Positions 1-64,000 of a DNA stretch of 64,000 bases are shown piece by piece. The stretch comes from Scolanthus callimorphus (Eukaryota > Cnidaria > Anthozoa > Actiniaria > Edwardsiidae), in assembly GCA_033964015.1 (NCBI GenBank), contig CM066915.1, positions 14,920,372 to 14,984,371 on the forward strand. Direction: 5' to 3'. Each line of letters opens with the position of its first letter. Within the stretch, counting starts at the first letter, position 1. Under the pieces are notes generated by a model. The model was not told the DNA's origin and ran no database searches. It saw nothing but the letters and a program-made list of their open reading frames with translations. The translations under genes and the position numbers were made by a program.

Positions 1-895
1 GGTCCACAGTAGCTGGGATATTATTAAAAGTATTTAAAAAAAGCTTATTTTAAAAGCTTATTTTATTTTAAAAAGCTTAAAAGCAAATAAAGATGTTAAA
101 AAAGAAATGTTAAACTATTGCTAAATGATCCCTCCTTATCGTCCTCCAAGTTTAATATCCGTCACACGAATATTATAAAAGTTATGACCGAATTTATATT
201 AACAGAACAAGCGACTTTTCGTGGAGTCCCCTTAATCCGCTGGATTCGAACGTTCTAGAATAATGTCTAATGTGGGATCATTCGACCTTCTTTTTTTGAC
301 ATTCAACTTTGAAGAAAATTATAAGAGCTAAACTTGCAGTACAAGATAGAGCCAAAAAATGACCATGAAAGTGACCATGAAAACACGAGCTATTATGGTT
401 AGCGGCTCAAAAGCATTAGCAAAGAAACTCCTTATCAGTAACACTGGCCCGAAGACCCTATTTGCGCGGTTAAACCCTATTTTTAGGGTTTAAAATCAGG
501 CCTCTGGTACCTTTTGGGGGTAAAATTCGAAGACTTGCAATTTTTGTCAGATACCTATTTTTTTCAGGTACCTATTAGAGGTCTGTTCTAGCAAATCACA
601 CTTGTTGGTAGCCTGAATTTCAGACGTATTTTCCCTCGTAAAAAAATACGAGAAAAAATTACGAGGGAAAATACGTCTTGTTAGTACCTTTTAGGGGTAA
701 AAATCAACTAAGCGACGCCATGTTTGGTACCTTTTAGGGGTAAAATCGAAAGTTCCCGACGAGCACCCCCGCCCCAAAAATAGAGGAGTCCCCCCCGGGC
801 CTATTTGCGCATTAGGCATATATGTTTCACATAACCAGTCTAATCAAAGGGCTCAGCTAAACTCATTCATGAAGAGGGGGGCGTAGGGGACCCTC
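1..895. other. Non-coding, no gene seen
   Basis: No convincing exon or mobile-element protein is visible. The stretch has several short motifs of the form TACCTTTTAGGGGTAAAA (near 508, 686 and 726) that suggest an old repeat family. Similar text recurs near 2,040, 47,790 and 53,580. A strong hairpin is listed separately. Confidence 0.6.
622..678. repeat. Perfect 20-bp-arm hairpin
   Basis: Positions 622-641 and 659-678 are exact reverse complements (AGACGTATTTTCCCTCGTAA), separated by a 17-nt A-rich loop. It is a short foldback with no associated ORF. Either a small MITE remnant or a structural repeat would fit. Confidence 0.85.
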
Positions 896-1022
896 AAATA
901 CCGTAATATCGCGTCCAGAAATATAATCGCAAATACCGTAATATCGCGTCCAGAAATATAATCGCAAATACCGTAATATCGCGTCCAGAAATATAATCGC
1001 AAATACCGTAATATCGCGTCCA
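896..1022. repeat. Minisatellite, 35-bp unit, about 3.6 copies
   Basis: The unit, beginning AAATACCGTAATATCGCGTC, repeats at 896, 931, 966 and 1,001 with essentially no divergence. The short ORFs that cross it are products of the repeat and are not genes. Confidence 0.95.
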
Positions 1023-1657
1023 AAATTTGCAAATATCTAGAACTCGCAAGACAATACAATAATCATTGCATTTGACTGACCGTGTAAATAAAACTTGCTC
1101 AGGAAGCCCAACGCGGATTGTTTCCGCGTTGCAAAACTTCAACACAGCCAAATAGAATTTGTAGCGCCACATTTGTAGGAGAAAAAGGTTCGTAGAATAA
1201 AATAATCAGTGAACAACACGGACTCTGATGACGTTTGCAACCTGTGCATTTTACTCATGCAAGGGAGTTTGGATACTGACCAACGCGAGCGAAGCGATCC
1301 GAGATGAGTCGCGGCCCTTAGGTGTTGGCTCTCTTCAACCATCTCCATTCACCCTTCAGGTACATTATTAATCTAGTATATTAGTAATTGATTCTTTATT
1401 GATTGTATTTAGGATTTTATAAGCACGTTTGGTCGCATCTTTTGATGTATTTTAGAATCGTGTTTGTATAATCCCTACGGTTTCAAAGTTATGATCGGAA
1501 TGTTAAGACTGTAACTAGAATGTAGTCCTTATACTGATTTCATGATTTATTTCAGAATTTATAATCGAGTTGAATTAAAAGGAAAAACCTGAGGCCGGTT
1601 GCCAATTCTCCTTACGAGCGTCCACATTACCAGAAGCTTCCGAATTTTTCTCCGCAT

Positions 1658-1748
1658 ATCCCATAACTCTCTGCGCGCCCTGTTAAAACTATCCCACGAT
1701 TCATTGCGCGCCCTGCTAAATCTATCCCACAAATCTTTGCGCGCCCTA
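1658..1748. repeat. Minisatellite, 33-bp unit, about 3 copies
   Basis: A unit of the form ATCCCAC...GCGCGCCCT...AAA repeats about every 33 bp at 1,658, 1,691 and 1,724. The copies differ by several substitutions. Confidence 0.8.
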
Positions 1749-3720
1749 AAAACAAAACCGGAAAGCGTCTGGGTACGAGACTGAATGAACAGTCACATTT
1801 GCTTGAGCACTAAAATTAGCACGCTAATTAGGGAGAAATGGCTCAGGCATAACGCCATTATGCGGAGCATAAATAAAATAGCATCTAAGAATACCGTCGT
1901 CGATGTGAAATACTAAACATTCGACAGTCGACACTGGGACTCTCATATATTTTGGTCGGGGATGATCGTCGGGAATTTTCATGCAGTTACATAGAAAAGA
2001 TACCAAAAAGGAAGTGGCTCAAATAATGTGTTATCCTAAAAGATACCCATCAAAAAATTCTGCCTTTAATGTTGTCTAATTTAACGTCTTCTTATCGAGT
2101 AATCTCTCTCTTTCTTACGCGGTTTTTAGAAGCTCCATCATGAGACAAAACAATTTGGACACATATTTGGCCCTAAAAGATACCAATCAATCTCCCTCAA
2201 ATCTTATTGCAGATCAAGAACACCACTAAAAGAGACCAAACCCCGTGATTTTAACCTCTAAAAGTTACGACGATCATGCCGACCAACAAATATATGGGAT
2301 AGGCAAAAATATAGGCTTAAATAGCATTCACTTGTTTGAATGGGATAAGAATAATCGTTGTCTTGTTACAGATATTTGTTTGGTTCAAAATTTAATACAG
2401 TTTTCCACAAAAACGGAAGCATGGCGACTTATCGTTTTTCTCTCCGTGTGTTGACATCGAATATGGTTTAAAAAAATACGGGAAACTGAAATGCGAATAA
2501 TAATATCAGCTTAAAACATTCTTACCTTCTTTTAACGCCTAAGGAAGACCTTTAGTCTCCTTATAGAAAACTACATGTTTTTTTAAAAAAGGATCCATGT
2601 TGAGAACACTGCCTGAGGTTTGTTATGAATGGATGCATGCAGACAGTCGTGGACATGTAAACCCAAACTCCAAAAGCTTTTATATAGAGGATGTTAGGCT
2701 AATGAGTGTATTGAATGGTAAAGTGTGTCGGTAGACTCTAACGGCTACTAATGACGAAGCTCTTTTAGCGGCGCTTTGTGCACGCAACTAGGGCTATCCC
2801 GTCACCTGTCGAAACGAATGTTTCCAAAACAGTGGTCTGTTTTTAATTTCATTTGATTAAAAAAAAAAACAAGTTCTTTAAAATAGTGCCAAGATCTTAC
2901 AAACACTGGGTAAAATAAACTTTGGTGCTTAGCATGCTTTACGGTGTCGGTTGAGGTACAGGTGGGTTTCCAATAGCCGAATGACGCTCCAATCCTCATG
3001 GGCCACGACAGTAATTTATGGAGCCTCGACTTGAGGTTATTGTTTGTAGACATTGAACATGGCCTAGTCTGTCGAATTGACACCAAGTAAGCTGATTGTT
3101 TTTGAAGTCAAGTCACAGCGGAGTATTAAGTGCCCCGAAAATACTACTAGGCTCTACAAATAGCTTTTAGATCAAAGGGCTACGATTATAAATACCATTA
3201 AAAGTTTAAAAGTCCTTTGAGCTAATTGTGCTAGGTTTGAAATCCAAGACCTCATATCGGCTTCAAGAGTACTTCACGTGGTGCAAGTGTCACGTGCAAG
3301 CTCTGATTGGCGCATCACCTCATAAATAGAGCGGTATTCATATCATGACTGTAGTGAAGCCAATCGCAAAGTGATTACACCAATTCTGAACAAAACCTAT
3401 AGGAGTAATTACAAAGTAATGCGAATTACTCACGACAGTCATGTGAAATCCACTCTAATGTATGACAATTTGCAATACCCCAAACTCTAAGGTCTCCAGG
3501 CTTTCTATCTCACGAATACGTTTAACATTTCACTAATCCCTATAAATAATTAAGATGGAATGCAACTGCAAACCTCGAAAATCGAATACGAATTCGTCAA
3601 AATCGTTTCTGATTCAATAGATTTTATAAAATGCACAGTAACACAGCTAAAAACCATTCGCTCAGAACTTTGAAAATATATTTTCTCAAGTTTCGGAGGA
3701 CAGAGTTTTTCCAAAAATAG
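1749..3720. other. Non-coding, no gene seen
   Basis: I looked on both strands for exons with splice sites and for transposon proteins and found none that I can defend. Motifs of the CCCTAAAAGATACC type near 2,035-2,230 belong to the same diffuse repeat family as at 508-760. Confidence 0.5.
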
Positions 3721-3816
3721 TGGCAGCCCTTCCCCGCTAAATAGTGGCAGCCCTTCCCCGCTAAATAGTGGCAGCCCTTCCCCGCTAAATAATGGCAGCC
3801 CTTCCCCGCTAAATAA
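3721..3816. repeat. Minisatellite, 24-bp unit, 4 copies
   Basis: Four copies of a 24-bp unit (core CAGCCCTTCCCCGCTAAATA) run head to tail at 3,721, 3,745, 3,769 and 3,793, with one substitution in the last copies. The unit length is a multiple of 3, so it keeps frames open on the minus strand, giving repetitive ORFs that I do not regard as genes. Confidence 0.95.
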
Positions 3817-4030
3817 TTTGGTGTTGTCGCAGACATCAAAAGCTTTTCGAAAATGCCAAAAACAAAAACGTTGATTTGAAATTTCTCGTGTCAAATTTAT
3901 TTTTTCCACCAGAACGGAGAAGGTTTGATCCTTTATTTCAGCAAGGAAGATTGAGACTTTGTATTGAATAAATTAGTATCTCATTAGAAATGCAAGGGGC
4001 TTTTATATGGCTAGATGACATATTCAAGTG

Positions 4031-4198
4031 AGTGGGCCATATTCAAGGGCCACTTATGAGTGGGCCATATTCAAGGGTCACTTATGAGTGGGCCACATTT
4101 AAGGGTCACTTATGAGTGGGCCACATTCAAGGGTCACTTATGAGTGGGCCACATTCAAGGGTCACTTATGAGTGGGCCACATTCAAGGGTCATTTATG
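4031..4198. repeat. Minisatellite, 28-bp unit, 6 copies
   Basis: Six tandem copies (4,031, 4,059, 4,087, 4,115, 4,143, 4,171) of a unit containing AGTGGGCCACATTCAAGGGT. Only a few positions vary. Confidence 0.95.
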
Positions 4199-4495
4199 AT
4201 TGATCCAGATAAATCCTTTGAATAAAAGACGAGTTCACGCTTTCGATTGCATCATGGGTAATCAGGGCAAGATCAGGGGAGGATCCAGGCTTTTGAAAGG
4301 GGGGGGCTGCGTTTCTTTGTTAGTGAAGAGCTAGATTTTTTCAGTAGGGCTACTAAAGCCTACATTTTTACCGCATCCAACGCACTTCCCCTGGATCCGC
4401 CACTGAAGACTATGGCAAAAAATAATTGTATCCTAGGAGAAACAAGACTGGGATCCTATATACTAATTACGATTTTGAGACGGCAATTCCACAAA

Positions 4496-5487
4496 GTATC
4501 GCGATTCACCCTGCCACTCTGTGTTGTTGTGAGCCGTCAATATTTTGTGGTATTGACGGCTCAAAAAGAGCTAGCAAAATTCAACTTTTTTCGCACGAAT
4601 TTATGTTTCATTTCATTGTCAATAGTTAGAAATAACGTTTAGCTATATTTCTAGCAATATCTTATGGCAGAAAGAGATTTTTTTCGCCGAAAAAGATGGA
4701 AAAATGTAAACAGAAAATGCTCGAGCTCGTGCGAAAAGCCCATGTGATTGCGTGAGATCGTGCGTAAATGTAATGAGAATTGAAATTTCAATCGACAATA
4801 AATAGCACTATTTCTTGCCATTTCCTCCAGAAAATCTTCAAGAATCGCGATACAATATTAATTACGATTTTGAGACGGCAATTCCACAAAATATTGACGG
4901 CGTTGGAAGAAAATATTTTCACGTATTGGGCTCCGTCGCTGCGCGACTCCGCCCAATACGTGAACATATTTTCTCCCAACTAGCCGTCAATATTTTGTGG
5001 AATTGCCGTCTCAAAATCGTAATTAGTATATAATATTGACGGCTAGTTGGGAGAAAATACGTGAAAATATTTTCTTCCAACGCCGTCAATATTTTGTGGA
5101 ATTGCCGTCTCAAAATCGTAATTAATATTGTATCGCGATTCTTGAAGATTTTCTGGAGGAAATGGCAAGAAATAGTGCTATTTATTGTCGATTGAAATTT
5201 CAATTCTCATTACATTTACGCACGATCTCACGCAATCACATGGGCTTTTCGCACGAGCTCGAGCATTTTCTGTTTACATTTTTCCATCTTTTTCGGCGAA
5301 AAAAATCTCTTTCTGCCATAAGATATTGCTAGAAATATAGCTAAACGTTATTTCTAACTATTGACAATGAAATGAAACATAAATTCGTGCGAAAAAAGTT
5401 GAATTTTGCTAGCTCTTTTTGAGCCGTCAATACCACAAAATATTGACGGCTCACAACAACACAGAGTGGCAGGGTGAATCGCGATAC
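4496..5487. repeat. Near 1-kb palindrome (foldback element)
   Basis: The sequence starting GTATCGCGATTCACCCTGCC at 4,496 is matched in reverse complement by the sequence ending at 5,487, so almost 1 kb folds back on itself. The left arm has an extra inner hairpin around 4,915-4,975 (GGGCTCCGTCGCTGCGCGAC) that the right arm lacks. Short TIR-like ends containing CTAATTACGATTTTGAGACG occur at 4,457-4,494 and at the centre (about 4,995-5,030). This suggests that two copies of one TIR element fused in inverted orientation. A single arm recurs at 10,784-11,318. Confidence 0.93.
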
Positions 5488-6160
5488 TCAATAGAATTAA
5501 TCATTTTCGACCTTTCCCATATCCAAAGTTATTATATAGGTGTAAAGAAGTGGTGTTATCGATTTCAAGTACATTAGCTGCTTCTGATGATTTGTTGTCA
5601 AAGAAGCATTTTTTCATACAATCCTTGTACACTTTAGCCGGTGTAAAAACACTTGCCCCTGGGAGCACGATCTCGTCACAAATAATGAGCCATATAAGGT
5701 GCGTTCTGAAACATCAGACGTCCCCCAAACGACGAAATGGAGATCCTCCTTAAAAATGATTTTACAGCTCCGCCCCGTTTGTTAAATCGAATTTACCATC
5801 GATTAAAAAGATTCGATAATCATTAAACATATTTGGAGAATCCTCGGAAAAGGTGGCGAAACCCCCTTGGATTTCGGGAGAGGGAGGGGACGCATAGGTC
5901 CTCGGTTTAAGTTACCTTCTCCAACCTTCTCTTCTACATCATGCAGTGCATTTACATAAAACTTTGCCTTTGATTTTCTGCTTTCTTTTTTTCTGATTTT
6001 CTGTATAGAATAGAAGGAAAGGGCGACTCACAGCAGGTGAACCAAATGCTATAACCTTTTTTTTCAAACCAATATTTTCAATTTCTTTCCATTTCATTAT
6101 TCACTCAGATGATCAAGACACAAATTGAAGGTCCGACTCTGATTCAGATAACAAAACTAA
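5488..6160. other. Non-coding, no gene seen
   Basis: A 67-codon frame at 5,550-5,753 (+) has no recognisable domain and no splice context. I treat the stretch as intergenic or intronic. Confidence 0.5.
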
Positions 6161-6371
6161 GGCCTAGTACATACGCCGCTCTTATCATGAGCCGATCCAA
6201 TTGCAAAATCTCGATAAAACAATATTGTTCGTCCATCTCTGGTCTGCCTATCACCTAGACTATTCTAAATCATACCGGTAATGTAGAATCCATTTAAATG
6301 CCCCGATTTTCGCGTTTTTCACGGCAACAGGTTGGATCGGCTCATGATAAGAGCGGCGTATGTACTAGGCC
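6161..6371. mobile_element. MITE with 40-bp perfect TIRs, TAA target duplication
   Basis: The 40 bases from 6,161 (starting GGCCTAGTACATACGCCGCT) are exactly inverted at 6,332-6,371. The element is flanked by TAA at 6,158-6,160 and 6,372-6,374. A 3-bp TWA duplication with GGC-type ends is characteristic of PIF/Harbinger elements, so this is most likely a non-autonomous Harbinger MITE of 211 bp. It carries no ORF of its own. Confidence 0.85.
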
Positions 6372-6566
6372 TAAATCATCAACATACAACAGACAGTTGC
6401 ACGCGAAGCCATCCAAATTCTCTGGGCGACAACTTGATACCTGTCAGTTGGGCTCCACTCAAGCTGTTTTCTTGAAGGCTACTTTGTCCTTTTAATCAGA
6501 AAGCTAGCCTGACATAACAAAGCTGACCATAAGCATCCCTACAACAACAACAAAAAAAAAACATTC

Positions 6567-6708
6567 TCACTTGTTTTTGATGAAGAACACTCGTATCATG
6601 ACCACTGGAATACTTACTGTTATGGCAAGAAACCAATAATAAGCACCAGAACAGTCAGAATACTTCGGGGTAAAATTCTTCCAGTCTTGGCTTGAGTTAT
6701 GTTTACAG
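6567..6708 (-). CDS. Putative last exon of TMEM179-like membrane protein
   Basis: On the minus strand an acceptor (CATTTTAG) at 6,709-6,710 precedes a frame that supplies the third base of a codon and then 46 residues. These comprise a Cys- and Asn-rich extracellular stretch (about 20 aa) and one hydrophobic helix ending in a basic tail (KNK) and TGA at 6,567-6,569. The phase fits the exon at 46,461-46,571, which ends two bases into a codon. In the TMEM179 family a WC-containing helix is followed by an extracellular loop and a fourth helix, as here. Donor-like sites lie inside the exon (GTAAGTAT near 6,612) and at its end (CAAGTGAGA), so a further 3' exon is possible. The link to the exon 40 kb away is inferred from phase and topology only. 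Confidence 0.55.
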
Positions 6709-6942
6709 CTAAAATGCACAGTAGGATTGGTTAGTATCATGGCTAGAACAATATCATCCTTCAGTTTAATCTGCTCTATTTATGTTCTATTTATGCTCTA
6801 TTTAGGAAGTTCAGAAAGGGGAACTAACTTACTATAAAGTTGTTGGTGGTAGAAAAACTCCTTTCTCGTTTCACAGGAAACCATGGGAAATTCGTCGGGT
6901 CTGGAATGCAGGTCAGCTCACAAATAGCAGGTTACAGGACAA

Positions 6943-7060
6943 ATATCCCAGGTTGCGTGTTGCATGTAAGCCACAACCTGGGACATGTAACACGCAACCT
7001 CTGTCCTGGGACATGTAACACGCAACCTGGGACGTGCAACCCGCAACCTGTGTTACATGT
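6943..7060. repeat. 21-bp minisatellite, array A
   Basis: Degenerate copies of a 21-bp unit, core CCTGGGACATGTAACACGCA, abut the left end of a LINE fragment. The same unit forms arrays at 7,703-7,814, 8,126-8,345, 11,491-11,580 and 11,894-12,135. Frames through these arrays stay open because 21 is divisible by 3. They are not genes. Confidence 0.9.
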
Positions 7061-7062
7061 TT

Positions 7063-7690
7063 TTGTGATGCGTTCGTTCCATGTCAACTGCTGATCAAAG
7101 TGCACTCCGAGCAATTTTATCGACCTTACTCGCTCGAGCGATTTGCCCTGGCAACTAACATTTAGCTGTACGTTGTCCAAGTTGTGAAAACGGGCCATTT
7201 GTGGTGTCGAGAAGAGTAGCCATTTAGACTTTGTTGAGTTTAAAGCAAGATTAGAATCAGCAGAATAATCTTCTAATCGACCAATAACATCATTTATCTT
7301 GGCAGTGCAATTTTACAGCTCAGATGCCTTAAAGTGTAGAAAAAAGGTTCAAAAACCTTTGACAGTGCGGGAAGAATAAATACCGGGCGAAAATCAGAAA
7401 ATCATTTATAGCATAGTCAATTTTGGGAATGGCCGTAATTCTTGCTATTTTCCAGACGCGAGAAAAGTACGACAAAGAGATACAGGAGTTGATGATGTGT
7501 GTCAGAGGGCTCATTAAATGTTCCCCAACTAGCTTGAGGTATTTGACCGGGATTTGATCCGCGCCGGTGGAAGTGTCTGAGCGAAGTTGATTTAATTCTT
7601 TTAAGACTTCACCTGCAAACACTTCACGGAGTTTGAAGGAATGGTCGTCAAGTTCCAAGAGAGATTCGATTAAATTCTGTAGCTGTGGCA
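7063..7690 (-). pseudogene. Truncated non-LTR retrotransposon reverse transcriptase
   Basis: Minus-strand frames encode two parts of a non-LTR reverse transcriptase. At 7,329-7,690 there is the early finger region (TSTGADQIPVKYLK and a stretch ending RITAIPK). At 7,063-7,320 there is the later region (LALNSTKSKWL..., then IKLLGVHFDQQLTWNERI). In families such as CR1/L2/Rex these motifs flank the catalytic YADD box, which is missing here, so the copy is internally deleted by several hundred bases. The fragment is bounded on both sides by arrays of the 21-bp minisatellite. It is non-functional. Confidence 0.8.
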
Positions 7691-7702
7691 CTGTCCGGGA
7701 TG

Positions 7703-7814
7703 GGTATGTAACACGCAACCTTTGACATGCAACCCGCAACCTGGGACATGTAAAACACAACCTGGGACATGTAACCCACAAGCTGGGACGTGTAACACGC
7801 AACCTGGGACATCA
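7703..7814. repeat. 21-bp minisatellite, array B
   Basis: About five degenerate units with the CCTGGGACATGTAA core. The array sits directly right of the LINE fragment and marks the left edge of the duplicated block. Confidence 0.9.
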
Positions 7815-9117
7815 GTGTTCCCACGGGTCCTTGAAAACCTGGAAAGTCATGGATTTTAGAAATGTCCTTTTCCAGGCCTGGAAAGTCCTGGAATTTTTAC
7901 AAAAGCCCATCAAATCATTAAAAGTCATGGAAATATTCTCCTGAAGAAATATTTACAAGATGTTGGGTGTGTTTCTTGTAATTGAATGAAAGGATACCCA
8001 TGTAGCTCTTATCGTGCGCGAAAACCGGCATTTTTCATTATGAAAGGTCATTAAATTTTTGGAAACGTCTTTGAAAAGGTCCTTAAAATTCCTGGAATTT
8101 TGAAAGCTGAAAAAAGTGGGAACCCTGGACATGTAACACGCAACCTGGGACATGAAACCCACAACCTGGGAAATGTAACACGCAACCTGGGACATTTAAC
8201 CCACAACCTGGGACATGTAACACGCAACCTGGGACATGAAACCCACAACCTGGGACATGTAACACGCAACCTGGGACATTTAACCCACAACCTGGGACAT
8301 GTGACCCATGAACCTGGGACATGTGACCCATGAACCTGGGACATTGTGTTTTATCATTGTTTTTTTCAATAGATGCAAAGTTCTTTCTTTTTCAATTAAC
8401 AATGATCACATACACGCAGAATGCAGTGGTTTGCAACTTCCTAGTTTTTAAGAAATTGTACCGAAAACCCCCAAACGAGGTTTGTTTGTATGTGCATCGC
8501 ACCCCCCTAATTATACATATCTATTATTTGTTTTAATGTTCATAAATTAGAAGCATTCATGATTATGTGCATTTCACATCAGATCAGTCGGATACTTCTA
8601 AGGCGCTTAAAAAATGGTTTCAAAATGAAGGTATTTTGAAAATAATTACCCGCGGGCCATCTTACGCGTTAGGGAAACGAAAATCGGAATATAAGGCTGT
8701 TCACGCTGACGTCATCCATTGTTATTAATGGTGCCAACCAGAGATCGATTGATTCACAGAACAAAGGGCGCTATTCAATCTACGGTTGGCACTTAGAATA
8801 TAAATAGAATGTAAATATTTTTATTGTATTCAAATTTCTTGTAATGTTTTGTATTAATGTTTTTGTGCGTGCATGTGAGGGCCATGAAATAAATGGTTAT
8901 TCTCGTTAAATCAAGAATATTTAACAATTAGTCGCTGAAGGCGACGTAAATATCGGCGACTAATTGTTTCAGTATAATTACTCAAGCGACTTTAAGATTT
9001 TTGACAAAAAAAATCGGGTTTAGGGGTATTTTTGTCTTAGTTTCTCGTAATAAAGTGCGCGCGCGATCTCCAATGCTTTCAATGTTATATTCACCTATAG
9101 GTGAATATAGCAAATTA
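7722..9117. repeat. Segmental duplication, copy 1
   Basis: This block (minisatellite, unique spacer, second minisatellite, then about 770 bp of unique sequence) is repeated almost base for base at 11,489-12,906. The copies differ mainly in minisatellite unit number and order around 8,200-8,300. Homology stops at AAATTA, where different insertions follow in each copy. It then resumes at TAAATATTC, so the two blocks are the left halves of one longer repeat. Confidence 0.93.
8126..8345. repeat. 21-bp minisatellite, array C
   Basis: About ten units alternate between GTAACACGCAA and GAAACCCACAA or TTAACCCACAA variants of CCTGGGACAT. This gives a higher-order two-unit periodicity. Confidence 0.92.
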
Positions 9118-9303
9118 TTATTCACCACATCGATGCACTGCCCAAATATGGTCATTGGAACGCCAATAGCTGTCTTCTGTACATGACAGCTATCCTGCGA
9201 TATCCGTCTCTGAGGGAAATATGATGCTTTGAGCTCGTAAATAATACACAAAAGTCATGTTTTTCGGGGTTTTTTTTTGTGCTATCGATGTGCTGAATAA
9301 TAA
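9113..9303. mobile_element. Small TIR element (MITE)
   Basis: Inverted ends of the form ATTATTATTCAGCACATCGATG bound this roughly 190-bp unit. A second copy with few differences lies at 53,063-53,245. In both places it is followed immediately by the same hairpin cassette, so MITE plus hairpin move or are duplicated together. Confidence 0.75.
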
Positions 9304-9419
9304 AACCATTATCCTACTCGATTTTGCAGAATATCGTCTGATTTTAGCCAACTCGGGACTTCGTCCCTCGTCGGCTAAGTATCAGACGATATTCTGCGCA
9401 ATCTCGCAGGATAATGGTT
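9304..9419. repeat. Hairpin cassette with GGGACTTCGTCCC loop
   Basis: Arms of about 45 nt (starting AACCATTATCCT and ending AGGATAATGGTT) enclose an inner palindrome CTCGGGACTTCGTCCCTCG. The same cassette is at 53,246-53,362. The duplicated block carries a different hairpin of the same plan at the matching position (13,930-14,043). Confidence 0.85.
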
Positions 9420-10630
9420 AAATATTCCGAACGTCTCGACCAATCAGCGCGCTACTCAAGTGATTCCGCGCGCTGATTGGTCGAGAGGAGGAACGGGTCA
9501 GGGATGAGAGAGAAACGGCCTAGAAACACTGACATAAGGGAGAAATGCTTTCAAACTGAGGGAGATGAGGCACAAAAGGGAGAAAAATCACTTTTTGCCT
9601 CGATGTGGTTTGGAGAATTCTCGAGCAGGTGCAAACACTCGCCTGCGGCTCGTGTTTCCACTGATCTGCTCTCGAATTCTCCCAACCACATCTCGGTTTA
9701 CATAAGCCTGTGCAGTCACGGGAACTGTGTTTTATTTGTTAAATAAAGATTATGATGATTATGATGATGATGAGACAGACCGGAGTTTTACGGTTGAATC
9801 TTATAGTGCTTTCGGAGTTATTTACAAGTCCCTCGAGTGTCTATATAGTAATCGGAGTTATTCACGTCTTAGAGAAGCATCAATTGTAAGAATAATACTG
9901 ATTTCAGTGATTTCCTGTGTTTGTATTTAACAATGATCTCGAAATAGTTGTATGTTAGCTAATCTTATAATATACACGCAAAAATTTCTCGATTCTGATT
10001 GGTCGAGAGTAGTGCAATTTCAATGTAATTTCAGTGCAAAAAAATGCAATTTCAGTGCTAATAATATGGATGCAAAAATTTCTCGATTCTGATTGGTCGA
10101 GAGCAGTGCAATTACAAAAGTAATTTGCACTCCAAAAAAGTAATTGCACTCAAATGAGTGCAGGTATTTCATGAAGCTGATTGGCTAAATAAACAATGGA
10201 TTTTACGAACGAGCCAATCAAATGCACGCTAGCTGTCACGCCACTCGATCTGCTTGAGCCTTGTCAACAAGATGGGAGGTCGATAGATGGCTTTGGATGG
10301 AGGGAGAAATATTCGGTTCCTTTTCTTGAAAATCATCTTCCGAAACCCTTGGAAAGCAAAATGTGAATTCCTTATGGACTTGAGCAAGACTTGTTTTAGT
10401 TTTCATTCTTTGTTATGGAAGGATATGAAGGGAAATCTTCGTTGACTGTGAATCTAGCGGCGGGAATTGCCAGCGATGAAAATGAACTAGAAGTATCAAG
10501 AACACATGCGATACGGACAGTTTTTCGGATCAAATTCCTGTCAATCTTGGTTGTTAATAGCTGTTACAAGAAAGTTTACACAAGAGAAGACTTCAGGTAT
10601 GTCTTCTGTGGAACTTTACCTAGCTATGTT
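9419..10630. repeat. Composite repeat, copy 1
   Basis: Homologous to 14,044-15,150. From 9,419 to 10,058 the copies are nearly identical. Beyond that they are diverged but alignable up to a shared splice-donor-like CTTCAGGTATGTC (about 10,593-10,605). It contains a palindrome of CCAATCAG boxes (9,434-9,486), a hairpin (9,600-9,695), a stretch of about 197 bp that also occurs in the BEL 3' LTR (9,767-9,963 and 44,527-44,732) and two TCTCGATTCTGATTGGTCGA motifs. Short ORFs inside are not recognisable. Confidence 0.85.
9434..9486. repeat. CCAATCAGCGCG palindrome
   Basis: TCTCGACCAATCAGCGCG is followed after 15-17 nt by its reverse complement. A copy is at 14,059-14,112. The arms contain the CCAAT pentamer recognised by NF-Y in animals, facing outward in both directions. 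Whether it binds anything is unknown. Confidence 0.85.
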
Positions 10631-10783
10631 CACCTTTCTGGACAATATTCTGCCCGTTTTTGGTGACCGAAAATGCACAAGCAACTAAGCTTTCAAAAGC
10701 AATTCAAACTGAAAGAAACCAACCAATTAATTAATACAGGCTCTCTTATGTTATTTTACCTTGGAATCTGAAATAAAGTGTAG

Positions 10784-11318
10784 TATCGCGATTCACCCTG
10801 CCACTCTGTGTTGTTGTGAGCCGTCAATATTTTGTGGTATTGACGGCTCAAAAAGAGCTAGCGAAATTCAACTTTTTTCGCACGAATTTATGTTTCATTT
10901 CATTGTCAATAGTTAGAAATAACGTTTAGCTATATTTCTAGCAATATCTTATGGCAGAAAGAGATTTTTTTCGCCGAAAAAGATGGAAAATGTAAACAGA
11001 AAATGCTCGAGCTCGTGCGAAAAGCCCATGTGATTGCGTGAGATCGTGCGTAAATGTAATGAGAATTGAAATTTCAATCGACAATAAATAGCACTATTTC
11101 TTGCCATTTCCTCCAGAAAATCTTCAAGAATCGCGATACAATATTAATTACGATTTTGAGACGGCAATTCCACAAAATATTGACGGCGTTGGAAGAAAAT
11201 ATTTTCACGTATTGGGCTCCGTCGCTGCGCGACTCCGCCCAATACGTGAACATATTTTCTCCTAACTAGCCGTCAATATTTTGTGGAATTGCCGTCTCAA
11301 AATCGTAATTAGTATATA
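10784..11318. repeat. Single copy of the foldback unit
   Basis: Nearly identical to the left arm of the palindrome at 4,496-5,030, with the inner hairpin but without the TIR-like left end. It shows the unit also exists as a monomer. Confidence 0.9.
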
Positions 11319-11488
11319 TGATTGTCAAAACAGAATTCCACCTGCTTCTAGCATAAAATAAATTTGTTGTGTCAAGTATATTTATGTCAAGTTAGGTTTC
11401 GTAAACTTTGCTCGCTTGTCTCGCACGCGTTCAGTGCATTTATGGCCGCTGCAAAAAATAAGGTCTTTCTCTGAAATTTTTTGCATCC

Positions 11489-12906
11489 TTGACATGCAAC
11501 CCGCAACCTGGGACATGTAAAACACAACCTGGGACATGTAACCCACAAGCTGGGACGTGTAACACGCAACCTGGGACATCAGTGTTCCCACGGGTCCTTG
11601 AAAACCTGGAAAGTCATGGATTTTAGAAATGTCCTTTTCCAGGCCTGGAAAGTCCTGGAATTTTTACAAAAGCCCATCAAATCATTAAAAGTCATGGAAA
11701 TATTCTCCTGAAGAAATATTTACAAGATGTTGGGTGTGTTTCTTGTAATTGAATGAAAGGATACCCATGTAGCTCTTATCGTGCGCGAAAACCGGCATTT
11801 TTCATTATGAAAGGTCATTAAATTTTTGGAAACGTCTTTGAAAAGGTCCTTAAAATTCCTGGAATTTTGAAAGCTGAAAAAAGTGGGAACCCTGGACATG
11901 TAACACGCAACCTGGGACATGAAACCCACAACCTGGGAAATGTAACACGCAACCTGGGACATTTAACCCACAACCTGGGACATGTAACACGCAACCTGGG
12001 ACATGAAACCCACAACCTGGGACATGTGACCCACGAACCTGGGACATGTAACACGCAACCTGGGACATTTAACCCACAACCTGGGACATGTGACCCATGA
12101 ACCTGGGACATGTGACCCATGAACCTGGGACATTGTGTTTTATCATTGTTTTTTTCAATAGATGCAAAGTTCTTTCTTTTTCAATTAACAATGATCACAT
12201 ACACGCAGAATGCAGTGGTTTGCAACTTCCTAGTTTTTAAGAAATTGTACCGAAAACCCCCAAACGAGGTTTGTTTGTATGTGCATCGCACCTCCCTAAT
12301 TATACATATCTATTATTTGTTTTAATGTTCATAAATTAGAAGCATTCATGATTATGTGCATTTCACATCAGATCAGTCGGATACTTCTAAGGCGCTTAAA
12401 AAATGGTTTCAAAATGAAGGTATTTTGAAAATAATTACCCGCGGGCCATCTTACGCGTTAGGGAAACGAAAATCGGAATATAAGGCTGTTCACGCTGACG
12501 TCATCCATTGTTATTAATGGTGCCAACCAGAGATCGATTGATTCACAGAACAAAGGGCGCTATTCAATCTACGGTTGGCACTTAGAATATAAATAGAATG
12601 TAAATATTTTTATTGTATTCAAATTTCTTGTAATGTTTTGTATTAATGTTTTTGTGCGTGCATGTGAGGGCCATGAAATAAATGGTTATTCTCGTTAAAT
12701 CAAGAATATTTAACAATTAGTCGCTGAAGGCGACGTAAATATCGGCGACTAATTGTTTCAGTATAATTACTCAAGCGACTTTAAGATTTTTGACAAAAAA
12801 AATCGGGTTTAGGGGTATTTTTGTCTTAGTTTCTCGTAATAAAGTGCGCGCGCGATCTCCAATGCTTTCAATGTTATATTCACCTATAGGTGAATATAGC
12901 AAATTA
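11489..12906. repeat. Segmental duplication, copy 2
   Basis: Second copy of 7,722-9,117. It includes minisatellite arrays at 11,491-11,580 and 11,894-12,135. The near-identity over about 1.4 kb implies a recent duplication or gene conversion. Confidence 0.93.
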
Positions 12907-13923
12907 GTATATACCAGCTCGGCAACCTCCTAAGAACGACGAATTTGATTGGTTTAGAGTCTCGGAATCTGAGACATTATTTACCTCCGAAACAGTAGAT
13001 ATTGTGTTGGCAAGCAAATTTCATGTAGAGGCGAAGAAATGTCAGTCAACAAAACTAAAGAAGCAACAAATTAGATTTCTTTGTCTCAAAATCGGTCTCT
13101 CTGGATTTAATATGTCTCACAAATCGTCTGAGCATTGTTTGTGAAAAACACGCTTGCACTGTGAAACCCGAGTTGAAAAACTTTAGTAGCTGGCAAAGCA
13201 TGAATGAAAATTCTTTTTAGGCATGTACTTTCCCTTTATTTTATTTATTTGACAAAAATCAAAATTATAATCTACAATATGTCGAGAAAATACAGTCGAA
13301 AGAGCTAATTTTCAAAGTACCTGAGGATGGTTTGTGTCTTGCAACGACTAATCGGCAGCTTTCTTGTAGTTTTTTGCGAGCGAACTGTCCGCCACAAAGG
13401 AGACTTCTGTCAGTAGTTTGTTCTCCTTCTTCTTGTCTGATGATAACCCCATAAAGCCTTTTCACAAGGTTTCGTGTAGCTGTTTTACCCTGCTAAATCG
13501 TTTTTCCCTCAAATATCCAGTGTTTACGGTGTTTGCTCACTCCATTTTTCCTGCAAACTACTCTTGTGCAACGAGTGGCTGCCGACAAATAATTTTCATC
13601 TCGGACACTTTTGGCGAATTGCTTACAAATGCTCTCTCCAATTTGCAGCTATATTCCTTCTTGAATTGAAATGATGCAATATATTGCTCGCTACATGTCC
13701 AAATTTGTTGAAAATCCCTTGAATTGTCCACTTTTTTCCGCAGCTTTTCGAAGTAAATGCTTGCAAACTTTCTAGAGCTGTCAAAATCGACCAAAAACGT
13801 GCTTATGCAAATCATCTATAAAGTTTGCGTGAGTTTTGTCACGCACGTAATTTTAAAACGCTAACACAACTTTTCTTATTGTTTTCCGACTGAAAATTCG
13901 GCAGGTTGCCTTGCTGGTATATA
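12907..13923. mobile_element. 1-kb TIR element with TA duplication
   Basis: Ends GTATATACCAGC...GGCAACCT are inverted at 13,900-13,923 with two mismatches over about 22 bp. TA flanks both ends. It sits exactly where duplication copy 1 has a different insertion. TA duplication suggests a Tc1/mariner-type non-autonomous element. The internal frames (13,265-13,815, both strands) show no transposase motif that I recognise. Confidence 0.7.
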
Positions 13924-13929
13924 CTAAAA

Positions 13930-14043
13930 CACTTATTCTATTTCAATTTCGGTGGATAGTGGCTTTAGGAATATTTACCTCGAGCCTGCGGCTCTCGGTA
14001 AATATTCTGCCACTATCCACCTCAATTGAAATAGAATAAGTGC
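13930..14043. repeat. Hairpin cassette, different stem
   Basis: Long arms (ACTTATTCTATTTCAATT against AATTGAAATAGAATAAGT) enclose an inner CTCGAGCCTGCGGCTCTCGG. The position is equivalent to the hairpin at 9,304-9,419 in the other copy, but the stem sequence is unrelated. Confidence 0.85.
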
Positions 14044-15150
14044 TAAATATTCTGAACGTCTCGACCAATCAGCGCGCTACTCAAGCGATTCCGCGCGCTG
14101 ATTGGTCGAGAGGAGGAACGGGTCAGGGATGAGAGAGAAACGGCCTAGAAACACTGACATAAGGGAGAAATGCTTTCAAACTGAGGGAGATGAGGCACAA
14201 AAGGGAGAAAAATCACTTTTTGCCTCGATGTGGTTTGGAGAATTCTCGAGCAGGTGCAAACACTCGCCTGCGGCTCGTGTTTCCACTGATCTGCTCTCGA
14301 ATTCTCCCAACCACATCTCGGTTTACATAAGCCTGTGCAGTCACGGGAACTGTGTTTTATTTGTTAAATAAAGATTATGATGATTATGATGATGATGAGA
14401 CAGACCGGAGTTTTACGGTTGAATCTTATAGTGCTTTCGGAGTTATTTACAAGTCCCTCGAGTGTCTATATAGTAATCGGAGTTATTCACGTCTTAGAGA
14501 AGCATCAATTGTAAGAATAATACTGATTTCAGTGATTTCCTGTGTTTGTATTTAACAATGATCTCGAAATAGTTGTATGTTAGCTAATCTTATAATATAC
14601 ACGCAAAAATTTCTCGATTCTGATTGGTCGAGAGTAGTGCAATTTCAATGTAATTTCAGTGCAAAAAAAATGCAATTTCAGTGCAAAGAGATGTAATTTC
14701 AGTGCAAATTACAAATTTCTCGCTTTCTTATTGGCTTATACAACAATGGATTTTGCGGACGAGCCAATCAAATGCGCGCTAGCTGAGTCACGCCACTCGA
14801 TTCTGTTGAGCCAGCCAAGATGGAGATCGATTGCATGGAGGGAGAAAATCGGTTTCTTTTCATGAAATTCATCTTCCGGAACTTGTGGAAAGCAAAATGT
14901 GAATTCCTTATGGACTTTAGCAAGGCTTGTTTTAGTTTGGGTTCTTCGTTGACTGTGAATCTAGCGGGAAAAATGAACTGCACAAGTGTACACGAAAACA
15001 GTTGATACGGAAAGATTCCCGGGGTCAAATTCCTGTAAATCTTCGTTGTTTAGCTGTTAAAAGAAAGTTTACACAAGAGAAGACTTCAGGTATGTCTGTG
15101 GAAGCTACGTTTACCTTTCTGTACAATATTTTGCTTGTTTTGGTTGACCG
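14044..15150. repeat. Composite repeat, copy 2
   Basis: Second copy of 9,419-10,630. From 14,755 it reads like a gene start: an inverted CCAAT box (GAGCCAATCAAATGCGCG), an AAGATGG initiator-like motif at 14,817 with an ATG opening 61 codons (14,820-15,005), and a donor-like CAGGTATGT near 15,088. No homologue is recognised. A 19-bp block TACTCCCGGGAACGCGATA at 15,228-15,246 is repeated exactly at 44,855-44,873, at the end of the BEL LTR region. Confidence 0.8.
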
Positions 15151-15302
15151 AACACAAACAATTATTTTGGTATTCAAAATCAATTCAAACTGAAAGAAAC
15201 CTACCAGTAAATTCAGGCTCTGCTATGTACTCCCGGGAACGCGATAGTAACAAAATTGATGGTAAATAGAAGAACTATCCATCAGGTAAGACTAATATTT
15301 AT

Positions 15303-15330
15303 CAATTATTCCTCGAGCCCGAATGGGCTC

Positions 15331-15361
<31 letters not shown>

Positions 15362-15405
15362 ATGGGCTATTGACTCAGAGGCCATGAGGGCGAGAGGAAT
15401 AATTG
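15303..15405. repeat. Hairpin cassette with GGCCGAAGGCC loop
   Basis: CAATTATTCCTCGAGCCC... pairs with the sequence ending GGGCGAGAGGAATAATTG. The inner arm GGGCTNTGAGTCAATAGCCC is mirrored across GAGGCCGAAGGCC. Same architecture as the other cassettes, with a new stem. Confidence 0.85.
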
Positions 15406-15594
15406 TTTCAGTCAAATCACACTAGTAGGTCAATTTGTTTTGCCAAAAAAGTGTTTTTGTTCTGGTCATTTGCCATTTTCTGGCTTTCAAATCCGACACT
15501 TTTCGCTACTAGTAGGCTATAACTTATAGCCTACTAGTAGCTCAACCAATCAGAACGCAGCATTGATAATAGACCACTAGTGTGATTTGACTAA

Positions 15595-16934
15595 ATAGAT
15601 TTAGCCACTGGCTAAAAGCGGAGCTCCTGGTTATAGCGGAGCTCCTTAGCGGCCGAAGGCCGCAGAGCGGAGCACCATAGGTATCGCAGGAAGGACTCAA
15701 TAGCTCAAAGTAGAACTCAGGTATACGATCGACTTCATTTTTCATCGTTCAGCGGTATTCCCACTATAGTATCGCTGGCGCGTCCGTGCGTGTCTGCGAG
15801 TCTGCGAGTCTGCGTGCCCCACCACAGGTAAACCAAGACCCTTCTCCGTTTATGAATCATATCTCAGGAAGGGGTGAAGCTCAGACAACCAAACTTGCGT
15901 TGGGACGGGGCATTCTGTTAAGAGCAAGGGGGGGGGGGGGGGGGGTGCAACTGGATGATCACGTGTCATGACGTCATCGATGACGCCATCATAGGAGAAA
16001 AAGAGTATTCGGGAAGGGATGAACCTCAGACAACCAAACTTGGGTGAAGTTGTCTAATATAAGTGGCAAGGGGTTTGCAACACCGAAGTCGCGTGGTATA
16101 ACGTGATTGATGACGTCATCATAGGAGAAAAAGAGTATATCTCGGGAAAGGATGGACCTCAGACAACCAAACTTGGGTGAAGTTGTCTTAAAGTGGAAAG
16201 GGGGTTGCAACACAGTAGTCACGTGGTATGACGTCATCGATGACGTCATCATAGGAGAAAAAGAGTATATCTCGGGAAGGAATAAACCTCAGACAACCAA
16301 ACTTGGGCGAAGTTGTCTTAGTGTCAAGGGGGTGCAACTGCCGTGGTCACGTGATATGATGTCATCGATGACGTCATCATAGGAGAAAAAGAGTATATCT
16401 CGGGAAGGAATAAACCTCAGACAACCAAACTTGGGTGAAGTTGTCTTAGTGGCAAGGGGGTTGCAACACCGAAGTCACGTGGTATGACGTCATCGATGCC
16501 GTCATCATAGGAAAAAAAGAGTATATCTCGTGAAGGGATGAACCTCAGACAACCAAACTTTGGTGAAGTTGTCTAAGTGACAAGGCGGTTGCAACACTCT
16601 AGTCACGTGGTATGACGTCATCGATGACGCCATCGTAGGTGAAAAAGAATAAATCTCAGGAAGGGATGAACTTCAGACAACCAAACTTGGGTAAAGCTAT
16701 CTAAGTGTCAAGGGGGTGCAACTGCCGTGGTCACGTGATATGACGTCATCGATGACGTCATCAAACGAGAAAAGGTATAGATCTTTGAACCTCAGACAAC
16801 CAAACTTTAGTCAAATGGTCACGTAGTATAACGGTGCAAGTCTATATATGTACAATGGCAACCTTTTTCTCTAACTGACAAAGACAAATGTGTAACCGCG
16901 GGGAGCTCCGCTTTTAGCCAGTGGCTAAATCTAT
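15595..16934. mobile_element. TIR-bounded element carrying CRE-repeat array
   Basis: The 33 bases at 15,595-15,627 (ATAGATTTAGCCACTGGCTA then AAAGCGGAGCTCC) are exactly inverted at 16,902-16,934. Just inside the left end is a GC-rich hairpin (GCGGCCGAAGGCCGC, 15,650-15,664). The interior is mostly a tandem array of a 129-bp unit. I cannot fix a target duplication, so the superfamily is open. Confidence 0.7.
15870..16835 (+). repeat. Tandem array of about 129-bp unit with CRE palindrome
   Basis: Eight units can be followed by the motif CAGACAACCAAACTT (near 15,876, 16,028, 16,160, 16,291, 16,418, 16,546, 16,675 and 16,794). Most units contain TCACGTGGTATGACGTCATC and the perfect 20-bp palindrome TGACGTCATCGATGACGTCA, that is two full CRE octamers plus a CACGTG E-box. 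An 18-base G run lies in the first unit (15,928-15,945). Confidence 0.9.
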
Positions 16935-16959
16935 ATATTAAAATTTTCTGTGTGAATGA

Positions 16960-18240
16960 AAGGGATTCCCATGTGTACATGGTTTACATGGTTGCTTTAG
17001 AGTCTTCCCTTCACGAGATATTAATTTTTCAAGAATAGATGACGTCATCGATGACGTCATATCACGTGACCACTTCATTTCGCTCATCTAGTGACCTAGA
17101 CTACACTACCAAAGTTTGGCTGTTTTAGTCTTCCCTTCACGAGATATAAATTTTTCAAGCATAGATGACGTCATCGCTGACGTCATATCACGAGACCACA
17201 TCATTTCGCTCATCTGGTGACCTAGACTACACTACCAAAGTTTGGTTGTTTTAGAGTCTTCCCTTCACGAGATATTGATTTTTCAAGCATAGATGACGTC
17301 ATCGATGACGTCACATCACGTGACCACTTCATTTCGCTCATCTGGTGACCTGGATTACATTACCCAAGTTTGGTTGGTTTAGAGTCTTCCCTACATGAGA
17401 TATTCATTTTTCAAGCGTAGATGACGTCATCGATGACGTCATATCACCTGCTACCTCATTTCGCTCATCTGGTGGCCTAGACTACACTAACCAAGTTTTG
17501 TTGTCTTAGAGTCTTCCCTTCACGAGATATTGATTTTTCAAGCATAGATGACGTCATCGATGACGTCATATCACGTGACCACCTCATTTCGCTCATCTGG
17601 TGGCCTAGACTACACTACCAAAGTTTGGTTGTTATAGAGTCTTCCCTTCACGAGATATTGATTTTTCAAGCATAGATGACGTCATCGATGACGTCACATC
17701 ACGTGTCCGTGTTACAGCACCCCCCTTGTGGCATAGACAAAATATCCCAAGTATGGTTGTCTTAGCATGTTCCCTTGAGGGGAAATAATTTTTTTTGGTA
17801 TACCACAGGGTTCCCATGTGTACACGGACGGACGTACGGACGGACACTATAGGTTTAATACAAGAAAAATAAAGAAAAAATCATATCCCCCGAAGGGAAG
17901 CATCTATAGAAGCCAAACTTGGACAAACTTTCAAAGACCATAAGAAGAACTTTACACCAAAGTCACGTGCCCTTACGTCATCAATGACGTCATTAAAATG
18001 GACGATAATGTCCGTGACGTTCAAGTTTGGTTGTTTTAGAGTCTTCCCTTCACGAGATATTTATTTTTCAAGCATACATGACGTCATTGATGACGTCACA
18101 TCACGTGGCCACTAGATTTCACTCCTCTGGTGACCGTGGTGACCTAGACAACACTACCCAAGTTTAGTTCATTTAGAGTCTTCCCCTCCCACGAGAAATG
18201 AATGTCTCAATCATCATTCCGGGTCTTGATGGGTTTCCTG
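16960..18240 (-). repeat. Inverted, diverged array of the same CRE-repeat family
   Basis: Units of about 127 bp carry AGTCTTCCCTTCACGAGATA, then ATGACGTCATCGATGACGTC, ATCACGTGACCAC and AGTTTGGTTGTTTTAGAG. Read in reverse complement they align with the plus-oriented array at 15.9-16.8 kb, so two arrays face each other. Units are near 16,990, 17,117, 17,250, 17,371, 17,510, 17,636, 18,038 and 18,177. Confidence 0.85.
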
Positions 18241-18880
18241 TGGTAAGAGATCGCGGGCGCAGCCGTAATCTGCCGTCATCGACGACGTCACATCACGTGA
18301 CCGTGCTACAGCAACCCCTTGTAGCATAGACAAAATATCCCAAGTATGGTTGTCTTAGCATGTTCCCTTGAGGAGAAATAAATTTTTTTGGTATACCACA
18401 GGGTTCCCATGTGTACACGGACGGACGTACGGACGGACACTATAGGTTTAATACCAGAAAAATAAAGAAAAAATCATATCCCCCGAAGGGAAGCATCTAT
18501 AGAAGCCAAACTTGGACAAACTTTCAAAGACCATAAGAAGAACTTTACACCAAAGTCACGTGCCCTTACGTCATCAATGACGTCATTAAAATGGACGATA
18601 ATGTCCGTGACGTTCAAAAATGAACTCCATGGGTTACTGTATACGTTTTTCTCTTATCTATGGTGCTCCGCTCTCGCGGCGCTTCGCGCCGCGCGGGAGC
18701 TCCGCTAATACCAGAAAAATAAAGAAAAAATCATATCTCCCGAAGGGTAGCTTCTATAGAAGCCAAACTTGGACAAAGTTTCAAAGACCATAAGAGGAAT
18801 TCTACACCAAAGTCACGTGCCCTTACGTCATCAATGACGTCATCAAAATGATCCATAATGCCCGTGACGTTCAAAAATCA
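17860..18880 (+). repeat. Three dispersed copies of a 150-bp CRE-containing unit
   Basis: A unit running from AATAAAGAAAAAATCATATC to GTCCGTGACGTTCAA occurs at about 17,868, 18,462 and 18,719. Each has GTCACGTGCCCTTACGTCAT and CAATGACGTCAT. Between them lie GC-rich hairpins (CTCGCGGCGCTTCGCGCCGC near 18,672 and TGCGCGGCCCTTCGGCCCGC near 18,920) flanked by GGTGCTCCGCT and GGAGCTCCGCT. The same border motif is found at 15,617-15,690. Confidence 0.85.
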
Positions 18881-18984
18881 ACTCGATAGTATACTATACG
18901 TTTTTGTATGGTGCTCCGCTTGCGCGGCCCTTCGGCCCGCGCAGGAGCTCCGCTATCTATACTATTATAATCGGGTTGTCTGCG

Positions 18985-19800
18985 CAAACGTTTCTGATTG
19001 GCTAAATCGTCCGCACTCACTCCGCTTGGCGCTGAAGCTGTGTCGCCAAACAAAGTTCACAAACCTGAAGAGAAAGTGGATATCGCCACAGTGGGCGTGT
19101 TTTGGTTGGAAAAGATTCACCCTGTGCTAAGTTCTAATTCAAGCGATTTCTTAAGCGAGGGACAAAGCTGCCATCGCCGCCATTTTGAAATCTCCCACAG
19201 AAACTAAAAAAGAACTCAGTTCGCACAGCCGAAATCACCATAGTCATCTAAACCTGAATGGTTCTGTCACAGATTACTTGCAGGAATGTGCAGGGATAAT
19301 TATTATTCGAAAGGTTTACGCTGAACAAAAGTACACCGCCGTACACCGCCTTGCTTTCTGGAAGCACGCTAAGGCGAAACGCCACAAAGCCATGAATAAT
19401 ATTTTCTATGTATAAATCCTGACGCTGTATCGCAAAACGAAGGACACAAACCAGAAGAGAAGGAGGAAATCTCTCCAGTGGGCGTGTTTTTGTTGGAAAA
19501 GATTCACCTTTGGCTAAGTTCTAATTCAAGCGATTTTTTCAGCGAGGGACAAAGCCGCCATCGCGGCCATGTTGAAATCTCCCACATAAACTAAAAAAGA
19601 ACACCGTTCCCTTAGCCGATAGCACCATAGACATTCAAACTTAAATGGTTCTATTACAGATTACTTACATTTGTGCGTAGGGTTAATTCTAATTCGGGAA
19701 AGATTTGAGCTGAGAAAAATTTCATTCAAGTTTGAACAAACTTACACCTGGCACTGCCTACAGAGCGCGCACTAAGTCATGAATGATATTCTCTAAATAT
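18985..19800. repeat. Diverged direct duplication of about 400 bp
   Basis: The stretch 19,028-19,404 is repeated with about one change in six at 19,437-19,790. Shared landmarks are GTGGGCGTGTTT, AAAAGATTCACC, CTAAGTTCTAATTCAAGCGA and GGGACAAAGC. No domain is recognisable. It lies directly upstream of the BEL element, but I see no match to that element's 3' LTR. Confidence 0.8.
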
Positions 19801-20158
19801 TCCTATGATAAACTAAGATATTTCTTAGAACAGTTTAACTTTACCTGTTTCTTCTCGTGCCTTACTGATAAGCATTATACAAACAATTCCGAAGTCAAAT
19901 GTTTTTCTGTAATAGGCTGCGTTTTCAATTTTAGCGGGTTCTTAGACAGATTTGAGACCCGGACTGACTCACCAAGACACACACGTGCGTCATTTTCTCC
20001 ACCAAAATCAGGGAGACCAGTGCAAAACAAACACACAAAAAGGGAGGTCATTAGTAATGTAAATCAGCAGTTTATGGAAGGGGGAACTTAGGTTGGGTCT
20101 TCTAGCGTCACGAAGTGACGGGCTGTTTTCTTGTAATATCTATATTAAAGTCGGAGCC

Positions 20159-21895
20159 ATGAGTGATGGAAACCCGCTCGAATATCAGACGCCGGCCGAA
20201 CCGACTGAATCAGATAAGAGGATATGCTTCCCATCGAGAAAGGTCCTCGAAAATGCTGTCACGGACAGGCGCACAGCCGCCGAACGTTTACACAAAAAGC
20301 ACCTGACTACAATAGACATTATTCAAAAGGAAGGTTTCGACTCCGAGAAAAAACTGCACGACCTTGAAGCCATCACTCATCAATTTCAGTTAAATATTAA
20401 TGAATTGGTTGATTTATTTGATCATGATAGACACGGGGTTATAGCCGATAATGAATTATCCGGGGAATACGAAGCGCTGAACCGCGCTACCAAGTTAATT
20501 ACTGTAATAAAGAATAAACAATCTGACAAATTGTCAGAAACAAGATATCGCAAATCTGACAATTCGCGCCGCAGTAAGCCAAGGTCGTCTGCTTCTACGA
20601 GTAGCTCCGCGAGACTGGAAGCTCTTGCAGAGGCCGCCGCCGCAGTAGAGAGCGCTACTTATGAAAAAGCAATAGCAGAGAAACAGCTCGAGCGCAGTAA
20701 ACGCGAAGCAGAACACGCAAACGAGATTGCAATTCTACTCGCAGACAAAAAGACTGCAGTTGCATGCGCTAAGGCTAAGGCTATCGAGGAAGCAATTTTG
20801 GCAGAAGAATTCGAACCGGAAAGACCAGCGATAAAGGGTATTCCCAGCGCTCGCGCTTCGGATAGGACCAGCGATTGGGTTCAATCAAATCAAGCTAACC
20901 TAAGCCCCCTGCCTACCCTGCCAAGCTTGAGCGAAATAGAACAGCCGCGCGCCACGCCCACAACCCCTGCTACGAACGCAAACGGGAAAGCGCCAAACGT
21001 TAGCATCGGACCCAGTCCCCCACTCGCGCCAGGCATCCAGTTCCTCGCGTCGACTCCTTACAAGGACAAACGTCTAGTTAGTCGAAAGCCTGACAGCCAC
21101 GAATCAACAAATTGTCGAGACGCTCGCGCGCCAAAGTCTTCCTAAATGCCAGCCCGAAACCTTTAACGGAGATCAGACACTATTCCACCCCTGGAGAGCC
21201 GCCTTCAAGGCAGTGATTAGCGACGCGAACGTGTCTGCAGTCCAGGAACTAAACTACCTGAGTGGCGACCCGCAACAACTAGTCGACAACTTCAGAAAAC
21301 GCACACAAAACAACACGAACGCGCTCCTAGAAAATTTATGGTCCGAACTAGAGAAACGTTTTGGAAGCCCCGCGATCATATCAAACTCTCTCCTAGAAAG
21401 ACTACATTAACTGGCAATATTTCAGGAAAGCGATAGCGCAAAGTTGCAGCAATTTGCAGACCGTTGTCTAGATGTGCAAAGCCAGGTCGCGCAACTACCA
21501 GGACTCGCGTGCTTAAACTTCCCGATCGCGATTCAACCAATCAACCAATCGCCGAGAAACTCCCTAAGTATCTCCAATCCAAATGGGAAAAGGAAATCGC
21601 TGAGCACGCTGACAGGCACGCTGGCGCTTACCCTAGTTTTGAAAGGTTTGCAAAACTGGTAGTCTATCAAGCAAAGATTAAGAACAACCTCAACGTTCTA
21701 GCAAACAAGTTCGCAAACAACGCAAGTAGTAGTAATATTGCGCCGGCACGGCGCACGACGCCTAGGAGAGCATTAAAAACCGGCGTACAACCGGAGGAAC
21801 CGAACGAGGACACGCCCTCCGCCCCTGTCCCCGCCCCCATACAGCGAAAGGAAACACTGCCCATTTCACGAGCGCGACAGGCACGATTTGTCTGA
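20159..21895 (+). pseudogene. gag: BEL gag remnant
   Basis: The first frame (20,093-21,145; plausible start ATG 20,159) has an N-terminal helical region and an Ala/Glu/Lys-rich coiled coil (about codons 165-240), then a Pro-rich linker. It shifts frame near 21,075 into the Gag core, marked by ETFNGDQTLFHPW and WSELEKRFGSP, which in BEL-type Gags forms the capsid-like domain. There is an in-frame TAA at 21,408 and another shift near 21,540 into a frame (to 21,895) that ends in a basic Pro-rich tail. These breaks mean no functional Gag is made. The GC-rich, CG-containing codon use differs from the AT-rich Gypsy element inserted downstream. Confidence 0.85.
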
Positions 21896-22688
21896 GTGTA
21901 AGGCTTTTAGCGCGAAGACAGTACAGGAGAAAACAGAATGGATCCTCCAGGCTGCTCTATGTTTCCGCTGCCTGACTTCCGGCCACGTAGCGAGGGAGTG
22001 TTCCCAAAATATCAAGTGTACCATCTGTGGAGACGAGAGGCACATCGCCTTGCTCCATAGAGAGAGGCAAGAACGCGCACAGGACGAGGGAAATGAGAGG
22101 GAGGTACCGACTTGCAGCGCTATCGAAGGGGCCGTCTCCTGCGGCAAAATCGTGCTCGTAGACGTGTACAGTACCAACACATCAGAGACTATGCACCGCG
22201 TGTACGCTATCTTGGACGAGCAAAGTAACAGCTCTCTCGTCAGCAGCGAGCTAGCGAACGACCTCGGAATCCGCGCTCAGCCAGAGAAATACCTCCTCTC
22301 CACCTGCAGGGAAGAGAAAGAGACGAAGTACGGCCGTCGGGTCGCAGGCGTATCAATCCGATCTCTATCCGGCCTCGCGTCAGATCTGCCCACGCTGATC
22401 GAGTGCGACAGCATTCCACAAGATAAGCGGGAAATCCCCACACCTGAGATGGCGAGGAGGTTTCCGCATCTCGAAGAGATCGCCAACGAGATCCCACCGC
22501 TTGACACCCAGGCCGAGATCCACCTGTTCATCGGCCGAGACACGCCCGAACTTCTCAAGGTCAGAGAGTTTCGAAACGGCGCCGGGAAGTCCATGGGCAC
22601 AAAAGCTATCCCTCGGTTGGACGATAACAGGACAGACGTGTTTAGACCTCGCAAACGGACCCGCACACGTGATCGCTCGCTGCACTAG
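21888..22688 (+). pseudogene. BEL zinc knuckle and aspartic protease remnant
   Basis: Codons 25-38 form a CCHC knuckle (CFRCLTSGHVAREC), followed by a second Cys/His cluster (CTICGDERHIALLH, 44-57), the usual nucleic-acid-binding end of BEL Gag. The protease motif AILDEQSNSSLVS (codons 107-119) is the DUF1758 form, in which DEQS stands where DSGS is found in other BEL elements. The frame is reached by a shift from the preceding gag frame and ends early at 22,688, so the polyprotein is broken here too. Confidence 0.87.
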
Positions 22689-22767
22689 CCTGTACACCGC
22701 AAACACAGAACCCACAGAGCCTACGATCTAGTACCATGTCCCAGTTACTGGCAGCATAACAGACGAC

Positions 22768-24558
22768 GTGTTTCGCACCACCCCAGAAGACAATCAGCCC
22801 AGCCTGTCCCAGGAAGACAGGAAGTTCATAGAGATCATGGAGGCAGGCGTCCATAAGAATAGTCAGGGAAACTGGGAAATGCCCCTCCCATTCCGAGAAA
22901 AGAACGTTAGCATGCCTAACAACAGAGCCCAGGCTACGCGTCGCCTCAATGGCCTACTGAAGACCCTCCAACGAAAACCTCAAATGAAGAAAGACTACTT
23001 AGAGTTTATGGAGAAGATTATTGTCAAGGGCCACGCCTCTCCTGTACCCCCAGCAGAGATAGAGACGCTACCCGGTGCCGTATGGTTTCTTAGCCATTTT
23101 GGTGTCTATCATCCAAAAAAAAAACAAATCAAATAAGAACGGTTTTCGACTCGTCTGCCGAGTACGAGGCCCTTCTACCCGGCCCAGATCTCGCCAACAG
23201 TCTACTAGGTGTCCTGCTACGCTTCCGGAAGGAGCACGTTGCAGTAATGTGCGACGTGGAACAAATGTTCCACTCATTCCACGTCGATCCCAGGCATCGC
23301 GACTTTCTTCGCTTCCTATGGTATCGAGATAACGACCCCGAAAAGGACATCATAGAATACCGAATGAACGTCCATCTGTTTGGAAATGGCCCAAGCCCCG
23401 CAGTCGCCACGTTTGACCTCAGAAGAACGGCAATCCAAGGAGGGGAGGAGAAGAACAACAGCAAGGTGCAACCATTCGTCTGTCGTAACTTCTACGTTGA
23501 CGACGGACTCATTTCCCTACCAACCGCAAGGGAAGCCGTAGATCTCGTAAGGAAGACTCAAGATACCCTATCTACCTGTAATCTGCGGCTTCACAAGGTC
23601 GCCTCTAATTCTAAAGAAGTAATGGAATCTTTCCCGTACGATGATAGAGCTAAAGATATGCGAGATCTCGACCTTAGCTGCGACAGCCTACCCGCCCAGC
23701 GATCCTTGGGAGTGTACTGGGACCTCGAAAGAGACAGTTTTACTTTCCAAGTTTCGTTGCCAGACAAACCGTTCACGAGAAGAGGAGTGTTATCCATGGT
23801 GATCTCCATCTACGACCCCCTGGGTCTCGCAATACCAGTCATGCTAGAGGGGAGGAAGCTATTAGCCATGGGCAAACAGACAAAGGGAGGCAAGAAGACG
23901 TTAGGCTGGGATGATCCTCTTCCCGACGCAACGATGGAGCGATGGGCGACCTGGAAGGAATCACTTCAATATCTTCCGAGCGTCTCAGTCCCTAGGTGCT
24001 ATAAGCCGCACGACTTCGGCAGCATATCCAGAGCAGAGTTGCACGCCTTCTACGATGCAAGTCAAGATGCGATAGGCACATCCATCTACCTCCGCCTACT
24101 AAACGAGAAAAATGAAGTAAGCGTGTCGTTCGTCTACGGACAAGGAAAGCTCGCACCAATCAATCCGACCAGTATTCCTAGACTGGAGCTATGTGGCGCC
24201 GTGCTCTCCGTACAGGGCGTCCAGAAGGTTATGAAAGAGCTGGATATCAACATCGATCAAGTTACCCACTACACAGATTCAAAGGTAGTGTTAGGCTACA
24301 TAAAAAAACGAGAGCGGGCGGTTCTACGTCTACGTAGCGAACCGCGTGCAGAGCATACGCCACTTATCTAGCCCGGATCAGTGGCGATACGTCCAAACCA
24401 GCGACAACCCAGCCGACCTGGCGACACGAGGAGTACGAGCCAAGGACCTAACGGAGTCAGGGACCAGACTTTCTCCAAACGATCTCCGACTATACCACGC
24501 CGAACGACGTACCATATCCTATCGCACACGACAACCCCGAGGTGAGGAAGGAAGTTAA
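22768..24558 (+). pseudogene. pol: BEL reverse transcriptase and RNase H remnant
   Basis: 22,768-23,136 carries the N-terminal fingers, with LPGAVWFLSHFGVYHP just before an A10 run (23,117-23,126) that shifts the frame. The next frame (open from about 23,130, long ORF 23,247-24,371) holds CDVEQMFHSF (first catalytic Asp region), LFGNGPSPAVATF and the active-site box FYVDDGL (codons 82-88 from 23,247). RNase H follows with LHAFYDASQDAIGTS, PRLELCGAVLS and YTDSKVVLGYI. Another shift near 24,330 leads to the NPADLATRG motif (about 24,407) that ends this domain in BEL elements. Confidence 0.9.
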
Positions 24559-24783
24559 AGTGGCGCGCACCGACGTGCTTAACCGAAGCAAGGAAGGCCT
24601 AGGCACAGATCTTCAAGCTTCTCAAGTCTCACTTCCTTACAGGGCGCAATCGCAGCACTCATCGCAAAGATCAGGGATTTCAAAAGTCGGAAGGAGCGCA
24701 CCATCGTTGATCCTCGTCACAACTCAGCTAGGAAACTTCGTCCGCCCACCGCAGATGAGCTAGCGCAAGCCAAGCAGGTAATC

Positions 24784-25803
24784 TTGCGCGCAGTACAAGA
24801 AGGCAACTCCAAGCACGAGCTCGATATTCTTAAGAGCACGCCACACGACGACGCCGAAGAGCAAACGCGGGAGAGTAAAGAAGCGTTGAAGAAATCACCG
24901 GTCTATCGTTTAGACCCCTTCCTCGACAGTAACGGAGTGATTAGGGTAGGTTGGCGCCTTAGACGCGCAGATATCGACTATGGAGAAATGCACCCTGTGC
25001 TTCTACCTAAATGCCACGTGTCCCAGCTTGTAGTTCGTCACTTCCATCACCACGTCCATCACCAAGAGAGACAAATGACACACGGAGCCGTTCGTCAGGG
25101 AGGGTATTGGATCGTTGGAGGCCACCGAGAAGTTACGAAGGAGCTACACTCATGCATAACTTGCAAGAAGTTGCGCGGACGCCTACAGGAGCAGCGGATG
25201 GCCGACCTTCCAAACGACAGACTAGAGGTAGCACCGCCTTTCTCTAACGTCGGGTTCGACGTGTTCGGGCCGTGGCTAGTCAACGCGCGACAGACAAGGG
25301 GAGGAGCTGCAAATTCCAAGCGTTGGGGGCTGATCCTGACGTGCCTCAGCAGCAGAGCAGTGCACATCGAGCTGCTGGAGTCCATGGACGCCAGTTCTTT
25401 TATATGCGCACTATGTCGCTTCTTCGCTCCTCGAGGTCCTGTCGCCAAGATGCGATGTGATTGCGGGACAAACTTCGTAGGCGGGAAGACGGAGCTCGAC
25501 CTAGCGCTGCAAGAAATGTATCGAGATGGATCGAGATGCAATAGAGAAGTACGTCAGAGAGCAGGGTTGTGAGCGGATCTTCAACCCTCCGCACGCCTCT
25601 CATTTCGGAGGAGTGTGGGAAAGACAAATCGGGACCATCCGCCGCGTATTGGACGCGAAACTGATGGAGTTAGGAGGACCCCGATTGAAGCACGAGCTGC
25701 TCGTAACCCTAATGGCAGAGGTCACAGCTATCGTTAACGGACGTCCAATCGCCGCCATACCAACCGATGTAGAAGATCCGCGCCCATTGACGCCAGCGAT
25801 GTT
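24784..25803 (+). pseudogene. pol: BEL integrase remnant
   Basis: The HHCC zinc-binding domain (residues from HHHVHHQERQMTHG to CITCKKLRG) is followed by the catalytic core: VGFDVFGPW (first Asp), SRAVHIELLESMD and MRCDCGTNFVGG (second Asp). A one-base shift near 25,540 leads to NPPHASHFGGVWERQIG (catalytic Glu) and IVNGRPI. The frame is abruptly replaced by T-rich sequence after LTPAM at 25,803, where the LINE inserted. The missing continuation is found at 43,487. Confidence 0.9.
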
Positions 25804-26119
25804 TTTTTTATTTTTATTTTTTTTATTGACCATTTATCCAACAATTACAGAGTTAAAAGACAGATTACAGCATATATATCCCCCCCCCCCCCCAACAACC
25901 CCTCCCAACAACACATTCCCAGACCACCCTTCTCCCATCCCTATTTAGGCCAGAACTACACACATACAGAGCACAAAAAAACAAAAACCCCACCCACCCC
26001 CTTCCTAACCCTACCCGGCATCCAGTGCACAGAAAAAAAAGCAAAGAAAAAGGAAAGCCACACCCTATACTATGGAAGTTTGGTTCATTGGAGGACACCT
26101 GGTTGTGAATAAGTCGAGC

Positions 26120-28824
26120 CTAGATTTTTTCCCATTTCATGAAATGAAAATTGAGCTTGTCCTTCTCTTTTGCAATTAAAAATTCAATTTTGCATACAGA
26201 TTTGAGTTTACTGAAAAAGGAGTCAATTTGCGGTTGTTGGTCTCTTAATTTGCAAGAAAATATAAAGGATTTTGCAACAAGTATAATGTGATTTAATATA
26301 ATGAAATCCTCATCGTTTTGCTTTGGTACACCCAATATGATATCCAGTTCGCTGAGATTTCTTTGTAAAATGTTTACTTCATGGAGGAAAGTTTCTATAC
26401 GGGACCAGAAAGATTTTACAATCGGACAGGATACGAATAAGTGCTGTATTGTCTCATCTTCGTTTTGGCAGAAGGAGCAGAGCGGAGACTGTACTTTGCC
26501 AATTTTGTACAGTCTGGTATTGGTGAAAATGATTCTATGGAGAATTTTGAACTGAAACTCACGTAGCTTGGTCTCAATAGAGCATTTGAATGGAATACGA
26601 TATATTTCATTCCAATCAAGGGATGATGAAGCAAAGTAGTTATTGTAAAAGAGTTGTGCTGTAGGTGGCTTAATTATATTTGAGAGAAAGAGACTATAAA
26701 CGCTATGTGACATCATGTTATTTAGTACAAACGAACGACCATTCAAATACAAAAAGAATTGAACTGGGTCTAGTGCCAAAACAAGGGATGAAACATTTCC
26801 GGGAAACTCTCTTAATTTGCTTTTCCATCCGGATGGGATTGCCTCCAGGACACTTTTGAGTTGAAAAAGATGTAAAAATTTAAGATTAACATTAAATTTG
26901 CTTCTCAATATCGAGCCTTGTTCCTCAAACAATTGACCAATTTTATAAAAACCACTTTTAAAAAGATCTTGAAAGAAGAATGACTTGTTGTTGATACATA
27001 TAAGCTTATTGTTCCAAATTACTTGATTTGCTATGTCGTCTATAGAATCTATGCAAGGGGCATTCACCTCAGACCACGCCTCTAAGCATTCTTTGTAAAA
27101 AAAAGGGAAATTATTTTCCAGATTGAGTTTTGAGACGTCAAAATTGCATTGAAAGAGGAAGCTTCCTCCCAAATTTCTAAGGTGGTGCAAAAATATAACC
27201 TTCCAAAAAGAATTAGGTTCCTATAAGAATTTCTTGATACACATTATTCTTTGCGATTTTATCATAGACAAGATGTCCGGCATTCTAAGCCCACCTTCCT
27301 CTAGATTACTAATCATCGACACCCTTTTAACCTTATCTTTCCCATTCCACAAAAAATCGTACAAAAGGCTATTCACTTTTTTTATAAAGTCATTTTCACA
27401 AGGAAAGACAGATAGGGTATACAAAATTTTAGGGACTATAAAGGTTTTAATTATTTGAACTTTACCTATGAGAGTCAACCCCCTCCATTTCCAATTCTTA
27501 AATTTCTGTTTCATGAAATCTATTACTGCGTCCTGATTAAGCTCTTTGGAAATACGACTGTTATATGTAAAGTGAAGACCCAAAATTTTGACAGTAGACT
27601 TAATCTCTTTAACCTTTAGTTCCTCAGCTGTTATTTTAAAAGACCCCAAACAAAAGACTTCTGTTTTATCGCCATTTATCTTTAAACCCGAGAATTGCCT
27701 AAACAACTCTAAAGTTGACATGAAGCAGAAAAAAGATTCTTTGTCTCTGAGAAAAGCAGACATATCATCCGCAAACGATAGAACTTTAATTTCTTGGTTC
27801 TGGACGAATATACCCTTAATATTCGGGTTATCACGGACATTAATGGATAATAGTTCCAGCGCTATAATAAAGAGAAAGGACGAAAGGGGATCTCCTTGAC
27901 GGACTCCGGAAAGTACATTAAAAAACGGTGTAGAGAAGCCATTATTGGTAACACAGCTGATTATATTCGTGTAAAACATACAGACCCACGAAATGAATGA
28001 GTCACCAAAGTCAAACTTGTGCAGCGCTTGGAACAAAAATTTACGATTAGGAGAGTCAAAAGCTTTTTCGAAGTCCACGGTTGTCAAAAGGGCGTCAACT
28101 TTATTTGTCTTGGTATAATAAAGTAAGTCATCTATTGATCTGACTGTATCGAAAATTGTTCTCCCTTTGACGTAAGCATTTTGATTGTGGTGAATTATGT
28201 GCGGAAGTACTTTTTCTAGCCTTTTTGCGATACACTTTGATCCTATCTTAACATCAACATTAATTAATGATATAGGTCTCCAATTTTTCGTGTGCCTCCT
28301 GTCCTTGCCTTTCTTTTCGATTAAAACTATTATAGCCTGTTTCTGCGATGTGCTTAGCTCACCATTGCGATAACAAAAATTAAGGCATTCAACTAACATT
28401 TTACTAAAGGTTGACCAAAAAGTCTTATAAAATTCGACCGTGAGCCCATCGCTACCTGGAGATTTATTATTTTGAAAAGAGGATAAGATATTAAAGCATT
28501 CTACAGGAGATAGCTCTCCTTCGCATGTCGTTTTCAATGAATCCGTGAGCTTTGGGGTTTGAGGGGAGGTTAGAAAAGGACAACACAAGTCATCGATATC
28601 ATCCTTGCATTTTTCACTATATAAATCTGCATAAAAAGAGTGCAATTCGTCCATTATTGTTTTGGGGTTCGACGTAATTTTCCCATCTGATTTGTATACT
28701 TTTCTTATCACGCTTTTCTTTTTCCTAGAGTTTTCCAAATTCAAAAAATACGAGTTATTTTTTTCTCCTTTCTCATACCAATTTACTTTCGATCTAATAA
28801 TTGCTCCTTCGGTAATGTAATTAT
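26120..28824 (-). pseudogene. LINE ORF2, reverse transcriptase and C-terminal part
   Basis: From 28,824 down, the frame has the fingers (KNWRPISLINVDVKI), the palm (TVDFEKAFDS), GVRQGDPLSS and the catalytic FADD box (VLSFADDMSAF), then the thumb and the zf-RVT cluster (CSFCQNEDETIQHLFVSC). A single in-frame TAG at 27,221-27,223 interrupts it. Reading continues in the same frame from 27,220 to the TAA/TGA at 26,120. The upstream part of ORF2 resumes beyond the Gypsy insertion at 40,998. The L1/Tx1 group is suggested by the order endonuclease-RT-zf-RVT and by the type of ORF1. Confidence 0.9.
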
Positions 28825-29546
28825 TGTCATGAAAGATATTTAGCCTTATTTTGATCAACTCCTGAATACCCTCATGATGGTCTCTTTTAGTTAACTTCTA
28901 TTGAATTCGCACATCAGAGTTACAGCTGAGAGTTATTCCCGAATTATTGCCTAGTCATTTCTAGCCTCGTAGCCACGCTAACCTTTTGCTGAGTCATTCT
29001 GGTGCGCGAGTCACTTCACGTTTGGCCATGCGCGAGTTTAATAATTCTTACGCCAGATTATGTTACTTTCAATTAAGTCTTACAACAGATTAATTTGGTC
29101 AACTTATCAAAAAGGACGCTATCGCTCCTACTCGTAAATAATTCTGTCTTTCATATTCGGAACATTCGGTTTGTTGAATTACACCTCTTAGCTATGAATA
29201 TCCGATGTGCCCTTTGAATTGATCGAGTTTCCACTGAGTTATTCTCGAAAGGATTTCCTGGCAAACATAATTATTCTGAAGTAATCTTTATTAACTTAGA
29301 CCAGAACAAAGGACGCGCTGAATCGACAAGTTTTAGTACACAAAGAATTGTATAGGAATCACTGAAGATAAAAAGCCATGTAATGATTGAGAACGAACAG
29401 TGGTAATAGAGTTAACAACGGAGTTGAAGAAGTTGGTTGTTAAAGAGTCGAACAGAGGGAAGATCGAATCAAGTGGAATAAACATCTTTGACCAGTACTT
29501 GGAGTCTGTGGTTGCTATCCGTTAATTGTCAAAAACCCCTTTGACA
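28825..29546 (+). repeat. Gypsy 5' LTR
   Basis: 722 bp, TG...CA. Read against 40,271-40,993 it is identical except for four instead of five C bases near the 3' end (29,536-29,539). It should contain the promoter. No clear TATA box stands out. Confidence 0.95.
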
Positions 29547-29946
29547 ATCTGGTGGAGAATCCCGTGGCTCGTTCCTGTCAAGCCGGACCATTGTAAGGTA
29601 TCCATTACGCTCACGCTTCACTCGCTAAATGCACTTGCTCGGCTTTCTAATTAATCGCTAATACCTTTGTCTATTTCTTATTTACTCTCTTAACGTAATA
29701 ATGCGATCAAATTGTTGAACTTTAGAGACCTCTCAGGGAAGTCTAATTAGTTTATCCCTAGTTGAATTTATAAAATCATAAATTGATTAGTTTCACCTTG
29801 TTTCGTGCATCATAAGTTTTCAAACTGAATTTACGAAGCGGCAAAACCGTGGATCCATCACAGCCTAACTGTACATCGTGTGGGAATCACTTAACCAACC
29901 ATTCTAAAACCAAAATATCCCAAAAGCTAACAAAACTACCAACACC
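29547..29946 (+). promoter_or_regulatory. Gypsy leader with candidate primer-binding site
   Basis: Four bases past the LTR comes TGGTGGAGAATCCCGTGG (29,550-29,567), which starts with the TGG expected of a tRNA-primed site. I cannot name the tRNA. AAGGTATCC near 29,597 is a possible splice donor for the downstream ORFs. The rest of the 400-nt leader contains nothing I recognise. Confidence 0.5.
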
Positions 29947-31110
29947 ATGGGTGAAAAAGATAGCGACGCTACAGCACAAATTTCTGAAGCTCTAGATAAT
30001 GCGCTTAAAGACTTTTCAATTCGTCTGGAACAATCAACCACATCTCAAGCTGCACAAATTGCAGCCATAGAAAAAACTTTAGCTTCTAAAACTTCGCATG
30101 AGACAGATACGCCTTCAGGATTTCCAAAGATGCCTACATTTTCAGGTCACGGAGAAGACCCTGTTCAGTTTTTACATCGATTTGATATGTATGCAAAATA
30201 TAATAAATGGACCGCTGATAAATGCCTAGATGTATTTCCTATAATTTTGAGCGGCAACGCTCTTATCTGGTTTTCATCAGTGCAGCCGCCAGTCGGATCT
30301 TTTGCAGAGTTACGTCAACTCTTTTTAACTCAGTTTAATTCATCCTCTAGTGAGTGGGTTTTGCGCCAGGAATTAGCAAACAAAACACAGCGCATAGGCG
30401 AATCAGTAACTTCTTACGCAAGCGAACTCAGACAAAGATGTCAACGTCTTAAGGTTCCAGCGGCGGAATGTGTACATAAATTTGTGCAAGGACTCATACC
30501 AGAAATTCGTTCTCATGTTTTGCTACAACAACCCAAAACTATAGAAGAAGCCGAACATTTGGCTCGCCTAAAGGAATCAGTTTTATTAGCGCAACCTCAG
30601 CTTACGGGTGCTCAGATTTCTGCCATTCAAGAGGGCCTTATACAGAAACTAAAATCGGCTCAACTAATAGTTTCACAAACCACTCCAATAGCAGCTATAG
30701 ATACTTCCTCGCGCCCTCCTACAAATTTTTCTCAACAAAATGATACACGATTCAATAACAACAACAATTACTCGCGGAATCATAACCAGGAAGCGCCAGC
30801 TACTGAATCGGACGTCCTTCGCATTGTAAGACAGGAATTAAGACACCAGAATTTTAACCCACAAGGCCGTCGTTTCAACGGTCACCAAAATCAGGGGAGA
30901 CCACGTTTTAACGCACAGGGTAATTTTGGTCGTAATCTACGCACTAATACAGGGGATATTATCTGTGCAAATTGCATGCGCGTAGGTCACCATGCCTCTA
31001 CTTGTCGCTCAGCTAGAAACTATTCAGAAAACCGTTTTCCTCGTAACAATTCATCTAACCAACCTAGGGCTTTTCCAGCTCGCACATTCCAACATCCGCA
31101 GGGAAACTAA
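29947..31110 (+). CDS. gag: Gypsy Gag polyprotein, intact
   Basis: The 387-codon frame encodes the structural protein that packages element RNA. Codons about 60-215 match the retrotransposon Gag capsid family (Retrotrans_gag): FSGHGEDPVQFLHRF, LSGNALIWFSS, FNSSSSEWVLRQEL and FVQGLIPEIRSHV. An Asn- and Gln-rich low-complexity linker follows, then a single CCHC zinc knuckle, CANCMRVGHHASTC (about codons 339-352). The start ATG has an ACACC-ATGG context, close to a Kozak consensus. The stop TAA at 31,108 directly follows the heptamer GGGAAAC, so a fraction of ribosomes could slip into the pol frame. Confidence 0.93.
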   Translation: MGEKDSDATAQISEALDNALKDFSIRLEQSTTSQAAQIAAIEKTLASKTSHETDTPSGFPKMPTFSGHGEDPVQFLHRFDMYAKYNKWTADKCLDVFPIILSGNALIWFSSVQPPVGSFAELRQLFLTQFNSSSSEWVLRQELANKTQRIGESVTSYASELRQRCQRLKVPAAECVHKFVQGLIPEIRSHVLLQQPKTIEEAEHLARLKESVLLAQPQLTGAQISAIQEGLIQKLKSAQLIVSQTTPIAAIDTSSRPPTNFSQQNDTRFNNNNNYSRNHNQEAPATESDVLRIVRQELRHQNFNPQGRRFNGHQNQGRPRFNAQGNFGRNLRTNTGDIICANCMRVGHHASTCRSARNYSENRFPRNNSSNQPRAFPARTFQHPQGN

Positions 31111-31143
31111 ATTCGACCTTCCAAGCCGGAAATTGGACAGGTC
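31101..31143 (+). promoter_or_regulatory. Candidate -1 ribosomal frameshift site (gag-pol)
   Basis: G GGA AAC sits in the gag frame at 31,101-31,107 and is followed at once by TAA. A slip of -1 gives GGG AAA C, and that frame is open from 31,068 with no stop until 35,666. Before 31,068 the -1 frame is closed by three stops (31,044, 31,056, 31,065). Seven nt downstream a hairpin can form: GACC (31,115-31,118) with GGTC (31,140-31,143) and TTCC with GGAA, loop AAGCC. Slippery heptamer, spacer and hairpin match the known layout of retroviral -1 signals. Confidence 0.8.
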
Positions 31144-34100
31144 AAAGGGATAATTTACAAAATGATCAACCACACAATGAAACTCAACTGTCGGAACGCT
31201 GTAATTTACCAAACCAAACTAAAACTGCGCAATTTCGCGATCACATTAAAGAACAACGAAAAAACAAAAAGAAACATCGCGCAATCGAGCATAATTCTTT
31301 TTCCCCAAAACCGGTTATTTCCAATCCAGGAAAAACACCGCAAGCTATTCCTACGTGGAGTAAACCTTCTCAATCACCTATTGTAGATATGAAACCAATA
31401 CCAAGTACTTCTTTTTCATCGCCTGTTGTTCCGGAACAGGTACCTAGTAATTTAAACGAAGAACCGTATACACCAGTTTTCGCTAACGCATTAGCTTCAG
31501 ACTTTAAAATTTTTAAGGGAGCATCCATTTCTGTTTTGGAAGAAAATTCCAACGCGCGCATTAGAACTAATTCTATCGAACACACAACAAAGGACATTCC
31601 GAATACGACTTTAGTTAACTCTTCGTACCCTTTCTTCATTCCGCAAGCTAATGACTCTGCTCTTAAGGCACCGCCATCGGAGGCGGACAAAAACACAGTT
31701 CACACATCCATTCAGGATGACATAATTAGTCCAAGGCAATGTTCTCGCAGTCAGACTCTCAACAAAAGCGCAAAAGTCGGCTCATCACGGTCATATATAA
31801 AATTTTGTAAAGCGGATGCCGCTGCATCGGCAAGCGGCAACTCTAAAGAACTTTGCACAATAGACGCGGTGTATGAGTACGGTAGTCCAGGGCCAGAGCG
31901 AATCACTCCTGCACTGGACTCCGCGCCGTGTACACCTCGCTCGCTCGCAGGTAAGCTTCGGTCCAAAGTTTCCAAACTTTTCTCTCGAGTTTTTCATCGA
32001 ACTAATTTGAACCGTATTCATCCGCATTGTAGCACTCAAACTTCAAACAATTTTCAAGAACACGCTGGGACATCACTTCATTCTCCAAATCAAGGTAAAA
32101 CAGTGTTTGTTAGCGATTTTTCCGAGAACATTGCTGATACTTCATGGACTGATAGCGACTTGTTGGCTTCTTCTGTTGTAGTTCCCTCGCAAATTGATAA
32201 CATCACAAATCCGTTAGAAATATCGTCTCAAAATTGTAGTGTTTCTAGCTCAATTGCGAGCTCATTTTTGTCACATCTTGAATGCGAATTTGAAGAGCAT
32301 GACACTGAGCCTACCTCTGCTTCCAGCGAGAGTTCTGCTGTGGTAACAGGCACTTGCACGAACGCATGTATTGTAGCTCAAACAAGTTCAAAACCAACTA
32401 AAAGCTTATTGCTTAATTCGGGAAAGTTTTGCGCAACCACGGAGAGAACTACAAAACCAGAAGCCAGTATTTCCGCGCATTTTCCTTCGGATTTAGATTC
32501 GCTCAGTTTGGAAATTTCTAATAATAGTCTCACGGTAGTAGGATTTATTGATAAGACGCAAGTTTCCTTTCTTGTTGATACCGGAGCAGCAGTTTCAGTC
32601 GTTAGTGAAGCTCTTTCCAAGCAAAATCCGATACTTTCTAAGTATCCGCCGGCGCCTACGAATTTATCTTCGCTTCGCTCCGTTAGTGGACAGCGCCTTC
32701 CAGTTTTAGGAAAAGTTATTGTTTCTCTAACATTGAGTGACCAGGAATATTGTTTTCCAATGCATTTAGTAAAGGATATTTCACATCCCATAATTCTAGG
32801 CCGCGATTTTCTAGTACATTTCGGTGCAATTATTAATCTCAATGATTTTAACCTGGATTTTGTCGGAGAAGCAGCACGCCCGTCAACTAGTCAACCGTCG
32901 CCGCCAAAAGTTTTGAAACGCCACGCAGATAATTCAACGAGTACTATTACAGCTTATACATCTGTTGTTTTGCCTCCGCGTAGTGAGTCTATAATTTTGG
33001 GATGCTTATCTGATACTAATTGTAGGAATCGCGAAGGGATTATAGAACCTAATTGTGACTTAACATCGAAATATAGTGTTTGTGGAGCTAATATTTTGGC
33101 TTCAAGTACCGATGAGGGTCTGGTACCTATTCGTCTTTTGAACCCATTAGCTCAATCTGTTAAATTAATGGAAGGAACTCATGTAGGACTTTTTACAACT
33201 TCAGAAGAGCCTTTTGTAGCCGTTACCTTAGGTGATACTAGTGAATCTAATTCTTCGGATGCAGTGAAAACGTCGCCAAACGATAGCGCTTCTCTTCATG
33301 TTGATTTGTCTCACGCGGATTTAGAAACACAACAAAAACAGGAATTAACGAACCTTTTGGGAGAGTTCAATGATATTTTTGCATTAAAGGACACTGATTT
33401 AGGACTCACCAATAGGGTGGAACATGTGATTGACACAGGCAGCGCTCAGCCAATCAGATTGCGACCTTATAGGGTAGTCGGCCAAAAGCGAGATCTCATA
33501 GACAAACACGTGAAAGAAATGTTAGATAATGATATTATCGAACCAAGTGTTTCGCCTTGGTCCTCCCCAATCGTAATTATTCCGAAAAAATCGTCAGGTG
33601 AGTGGCGCTTTTGTTGTGATTTTCGCAAGCTTAATTTTGTCACAATCAAGCAACAACAGCCATTGCCAGTTATATCACTAGCATTAGATTGTTTGGGAGG
33701 ATCGCAATATTTTTCAATAATGGACCTTAGGTCAGGATTTTGGCAAGTTAAGATGGATGACGCTAGCAAAGAAAAGACTGCTTTTATTACCTATGGGGGT
33801 CTGTACCAGTTTAAGAGAATGCCTTTTGGGTTATGCAACGCTCCGTCGACGTTTCAGCGACTCATGGAAAATGTTTTACAGTCCCTAAACTATAAAACTA
33901 CGCTCTGTTACTTGGATGACATTATCGTATTTTCCAAAAATTTCGAGCAACATCTTAAGGACCTTCGCGAAGTTTTCAGTCGCCTTAGAGACGCTAACAT
34001 CAAGTTAAAACCTAGCAAATGTACTTTTGCAGCGAACCAAGTAGAATACTTAGGTCACATAATAACTAGAAACGGTATCTTACCAAATCCAGAAAAAATA

Positions 34101-35666
34101 ACAGCTGTATCAGAATTTCCAGTTCCTACAAAACTCAAGGGAGTTCGCAGTTTTCTGGGGCTTGCAAATTACTATCGACGTTTCATTAAAGATTACGCCA
34201 AAATCGCTCGTCCTTTAAATCAATTAACTCAAAAGGATACTCCTTTTCTATGGACAGAAGAATGCCAAAAAGCTTTTGACACGCTAAAACAAACATTAGT
34301 TAGCGCGCCAATTCTTGCTTATCCAGATTTTACACAGCCTTTTGTTGTTCATGTTGACGCTAGTAACACAGGATTAGGATTTGTCTTAGCACAAATACAA
34401 GACGGCAAGGAAGTAGCCATAGCCTACGGTGGAAAAAATCTGAATAAAGCTCAGGAATCATATTCGGCCACCGAGAAAGAATGTCTAGCTGTAGTAGAAG
34501 CCATTAAGAAATTTCAACCATATTTACAAGATCGTAAATTCACATTGTATACCGATCATCATGCCTTACAATGGCTTATGAACATTAAGAATCCAAATGG
34601 GAAGCTCGCTAGGTGGGCCCTTTTACTTCAACACTTTGATTTTAACATAGTACATAGGCCAGGAACTAAAAATTCCAATGCGGATGGTTTATCTCGTAGA
34701 TCCTATGCTCCGCTTAACGCTCTCACAGAAGACGGTCAAAATATAAGTCGTGTTTTAGATCTTCAAAGCAAAGATCCTAAATTACTTCCCATGATTCAAT
34801 ATTTACGGGATGATATTTTACCCCCTAAGGAGGAAGAGGCACATAAGATTTTAATCGAGTCTGACCATTATTTTCTTGACGAACATGGGTTGCTTTTTCA
34901 TTTATGGATACCGCCAGGGAACAAACGCACTGACCCACATCCTCAGTTAGTCGTACCAAAACCTTTGCAACATGAAATTTTGGTTGCTCTCCATGATAGT
35001 CCGCTTTCTGGTCACATGGGTGTTAGCCGCACATATCAAAAAGTTCGCTCACAATACTTTTGGAAAGGACTTTTTCAAGACTGCGAAGCCTGGGTACGAT
35101 CTTGTGTAGATTGCGAAACAAAGAAAATGCCAAAACATCTCGGCAAAGCTCCTATGCTAAGCATCCCTATTTCCAAAAGTTTTGACAGAATTGGAATTGA
35201 TATTCTAGGACCTTACCCCCCGACTAAGTCCGGGAACCGCTATATTATTACGGCCACTGATTATCTCACAAAATACGTAGAAGTTGCAGCTTTATCAACC
35301 ACAGATGCGCCCACAGTAGCACGATTCATATTCGAAGAAATTGTTTGTCGTCATGGTTGCCCTAGGGTTATCTTAAGCGATCGCGCTCAGAATTTTATGG
35401 GTCGTGTTGTAAAATGTCTTTGTCAGCTTATCAATAGCAAAAAGCATAATACAAGTAGCTATCACCCGCAAACAAATGGGTTAACCGAACGTTTTAATGC
35501 AGTGCTCGCGCATTCTCTTTCAATGTTCGTAAATGCGCAACAAACCGATTGGGATTTATATCTTCAAGGTGTAGTTTTCGGACACCGTACTTCCATTCAA
35601 AGTTCAACACAGTTTTCGCCATTTTTATGCTGTACGGAAGGCACGCGACATTGCCACCAGACGTAG
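31104..35666 (+). CDS. pol: Gypsy Pol: protease, RT, RNase H, integrase (frameshifted at end)
   Basis: Entered by -1 slippage at 31,104 (first internal ATG at 31,389). A Ser/Thr-rich region of nearly 500 codons with no recognised domain precedes the protease (FLVDTGAAVSVVS, about 32,570; ILGRDFL at about 32,798). The RT has KKSSGEWRFCCDFRKLN, MPFGLCNAPSTFQRLM and catalytic YLDDI (33,909). RNase H has VHVDASNTGLGFVLA, ATEKECLAVV and YTDHHAL. Integrase has the HHCC finger (HDSPLSGHMGVSRTYQKV...CVDCETKK), then IGIDILGPY, LSDRAQNF and TNGLTERFN, the DDE residues. One base is missing in the T run at 35,622-35,626, so this frame ends early at 35,666. Confidence 0.93.
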   Translation, partial: KLNSTFQAGNWTGQRDNLQNDQPHNETQLSERCNLPNQTKTAQFRDHIKEQRKNKKKHRAIEHNSFSPKPVISNPGKTPQAIPTWSKPSQSPIVDMKPIPSTSFSSPVVPEQVPSNLNEEPYTPVFANALASDFKIFKGASISVLEENSNARIRTNSIEHTTKDIPNTTLVNSSYPFFIPQANDSALKAPPSEADKNTVHTSIQDDIISPRQCSRSQTLNKSAKVGSSRSYIKFCKADAAASASGNSKELCTIDAVYEYGSPGPERITPALDSAPCTPRSLAGKLRSKVSKLFSRVFHRTNLNRIHPHCSTQTSNNFQEHAGTSLHSPNQGKTVFVSDFSENIADTSWTDSDLLASSVVVPSQIDNITNPLEISSQNCSVSSSIASSFLSHLECEFEEHDTEPTSASSESSAVVTGTCTNACIVAQTSSKPTKSLLLNSGKFCATTERTTKPEASISAHFPSDLDSLSLEISNNSLTVVGFIDKTQVSFLVDTGAAVSVVSEALSKQNPILSKYPPAPTNLSSLRSVSGQRLPVLGKVIVSLTLSDQEYCFPMHLVKDISHPIILGRDFLVHFGAIINLNDFNLDFVGEAARPSTSQPSPPKVLKRHADNSTSTITAYTSVVLPPRSESIILGCLSDTNCRNREGIIEPNCDLTSKYSVCGANILASSTDEGLVPIRLLNPLAQSVKLMEGTHVGLFTTSEEPFVAVTLGDTSESNSSDAVKTSPNDSASLHVDLSHADLETQQKQELTNLLGEFNDIFALKDTDLGLTNRVEHVIDTGSAQPIRLRPYRVVGQKRDLIDKHVKEMLDNDIIEPSVSPWSSPIVIIPKKSSGEWRFCCDFRKLNFVTIKQQQPLPVISLALDCLGGSQYFSIMDLRSGFWQVKMDDASKEKTAFITYGGLYQFKRMPFGLCNAPSTFQRLMENVLQSLNYKTTLCYLDDIIVFSKNFEQHLKDLREVFSRLRDANIKLKPSKCTFAANQVEYLGHIITRNGILPNPEKITAVSEFPVPTKLKGVRSFLGLANYYRRFIKDYAKIARPLNQLTQKDTPFLWTEECQKAFDTLKQTLVSAPILAYPDFTQPFVVHVDASNTGLGFVLAQIQDGKEVAIAYGGKNLNKAQESYSATEKECLAVVEAIKKFQPYLQDRKFTLYTDHHALQWLMNIKNPNGKLARWALLLQHFDFNIVHRPGTKNSNADGLSRRSYAPLNALTEDGQNISRVLDLQSKDPKLLPMIQYLRDDILPPKEEEAHKILIESDHYFLDEHGLLFHLWIPPGNKRTDPHPQLVVPKPLQHEILVALHDSPLSGHMGVSRTYQKVRSQYFWKGLFQDCEAWVRSCVDCETKKMPKHLGKAPMLSIPISKSFDRIGIDILGPYPPTKSGNRYIITATDYLTKYVEVAALSTTDAPTVARFIFEEIVCRHGCPRVILSDRAQNFMGRVVKCLCQLINSKKHNTSSYHPQTNGLTERFNAVLAHSLSMFVNAQQTDWDLYLQGVVFGHRTSIQSSTQFSPFLCCTEGTRHCHQT

Positions 35667-36517
35667 CTCTTCTCCCGCCTTCTAATGCTACAAAATCAAT
35701 CGAAGAACACCGCAAGCGGATAATTCGAAACATAGAATGGGCACAAAAAGTTGCTAAGGAAAATATAAGCCGCGCGCAACATCAGATGAAAGAATATCAT
35801 GATCGCAAAGCTAAGGCTCCGTCTTATGAAGTAGGAGATCAAGTATGGGTTTATACGCCAACACCTAAACCAGGACTAAGTAAGAAACTAAGACATCTTT
35901 GGAATGGACCTTATCTAATTACAGAACAACTTTCGGAAGTTCATTACGTTTTGCGTACTTACGATAATAGGCAAGTATCAGCAGTTATTCACGCAAATAG
36001 ACTCAAGCCCTATTATGACCCTAGGAATCGTCCTTTCCACCCGCCGACAGAACTGCACGCAACAGACTGCGGTGATCTTTTTGAATCAGACTTCCCGGCA
36101 GATGCATTTGAACCGGCTGCGCCCAAGCCACGTACAGCTACCAATAGCAACGCCTTAGTTACTAATAGGGATACAATAACGCGCCCTGCTCAAAACAAAG
36201 CAAATATATCTGGGAACATAGACGAAACCAGGAAGTTTACATTTGAACAAAGCGCAGGAAATAAACAGCCAAACCAAAATAACTTACTTTCCTCAAACGG
36301 AATTGATAGAAATAAGCAAACTAGTGACATTTTTCTAGCAGAACGCGTATTAGATCATAAAATCAAAGGAGGAAAGATTTATTATAAAGTCAAATGGTTA
36401 AATTTTGATGTAAAAGATGCAACCTGGGAGCCTAAGGAAAATTTGCTCGATCCTCAATTGCTACAAAATTATGACCCACCTCAAAAGAAAGGTCGGCGAA
36501 CGGCTCGAGTCGTTTAA
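35627..36517 (+). CDS. pol: Gypsy Pol C-terminus: integrase tail and chromodomain
   Basis: Directly continues the integrase in another frame (long frame opens at 35,549). It starts FMLYGRHATLPPDV, then has the helical stretch before the GPY/F module (HLWNGPYLITEQLS), a long acidic and Asn-rich linker, and a C-terminal chromodomain (AERVLDHKIKGGKIYYKVKW...DATWEPKENLL, about codons 264-308 of the 322-codon frame). Chromodomains on integrases bind histone marks and steer insertion in chromoviruses. The aromatic cage positions (Y in IYYKVKW, the two W) look present. Ends TAA at 36,515. Confidence 0.92.
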   Translation: MLYGRHATLPPDVALLPPSNATKSIEEHRKRIIRNIEWAQKVAKENISRAQHQMKEYHDRKAKAPSYEVGDQVWVYTPTPKPGLSKKLRHLWNGPYLITEQLSEVHYVLRTYDNRQVSAVIHANRLKPYYDPRNRPFHPPTELHATDCGDLFESDFPADAFEPAAPKPRTATNSNALVTNRDTITRPAQNKANISGNIDETRKFTFEQSAGNKQPNQNNLLSSNGIDRNKQTSDIFLAERVLDHKIKGGKIYYKVKWLNFDVKDATWEPKENLLDPQLLQNYDPPQKKGRRTARVV

Positions 36518-36816
36518 CTAATTTCAAAACAAGCACCTTATATTTTCAAGCCGTTGATGTTGTTCTTATACTCATAAATTAGGATAAATAAAATAAAAAA
36601 CAAAAGCTCTGTTTTATATCATGTCATACTCGACAGGAGACGAGTGCCTGCAGGCAGGTTTTTCACTTTCCACACAGTCCTATGTTCGCCGGAGCCTAGG
36701 GCCCAGGCCCCGCGCGGAACGACACATGTTATAAACATGTTGAGATAACAACAACGTCAACAGCTCTATATATTTTCAAAACTATTCTCATGAAACACGT
36801 TTTCATTTTTCAGATC
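36518..36816 (+). other. Pol to ORF-X spacer
   Basis: About 300 bp without a domain. It contains AATAAAATAAAAAA (36,586-36,599), a possible early polyadenylation signal, and ends in the pyrimidine tract TTTTCATTTTTCAG just before the next ATG. Confidence 0.55.
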
Positions 36817-37335
36817 ATGAATACCGAGGGTCAGTCGAAAGTTTTCTCGCAGGACCTTCCTTTAAGTTCAACGCTCATAGATTTCAATAATGCTTTTCTA
36901 CACGCTACTTCGTCTGACTTATATGCACCTATACTAATCAATAATCTTAAGGCCATAAGTCCTCGTGTTTCGGAAGCCATGGCTGAAGCACACGACAAAC
37001 ATAACTGCTTAGTATGCAAGCAATCGCATACGCCATATGTTATTTGTATTCCCGCTGTATTTCCAGACGTAGCCATTTTAGGAACGGCAGACCTTATAAA
37101 TAATAGGCTACCCACGTTTACTGATGAAAGAGAACACCTTCTCTTGATACCGCTTTTCAATTTTTTAGGAATTTCTGAAGAATGGGTCGCTCAACAATTC
37201 AGCGATCCATCAGAAGTCACGGAAAACATCAATTTCAACAACTTTATTTACATTCTCGCGTACTTTGGATATTCTTGCCTCGCAGCTCGATACAGTGACG
37301 CAGCATTACAAAACGCAAATGTATTACACGCCTAA
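36817..37335 (+). CDS. Gypsy ORF-X, novel protein of 172 aa
   Basis: I do not recognise this protein. The frame opens at ATG 36,790, but a splice-acceptor-like TTTCATTTTTCAG ends at 36,813, so ATG 36,817 (start MNTEGQSKVF) is the likelier start, giving 172 aa. It is soluble-looking with no signal peptide. It has one Cys/His cluster (HNCLVCKQSH) and hydrophobic segments near the C-terminus (LLLIPLFNFLG and FIYILAYFGYSCLAA), which could be buried helices. It is intact and has the same AT-rich codon use as gag and pol, so it is probably an old part of the element. By position it resembles retroviral accessory genes placed between pol and env. Confidence 0.7.
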   Translation: MNTEGQSKVFSQDLPLSSTLIDFNNAFLHATSSDLYAPILINNLKAISPRVSEAMAEAHDKHNCLVCKQSHTPYVICIPAVFPDVAILGTADLINNRLPTFTDEREHLLLIPLFNFLGISEEWVAQQFSDPSEVTENINFNNFIYILAYFGYSCLAARYSDAALQNANVLHA

Positions 37336-37376
37336 CGGACAATTTTCCTTCATTTCAGAAAAATAACAGTTTAGCT

Positions 37377-39428
37377 ATGATATTGCTAACGCTTCTAACC
37401 CTCGCTTCCAGCGCTATCGGGTTTCAGGCCTCTTTGAATCTAGATTCCACAGGCAAACCGGTTACATTTTACCCATCAGCTTTAATGGTTGCTCGTAACC
37501 CTAGACCTTTAGTGTTTTATGAAGATACCGAAATAGTGAATTTGGTTTTAAAACTACACATTCCTCCGCTAGGACATCAATCAGTTATAAAGACAAATTG
37601 TTCGCCGCAACAACAGCAATTTATGGATAAACGTTTAGCCACAATGCATCATACTAACTCGGTCGTGCACAAATTGCTCTCGTTACCAGGATTTTCTCGT
37701 CTTATTGATTGTTATACAGTACTAAGGAGAACTTACACATTAGAAACTCGTCTCGAATCCAAAATGGTTTGTCCTCGCGTGTACAAAAGTTCAATGCATA
37801 AATGCGCGCATTGGGCGTTAACATTCTGTAACAATATTGAACCCAACGAAAAACTTTGGTTACAAAGCCAACAAAAAATACGCACAAAATCTCGCAAAAG
37901 GCGCACTTCATTTCTCTGTCACAGCGGAATATTTGGCATCCTAAGGGCTGTGTATCGTGCAGCAGGGGGATCGTGCACATCTTCTCAAGTGGTTAACTTA
38001 AAAAAGACGTTGAATTCTTTCACAAATGTAATGCGTAATGAACAATTCCTCATTCGCGCAGTACAAGGAAAAACAGTTTTTCTATTCAAACTAACGGATC
38101 AAATTACAACTAAAGTTAATCACATTTCTCATAATCTAAAAGCGTTAGATTCTACTCTTCAATCATGGAAACAACTAATTAATCAATTCGCAAAGAAAGA
38201 ACAATGTCACTTCAATTCGGCAATGGAATTTCTTTCACAGTTTTCCTTTGAAACCAACAAAGTTTTTGCGTCAATGTTACGCCTTATCGAAATTCAGGAT
38301 ACGGTTAATCAGATTTCCCGTCTCGAAAATAAGGAACTGGTTGGTTTAGAAGATTTACTTCATTTTGTTCTTAGTGCTTTAAAACGTCGGTTGTCAACAC
38401 AACCACAGCTTGCGCTTACTATGAATGCATTGAAACAAGGTTTTCCTTTACTTATAAACCCATTAACAGAATTTCATCATAACTCTGGTCGGTCTCTGAG
38501 TATCAATATTTTGATGACGATTCCTAAAATTTCCAGCAATTCTGCTATTTGTACAGTTGAATTTCTCACTCCAGTCAAATATCAAGTGAAAAATGCTTGC
38601 TATTCAGGACCTCTTACACGCGATGAACTAGTGCTTATAACTTGTCCTCATTCTAAAGCTATTATAACCGCTGATACTCTAACCAAATGCTACTCGCATA
38701 ACAGTTACTTATGCCCTGCAAATGTGCTAACGCTTGTGAAGTCGCTTGAGTGGCTCGGGTTACCATGGTCACCTGGTAGTGCCTTGACATTTCCACGCAA
38801 CCACAAGTCGACTTCCTGTGAGCATCTCGACTCCATCATTCATCTTGGTGGACGCTTCTACTTGTCTACTAAACAACAGCAACTCCAATTGGGAAACACT
38901 AGTTTATCTCTCGCTTCACTAGCAGTATACAATATTCCATGTAATCTTACGTCTGAACAACTGGAAATTGGACTTGGGCCTTGTCCCACCAGCCTACAGT
39001 TGGACTTACCTCTGTTCTCAACCAACAAAATTACTTATGTTCCATGGGTGGCACCTTCAGATTCAGAAACGCTAAAGCTTCATTACGATTCATTGGACAT
39101 TTCACCTCCAATATCATTTAACAAGTCTACGATGGAAGAACTCGATCGTACCTTTCAGCATATCGATGGTCACGTGACATCGGAACTAACACAACTTAAA
39201 AAGCAAATCTCAACAATCCATGAAGTATCCAGTACTACAATTAATGATGTTATGACGTATATTGCATTCGCCTTGGCTATTGTACACTCAATAATATTGA
39301 TTACGGTCGCACGTTGGATGGCTAATGGTGTTCGCGCTCGTCGCCAGAACGCACCTCCGCCTGAAGATGTGCCTCTTCACCAGTGTGATCAATGCCAAGA
39401 ACAAAACATTGATATTCCTCAAAATTAA
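37377..39428 (+). CDS. env: Env-like glycoprotein, class I (F-type) appearance
   Basis: 683 codons, intact. Residues 1-16 form a signal peptide (MILLTLLTLASSAIGF). A basic furin-type site RKRR lies at 173-176, followed by a hydrophobic, Gly-containing segment (GIFGILRAVYRAAGG) that could be a fusion peptide. Heptad-like stretches follow (about 225-330). Many Cys and N-glycosylation sequons (N-T-S, N-L-T) occur in the second half. One membrane helix (about 626-645) leaves a 38-aa tail with CDQC. Precursor cleavage followed at once by a hydrophobic segment, and a single C-terminal anchor, are the layout of errantivirus and baculovirus F-type proteins. I infer a membrane-fusion envelope but cannot name its family by sequence. 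A pyrimidine-AG acceptor (CCTTCATTTCAG) ends 18 nt before the ATG. Confidence 0.82.
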   Translation: MILLTLLTLASSAIGFQASLNLDSTGKPVTFYPSALMVARNPRPLVFYEDTEIVNLVLKLHIPPLGHQSVIKTNCSPQQQQFMDKRLATMHHTNSVVHKLLSLPGFSRLIDCYTVLRRTYTLETRLESKMVCPRVYKSSMHKCAHWALTFCNNIEPNEKLWLQSQQKIRTKSRKRRTSFLCHSGIFGILRAVYRAAGGSCTSSQVVNLKKTLNSFTNVMRNEQFLIRAVQGKTVFLFKLTDQITTKVNHISHNLKALDSTLQSWKQLINQFAKKEQCHFNSAMEFLSQFSFETNKVFASMLRLIEIQDTVNQISRLENKELVGLEDLLHFVLSALKRRLSTQPQLALTMNALKQGFPLLINPLTEFHHNSGRSLSINILMTIPKISSNSAICTVEFLTPVKYQVKNACYSGPLTRDELVLITCPHSKAIITADTLTKCYSHNSYLCPANVLTLVKSLEWLGLPWSPGSALTFPRNHKSTSCEHLDSIIHLGGRFYLSTKQQQLQLGNTSLSLASLAVYNIPCNLTSEQLEIGLGPCPTSLQLDLPLFSTNKITYVPWVAPSDSETLKLHYDSLDISPPISFNKSTMEELDRTFQHIDGHVTSELTQLKKQISTIHEVSSTTINDVMTYIAFALAIVHSIILITVARWMANGVRARRQNAPPPEDVPLHQCDQCQEQNIDIPQN

Positions 39429-39454
39429 TTGTCACTTCTATCACTCCTTAGACA

Positions 39455-39913
39455 ATGGATTGTGTCATTTGTTTGGAAAATACCGCTGCCAAACTTCCGT
39501 GTTGTAGGCAAGGTTGCCACGAGGAGTGTCTTCGCCTGTGGTTCGACATGAGAACGCACAATGTGTGCCCTCACTGCAGGGCCACTATCATCCCCATCTC
39601 CGCCAACAACGTACTGGCACGGGTACATTTCATGGTGTTCAACGATGTACCCGCGCCATTCCACCCGGTGTTCCATGGAGACGCCGTCGCACCGGAACTG
39701 GGCAACCCGCCCCACTATAATCATCTGCACGTCCGCCTTCCGCGCCATGCTCAAGTAGAAGAATGGGCATGGTGGCTTAGGCATGCGGAGGCGGAATACG
39801 AGCGAAATCAAGGACAGCAACAACAACCGCCGCCACAGCCACATAATCAACACATACCACCAGAAGGATGGCATGACGCAATGGAGGCGATTCGACGACA
39901 ATTGAACAATTGA
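39455..39913 (+). CDS. RING-finger protein carried by the Gypsy element
   Basis: 152 aa, intact. The N-terminal 42 residues are a RING finger: C3-x2-C6, Cys at 16/17, C21-H22, C25 and C38-x2-C41 (MDCVICLENTAAKL; then CHEECLRLWF and VCPHCR), with the CL..W motif typical of E2-binding RINGs. The rest is unrecognised, with a Gln/Pro-rich patch (QQQQPPPQPHNQH) near the C-terminus. Family knowledge implies E3 ubiquitin-ligase activity. The target is unknown. CTATCACTCCTTAG ends 3 nt before the ATG and looks like a splice acceptor. The ORF is visibly richer in G+C and in CGC/GCC-type codons than env, ORF-X and gag beside it, which points to capture from a different source. Confidence 0.85.
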   Translation: MDCVICLENTAAKLPCCRQGCHEECLRLWFDMRTHNVCPHCRATIIPISANNVLARVHFMVFNDVPAPFHPVFHGDAVAPELGNPPHYNHLHVRLPRHAQVEEWAWWLRHAEAEYERNQGQQQQPPPQPHNQHIPPEGWHDAMEAIRRQLNN

Positions 39914-40270
39914 ACATTTGCACAACCTTTTATATTTAGTCTCTTAGTGTACATAGCAACATAGTTAAAAAAAAAAAAAATACAAAATACAAAATACAAA
40001 AAGATCAAGCTTTTAAGCTACGCAATTATCCTATTTTTCGAATAAAATTACCAGCTTTTATATCGCACCGCATTTCGCCTTTGCCATTTCATTATTAAGA
40101 CATTTATAGCAAGAAAATAACACAGAAAACAAACAAAAAAAAGGGTTACAATTTCATATTTAACTTTTATATACAGTTTCGCTTACTTTTCAAGCAATTT
40201 CGATTTTCTACTTCACATCAGAACAATACAACTGGTCCTCGATGGAACTCGAACTTAACGTGGGGGAGAT
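39914..40270 (+). other. Gypsy 3' untranslated region and polypurine tract
   Basis: AT-rich, with an A13 run at 39,967-39,979 and CGAATAAAATTA at 40,038. It ends GTGGGGGAGAT (40,260-40,270) directly before the LTR, a good polypurine tract for plus-strand priming. No further ORF. Confidence 0.75.
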
Positions 40271-40993
40271 TGTCATGAAAGATATTTAGCCTTATTTTGA
40301 TCAACTCCTGAATACCCTCATGATGGTCTCTTTTAGTTAACTTCTATTGAATTCGCACATCAGAGTTACAGCTGAGAGTTATTCCCGAATTATTGCCTAG
40401 TCATTTCTAGCCTCGTAGCCACGCTAACCTTTTGCTGAGTCATTCTGGTGCGCGAGTCACTTCACGTTTGGCCATGCGCGAGTTTAATAATTCTTACGCC
40501 AGATTATGTTACTTTCAATTAAGTCTTACAACAGATTAATTTGGTCAACTTATCAAAAAGGACGCTATCGCTCCTACTCGTAAATAATTCTGTCTTTCAT
40601 ATTCGGAACATTCGGTTTGTTGAATTACACCTCTTAGCTATGAATATCCGATGTGCCCTTTGAATTGATCGAGTTTCCACTGAGTTATTCTCGAAAGGAT
40701 TTCCTGGCAAACATAATTATTCTGAAGTAATCTTTATTAACTTAGACCAGAACAAAGGACGCGCTGAATCGACAAGTTTTAGTACACAAAGAATTGTATA
40801 GGAATCACTGAAGATAAAAAGCCATGTAATGATTGAGAACGAACAGTGGTAATAGAGTTAACAACGGAGTTGAAGAAGTTGGTTGTTAAAGAGTCGAACA
40901 GAGGGAAGATCGAATCAAGTGGAATAAACATCTTTGACCAGTACTTGGAGTCTGTGGTTGCTATCCGTTAATTGTCAAAAACCCCCTTTGACA
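40271..40993 (+). repeat. Gypsy 3' LTR
   Basis: 723 bp, identical to the 5' LTR apart from one extra C (40,981-40,987 region). Followed by the TTAT target duplication at 40,994 and then by LINE sequence that resumes in frame. Confidence 0.95.
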
Positions 40994-40997
40994 TTAT

Positions 40998-42070
40998 ATT
41001 CGTTTTCATAATCGAGTTTGAGAGAATTTAACTCTCTAAGGACTTTTTCAGAAGGGTTCTCTGCGCATAATTCTTCTGCCTTTTTTATGTTTTGTTCTAC
41101 AGTTTTGAGTGAATCACGTCGATTCTTGGCTTTAGCTTTGCTATACTTTATCGTTTCGATTCTGATTTTATATTTGAGCCAGTCCCACCGAACTCTAATA
41201 TCTTCTGTGTAATTTACTTCATTAAGCCAATCTGAGTGCTCGCTTTTAATCATTTCTAGGTATTGATTGTCGTCACATAAACTATTATTAAATTTCCAAT
41301 AGGATGAGCCCCGTACAGTTTCGTCGATACTATTAAAATCTAGAGTTATCGCAGAATGGTCAGTTCTTATTGCTGTTTTGATAGAAGCGTCTTCGACATC
41401 TTCCTGTAGAGAGTCGCTAATAAGGAAAAAATCTAATCTTCACTGGATAAGAGGCTTGTTTTGCCGCCATGTGAAACGTTTTTGATCCGGATTTCTAAGT
41501 CTCCAAATGTCAATTAAATCATTGTCGAACATAATTTTTTCCACCCACTTAACTGACTTCTTTTGTGATCGCGCAGGAGGGCTGCAATCGATATCCGATT
41601 CAAACGTTATGTTCCAGTCACCACCAATTAAGAAAGAAACATCTTCCGAGAACTCGAGTGAATCTAAAATGCCGGCAATAGACTGAAAAAAACTGCATTG
41701 TTCTTGAACTTTATCAGGCGCGTAAAGGTTCATCAGAAAGAAAATGGAATCTTGAAGAAGTACTTCTAATAAGACGTACCTTCCCGACGTATCCAGTTGT
41801 GCAGACTTGACCACGATGTCTAAATCATCCCTGACAAGAATAAGAGTTCCTCTACTCTGATTTGTACCGTGAGCAAAATACACATCTCCGCTCCAATCCT
41901 TTCTCCATTGATTCTCCTTCTCTTTTGTGGAGTGCGTTTCTTGTAAAAAGAAGATCGAGGCCTTTTGTTTTTTCAGCCAACTAAAAACTGTTTTCCGTTT
42001 TTTTGTTTTCACACAAACCGCGACAATTGAGAGAGAGGACAGCGAACTGGATATTATTTTGTTGCGCCAT
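40998..42070 (-). pseudogene. LINE ORF2, endonuclease part
   Basis: On the minus strand ORF2 starts at ATG 42,070 with the apurinic-endonuclease opening VLSLNCRGL. It shifts frame in an A run near 42,000 and continues with FFLQETHS (catalytic Glu), YAPDKVQEQ and LIGGDWNITFESDID (the GGDWN box). An in-frame TGA at 41,440-41,442 separates RQNKPLIQ from RLDFFLISD. The linker to RT runs to 40,998 (LDYENEYN), where the Gypsy insertion falls. Reading then resumes at 28,824 in the same frame. Confidence 0.88.
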
Positions 42071-42535
42071 TAGTCATTGAACTGTAAACGAATAAATTAA
42101 ACCCTCCACTATCCAATGATGAATGATGTGATTTAGAATGTAATTTAGAAGGTATAGGGTGTGCTAGGAAGAATGCCTTCACGGCAACAGGAAACAAAGG
42201 AAAACCAAACACAACTAGTGACAGCGGCACATACAAACAAAAGCAAAATGTAAACGAAAGCATTCTTTGCGTTTAAAAGGTAGCCTGCCTAATGAAGACT
42301 TTAGCGCTACCTCACAACTGCGTCGCGCAAAAACGTTTGGCTAAGCGTTAAGAATTTTCCCGTGCCCGGCCGGTGCTCTTGAAATTCTTTGAACAAAGGA
42401 TGCTTTCGTCGTGCGTTGATTAGAAATTTAAATCTCAGAAAGAGAGAAAAAAGCAATCAAAAAAGTATGCATTTTTCAAAAAGGCTATTTTAAGAATTAA
42501 GATTATTTAAAGAAAAAACAAGCGACCAACTGGTT
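42071..42535 (-). other. LINE inter-ORF spacer
   Basis: About 460 bp between ORF1 and ORF2 of the LINE, without a conserved frame. I see no inserted element in it. Confidence 0.6.
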
Positions 42536-43417
42536 CTAGAAAAAATCAACAAAACGGTCATCAATGAATAACTTGTCCGGCTCCGACCTGCTGAAGTAAG
42601 CCTTCTTCCCGGCTTCCTTTGCCTCTTTTAGCTTTGGAAGCAACCTTTTCCTTTTATCGACGATCGCCTTCGGCAAATCGGGCGAGACTCCAAATCCGAG
42701 CCCCTTCGGTAGCTTTACTGCTGCAGAGAACACATCCTCGCGGTCCGGGTAGCGGAGAAAACGGGCAATAACCTGCCGTGGCTTCTGTGCTGAGGAGGAG
42801 TATTTTCCGATTCTGTGGATTCTCTGGAACTCTATTGTTGAAGCTTGCTCTTCCAAAAATTCGCGAAGGACTGCTTCAGTATCTTCTTCTCCATTCTCTG
42901 ACTCAGGGACCCCGAAAAACCGAAGGTTTTCACGTCTAACATACACGTCTAAGTACAGCTTCTCCTGCCGCAACTTTTCTAGCTCTCCAGAGTTCACGGT
43001 TTTGTCTTTTACGTCATACAAGTTCGCTCTCAATGTCATGATTTCCCCATTTAGAGCCTCTAAACCCGTCTCCAGCTCCTTGACTCTATCGTCCGTCTTT
43101 CTCAGGCTTTCTTTAATACCCTCAGGCTTTCTTTAATACCCGAAAAGTCGTGCTGAAGATCCACTATTTTGCACTCAATAGTAGAGGTTTTGCACTCAAT
43201 TGACTGACGCAATTTTCTTACTCAGATCGCTGAATTTCTCATCAAGGGACACTAAACGGCCTAACACTTGATCAACCTTCGAGGATAGTTCGTTCATACT
43301 TTCTGTTGGACTGGCGATAATATCTTTGCTCTCCTCACTTTTAAGTCTTGTTTTCTTTTTTGATTCGGAGCTACTTTTCCGTGACTTCCTCTTTAAATTC
43401 TTGGATAAAACATCCAT
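42536..43417 (-). pseudogene. LINE ORF1 (L1 ORF1p-like RNA-binding protein)
   Basis: 43,417-43,196 encodes a basic N-terminus and the beginning of a coiled coil (ELSSKVDQVLGRLVSLDEKF). 43,039-42,536 encodes the RRM and C-terminal domain of the Transposase_22 type (VRRENLRFFGVPESENGEED, IHRIGKYSSSAQKPRQVIAR). Between them a perfect 20-bp direct duplication (43,101-43,120 and 43,121-43,140, CTCAGGCTTTCTTTAATACC) shifts the frame inside the coiled coil. A second short duplication (TTTTGCACTCAAT) lies at about 43,168-43,198. In L1 elements this protein trimerises and chaperones the RNA. Confidence 0.87.
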
Positions 43418-43486
43418 TAACCAGAAAATTTGAACAGAGCACTTTCACACACGTCTTCACGCTGCCATGGCTCGACCCAGTCTTTC

Positions 43487-43596
43487 CGATGTTGCTGGCT
43501 ATGAAAAGCCGCCCCGTTGGATCGTCACCCGGAGAGTTCCTTCCCGCAGACGTCTACGCCCGCCGCCGCTGGAGGAGAGTCCAGTACCTCGCCGAC
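43487..43596 (+). pseudogene. pol: BEL Pol C-terminal piece, left of MITE
   Basis: Resumes exactly where the integrase frame stops at 25,803: MLLAMKSRPVGSSPGEF and ADVYARRRWRRVQYLAD. This is the DUF5641-type tail found after the integrase in BEL/Pao elements. It is cut at 43,597 by the MITE. Confidence 0.87.
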
Positions 43597-43989
43597 GCGC
43601 ATTTCCCTTTCGTAAACGGTCGTTGCCTTTTAGAACGGTCGTTGCCATTTCTGTGAACGGTCGATGCCTTTTCAGAAAGGTCGTTGCCATTTCTGATCCC
43701 TTGGGACAGTTAGTAATTATCATATATATAGCTTCGTTCTATAGATGCTAATGAAAGATAGTACAAATCCAATTAAAAAGCACCTCCAACCCAGCGAATT
43801 CACTCGTAGCGCACTGGTTAGGGTTTGGGTTAGTAATTGGGTTACCGGTTAGGGTTAGGGTTCTAAACAGGGTAGAATTTATACAAGATTTTTTTCTTTT
43901 ACCTTGACTGAAACATATCAAAAATAAAACGTGAAAATTTTCTAAGTGTCGTCCAAATGGCAACGACCGTTTACGAAAGGGAAATGCGC
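43597..43989. mobile_element. Mutator-type MITE, 393 bp, 31-bp perfect TIRs
   Basis: The left end GCGCATTTCCCTTTCGTAAA (31 bp, 43,597-43,627) is exactly inverted at 43,959-43,989. The flanks are CTCGCCGAC on both sides (43,588-43,596 and 43,990-43,998), a 9-bp target duplication as made by Mutator-like transposases. Inside the left end the submotif AACGGTCGTTGCC is repeated three to four times, so the terminus is a small tandem array. No transposase frame is present. Confidence 0.9.
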
Positions 43990-44328
43990 CTCGCCGACCA
44001 GTTCTGGCTCAGATGGCGACGGGAATATTTGCAATCGCTGCAGCCTAGAACAAAGTGGAACCAACAAAGACGAAACTTTGCGCCAGGAGATGTAGTCTTG
44101 GTACGCGACAAGGAGGCACGCCGTAACGACTGGTCAATGGGTCGCATCGCCGAGGGGATCAAGAGCGATGATGGTTCCGTCAGAAAGGCGGAAGTCTTCC
44201 TCGTTAAGGACGGCGTGAGGAAGAAGATGCTACGCCCGGTCTGCGAACTGGTCTTGCTGATGCCAGCCGGAGGACAAGCCGACGAGTGGAAAAGTATGAC
44301 AAGCACGACTTCAGAGCAAGGGCCTTGA
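43990..44328 (+). pseudogene. pol: BEL Pol C-terminal piece, right of MITE
   Basis: Continues in frame after the duplicated LAD codons: QFWLRWRREYLQSLQPR, then FAPGDVVLVRDKEARRNDW and RKKMLRPVCELVLL, the typical end of BEL polyproteins. Ends TGA at 44,326. The 17 bp up to 44,345 (CCCTTGGGCGAGGAG) are purine-rich and could be the polypurine tract. Confidence 0.88.
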
Positions 44329-44345
44329 GACCCTTGGGCGAGGAG

Positions 44346-44873
44346 TGTCAAGTCTACGGTGTCTATGTAAATATTAACTTGGACTCGCAAGGAGCAAAGG
44401 AAACTGTTTTGTTAAGATCAAGTGACACATAACGATTATACGCGTCCGCGATTAGGCTTAGATTAATTGACCTTAGGTATCAGTGTCATTAGATACATAG
44501 GAATTTAGGACTCACACAACAGAGCTGAGACAGACCGGAGTTTTACGGTTGAATCTTATTGTGCTTTCGGAGTTATTTACAAGTCCCTCGAGTGTCTATA
44601 TAGTAATCGGAGTTATCGGAGTTATTCACGTCTTAGAGAAGCATCAATTGTAAGTAGGATACTGATTTCAGTGATTTCCTGTGTTTGTATTTAACAATGA
44701 TCTCGAAATAGTTGTATGTTAGCTAATCTAATTTTCCACTGTAGTTCTTACCGCTTGTAATCGTTAATAAATGGTCAGTAAATCGTCCCCAACGGTGCAG
44801 TGGTTAAAACTAGCGAACCCCAAGTCCTTCCACACCCCGCATTGTGTCGGCAAGTACTCCCGGGAACGCGATA
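44346..44873 (+). repeat. BEL 3' LTR-like region
   Basis: Begins TGTCAAGTCTACGG after the purine tract. It contains AATAAA (44,767) and a stretch of about 197 bp (44,527-44,732) almost identical to 9,767-9,963 and 14,399-14,595. The 19-bp TACTCCCGGGAACGCGATA at its right end (44,855-44,873) recurs at 15,228. Without a 5' copy in this window I cannot set the right border with certainty. Confidence 0.65.
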
Positions 44874-45915
44874 CTTTTAGATTTAGGTTTGATACATAAC
44901 ATTTACCACGCCCCAACTGGAAACCAGCTTTTTAACATCTTTTTGAAATTAGCTATGCTTGGCCAGCGTGTCGAAATAAATGTATGTATGTTTGTATGAC
45001 TGTAGCGCCATTGTTGACACAAGAACTTATGAGTGTTAGATAGCGATGATCTCGGGGATGTTTCAATACATTTACTGTATTTGCTGGAGGAATTTAAAAA
45101 AAAGTTTCGTCCCATGTTTTCACTATCCGGTCCCCCCAACCAAAATTCCTGGCTAAGCCCCTAGGGTTAGATGGCGAAACAAGATGAATAAGGATAAGAT
45201 CTCTATAAGATGCGGAGTTTAGAATCGTGACTAAAGGGTATATATGCGGTCGTATGAGGAAACCAGAAAACACTATGCAAAGTGAAAAATTAGGTGCAAA
45301 ATCTAAGAAAGAGGCATGATGGAGATCACCCTTTGTGCCGTTTTCAATAAATATGTATATTCGTATGTAAATCCTTATTTTGTTATACCAAATTTTAAAA
45401 GAAACCATTTTGAGACAAGAAATAATTTAAATCGGCATATGTTGCAAATATGCCCTGAGACATATTATTGAAACATTACCTGGGGACCAGAGAATCAACA
45501 AGCGAGCTTTTCTTGTCGAAACACGGTTCTTAATTATGTCCTTGATAATCATATATATTAAAATAATTTTTGCTTTTTCCTTCTAAAAGTTTTTTCAAAC
45601 CGTCCATTTTGGCATTTTTGTCACACAAACTGAAATAGTCGAAGATATTTCAAAAATGTATGACAGGTAATACACCTGCACTATTGCTATGAAACGTTTA
45701 TTTACCTGTAAAAGTTTGACAGCAGCCGGATTTATTTGGGTATTTATTATTTCAGTAAAAACTGCCTTTTTGGTCCCTAGTGGACAGTGTTTATTACATT
45801 TGGGGCCTTTATTACGCAACTTTTTTCAAACAATGGACAGTATTTGGACAGTGTTTGGACAACGACCCCACTTGCACTTTCATTTTTCACAACCAAAGTG
45901 AAAAAACTCGATTCC
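44874..45915. other. Non-coding, no gene seen
   Basis: No exon or transposon protein is recognised. TTCGTCCCATGTTTTCACTA at 45,105 followed by CCGGTCCCCCCAACCAAAAT is a diverged inverted partner of 51,064-51,150 (GGCGTAGCCAGGAATTTCTG), indicating copies of one repeat in opposite orientation. Confidence 0.5.
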
Positions 45916-45916
45916 A

Positions 45917-46110
45917 TCGAGACAGACAGACAGACAGACAAAATTTATTTCCGGAGGAAGAAGCACTCGTCTATAAATTTTGCAATTTTCTCGATAAATT
46001 TAACAAGCTCTTCACATTTATCTTTATAAGCGATGAATGAATTAAACAATGCTCTCTGTTTTCGATTCCTTTTTGACAAATCTCACAATTCAAATTCAAA
46101 CTCAAATTCT
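45917..46110 (-). pseudogene. 3' end of a truncated LINE
   Basis: On the minus strand a short Cys-containing stretch (NCEICQKGIENREHC) is followed, after a frame change, by a helical tail ending at TAA and then a (TCTG)n run (plus strand GACAGACAGACAGACAGACA, 45,919-45,938). This is how several CR1/Rex-type LINEs end. Only the last 190 bp remain. Confidence 0.5.
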
Positions 46111-46460
46111 GTCTTCAGGTGCTTTGTAGGGCCTTTGGTAGCGCCCCGTTTCAATTAGAAGGCAGTGGTTGCTTAACCTTAATTTTGTAAGTGGGATTCA
46201 GTGACTGTGACTTGTATCAGATGCTGTTCGATGGTGTAATCTACTTTATAGTCACTGTATTTTTCCAGAGGGGTGAGGTGGGGGGTCTCAAACACCCCAT
46301 GGATGTTTTCTGGAATCAGACGCTGTTGGAATAAGAGAATTCTCCCTTACACCACCCTTACACCACAGAACTCGCTCATAACTAAATGGACAGGTTGTAA
46401 CATTGTTGATTCGAAGCCTGGGTAAAGTACATAAATGCCGGTATGGTTGATTCTCCTTAC

Positions 46461-46571
46461 CTGTTGACTACAAATGAGTTACACCATGATCGGAATCCAA
46501 GAGAAACAATGACAGCAGCAAAGAGTGTCATGACTATTCCAAGGTACAAGCTGTAATGGCACGTCAAAGGC
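46461..46571 (-). CDS. Putative exon 2 of TMEM179-like membrane protein
   Basis: On the minus strand the acceptor TACATTTTCAG and the donor CAACAG|GTAAGG bound 111 bp. With one base completing the codon from exon 1 (AA+G) the frame reads PLTCHYSLYLGIVMTLFAAV, then IVSLGFRSWCNSFVVN, leaving two bases (AG). The hydrophobic helix and the IVS-GF--WC motif resemble the third membrane span of TMEM179 proteins. Phases at both ends agree with the neighbouring exons at 53,704 and 6,708. The other two frames are closed or lack character. Confidence 0.65.
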
Positions 46572-46678
46572 CTGAAAATGTACAGTACAATTGCTGTTTG
46601 ATTGGAATTTTTAAGGATGTGAGACTTCAGCTGTATTTCTTATCTACCAAACCAATATTGCCGGGGTGGATCAAGGGC

Positions 46679-46693
46679 GGGGGGGGGGGGGGG
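46679..46693. repeat. G15 tract
   Basis: Fifteen consecutive G followed by AGGAAGGGGGAGAGGGGGG. One of nine long G or C runs in the window. Confidence 0.9.
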
Positions 46694-46937
46694 AGGAAGG
46701 GGGAGAGGGGGGATAACAGATAATACTGCGGGGCCTAAACTGCTCTCGTTTCCTCAAGAGCTGAGGGATTTTTCTAGAAGGGACAATGATAATGGGCTAC
46801 ATTATTTATATTGGCCATTTTTGGTAAGATATCTCGTTCATTCTCATTCGAGAATGGTGCACTTCCACATTTCAATTATTGCTCCGAAACATGGCACTTT
46901 TGTAGCAAAAGTGCCACAGATAAATTGGAGAAACTTA

Positions 46938-47756
46938 GGCCGTGTCCACACTAACGCGTTTTCAAAAGTATTCGTTTTCAAACTGATACGGATTCGCAGT
47001 ATGTTAGTGTGGATGGGAGACTGAGCTCCAAACAAGCGATCAGTTTTTATTTGATATTGGCGTGTGCAAGGACAGTCTCAAATTACAGTCAAAAGACATG
47101 AAGCGTGGCCCCCTAGAGTTGAAGACTCAATTCATTATTCCATTATTGATTTCATTATTCAATCCAAAAATGCAATTTTCAATATTGAACATTTTATAAT
47201 CTAAATAATTAATCTGGGTGAGCCATTACTTACTCAGAAATCCAAATTTGAACATTTTCGGGGGTGGAAGCTGAATAATGAATTATGAATGACGGGTCTT
47301 ACGAACAAATGAAAATGAATAATTGCGTCGAAAAGTCGAGGAATAATGAATAAGAAGTTCCTACATTAGATGAATAATGAATAATGGTTGTGTGAATAAT
47401 GAATAACGCCTGAATAATGAAAAGAAATAATGAATAATTGAAGAAAAATGTCAAAGAATAAGGAATAATCAAGGTCCACCTATTCAGCTACCACCCCCGA
47501 AACATTTGACTTTTATAATTGAATAATGAAATCAATAATGGAATAATGAATTGAATATTCAACTCTAGGGGGGCACGCTTCATGGCTTTTGACTGTAAGT
47601 GGTACAGGTGACGTCATCGTTTTCATGTTTATCCGGATTCGACCGTCCACACTAAAACGATATGTATACGGATTCGTTTTTATTCACTTTCGAGAGCGTT
47701 TTCAAACTTATACGGATTCGATGAAAACGATCAGCGTTTAGTGTGGACGGAAGGCC
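46938..47756. mobile_element. GTCCACAC-family MITE, interrupted
   Basis: Ends GGCCGTGTCCACACTAACGC and the inverse (AGTGTGGACGGAAGGCC) delimit the element, flanked by TA. Relatives lie at 58,575-58,926 and, split by another insertion, at about 56,650-58,397. The insides share runs such as ACGGATTCG and GAAAACGATCAGCG. A second element is inserted at 47,086-47,595. Confidence 0.8.
47086..47595. mobile_element. Mariner-like MITE with long TIRs, TA duplication
   Basis: The left end CAGTCAAAAGACATGAAGCG is inverted at the right (ending CTTTTGACTG) over about 80 bp with few differences. TA lies at both borders (47,084-47,085 and 47,596-47,597). The interior is rich in ATGAATAATGAATAA motifs. CAGT ends and TA duplication fit Tc1/mariner derivatives. 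Confidence 0.82.
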
Positions 47757-48133
47757 TAAACCGTATCAAAAAGTATACGGATTTAGGGGTTAAAATCATG
47801 GGGGTTTGGTCTCATTTAGGGGTGATCGTGATCTTCAATAAATTTTAGGGAAATTCGTATATTTTAGGGCCGAAATATGTGTCCAAATTGTTTTCTCTCA
47901 TGATGGTGTTTCTAAAAACTGTGATTACTCGATGAGAAGACGATAAATTACGAGGCAGCATTAACGTAAAACACGGAAATTTCATGATGGGTATCTTTTA
48001 CCTGTTACCTGACACAATTACAGTATATATGATGCAGTATATATGAAGGAGGGTTAGGATCTTTTTTTCATTTTGTCATTTTATCGTTTTTCAGTTTTTT
48101 TTTTACATTCACTTTTTGTATTTCACATTTAGC

Positions 48134-48540
48134 ACATTACCCTGAGACAGTCGACCATTTCTTTGTGGACTGCATAGAATCAAAGAATTTCTATTTTGAG
48201 ATCAGGAACTGGTTAGCACAATTCGAAATTATCCTGCCCGAATCTACGATAACCAATATTTTGCTTGGTGTGCAAGCACAAGGTCCGGAAAATTTTATAA
48301 TTTTATTATACAAAATAGTACTTTATAAAAATAAGGAGAAATTTAAGGTTCCTTGCCTGACTATCTTCCAGAATTACCTAAAGAGCTATGAAAAAATAGA
48401 ATGGACAATTGCCAAAGGCAAAAAATAAGCTGGCATCACACTACTATAAATGGGACATGATTTTGAAGGCTTTACAAAACACAAACCAACAATAAATAAG
48501 GATTGTAAAGACTCTATTTGCGGAGCGAGGATAAGATAAG
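48134..48540 (+). pseudogene. L1-type LINE ORF2 C-terminus, inverted segment
   Basis: Plus-strand frame: HYPETVDHFFVDCIESKNFY, then FEIRNWLAQFEIILPESTI, with a shift near 48,425 into LASHYYKWDMILKAL. This is the final zf-RVT region and C-terminus of an L1-type ORF2 (compare IEFLIAKEKDKLNFHFMKWE in the LINE at 26,120). It carries exactly the residues missing from the minus-strand copy next door, which stops at CSFCFA. Confidence 0.8.
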
Positions 48541-48592
48541 CATCAAGTGTTGTCTGTGTTTCGTATACTTAATTTTGTAGAAGAGAGGAAGG

Positions 48593-50150
48593 AGGGGTTA
48601 GCGAAACAAAAGGAGCATCTTGAATCGGCCGTAATAGAAACTCTGTGTAAGTCTCTATTTAAGTAGAGAATATTGTTAAAAAGTCTATATTGAAAATATC
48701 TTGAGTAAGTGTCTATAGCTGTTGTATATATCCTAGAATAGATTTGGTCCCATTTTATGGGTTCAGCACTTTTAATTCTTTTAGCTAAATTTTTTTGGGA
48801 TGTAGGTGGAATAAACTTTAAGCTTATTAAGTAATTGTATATCTTTTTTGTAGTTATATTTTCTGGCATTACATATGCGTCGCCTAGTAACAGCCTATTA
48901 TCATCTCTAGAGGTTACATTAGATTTACTAGGCGAATAACCGTTTAATTCACGTTTCCACCTCGGTGGAATTGCCTGAACCAAACCTGCCCAAATTAAGT
49001 AAAATTCCTTACTTAACCCCTTATTTTCCATTGCTGACCAATCTATTTCAAATTTCTCGTTACAAAGATCTCGTATAAATAACACATGCCTACGGTCGAG
49101 TTGCTGATAGTATGCTGGTTTATTATTTATTTGGATATATCTATTATTCCATAAACTTTGTTGGAGAATACTTTCACTAGTTTGTTCTTCAATGCCATTT
49201 GTAAATATTTCTTCCCACAATTTTAATGCTTCTTTGTAAATCTCGGGTAATGAACTTGGAAGGTATGATGAATCAAAATTTTCACGGATTGTCCTGGCTC
49301 CTCCTATTTTTTCCAAGATGTATCGAGGGAGAACTTTCCAGGTACTAGATTCTTCACTAATAAGCCGTGAAATCAATTTAACACGACTAGCTTTAACTAA
49401 TGCTTCAAAATCTGGTAATTTTAGTCCTCCTTGATCGTATTCTGCTATTAACGTTGCTTGTTTTATTTTGGTTTTTTTTTTCCCTCCACACGAAGCTTTT
49501 AATTTCATAATCTACTTCTTTAGCAAATTCCTTAGGTACACACATTTTTGAACACACATACAGTAGTTTCGATATTGCTAGAGATCTAACGACTTGAATT
49601 CGTCCGTATAAGGACTCACGTGTACGCCAAATGGATAAAACTGTTTTAAAATTATCGAAGATTCTTTGAAAATTGTTTTCATACAACTTTCTATTATTAT
49701 AGGAAAAGAATATCCCTAAAATAGTTATTCCGGACTGGTGCATGTTGACATTTTTTAATCTTTCTACTTCTTCTCTTCAATTCTCAACAACAGCCCATCC
49801 AACTTCAAATTTACTTAGATTAATCTTAAGTGATGTGTATTGTCTGAAAATCTCCAATATATCTAAGGTTTTATTTAAAGAGGCAATATCTTTAAGGATA
49901 AAACTGGTATCGTCCGCATATAACACTAATTTCTTTTGTTGTTCGCCTATATTTACGTCCCGTATCTCCTTACAGTTTCTCACCATTATTGCCATGATTT
50001 CTAGCACACTAAAATGAACAAATAGGGCGAAATGGGATCTCCTTGTTTTGTGCTACGTCCAAGAGGGAAGAAGTCGGTACAATGCCCATTATTTAGCACA
50101 GCACTTACGTTTTCTTTAAGTATCACCCATCAAGATGCGACGTTAATTAA
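48593..50150 (-). pseudogene. L1-type LINE ORF2, RT to zf-RVT, truncated
   Basis: Minus-strand pieces in several frames: TKQGDPISPYLFI near 50,040, LVLYADDTSF (catalytic box, 49,900), GITILGIFFSYNNRKLYENN, then the long frame 49,508-48,593 (GGLKLPDF... to DSRCSFCFA). The 5' part of the LINE is missing beyond about 50,150. The 3' end is present but flipped, at 48,134-48,540. At least three frame changes show it is dead. Confidence 0.88.
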
Positions 50151-50962
50151 ATACGCATTTTTAGAATTTCACGTGTACAACAAACAACAATTTTTAGACA
50201 GAAAGTCGATAAATATATTATTGAAAATGTAACCTGAACTGGTCTCGTTTTACAAAAAATAACAATAAAAATAGATTGCAAAATTATTAGAATAAAGCAA
50301 GGATAACTGGTACGCAAATTTCAGGGAAGCCATACAGTTATTATTCCCTTGGGAGACATGATCGTGGAAAATGTCACGCTTGATCGGTTTCTGAAAATTA
50401 TGTGCCCAGCCGTCTTTTGGGACGCGTTCAGCGAAAAATTAATTCTTTGAGCATAATTTTTCTTTGATATTCTAGACTATTGACAAGGAAATACATTTCT
50501 ATAATACTTGGGCTTTAAGAAAGCCAAATCACAGTTTCTTTAGGTGTAAATAACTAGTTTTATTACTCAGCCATGCCACTATCTCGATTCTGATTAGCTA
50601 AGAGTACACAGCGAAAGCATGTTGGCGGGCAGTTCGTGACGTCAAACTCCAGACATTAGGATTGATGCACTCTAATGACGTCATAACGCAAGCCAATAGG
50701 TTCGGCCGCCATCTTGGTTTTCATTTCGAAGGCGAAAGCCAATTTAGCCAATATTCTCGTTGAATCTGCTATGGTTTTTGCCGAGAGATCATTGCTCAGG
50801 AATCTAAACATCAACAATGGCTATTTGAATTGAATACGAAGAGGAAAATACTCATGGACGTAAGCTGACGTTTTGCCTTGCAAGGCCTCATCATCGACTT
50901 CGTTTAGCTAGGTAAGAATTCCTGGTTGCTGAATAATAAAACAATTATTGAATTCAGTTTTC

Positions 50963-51061
50963 GCATGATAGTGAGATTTGTCAACGCCTCGAGTTAGTGT
51001 TATCCGCCTCAGCTTCGACAGATAACACAAACCTCGGCGTTGCCAAATCTCACTATCATGC
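50963..51061. repeat. Hairpin cassette
   Basis: GCATGATAGTGAGATTTG and CAACGCC...CGAG pair with the sequence ending CTCACTATCATGC. An inner arm GTGTTATC pairs with GATAACAC around CGCCTCAGCTTCGACA. Confidence 0.82.
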
Positions 51062-52259
51062 TCAGCGGCGTAGCCAGGAATTTCTGAAGGGGAGGGGGGG
51101 GGATAGTGAAAACATGGGACGAAATGGGAAAATTCCCGGCCCCCCTGGCTATGCCCCTGATGCTCAACCTCATCGAACGTGTATATATGTCCCTTCCACG
51201 AATTTTGCGCGGAGGATAGACAACAAAAATGCTTATTTTCGCTTCAGAGAAAAGAGAAATTTTTAAATGTCAAAACACAGAAGTTAATTTTACTATATTA
51301 AATGTGATGAATTTATTGTAGAAAGCGTGAAAATCGTCTTTTCACCGAAAAACAAACATCCACGCAAAACTGAGTGCGTTTCCGACTCGGTACGAAAAAT
51401 GCGGCTTGCAAACCATCTGGAAATTTCTTTATCTCCTTTGACCCCCCTACCCCTCTGGAATTTCCTAGGCCTTTCACCCCCCCCCCCCCCCCCCCCCCCA
51501 CCCACCCCTCTGGAATTTCCAAAGTCTTCCGTTGAGGGGGGGGGGGGAATGGATAGTTTCTGGAACCACACAATGTGCTTCAGTCGCCATTTCACATTTG
51601 AGGTTTGCTTAATGTCCAAGGCATTCCTAGCAGTCAATTGTAATGCCACCAGTACTTATCATTGTAGGGAGTTAAAATATGGTAATTCTTAGCTCAAAAA
51701 GCAATGGAAATGTGAATTATAAGGCAGTGGGATGTAAAAGACTATAACACTCCTCAAAGTAAGTTATTTGTTTGTGTGATAAGTGCTGCAAATCCAATAA
51801 TACTCGAGTGAGTCTAAAAGCCTGGTTGGATAGGGCACTTTGTACATGGAACTGTCCTGTTGTTGTGGAAAAACTTCACTACTTCAGGCAATTGATTTTA
51901 GTCCTTGATTCTTGTGTTAAGTCTGTTAATGGTGAAAGCTATATAATATATAGTAACTCAAGAAATTGTATACAGTGGATACTTCATCAGACAATTAACA
52001 GAAAAGATGCAGTCACAATTCTTTACCAGTTGCCAATCAACTGTACAAAATTTAATTGATTTTTAGCTTTTACCTATGAGTTGAGCCATATGGATTTAAC
52101 AGACCTATTGAATAGCTTTTCAACAATATCACCAAGATGTATCTTGCTTAACTGCAGTTTTCTGCACTACAGCTAATCAGCCTTGGGCAATTTGGTACTT
52201 CCACCATATTAAAGAGATCAAAGCAACTGGAAATTTCAAGGCACATTTGAGGTATACCC

Positions 52260-52350
52260 GGAATAGGTACGTTTTGGAACAAAGTTAGGCTCATTTGAGG
52301 TATACCCTGAATGTGCCTAACTTTGTTCCAAAACTTACCTTTTTGGGGTA
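52260..52350. repeat. Short inverted repeat
   Basis: GGTACGTTTTGGAACAAAGT pairs with ACTTTGTTCCAAAACTTACC across GGTATACCCTGAATG. TATACC motifs recur around it up to 52,400. Confidence 0.8.
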
Positions 52351-53062
52351 TACCTCAAATGTGCCTCACCAGGCACATATACCCCAAATATACCTGATTT
52401 TGGTAGTTCAATCTGCACAAGAAAGAAAAAAAATTATATGGTTCTCAGTAATAGGAGAGCCTGTTCATTTATCAGTCAGCTGGATTGTCAAACAACGGTC
52501 TTGAGTTTGAGGTCGTTTTCAAACTCATTAGTGCTACACTTTCTTTACAACAGTCCAGGCCCTCGTCTTGACGATCTTGTTACTCGCATGAATTCATCAT
52601 TCTTCTAACTGTTAAACTTTTGCATTTTCTAGTCTGCATTTTCTAGTCTGCAGTCCACATTTCCTGGTCTGCATTTTATAACTGCCAACTAAAAGGATGT
52701 TGAGTGAAAAATCAAGGTGGCCAGCATGAGAAGTAAATGTATTTTATTATATATACACCCATGAAATACCAGGTGATCTCCCGCATGAAAACTTGATATC
52801 TCCCAAGTACATATGTACATATACATACATACATATTTTTATTTACCCAAGGGATTCTTTTCAGTCCCTACCAATACAAAAGCATCTGATTTCCATCAGA
52901 ACCATGCCTAAATATATGTACATTACAATATAATGAAATTATAAATGACATGATAGATAAAATGGATAGTATGATAAAAGAAAATTAAGCATGACTCGAG
53001 ATACATTTTGTTACCATGAGCAGTGTAAGAGTGATAGGGTGCTCGTCGGGATATTGGAAATT

Positions 53063-53362
53063 ATTATTCAGCACATCGATGCACTGCCCAAATATGGTCA
53101 TTGGAACGCCAATAGCTGTCTTCTGTACATGACAGCTATCCTGCGATATCCGTCTCTGAGGGAAATATGATGTTTTGAGCTCGTAAATAATAAACAAAAG
53201 TCATGTTTTTCGGGTTTTTTGTGCTATCGATGTGCTGAATAATAAAACCATTATCCTGCTCCGATTTTGCAGAATATCGTCTGATTTTAGCCAACTCGGG
53301 ACTTCGTCCCTCGTCGGCTAAGTATCAGACGATATTCTGCGCAATCTCTCAGGATAATGGTT
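53063..53362. repeat. MITE plus hairpin cassette, second copy
   Basis: Near-identical to 9,113-9,419: the TIR part (53,063-53,245), then the GGGACTTCGTCCC hairpin (53,246-53,362). It differs from the first copy at about a dozen positions, for example a shorter T run. Confidence 0.92.
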
Positions 53363-53703
53363 AAATACACCCTAAAAAAAAACAGGACATAAAAATCCAA
53401 AAACAAAATGACCCCTAAAAAGTTATTGTTTATTGTCTCTCATCTAGCATATCCCTTGTTTTTAGAGCTATAAATGAATAAAGAAAGCCAGAAAACGTTT
53501 TGCTTGGTTTGTGACCCTTTCATTCATTTGCGTACCCCTAAAAAATACGATTTATTAGTGAAAAATACCTGAGAGTCGATTTTGACCCCTAAAAAATACG
53601 ACGAGCACCCCAAGCAGGTCGACATATGAAGAAACCCAACTGGGCATTGATTCCTCCATTCCTGGTTTTAGTAACGTCCGCTCATAAATGGTAATCAACT
53701 TAC

Positions 53704-53948
53704 TTGTTGCAATACAACAGGGCAAGACAAAAGGCACTCAGTGAACACAGTGTTATACATAAGTAACATCCTAACCGAGGACCGCCAACATGTATTCTCT
53801 TGACCTCGTAAACTGCTCCAAACAGCACGCACTCGCCTGCACAACGATGGAGAGAGAAGCAGAGAAGAAAGAGACTAACAAAATGGCAAACGCAGCTCCA
53901 TAATAACAACGATTCTTTAAATTTCCGATGTGCGAGGAAAGCCAACAT
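53704..53948 (-). CDS. Putative exon 1 of TMEM179-like membrane protein
   Basis: From ATG at 53,948 the minus strand encodes 81 codons, ending two bases into a codon at the strong donor CAA|GTAAGT (53,702-53,703). It starts MLAFLAHRKFKESLLLWSCV. Residues about 14-33 form a first membrane helix, the motif GECVLFG follows, then GGPRLGCYLCITLCS begins a second helix (60-79). TMEM179-type proteins have the same order: helix, short loop with a C-L-F motif, Gly-Pro before a second Cys-containing helix. The upstream frame is open but without membrane character, so I take this ATG. Function of the family is not established. Confidence 0.65.
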
Positions 53949-55759
53949 GACATTGAACCGATGGTTTTGACGGGCCAGTACACTGTATCCGTGTGGCTTG
54001 GACGGCGTGTAGCAACACGTCACCGAGTTATTGCACGATTCTTGAGGCCTGACGTGAATGAACGCCTTAAAAGTAGGTTTAAGGCTTTTCCATTACGTTT
54101 TCTTCCTTGAGGAATGTCTCACACTGCCTTGCCCCGCAGTTCTCTCTTGTTCGTCGGGTCAATGTCACAGGCGTTCCTTGATGCTTTACACAGGGTACCC
54201 AAGCAGATACTGTTTCCTCTTTAGCTAGTTCATGCATCGGGCAAAAAAAAAAAAGAAGAGAATATTGACTACTTCTGAGATTTGTGGATCTTAAAATAAT
54301 ATTTAAGTCGATAGTAGACTATTCGCCGACTATAATACGGAGCCAGGGGCTAATTTGCCCCTGACGGAGCCTGAGGCGACTCATTTAGTAATCATAACAA
54401 AATTCGCGTGCGTATAATCACCTGTAGGTCATTATTCGGCCACCGTACTGGAGAGCATGAAATCAAACTTTATTGAAGTGATCAATTGTCGTTTTGAGGG
54501 CGAAATGATTTAAGTGATGTCTAGAACCAAAAGAAATCGGGGGGGGGGGGGGGGGGGAAATCGAGCATAGTCACGTTCTAGGGAAAAAATTTGAGCAGCA
54601 AAACTGGACGCGAAAAAAATATCTAGACCAACGAAAATATTGAGCAACTCCCCCAATCAAATATCAAATGGTCCGTCCATAAAATAAAAAGTTCCCGACG
54701 AGCATCCCCGCCCCAAATATTGGGGCGTGGGGGGTTGCAGCGGCACACACCCAACCATTTTCTTAGGAAATTAATTTTCGTAAAAACGAAAAAAAAACAT
54801 TTTATTTCGAGAATTTTATTATTATTTTACACTTCTTATTGCTGCGCAACTCATAACAATACTAAACTACAGAAATCGGATCGTGTAGGTATAGTCAAAC
54901 ACATTATTCTTATGCTTAACGTTCTTTGAAATTGTTTAGAAAGTAACACCTATTTTATATGGTGAATGTGCGCATTCTGATTGGTTAAAAGGCGTGTTTG
55001 TAAGAGACCTGAGAAACACGATTGTCACGCAACGATGTCGCGCGTGTGTGTGTTATTTTCTAAAAGCAATAAAAGTATACTCCTTTTCCCCCCTTTCCGT
55101 TTTTGCGGAAAAAAGAAAATAACAGTTTAGAAAAAAAAAACGAAATGTTCATCTACACTTTCTTGGTGAAAGTGCTTTTATCAATGAAATGGCTTGATGA
55201 AATGCGTTTATCAAAATTCGGGCGCGAAAGAAAAATGCGATCCCCTCTATCTGTAAATTGACTTCTACTAGTCAAATAGGGGGCGGGGGGGATCAGGAAA
55301 CGTTTAACTGCTCTGAGGGGGGATCACGTTAATCATTGCATATCAAGAAAACATTGTCGTCTTTCTAGAGATAGAGCGGGCTTCCTGTCGTGTCATTGTC
55401 TACCTTGTCTCCAGGTTCTTGACCGTGAAAAACACAGCGGAAAATGCACATAACATATTTTCTCGAGTGTATTTGAGTTCTGGTTGAGTTTGAAGTATTC
55501 TACGTCAATAAAAATGGTGAAAAACTTACTGGGATTCCAAATATGGTATGCAGATACTTCCTTATAAGGAAGTTGAAGAAAGTCGACAATTTTTAAGGGA
55601 ATTTTCTTGATATGTACTTATAGAGGAGGGTTGTCCAATACACTGACAAATTTATGCAAGGCATTGTCTAAAACAATGGAGTGCAATGGAGTGTATTATA
55701 GAACGAGGCAATACAATGGAGGAGAACAATACCACCATCTAGCTTATTTCTTACCCTAA
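53949..55759. other. Upstream of the TMEM179-like gene; no other gene seen
   Basis: Should hold the promoter of the minus-strand gene, but I see no clear TATA box. It contains a foldback around 54,300-54,420, a G19 run (54,539-54,557) and GTTCCCGACGAGCATCCCCG (54,691), related to text at 751. AT-rich and GC-rich patches alternate. No exon is defendable. Confidence 0.45.
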
Positions 55760-56170
55760 ATAGGCCTTTTGCAGTTAGAGGTCACGTGACCTTGTCCCCT
55801 TAAAATAGCAGCTTTGCTCAAATGGTGCTCAGAACGAAAAAGAGCATGGTGATTTTACTAAAAAGCCAGAGTTTCATATTTGAACTACGATGCAAAAAGA
55901 GAGCAACAACAACAAAACTGCTTATTTTACTATAGGATTTGTATGACTGGATCGGAGAGCACTGACTGGCTCTCCAGCCATACAAACCCTATTAAAAAAG
56001 CTAGTTTATTTTTGAGTCCATTCGTTTAGTTTGCATTGTAGCTTGCTGAAATTCGGGGTTTTTACTCAAATCACCAATGGTGACGACCATGCTCTTTTCT
56101 CTGGGTAAAGCTGGGTAAAGCATTTGGGTAAAGCGGGACCAGGTCACGCGACCTCTAGCTGCAAAAGATC
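55760..56170. repeat. Imperfect long inverted repeat
   Basis: GCAGTTAGAGGTCACGTGAC (55,774) is mirrored by GTCACGCGACCTCTAGCTGC (56,143). AAGAGCATGGT is mirrored by ACCATGCTCTT. A central hairpin (GGATTTGTATGACTGG against CCAGCCATACAAACCC) is at 55,934-55,991. A decayed foldback element about 400 bp long. Confidence 0.78.
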
Positions 56171-56649
56171 TATTATCAAAACCTACGTCAAAACTTGCAG
56201 ATTTTGGAGAAACGCTGTTCGTGTAGGCTACCATCTTTGTTTTGGCCCCAAGGAGCTCGGAAATACCTATCAGGTAGCCACAAAAACGACACATTCATCT
56301 TGATGTTTCTTTTAATTCGGCGAACTCGACACCAACCACGTTTGATACCTATTATTCCCTATCGTATGTTTTCCCAAAGATGCCAAACTGGAACAGAGCC
56401 CCCATTTGAAAACGACGAGACAGAATTTTACCTTGAGGATATAAATGCAATGGTCGGTTGCTCTAGTCATAGTTAATGGAGTAGAATGGTTAGGAAGCCC
56501 GGCAAACTTCAAAGGACCAACACAATAGCGTGGGCTGGATGTTGTAAGGGGCTATCACGTGTGATATTGACCCTGCACAACCTATCGTTTCAACCTAATC
56601 TAATATGCATGTACGGTTGTACACTGATTCTTAGACCCCTGATTCTTAT

Positions 56650-56750
56650 TGCGTCCACACTTATCGTTTTCGTATCGTTTTCGCCCGTCCCGCACTACAA
56701 CGCGTATCCGTACGAAAACGCTCTTAGGGACGTGTCATTATTTAGCGGAG

Positions 56751-56797
<47 letters not shown>

Positions 56798-58397
56798 GGG
56801 CTCCTATTTTTGTGGGAAGGGTCCTAATTTTTCGCGTGCCTAAAGGGAGGGCCCAAATTTTTTCACTCCTGTTTGGGGAGGGTCATAATTTTTTTCCGCA
56901 ACATATGGACGATGAAGAGGGTAAAACAGATGCCGATAGTTTCACATCTGACCGGAGTCTGCGAGGTTTTGGTCAGCGGTTTGATAACATCGTCATTTTC
57001 AAAATGGCGGAACCACCTGTAAATGTAATCGAATCCAGAACTATCATCGCAGAAATCAAATATATTGTAAACCGCGGCAACTATTCACACAGAAAATTGC
57101 AAGCTGGAGGTACCCCTATGCTCTACGGCAAGGGAGCTAGAGAAGACGATATGTATGAAAGCTGGCATAGAAGTCTTCAAAAAAAAACGTGGTGACGTGT
57201 GTGTAGACGGGTAGCTGCAACTGTCGGTATAAGCGAACAAATTTGCAAACCGTTAAAATTTATGGAGTCATCATGTTGGAGTGCCTCATGTCTAAATGCA
57301 CGTGCGTGCATTACTAATGTTGAATATACTCAGTTTCAGTCCAATGTCGAGTCACATCGTAGTAAGGCCTGGTGCACACTTGCGAAGTAACGACATAAGA
57401 AAAATATCACGCGAACAACATTTAGTGGTTTCCAAACGTTCAAGTCGACAAAAAAAAAACATAAGATTGCTTTGGTGAAGTAATGTAATGATGATCCATG
57501 GAAAATACTGATTATTTCAATTAGTTTCCGATGCTTTTTTCGTTGCAACATAACGTCATTATGTCGCCTATGGTAACCTATATAGTTGAGGTAGCGTACT
57601 TCCTGGGCTCCTGACAGGCTTTGTTTACTATACCGTACACAAAACATGTTCATCTACCTTTTATCTGAGGCTTGGTGAAATGCGATTATATAATTTCGTG
57701 CGCGCTTCGCACGCAACGAAAGAAATAGCGACCCCATTTTTTTTGTAAAATGTCTTCAGTACTACGTCAAATAGGGGACGGGAGAGGCGGGATCACGTTT
57801 AATCATTGTACTTATAGAGGGCTCTAGGATAACTGCATTTTACCGTTTATTACCCAAATGTCTCTCACGTAAATAATCGAGGCGTTAAATAATGACCGCG
57901 GTTCCTTAGCTTTGACAGAAGTAAAAAAAACGTATTTCTGTTATTAAGAAGAATGAAAGAGACATTGCATCACTCGAACAAGGGTCTATCTGACAGATTT
58001 TGCAGAAAATATAAATTATATGGGGAGGGTCCCAATTGCTTTTACCTACGACTGGGGAAGGTTCCAATTTTTCTGTTATGTTCAAGGGGAGGGTCCTAAT
58101 TTTGTTTAGCCTTGTTTGAAAAAAATGGGAGCCCCCCCCCCCCCCCCGTAAATAATGACACGTCCCTTATGCATTGGGCATGCTCAAACAAGCTCAATGC
58201 ATGCGCATTTTGATCTGTTGGCCCGCGAAATTGGTCGGGTTTGTGGTGACGTCATCGTTTTCACATAGCATCGCCTTTTCACCCGTCCACACTAGAAAAC
58301 AGCGTTTTCAAACAGCTCCGTTTTCGGCGTTGTAGTGTGGACGATAGCCGTATCCAGAGCAAATAGTATCCGTTTTCAAAGTGTGGACGGGGTCTTA
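56650..58397. mobile_element. GTCCACAC-family MITE split by a 1.4-kb element
   Basis: Left remnant 56,650-56,726 (TGCGTCCACACTTATCGTTT) and right remnant 58,167-58,397 (ending CAAAGTGTGGACGGGGTCTTA) form the two halves of one MITE. The interruption is the TTA-flanked element at 56,727-58,166. Confidence 0.75.
56727..58166. mobile_element. Harbinger-like TIR element with long G-tract ends
   Basis: Starts GGGACGTGTCATTATTTA and ends with the inverse (TAAATAATGACACGTCCC). TTA flanks both sides (56,724-56,726 and 58,167-58,169), a PIF/Harbinger-type 3-bp duplication. Behind the TIRs come a 43-base G run on the left (56,754-56,796) and a 16-base C run on the right (58,132-58,147), then repeated GGGAGGGTCC-AATTTTT motifs pointing inward. 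The 127-codon frame at 56,812-57,195 has no recognised domain, so the element looks non-autonomous. Confidence 0.8.
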
Positions 58398-58574
58398 CTG
58401 GCTGAATTTTGGTACTTGTACCGTGACCCTGCACAGACAGAAGGATTCCTCTGAAAAGGCGAAAAAAAGAGATAGTACAATAACAGGGTGTCAGGTTTCC
58501 TAACCATTCTCCTCTATAAACTATGCTCTAGTTTACACTCTCACAAGCCCACCGAAATCTTCTAAGCATGTCTA

Positions 58575-58926
58575 AGACCCCGTCCACACTAACGCGTTTT
58601 CGTTTGAATCCGTACACTTTTTGATACGTTTAGGCCTTCCGTCCACACCAACACGCTGATCGTTTTCATCGAATCCGTATAAGTTTGAAAACGCTCTCGA
58701 AAGCGAATAAAAACGAATCCGTATACATATCAACATATCGTTTTCGTGTGGACGGTCGAATCCGGATAAAATGAAAACGATAACGTCAATTGTACGTAAC
58801 TGTACCATTTATTTGAGACTGCTCGCTTGTTTGGAGCTAAATCGCCCGTCCACACTAACACGCTGCGAATCCGTATAAGTTTGCAAACGAATACTTTTGA
58901 AAACGCGTTAGTGTGGACAGGGCTTG
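58575..58926. mobile_element. GTCCACAC-family MITE
   Basis: Bounded by AGACCCCGTCCACACTAACG and CGCGTTAGTGTGGACAGGGCTT. The interior contains further copies of GTCCACAC and its inverse, as in the relatives at 46,938 and 56,650. About 350 bp, no ORF. Confidence 0.82.
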
Positions 58927-60015
58927 TTCTACACTAAATTAAAAATACCCTGAACAAAACCGTCGTTAGTTTTGGAGGTAATCTGCCAATCAATTTTGAA
59001 CAACAATCAAGGTTCGAATTTTATATGCTTCCAATAGACTTTCTCAAAGTCCTTTAAAATTTTTTATTTTGCTTGGGTCGCTTTACTCGCTTCGCTCGCT
59101 TCGGGTATCCTATGAGGTCGACTTGGAGCAAGTCTATGCTTCCAACAGTGTAAGCTATTGTATATCATTATCCATTACATTTATGATAAAAATTCTGTCT
59201 TGCCGTTTTCAAATGTCAGCAGGCTTTATTTCATTTTGACACTTTTAATCAAACATGATGGTTTTATTTTAAGTTATAAGTGTTGATGCTAAAATTATTT
59301 CTTCGAGATACGTGATTTCGACACCTTTTCGTGAACTGTGACGCGGGTCCGCCGATAAACGCATGTTCGTGATTCTCGCTTTGAAATCTCCCAAGTCGAC
59401 ATAAAAATTGAAGAAAAAAATTAATATAAACAATCAAAGTTATAATATAATACACATATGGTTAGAAAAGATAAAAAAACATACCACATAAATATGTGGT
59501 TACGATATAAAATTTGCTGAGCACGCAAATTATGCGAAACCACAGAGAGTCAAGCCAGTGCTTGCTCTCTGAGTCGGGCGTGACAGCGCGACGCTATTTT
59601 TAGCACATTCGCACTCAGCTGATTTTGTTGTCATGCTATGCTAATTTGCACTGCGCAATAACCTCATTTGTTTTGGTGGCCTAAATATATTAACACGTTC
59701 GCAGAAAAAGCAGTAGCGATGTAAAACAAGTGTTTCAAGCACTAAGTAATTTTCACTCTTACAGTTATAAAAATCTCCTGTTTTCAATGCCATGTCAAGA
59801 GATACACTAGAGCTGGAAATTCATTGTCGGCGTAATTTAAAGAAACAACCGTTCTCTTTGCAGCATCTTTGTAGGAGGAAAATCATTATTTGCACCATAA
59901 AAACTGCTGGATTATTCAATGTCGAGCGCGCGTGTTCGACATTGCCGATTCCAAGGGTGCTTGTCGAGTTTCTCACCAACAGCTCTCGTCGCTCGGAAGA
60001 CTTCGACATACGAAC

Positions 60016-60849
60016 ATGGGCTCGTTGGTAGAACTCGGGTATTCTGGGAAATGTCTGCTCTATGGTGAGCTTGTCATTCTAAAGTGCATCAATCTGAGAC
60101 ACAAAGTTGAACATTTGAGAAAGGAGGCGCTGAAATTTAAAAACTCTTGGGTTCAAGTTAATCATGCCAATATTTCGAAAACATTGGTGGCATTTCAGGA
60201 GCATGGTATCTTGGGCGCAATCTTCGAGCCGCTTCCTCCTAGCCTTCACGAGCAAATTTCTATTCAACGGAAATCCGAAACGCCGCGAATCGAGGAACAT
60301 ATCATCTGGAGAGTCCTGTATCAGCTGACAAGCGCACTCGTGTACCTGAGCGCACGTAACATAACTCATTGGAATTTAACCAGTAAAACTATTTCCGTAA
60401 CCGACACTTGGGACGTGCGCGTACATAATCTGTTAATGCATTATGCCATGTTTAACGACAATGCAGACTTATTCCATCAACAGACTTTCTATGGCATTTA
60501 CAGCGCGCCAGAAAGAATATCAGGGCGGGACAGGGAGAAACAAGACTCTTGGTTTGTAGGGTGTATAGCCTACGAACTGGTTCATTTAGAGACAGCTTTT
60601 CACGGAGAGGAAGGTGTATCAATGTTTGATACTCTGAACAACGTAGTTGAAGGAGTCCCCCCGGCCAAGATAGCACAAAGCAATGGTTACTCTGATAGAC
60701 TGATAGCACTGATCCGGGGGTGCCTCACTTCCAATATGACCCTTCGAACTTCGTTGGACGATATCTACAATTTCATGGAAAAAGTACGAAGTGAAGGTGC
60801 CGTGTGTACAAAGGGGGAACAAGAACGGCAGATCTGTAAGAGACATTAG
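60016..60849 (+). CDS. NEK-like pseudokinase, single exon
   Basis: The frame is open from 59,890, but kinase similarity begins at ATG 60,016 (MGSLVELGYSGKCLLYGELV), giving about 277 aa. Present: a worn Gly loop (GYSGK), the ATP-binding Lys (VILK), the helix-C Glu (LRKEAL), APE (YSAPERISG) and DSWFVGCIAYEL. Missing: HRD is replaced by HWN, the following Asn by Thr, and no DFG is seen. It therefore probably cannot phosphorylate. The C-lobe wording (GC-AYEL--LETAFHGE, RLIALIRGCL, LRTSLDDI) recalls NEK-family Ser/Thr kinases. No introns, so it may be a retrocopy, yet the frame is intact. A TATA-like TTATAAAAAT is at 59,765. A scaffold role is possible but unproven. Confidence 0.75.
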   Translation: MGSLVELGYSGKCLLYGELVILKCINLRHKVEHLRKEALKFKNSWVQVNHANISKTLVAFQEHGILGAIFEPLPPSLHEQISIQRKSETPRIEEHIIWRVLYQLTSALVYLSARNITHWNLTSKTISVTDTWDVRVHNLLMHYAMFNDNADLFHQQTFYGIYSAPERISGRDREKQDSWFVGCIAYELVHLETAFHGEEGVSMFDTLNNVVEGVPPAKIAQSNGYSDRLIALIRGCLTSNMTLRTSLDDIYNFMEKVRSEGAVCTKGEQERQICKRH

Positions 60850-62084
60850 ACACTCATGGAGTCATTGGGAAAAAGAAAAGATAAAGAAACTATTTTTGTA
60901 TAGTTAGCTGTTATTAGTTGAAAGCCCTAACAAAACCGTCCAGGGAGCGTGTGGTTGTCAGGCGTGACGACTCATGTGTAACCATATTGGGCGTGTGAAT
61001 GGCAGGTGGCAATCGTTACGTCGGTTCTCTGATGATCATAGTGATATCACGCTATTGCGCGTGGCTTGACCGCTCCCTGTGCGGCGGCTGAGGGTGAGGT
61101 ATGGCATATTCTGAACGGCAACACAAATAACTAGTACAAGGAACAAGCAATGGTGGAGCCTTGGTAGATTTTCAATATACAAGAAGAAATAGAGAGTAAT
61201 ACATGGGCGCGCGGCGCTCACTTGTGAGACATCAAAATTTGAACACTCTAAGGTAAATTCCATATCTCCAAGCGCCCATGTATTATTCTGTTAATTATAT
61301 AAACGTTTTCGAGAAACACTGATAAATTTCGCGATAGTGGGCATTATCACAACTTTTCACACGAGCGAATTACGATATTTCTCAGTGGCCCGAAATCCTG
61401 ACAAAACACTATAGTTTTTATAATAACAAGTTTTAAACTTCATAGCTCGAAGGTAGCACCAAGTTGCAATAAAATAGATACAAGATGTAGAAGATAATAT
61501 TTTTTACCACTTCTATATCCATAATTTTGTACAAAACAGCAAATATCAATAAACGCAATTAGTCTTTGACAGATTTTCTTTTCAGTGGCTCAAAAGGCTA
61601 CATGTAGATGTATCAATATTAAAAATAGGCATATGTGAATCAATACAATTCTAAATCGGATGTCAATGATGCTACAACAGGCATTAGAGGGAGACGACTT
61701 GCGTTGGCATTCCATATGTACATAAACCAATTGTCTCCTTAGCAAGCCCCCCCCCCCCCCCCCCCACCCAAGCAAGAGTTTTGTACAGCGGCGGCCCTTT
61801 GCTAATTGTTTTCCAATTTCTGGATCCATCAGTGCATTCTATATCCTATTCAACATCCAAACCTACCATTGGGACGGATACAGGGGGTGGATTGGGGGGA
61901 TGTCCACCCCCCTTCCCCAATTAAATATTTGTAGCAAAATAAAAGAAGAAATGATGATTTCAGTATGTCATAATTTAATCTTTTTTTTTGTTCTTTCCGC
62001 GAAAAGGCTAGAAAGAACTTAAAAAAATATCCATCCCCTTTTAACGACCATGTATCTGGCCCTGTAATAGCACATACAGTACAC
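60850..62084. other. Intergenic between pseudokinase and PNO1
   Basis: No exon recognised. AT-rich, with a C19 run at 61,747-61,765. PNO1 reads leftward into this stretch, so its 3' UTR should lie below 62,085. I did not identify a clear AATAAA for it. Confidence 0.5.
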
Positions 62085-62152
62085 TTAAAATCTCTCTGCC
62101 GACCGACTGGCCACAGCCCGCATGTTTCCATAAACCTTGGATGGAGGGCTCC
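62085..62152 (-). CDS. PNO1: PNO1, last exon
   Basis: After acceptor TTGTCTTTGTAG the frame reads (G)SPPSKVYGNMRAVASRSAERF and stops at TAA (62,085-62,087). This is the highly conserved C-terminus of PNO1 (Dim2), where a NPPSKVYG-type motif ends the second KH domain. PNO1 works with the NOB1 nuclease in nucleolar and cytoplasmic maturation of the 40S subunit at the 3' end of 18S rRNA. One base from the preceding exon completes the Gly codon. Confidence 0.93.
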
Positions 62153-62287
62153 CTACAAAGACAAGATGATGCGGATAAGGACCACAGAAACATGAGTAAG
62201 ATGGACAAACGCCTTGGTTTTCCCAGGGGAAGCCATCGAACGAGTGACCTATTTTAATTTTAAATTCTTTGAAAAATAGTAGCTTAC

Positions 62288-62358
62288 CTAAAATTAGATT
62301 GCAGATAGCAGTTCGTGCTATTTTAATATTCTGAAAAGACCCTAGGATGTGGATTTTC
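62288..62358 (-). CDS. PNO1: PNO1, penultimate exon
   Basis: 71 bp between acceptor TTGTTTCCAG and donor TTAG|GTAAGC. It encodes KIHILGSFQNIKIARTAICN followed by LILG, part of the KH domain that contacts rRNA. Both phases agree with the neighbours (two bases brought in, one left over). Confidence 0.94.
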
Positions 62359-63313
62359 CTGGAAACAACAAAATGATAAAACAACAATAAGCCTCACCTG
62401 GTATGAAAATCATATCCTGTATACACAGTTAATGTTACATTTCAAGCATTATTATAAAACTAGAAAAAATTGTTACTAATGACAAGCACTTACAACTGTA
62501 CTTACAGTAGCAATTGAAATCTGATAGTATGTGATTGTAAGTAAATGAAAAGGTAGGTCAAGAAGTTCTTTAAAATCATGCATTTTTCTCAAGGTCATGC
62601 ACATCAGCAATGGGTTATGCTGTCATCTAAGGGTAGTACCATTGCAACTACTCTCACAGTTACCAGAATGCATTGCATGCTCAAGTTATTTTAAGGGGAT
62701 GGTCCATTCAATAGCGACAACAAAAGGCTCACAAGTCATACAGTAGACTTTCTCAAAGTCTTTTGAACCATTGGTGGCACAGCGTGTAAGGTGCTTGCCT
62801 CTCAGGACATGTTTTTATAAATGCAATTAGTTAGGAGGCAGTATCAGGGAGCTCAGACTCCATCCCAAGTTATCAGTCCAATCTCGTTCCCAGAGCCTAT
62901 ACTCTGCTGTTTGTTGTAGGCTGTTTGTTGTAGGCTCTGGCGCCAGACAATCATTCTATCGATTCTGATTGGCCAATATTATTGCTCGCAATTTTGAAAT
63001 TCGGCTTACGGACAAGAGGCGTGCGTTAGGACAGTCACCATATGGAAAGGCCAACCAGCTTTGTCTGGCACCAGAGCCTCTGACAGTCAGCATGGCCAAG
63101 TGGCTCTGGGAACGAGAATGATGTAATTGCATTATGACTTTTCAAAAAAAATTTTCACACTGGCCACAATTGAAAGTGTCCAAAGTAATGTATGGAGATA
63201 ATGAGAAGTCTCTAGGATGACATTACATGAAAAGTGGCCCATTCTTGCTTTTAAGATCAACAATCAGAGGTGATGACAAACACATTAGACCTCATTGTTA
63301 CCACTTTACTTAC
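62359..63313 (-). other. PNO1 intron
   Basis: About 950 bp. Contains ATCGATTCTGATTGGCCAAT (62,955) and a GGCTCTGG(CGC/GAA) inverted pair around 62,930-63,115. No exon seen. Confidence 0.7.
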
Positions 63314-63430
63314 GATTCTGCAAGAACTATTCTTGTTTTGTGACATTTTCTATAGTGTATTTAGTCTTTCCTCCTTTTCCAGCAACTCGGCCAATGGCAC
63401 GTGATAAATGGTCTCCTTTTAATGGTTTGA
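63314..63430 (-). CDS. PNO1: PNO1 exon with apparent one-base frameshift
   Basis: Acceptor TTTTCTCAG and donor GAATC|GTAAGT. The frame begins [20 protein letters not shown] then [12 protein letters not shown], the first KH-like GKGGKT loop of PNO1. Within ACAAAACAAG (about 63,335-63,344) one A appears to be missing. In the frame as given, a TAG follows two codons later, whereas the next frame reads RIVLAES into the donor, as expected for the family. Splice sites and all other exons are intact, so a read or assembly error in the A run is as likely as a real mutation. Confidence 0.88.
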
Positions 63431-63518
63431 CTGAGAAAAGAAAACGCATGTGAGTGTGATATGCAGCCTCATGAAAATGAAAGAGAATGACAATATGTCA
63501 TGGTATGTTCTCCTTTAC

Positions 63519-63579
63519 CATCATTGATTTCGAATGATTCTAGGAACAAGTCGTCTAGTCGAATAAGAGCTAGTGCATC
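63519..63579 (-). CDS. PNO1: PNO1 exon, most upstream one in window
   Basis: 61 bp between acceptor TTTGATTTTCAG and donor GATG|GTAAAG, encoding DALALIRLDDLFLESFEIND plus one base. This matches the stretch just before the first KH domain of PNO1. Earlier exons must lie beyond 64,000. Confidence 0.93.
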
Positions 63580-64000
63580 CTGAAAATCAAACATTTCACA
63601 AAATACATGAGAAAAAAAAGCTTTATCATTGACAAAGAAATAAGTAGCAGGGTGTGTGTGTGTGTGTGTGGTGGGGGGGGGGGGGGGGGGTAACTGCACA
63701 ACATGACACTACAATGATGCCTTTTTCAGACAAACAATAGAAAATTATTTGTCTGGAAAAATAAATATATTATGTTACAGTAGTTACCGGCTGGGTAAGT
63801 TAACTGCACGAGGTAAGTTTTATTGTACAATATAATAATAATAATAATAATTAATTAATTTCTATAGCACCATTTCTTTAAAGGCCCATGCACGACCGGG
63901 AACTTTTGCGCTTTGTTTTCATTTGGATCTAGTCATTCAACAGCTGTGATTGGCTGATACAGTGGGTCCCAAGGGATTCCTATTGTTCTTCATATTTCAA
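63580..64000 (-). other. PNO1 intron or upstream sequence
   Basis: Contains a (GT)n-G18 microsatellite (63,651-63,690), an (ATA)n run (63,832-63,850) and CTGTGATTGGCTGATACAGT (63,942-63,961). No further exon recognised. Confidence 0.55.

What the first reader, a model, noticed from the sequence alone, without database searches (positions are those of the whole stretch)
28825..40993. Retrovirus-like Gypsy element with three extra genes after pol
Gag and pol with a chromodomain, followed by an unknown ORF, an Env-like glycoprotein and a RING-finger protein, all intact and all inside identical LTRs. Env-bearing Gypsy elements are known in animals. I know of none described with this three-gene set. 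The combination suggests an endogenous-retrovirus-like element able to leave the cell and to modify host ubiquitination.
Basis: partly seen in the sequence, partly recalled or inferred. Interest (0 to 1): 0.92.

Follow-up and report, generated by a model that had tools for sequence, protein, structure and literature searches.

The report
Gypsy retrovirus-like element with ubiquitin-ligase gene
A young retrovirus-like jumping element carries, besides the usual genes, an envelope-like gene, a gene of unknown kind and a RING-finger gene, and the same trio recurs in distantly related elements of the same genome, which suggests that these extras do real work for the element.

Summary
Window 28825-40993 is a chromodomain Ty3/Gypsy element with near-identical LTRs (one base of length difference), a TTAT target duplication, and an insertion site that closes to an uninterrupted LINE frame. 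This copy is not intact: integrase lies in two frames, a break private to it among six near rows. In the host genome, sequences of ORF4, Env and RING occur together, in order, in 13 of 20 ORF4-bearing rows, in four divergent families; three other family-A insertions have their own LTR pairs and 4-bp duplications. Family A carries two RING alleles, 51-81% alike over most of the gene between better conserved flanks, with pS about 0.8 and pN about 0.16: the gene was exchanged and is held by purifying selection. Acceptor-like sites precede the starts where checked. Env looks like a viral fusion glycoprotein, probably class I, on a poor model. Best reading: an env-carrying Gypsy lineage with complex-retrovirus-like expression and its own RING E3 ligase; a new variant of a known kind. 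Function is inferred; none of 20 further Env loci has ORF4, and one family lacks RING.

The parts
28821..28824 (.). target site duplication TTAT, left copy (right copy 40994-40997)
28825..29546 (+). 5' LTR, TGTCA..TGACA, 722 nt
29550..29567 (+). primer-binding-site-like TGG.. stretch 3 nt after the LTR; primer tRNA not identified
   Evidence: read from sequence
29947..31110 (+). gag: capsid domain and CCHC knuckle
   Evidence: Pfam Retrotrans_gag 2.8e-11; CCHC motif
31101..31107 (+). G GGA AAC heptamer just before the gag stop, in the 43-nt overlap with the -1 pol frame: probable -1 frameshift site
   Evidence: fold after it no better than shuffles (z 0.07)
31068..35666 (+). pol open frame: protease, RT (YLDD), RNase H, integrase HHCC and core
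   Evidence: Pfam RVT_1 2.1e-37; Ty3 Gag-Pol best PDB match 2.8e-117; motifs
35498..36517 (+). integrase C-terminus (GPY/F) and chromodomain, in another frame than the core
   Evidence: Pfam Chromo 9.8e-15
36817..37335 (+). ORF4 (first ATG of the frame at 36790; start 36817 follows an acceptor-like TTTTTCAG at 36806-36813; near copy L011 lacks the 36790 start)
37377..39428 (+). Env-like glycoprotein, 683 aa: signal-like N-terminus, RKRR at 173-176, fusion-peptide-like stretch, long helices, TM about 626-644; acceptor-like site ending at 37358
39455..39913 (+). RING-finger protein, 152 aa, with PPHY motif at residue 85; acceptor-like site ending at 39451
40260..40270 (+). polypurine-tract-like GTGGGGGAGAT
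   Evidence: read from sequence
40271..40993 (+). 3' LTR, 723 nt
27221..28820 (-). LINE reverse transcriptase part, interrupted by the element (endonuclease part at 41440-42012)

Best explanation
This is a recently inserted copy of an env-carrying, chromodomain-bearing Ty3/Gypsy lineage that has gained two accessory genes beside env. Shown: LTR element, domain order, insertion into a LINE, recurrence of ORF4-Env-RING sequences in four divergent families of the same genome, purifying selection on RING (and, on few changes, ORF4), and exchange of the RING gene between element copies. Inferred: Gag-Pol is made by -1 frameshifting; ORF4, Env and RING are each translated from spliced subgenomic RNAs; Env is a cleaved, probably class-I (F-type) fusion glycoprotein that lets particles pass between cells; the chromodomain steers integration to marked chromatin; and the RING protein is an E3 ubiquitin ligase that removes or re-targets a host factor, or helps release, in an arms race that explains why its gene is swapped as a cassette.
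Confidence: 0.68

Rival explanations
1. Ordinary env-carrying Gypsy element: Env matters, while ORF4 and RING are passengers picked up by chance that do nothing for the element.
For: Nine Env loci outside the accessory clade and eight inside it show neither gene in the stretch read; family D keeps Env without RING; L009's RING frame is shortened to 127 aa; L020 and L021 lack an open RING start.
Against: RING shows saturated synonymous and few non-synonymous changes; the trio recurs in four families; acceptor-like sites stay in place. Passengers would decay.
Confidence: 0.14
2. ORF4 and RING act inside the cell for an element that has no extracellular phase; Env is a relic or serves cell-to-cell contact only.
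For: No infectivity data; spread without an Envelope protein is reported for some Drosophila elements (start of the abstract of PMC11952523 in the listing).
Against: Env dS 0.03-0.04 against dN 0.007-0.014 within family A, and over 25 of the 68 Env matches lie in open frames of 600 codons or more without a stop: Env is kept.
Confidence: 0.14
3. The RING ORF is a chance frame, or a host gene fragment transduced once.
For: Open frames of 153 codons arise in 40 of 2000 shuffles.
Against: RING sequences follow Env in families A, B, C, E and in L032, with invariant zinc residues and constrained change.
Confidence: 0.02

Closest known systems
Env-carrying gypsy elements of metazoans (Chary and Hayashi, eLife 2025 RP108449; seen here only through passages of PMC12859917, PMC13172572 and PMC12992720)
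   Same: Ty3/Gypsy gag-pol plus envelope; reported in cnidarians, ctenophores and tunicates.
   Different: No RING or ORF4 gene is mentioned in the passages seen; the paper itself was not held, so I cannot say that it lacks them.
Drosophila errantiviruses / insect ERVs (gypsy, ZAM)
   Same: gag-pol-env between LTRs; spliced env; F-type Env with signal peptide, furin site, fusion peptide, conserved cysteines, TM (passages of PMC12992720).
   Different: This element has a chromodomain and two further genes; no Pfam family names its Env.
TelKA of bdelloid rotifers (PMC5408684, passages)
   Same: LTR element with an Env likened to paramyxovirus class-I F proteins.
   Different: No chromodomain in any bdelloid lineage; dUTPase present there; the word RING does not occur in that text.
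Chromoviruses
   Same: GPY/F module and chromodomain at the integrase C-terminus.
   Different: Carries env and accessory genes; RT-clade placement not tested.
Complex retroviruses with accessory genes (recalled)
   Same: Extra small genes from spliced RNAs, some acting through host ubiquitin ligases.
   Different: Those recruit host ligases; here the element would encode a RING ligase itself (inference).

Membership tests
Ty3/Gypsy (Metaviridae) | PR-RT-RNaseH-IN order, RT closest to Ty3 | tested here: met
   (Ty3 Gag-Pol 2.8e-117; an 'Enzymatic polyprotein' 2e-58; retroviral pol 9.4e-37 or weaker); protease weak (5.5e-4) but DTGA motif present
Ty3/Gypsy (Metaviridae) | TG..CA termini with 4-6 bp TSD | tested here: met
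   window TTAT; CCTT, ATAA, ACAT in 3 of 4 further near copies looked at; in the fourth no 5' LTR was found
Chromovirus | chromodomain behind the integrase GPY/F module | tested here: met
Chromovirus | RT phylogeny inside chromovirus clade | not tested
   no reference set in hand
Errantivirus-type (env-carrying gypsy) | env gene between pol and 3' LTR | tested here: met
Errantivirus-type (env-carrying gypsy) | F-type class-I Env | tested here: inconclusive
   architecture and PDB fold matches agree; viral library led by chu-related glycoproteins; model confidence too low
Errantivirus-type (env-carrying gypsy) | env from a spliced subgenomic RNA | tested here: inconclusive
   acceptor-like sites only
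Retroviridae | dual RNase H (tether plus new RNase H) | tested here: inconclusive
   Pfam lists RNase H models at one place only
RING E3 ligase | cross-brace zinc ligands and E2-contact residues | tested here: met
   C3 I5 C6 C16 C17 H22 C25 C38 C41 invariant in 11 rows, W29 and R42 nearly; ligand 4 not canonical; roles of I, W, R recalled
RING E3 ligase | ligase activity | not testable with these tools
   needs biochemistry

The most novel reading that the evidence does not exclude
A clade of Ty3/Gypsy elements evolved complex-retrovirus-like gene expression and its own ubiquitin-ligase kit: a RING E3 that is swapped between elements as a cassette, together with ORF4 as its partner or substrate adaptor. 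By eye, ORF4 and the different ORF found after Env in the other Env group both look like strongly diverged BTB/POZ-type adaptors. Pfam and PDB searches did not support that, and a profile comparison of the two gave only E 0.011, probability 3.8%. If so, several lines of these elements attack the host ubiquitin system by different routes.
Probability: 0.2. Interest if true: 0.9.

Novelty: new variant of a known kind. Interest (0 to 1): 0.7.

Why it matters
Accessory genes that fight host defence are known from vertebrate retroviruses (recalled); here a Ty3/Gypsy lineage shows extra genes beside env, with a RING gene that is conserved, selected and exchanged between elements. That makes testable what such elements must overcome in their host cells: find what the RING protein binds. 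I saw no report of a RING gene in an LTR retroelement among the rows listed by my searches (20 of 104 papers shown, 20 of 26, 3 of 3, 2 of 2); the library covers only open-licence papers.

Full report
WHAT IS THERE. The window lies at G000:C5:14920372-14984371 of an unnamed 597-Mb genome. The element runs 28825-40993 with LTRs of 722 and 723 nt that differ by one inserted base, TGTCA..TGACA ends and TTAT on both sides. It sits inside a LINE; the host flanks alone close to a 681-codon frame across the site, which fixes the borders.

CODING. Gag has a Retrotrans_gag domain (2.8e-11) and a CCHC knuckle. The pol open frame overlaps the gag end by 43 nt in the -1 frame, with G GGA AAC right before the gag stop. 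Pol carries a weakly matching protease with a DTGA motif, RT (YLDD), RNase H and integrase; the best PDB match is Ty3 Gag-Pol (2.8e-117). Integrase core and its GPY/F-chromodomain end lie in different frames in this copy; counting frames, 5 of 6 near rows (the window being the sixth) and 12 of 15 divergent ones have them in one frame. So the claim that all genes are intact is wrong for this copy, and the break is not a family trait.

THE GENE SET IN OTHER COPIES. ORF4 gave 24 matches in the genome: the window, seven other places at 85-99% identity and twelve at 25-37%. Nineteen stretches were read. Of 20 rows with ORF4 (window included), 13 hold ORF4, Env and RING sequences in this order: family A 5 of 8, B 6 of 6, C 1 of 3, D 0 of 2, E 1 of 1. 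Env of B, C and E is about 45-55% identical to the window's. Presence is counted whether the gene is open or broken. The misses include fragments (L010, L014, L015, L016, L023) and family D, which has ORF4 and Env but no RING. Env had 68 matches, from 65 scored of 367 candidates. Twenty further Env loci were read: ORF4 in 0 of 20; a RING sequence behind Env in L032 (Pfam matches below cut-off) and in L034 (a family-A fragment); a RING ORF ahead of Env in L033 (zf-RING_2 28.7 bits, cut-off 27.3); none in the other 17. On an Env tree of 37 rows (seven loci dropped as too short), the 16 rows with ORF4 or RING all fall in one clade of 24 (100/100); eight rows of that clade have neither in the stretch read; the other 13 rows are four database proteins and nine loci without them. 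Of five of those nine loci looked at, four carry a different ORF behind Env, one of these shortened.

INDEPENDENT INSERTIONS. Of four further near copies looked at, three have both LTRs: 7 of 735, 4 of 694 and 11 of 719 substitutions, with TSDs CCTT, ATAA and ACAT. In the fourth (L012) no 5' LTR was found at the expected place. The window pair has no substitution, so it is the youngest of these four.

SELECTION AND EXCHANGE. Window and L012 share one RING allele (99%); L009, L011 and L013 carry another. Between the types, DNA identity is 51-81% over 39428-39838 while the Env end is 93-100%; the last part of the gene and the 3' untranslated part vary between 75 and 100% with gaps. pS is 0.78-0.84 and pN 0.15-0.17 (window against L009, L011, L013), against Env dS of 0.03-0.04. 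The gene was therefore swapped between diverged elements, and its protein is constrained. Mosaicism is not confined to RING: the integrase-end/chromodomain part is 82-85% in L009 and L011 but 94-96% in L010, L012 and L013. ORF4 within family A: pS 0.025-0.064, pN 0.005-0.014 over six pairs, on few changes. A PPxY motif (PPHY or PPQY) is in all five family-A RING rows; I did not see it in the family-B row L018.

EXPRESSION. A pyrimidine-rich AG lies 3, 18 and 3 nt ahead of the ORF4 (36817), Env and RING starts; by an ad hoc score they rank 10th, 4th and 5th of 177 ATGs, gag 146th, but an ATG inside pol ranks 8th. The same holds with different letters in other families (ORF4 in B-E 15.9-20.1, Env in B and D 17.3-19.7, RING in B, C, E 14.4-17.4); Env starts of C and E were not checked, and where several ATGs were possible I took the one behind the acceptor. 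This persistence across families is the better argument for splicing; no junction was seen.

KNOWN WORK. Passages show env-carrying gypsy elements across metazoans including cnidarians (PMC12859917; PMC13172572), spliced F-type env in insect ERVs (PMC12992720) and F-type env in rotifer TelKA without chromodomain (PMC5408684). Searches with RING or ubiquitin terms listed, among the rows shown, no retroelement with a RING gene. The main paper on env-carrying elements was not held.

VERDICT. A real, selected, recurrent gene set in a lineage of env-carrying chromodomain Gypsy elements: new variant of a known kind. Function of ORF4 and RING is inferred.

Noticed in passing
window 20000-26000: Frame-broken BEL/Pao-like element (Peptidase_A17 7.1e-41, zinc knuckle, weak integrase) with higher GC and a strong A-over-T skew.
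   Followed up: partly
L043:3899-4459 (+), L050:954-1511 (-), L047:3775-4068 (+): A different ORF directly after Env in the other Env group (about 187 aa in two, 98 aa in L047), no convincing Pfam match; by eye BTB-like and weakly like ORF4 (hhalign E 0.011, probability 3.8%).
   Followed up: partly
L033:3711-4262 (-): A RING ORF placed between chromodomain and Env instead of after Env.
   Followed up: partly
L022:149-265 (-): A second RING piece, 77% like the window's type, about 1.5 kb after the family-B RING gene of the same stretch: possibly another element's remnant.
   Followed up: no
G000:C13:16217976-16252981: Four Env matches at steps of about 11.1 kb, one in a 2426-codon open frame: possibly a tandem array, or elements with Pol and Env in one frame.
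   Followed up: no
L036-L039, L041, L042, L045 (and L040): Env copies that match only from about residue 147-180 onward (L040 from 63), with no chromodomain, ORF4 or RING found in the stretch read.
   Followed up: no
window 59890-60846: Protein kinase-like ORF (Pkinase 7.3e-16).
   Followed up: no
window 39967-39980: Run of A about 50 nt after the RING stop, which might be a trace of capture from a message.
   Followed up: no
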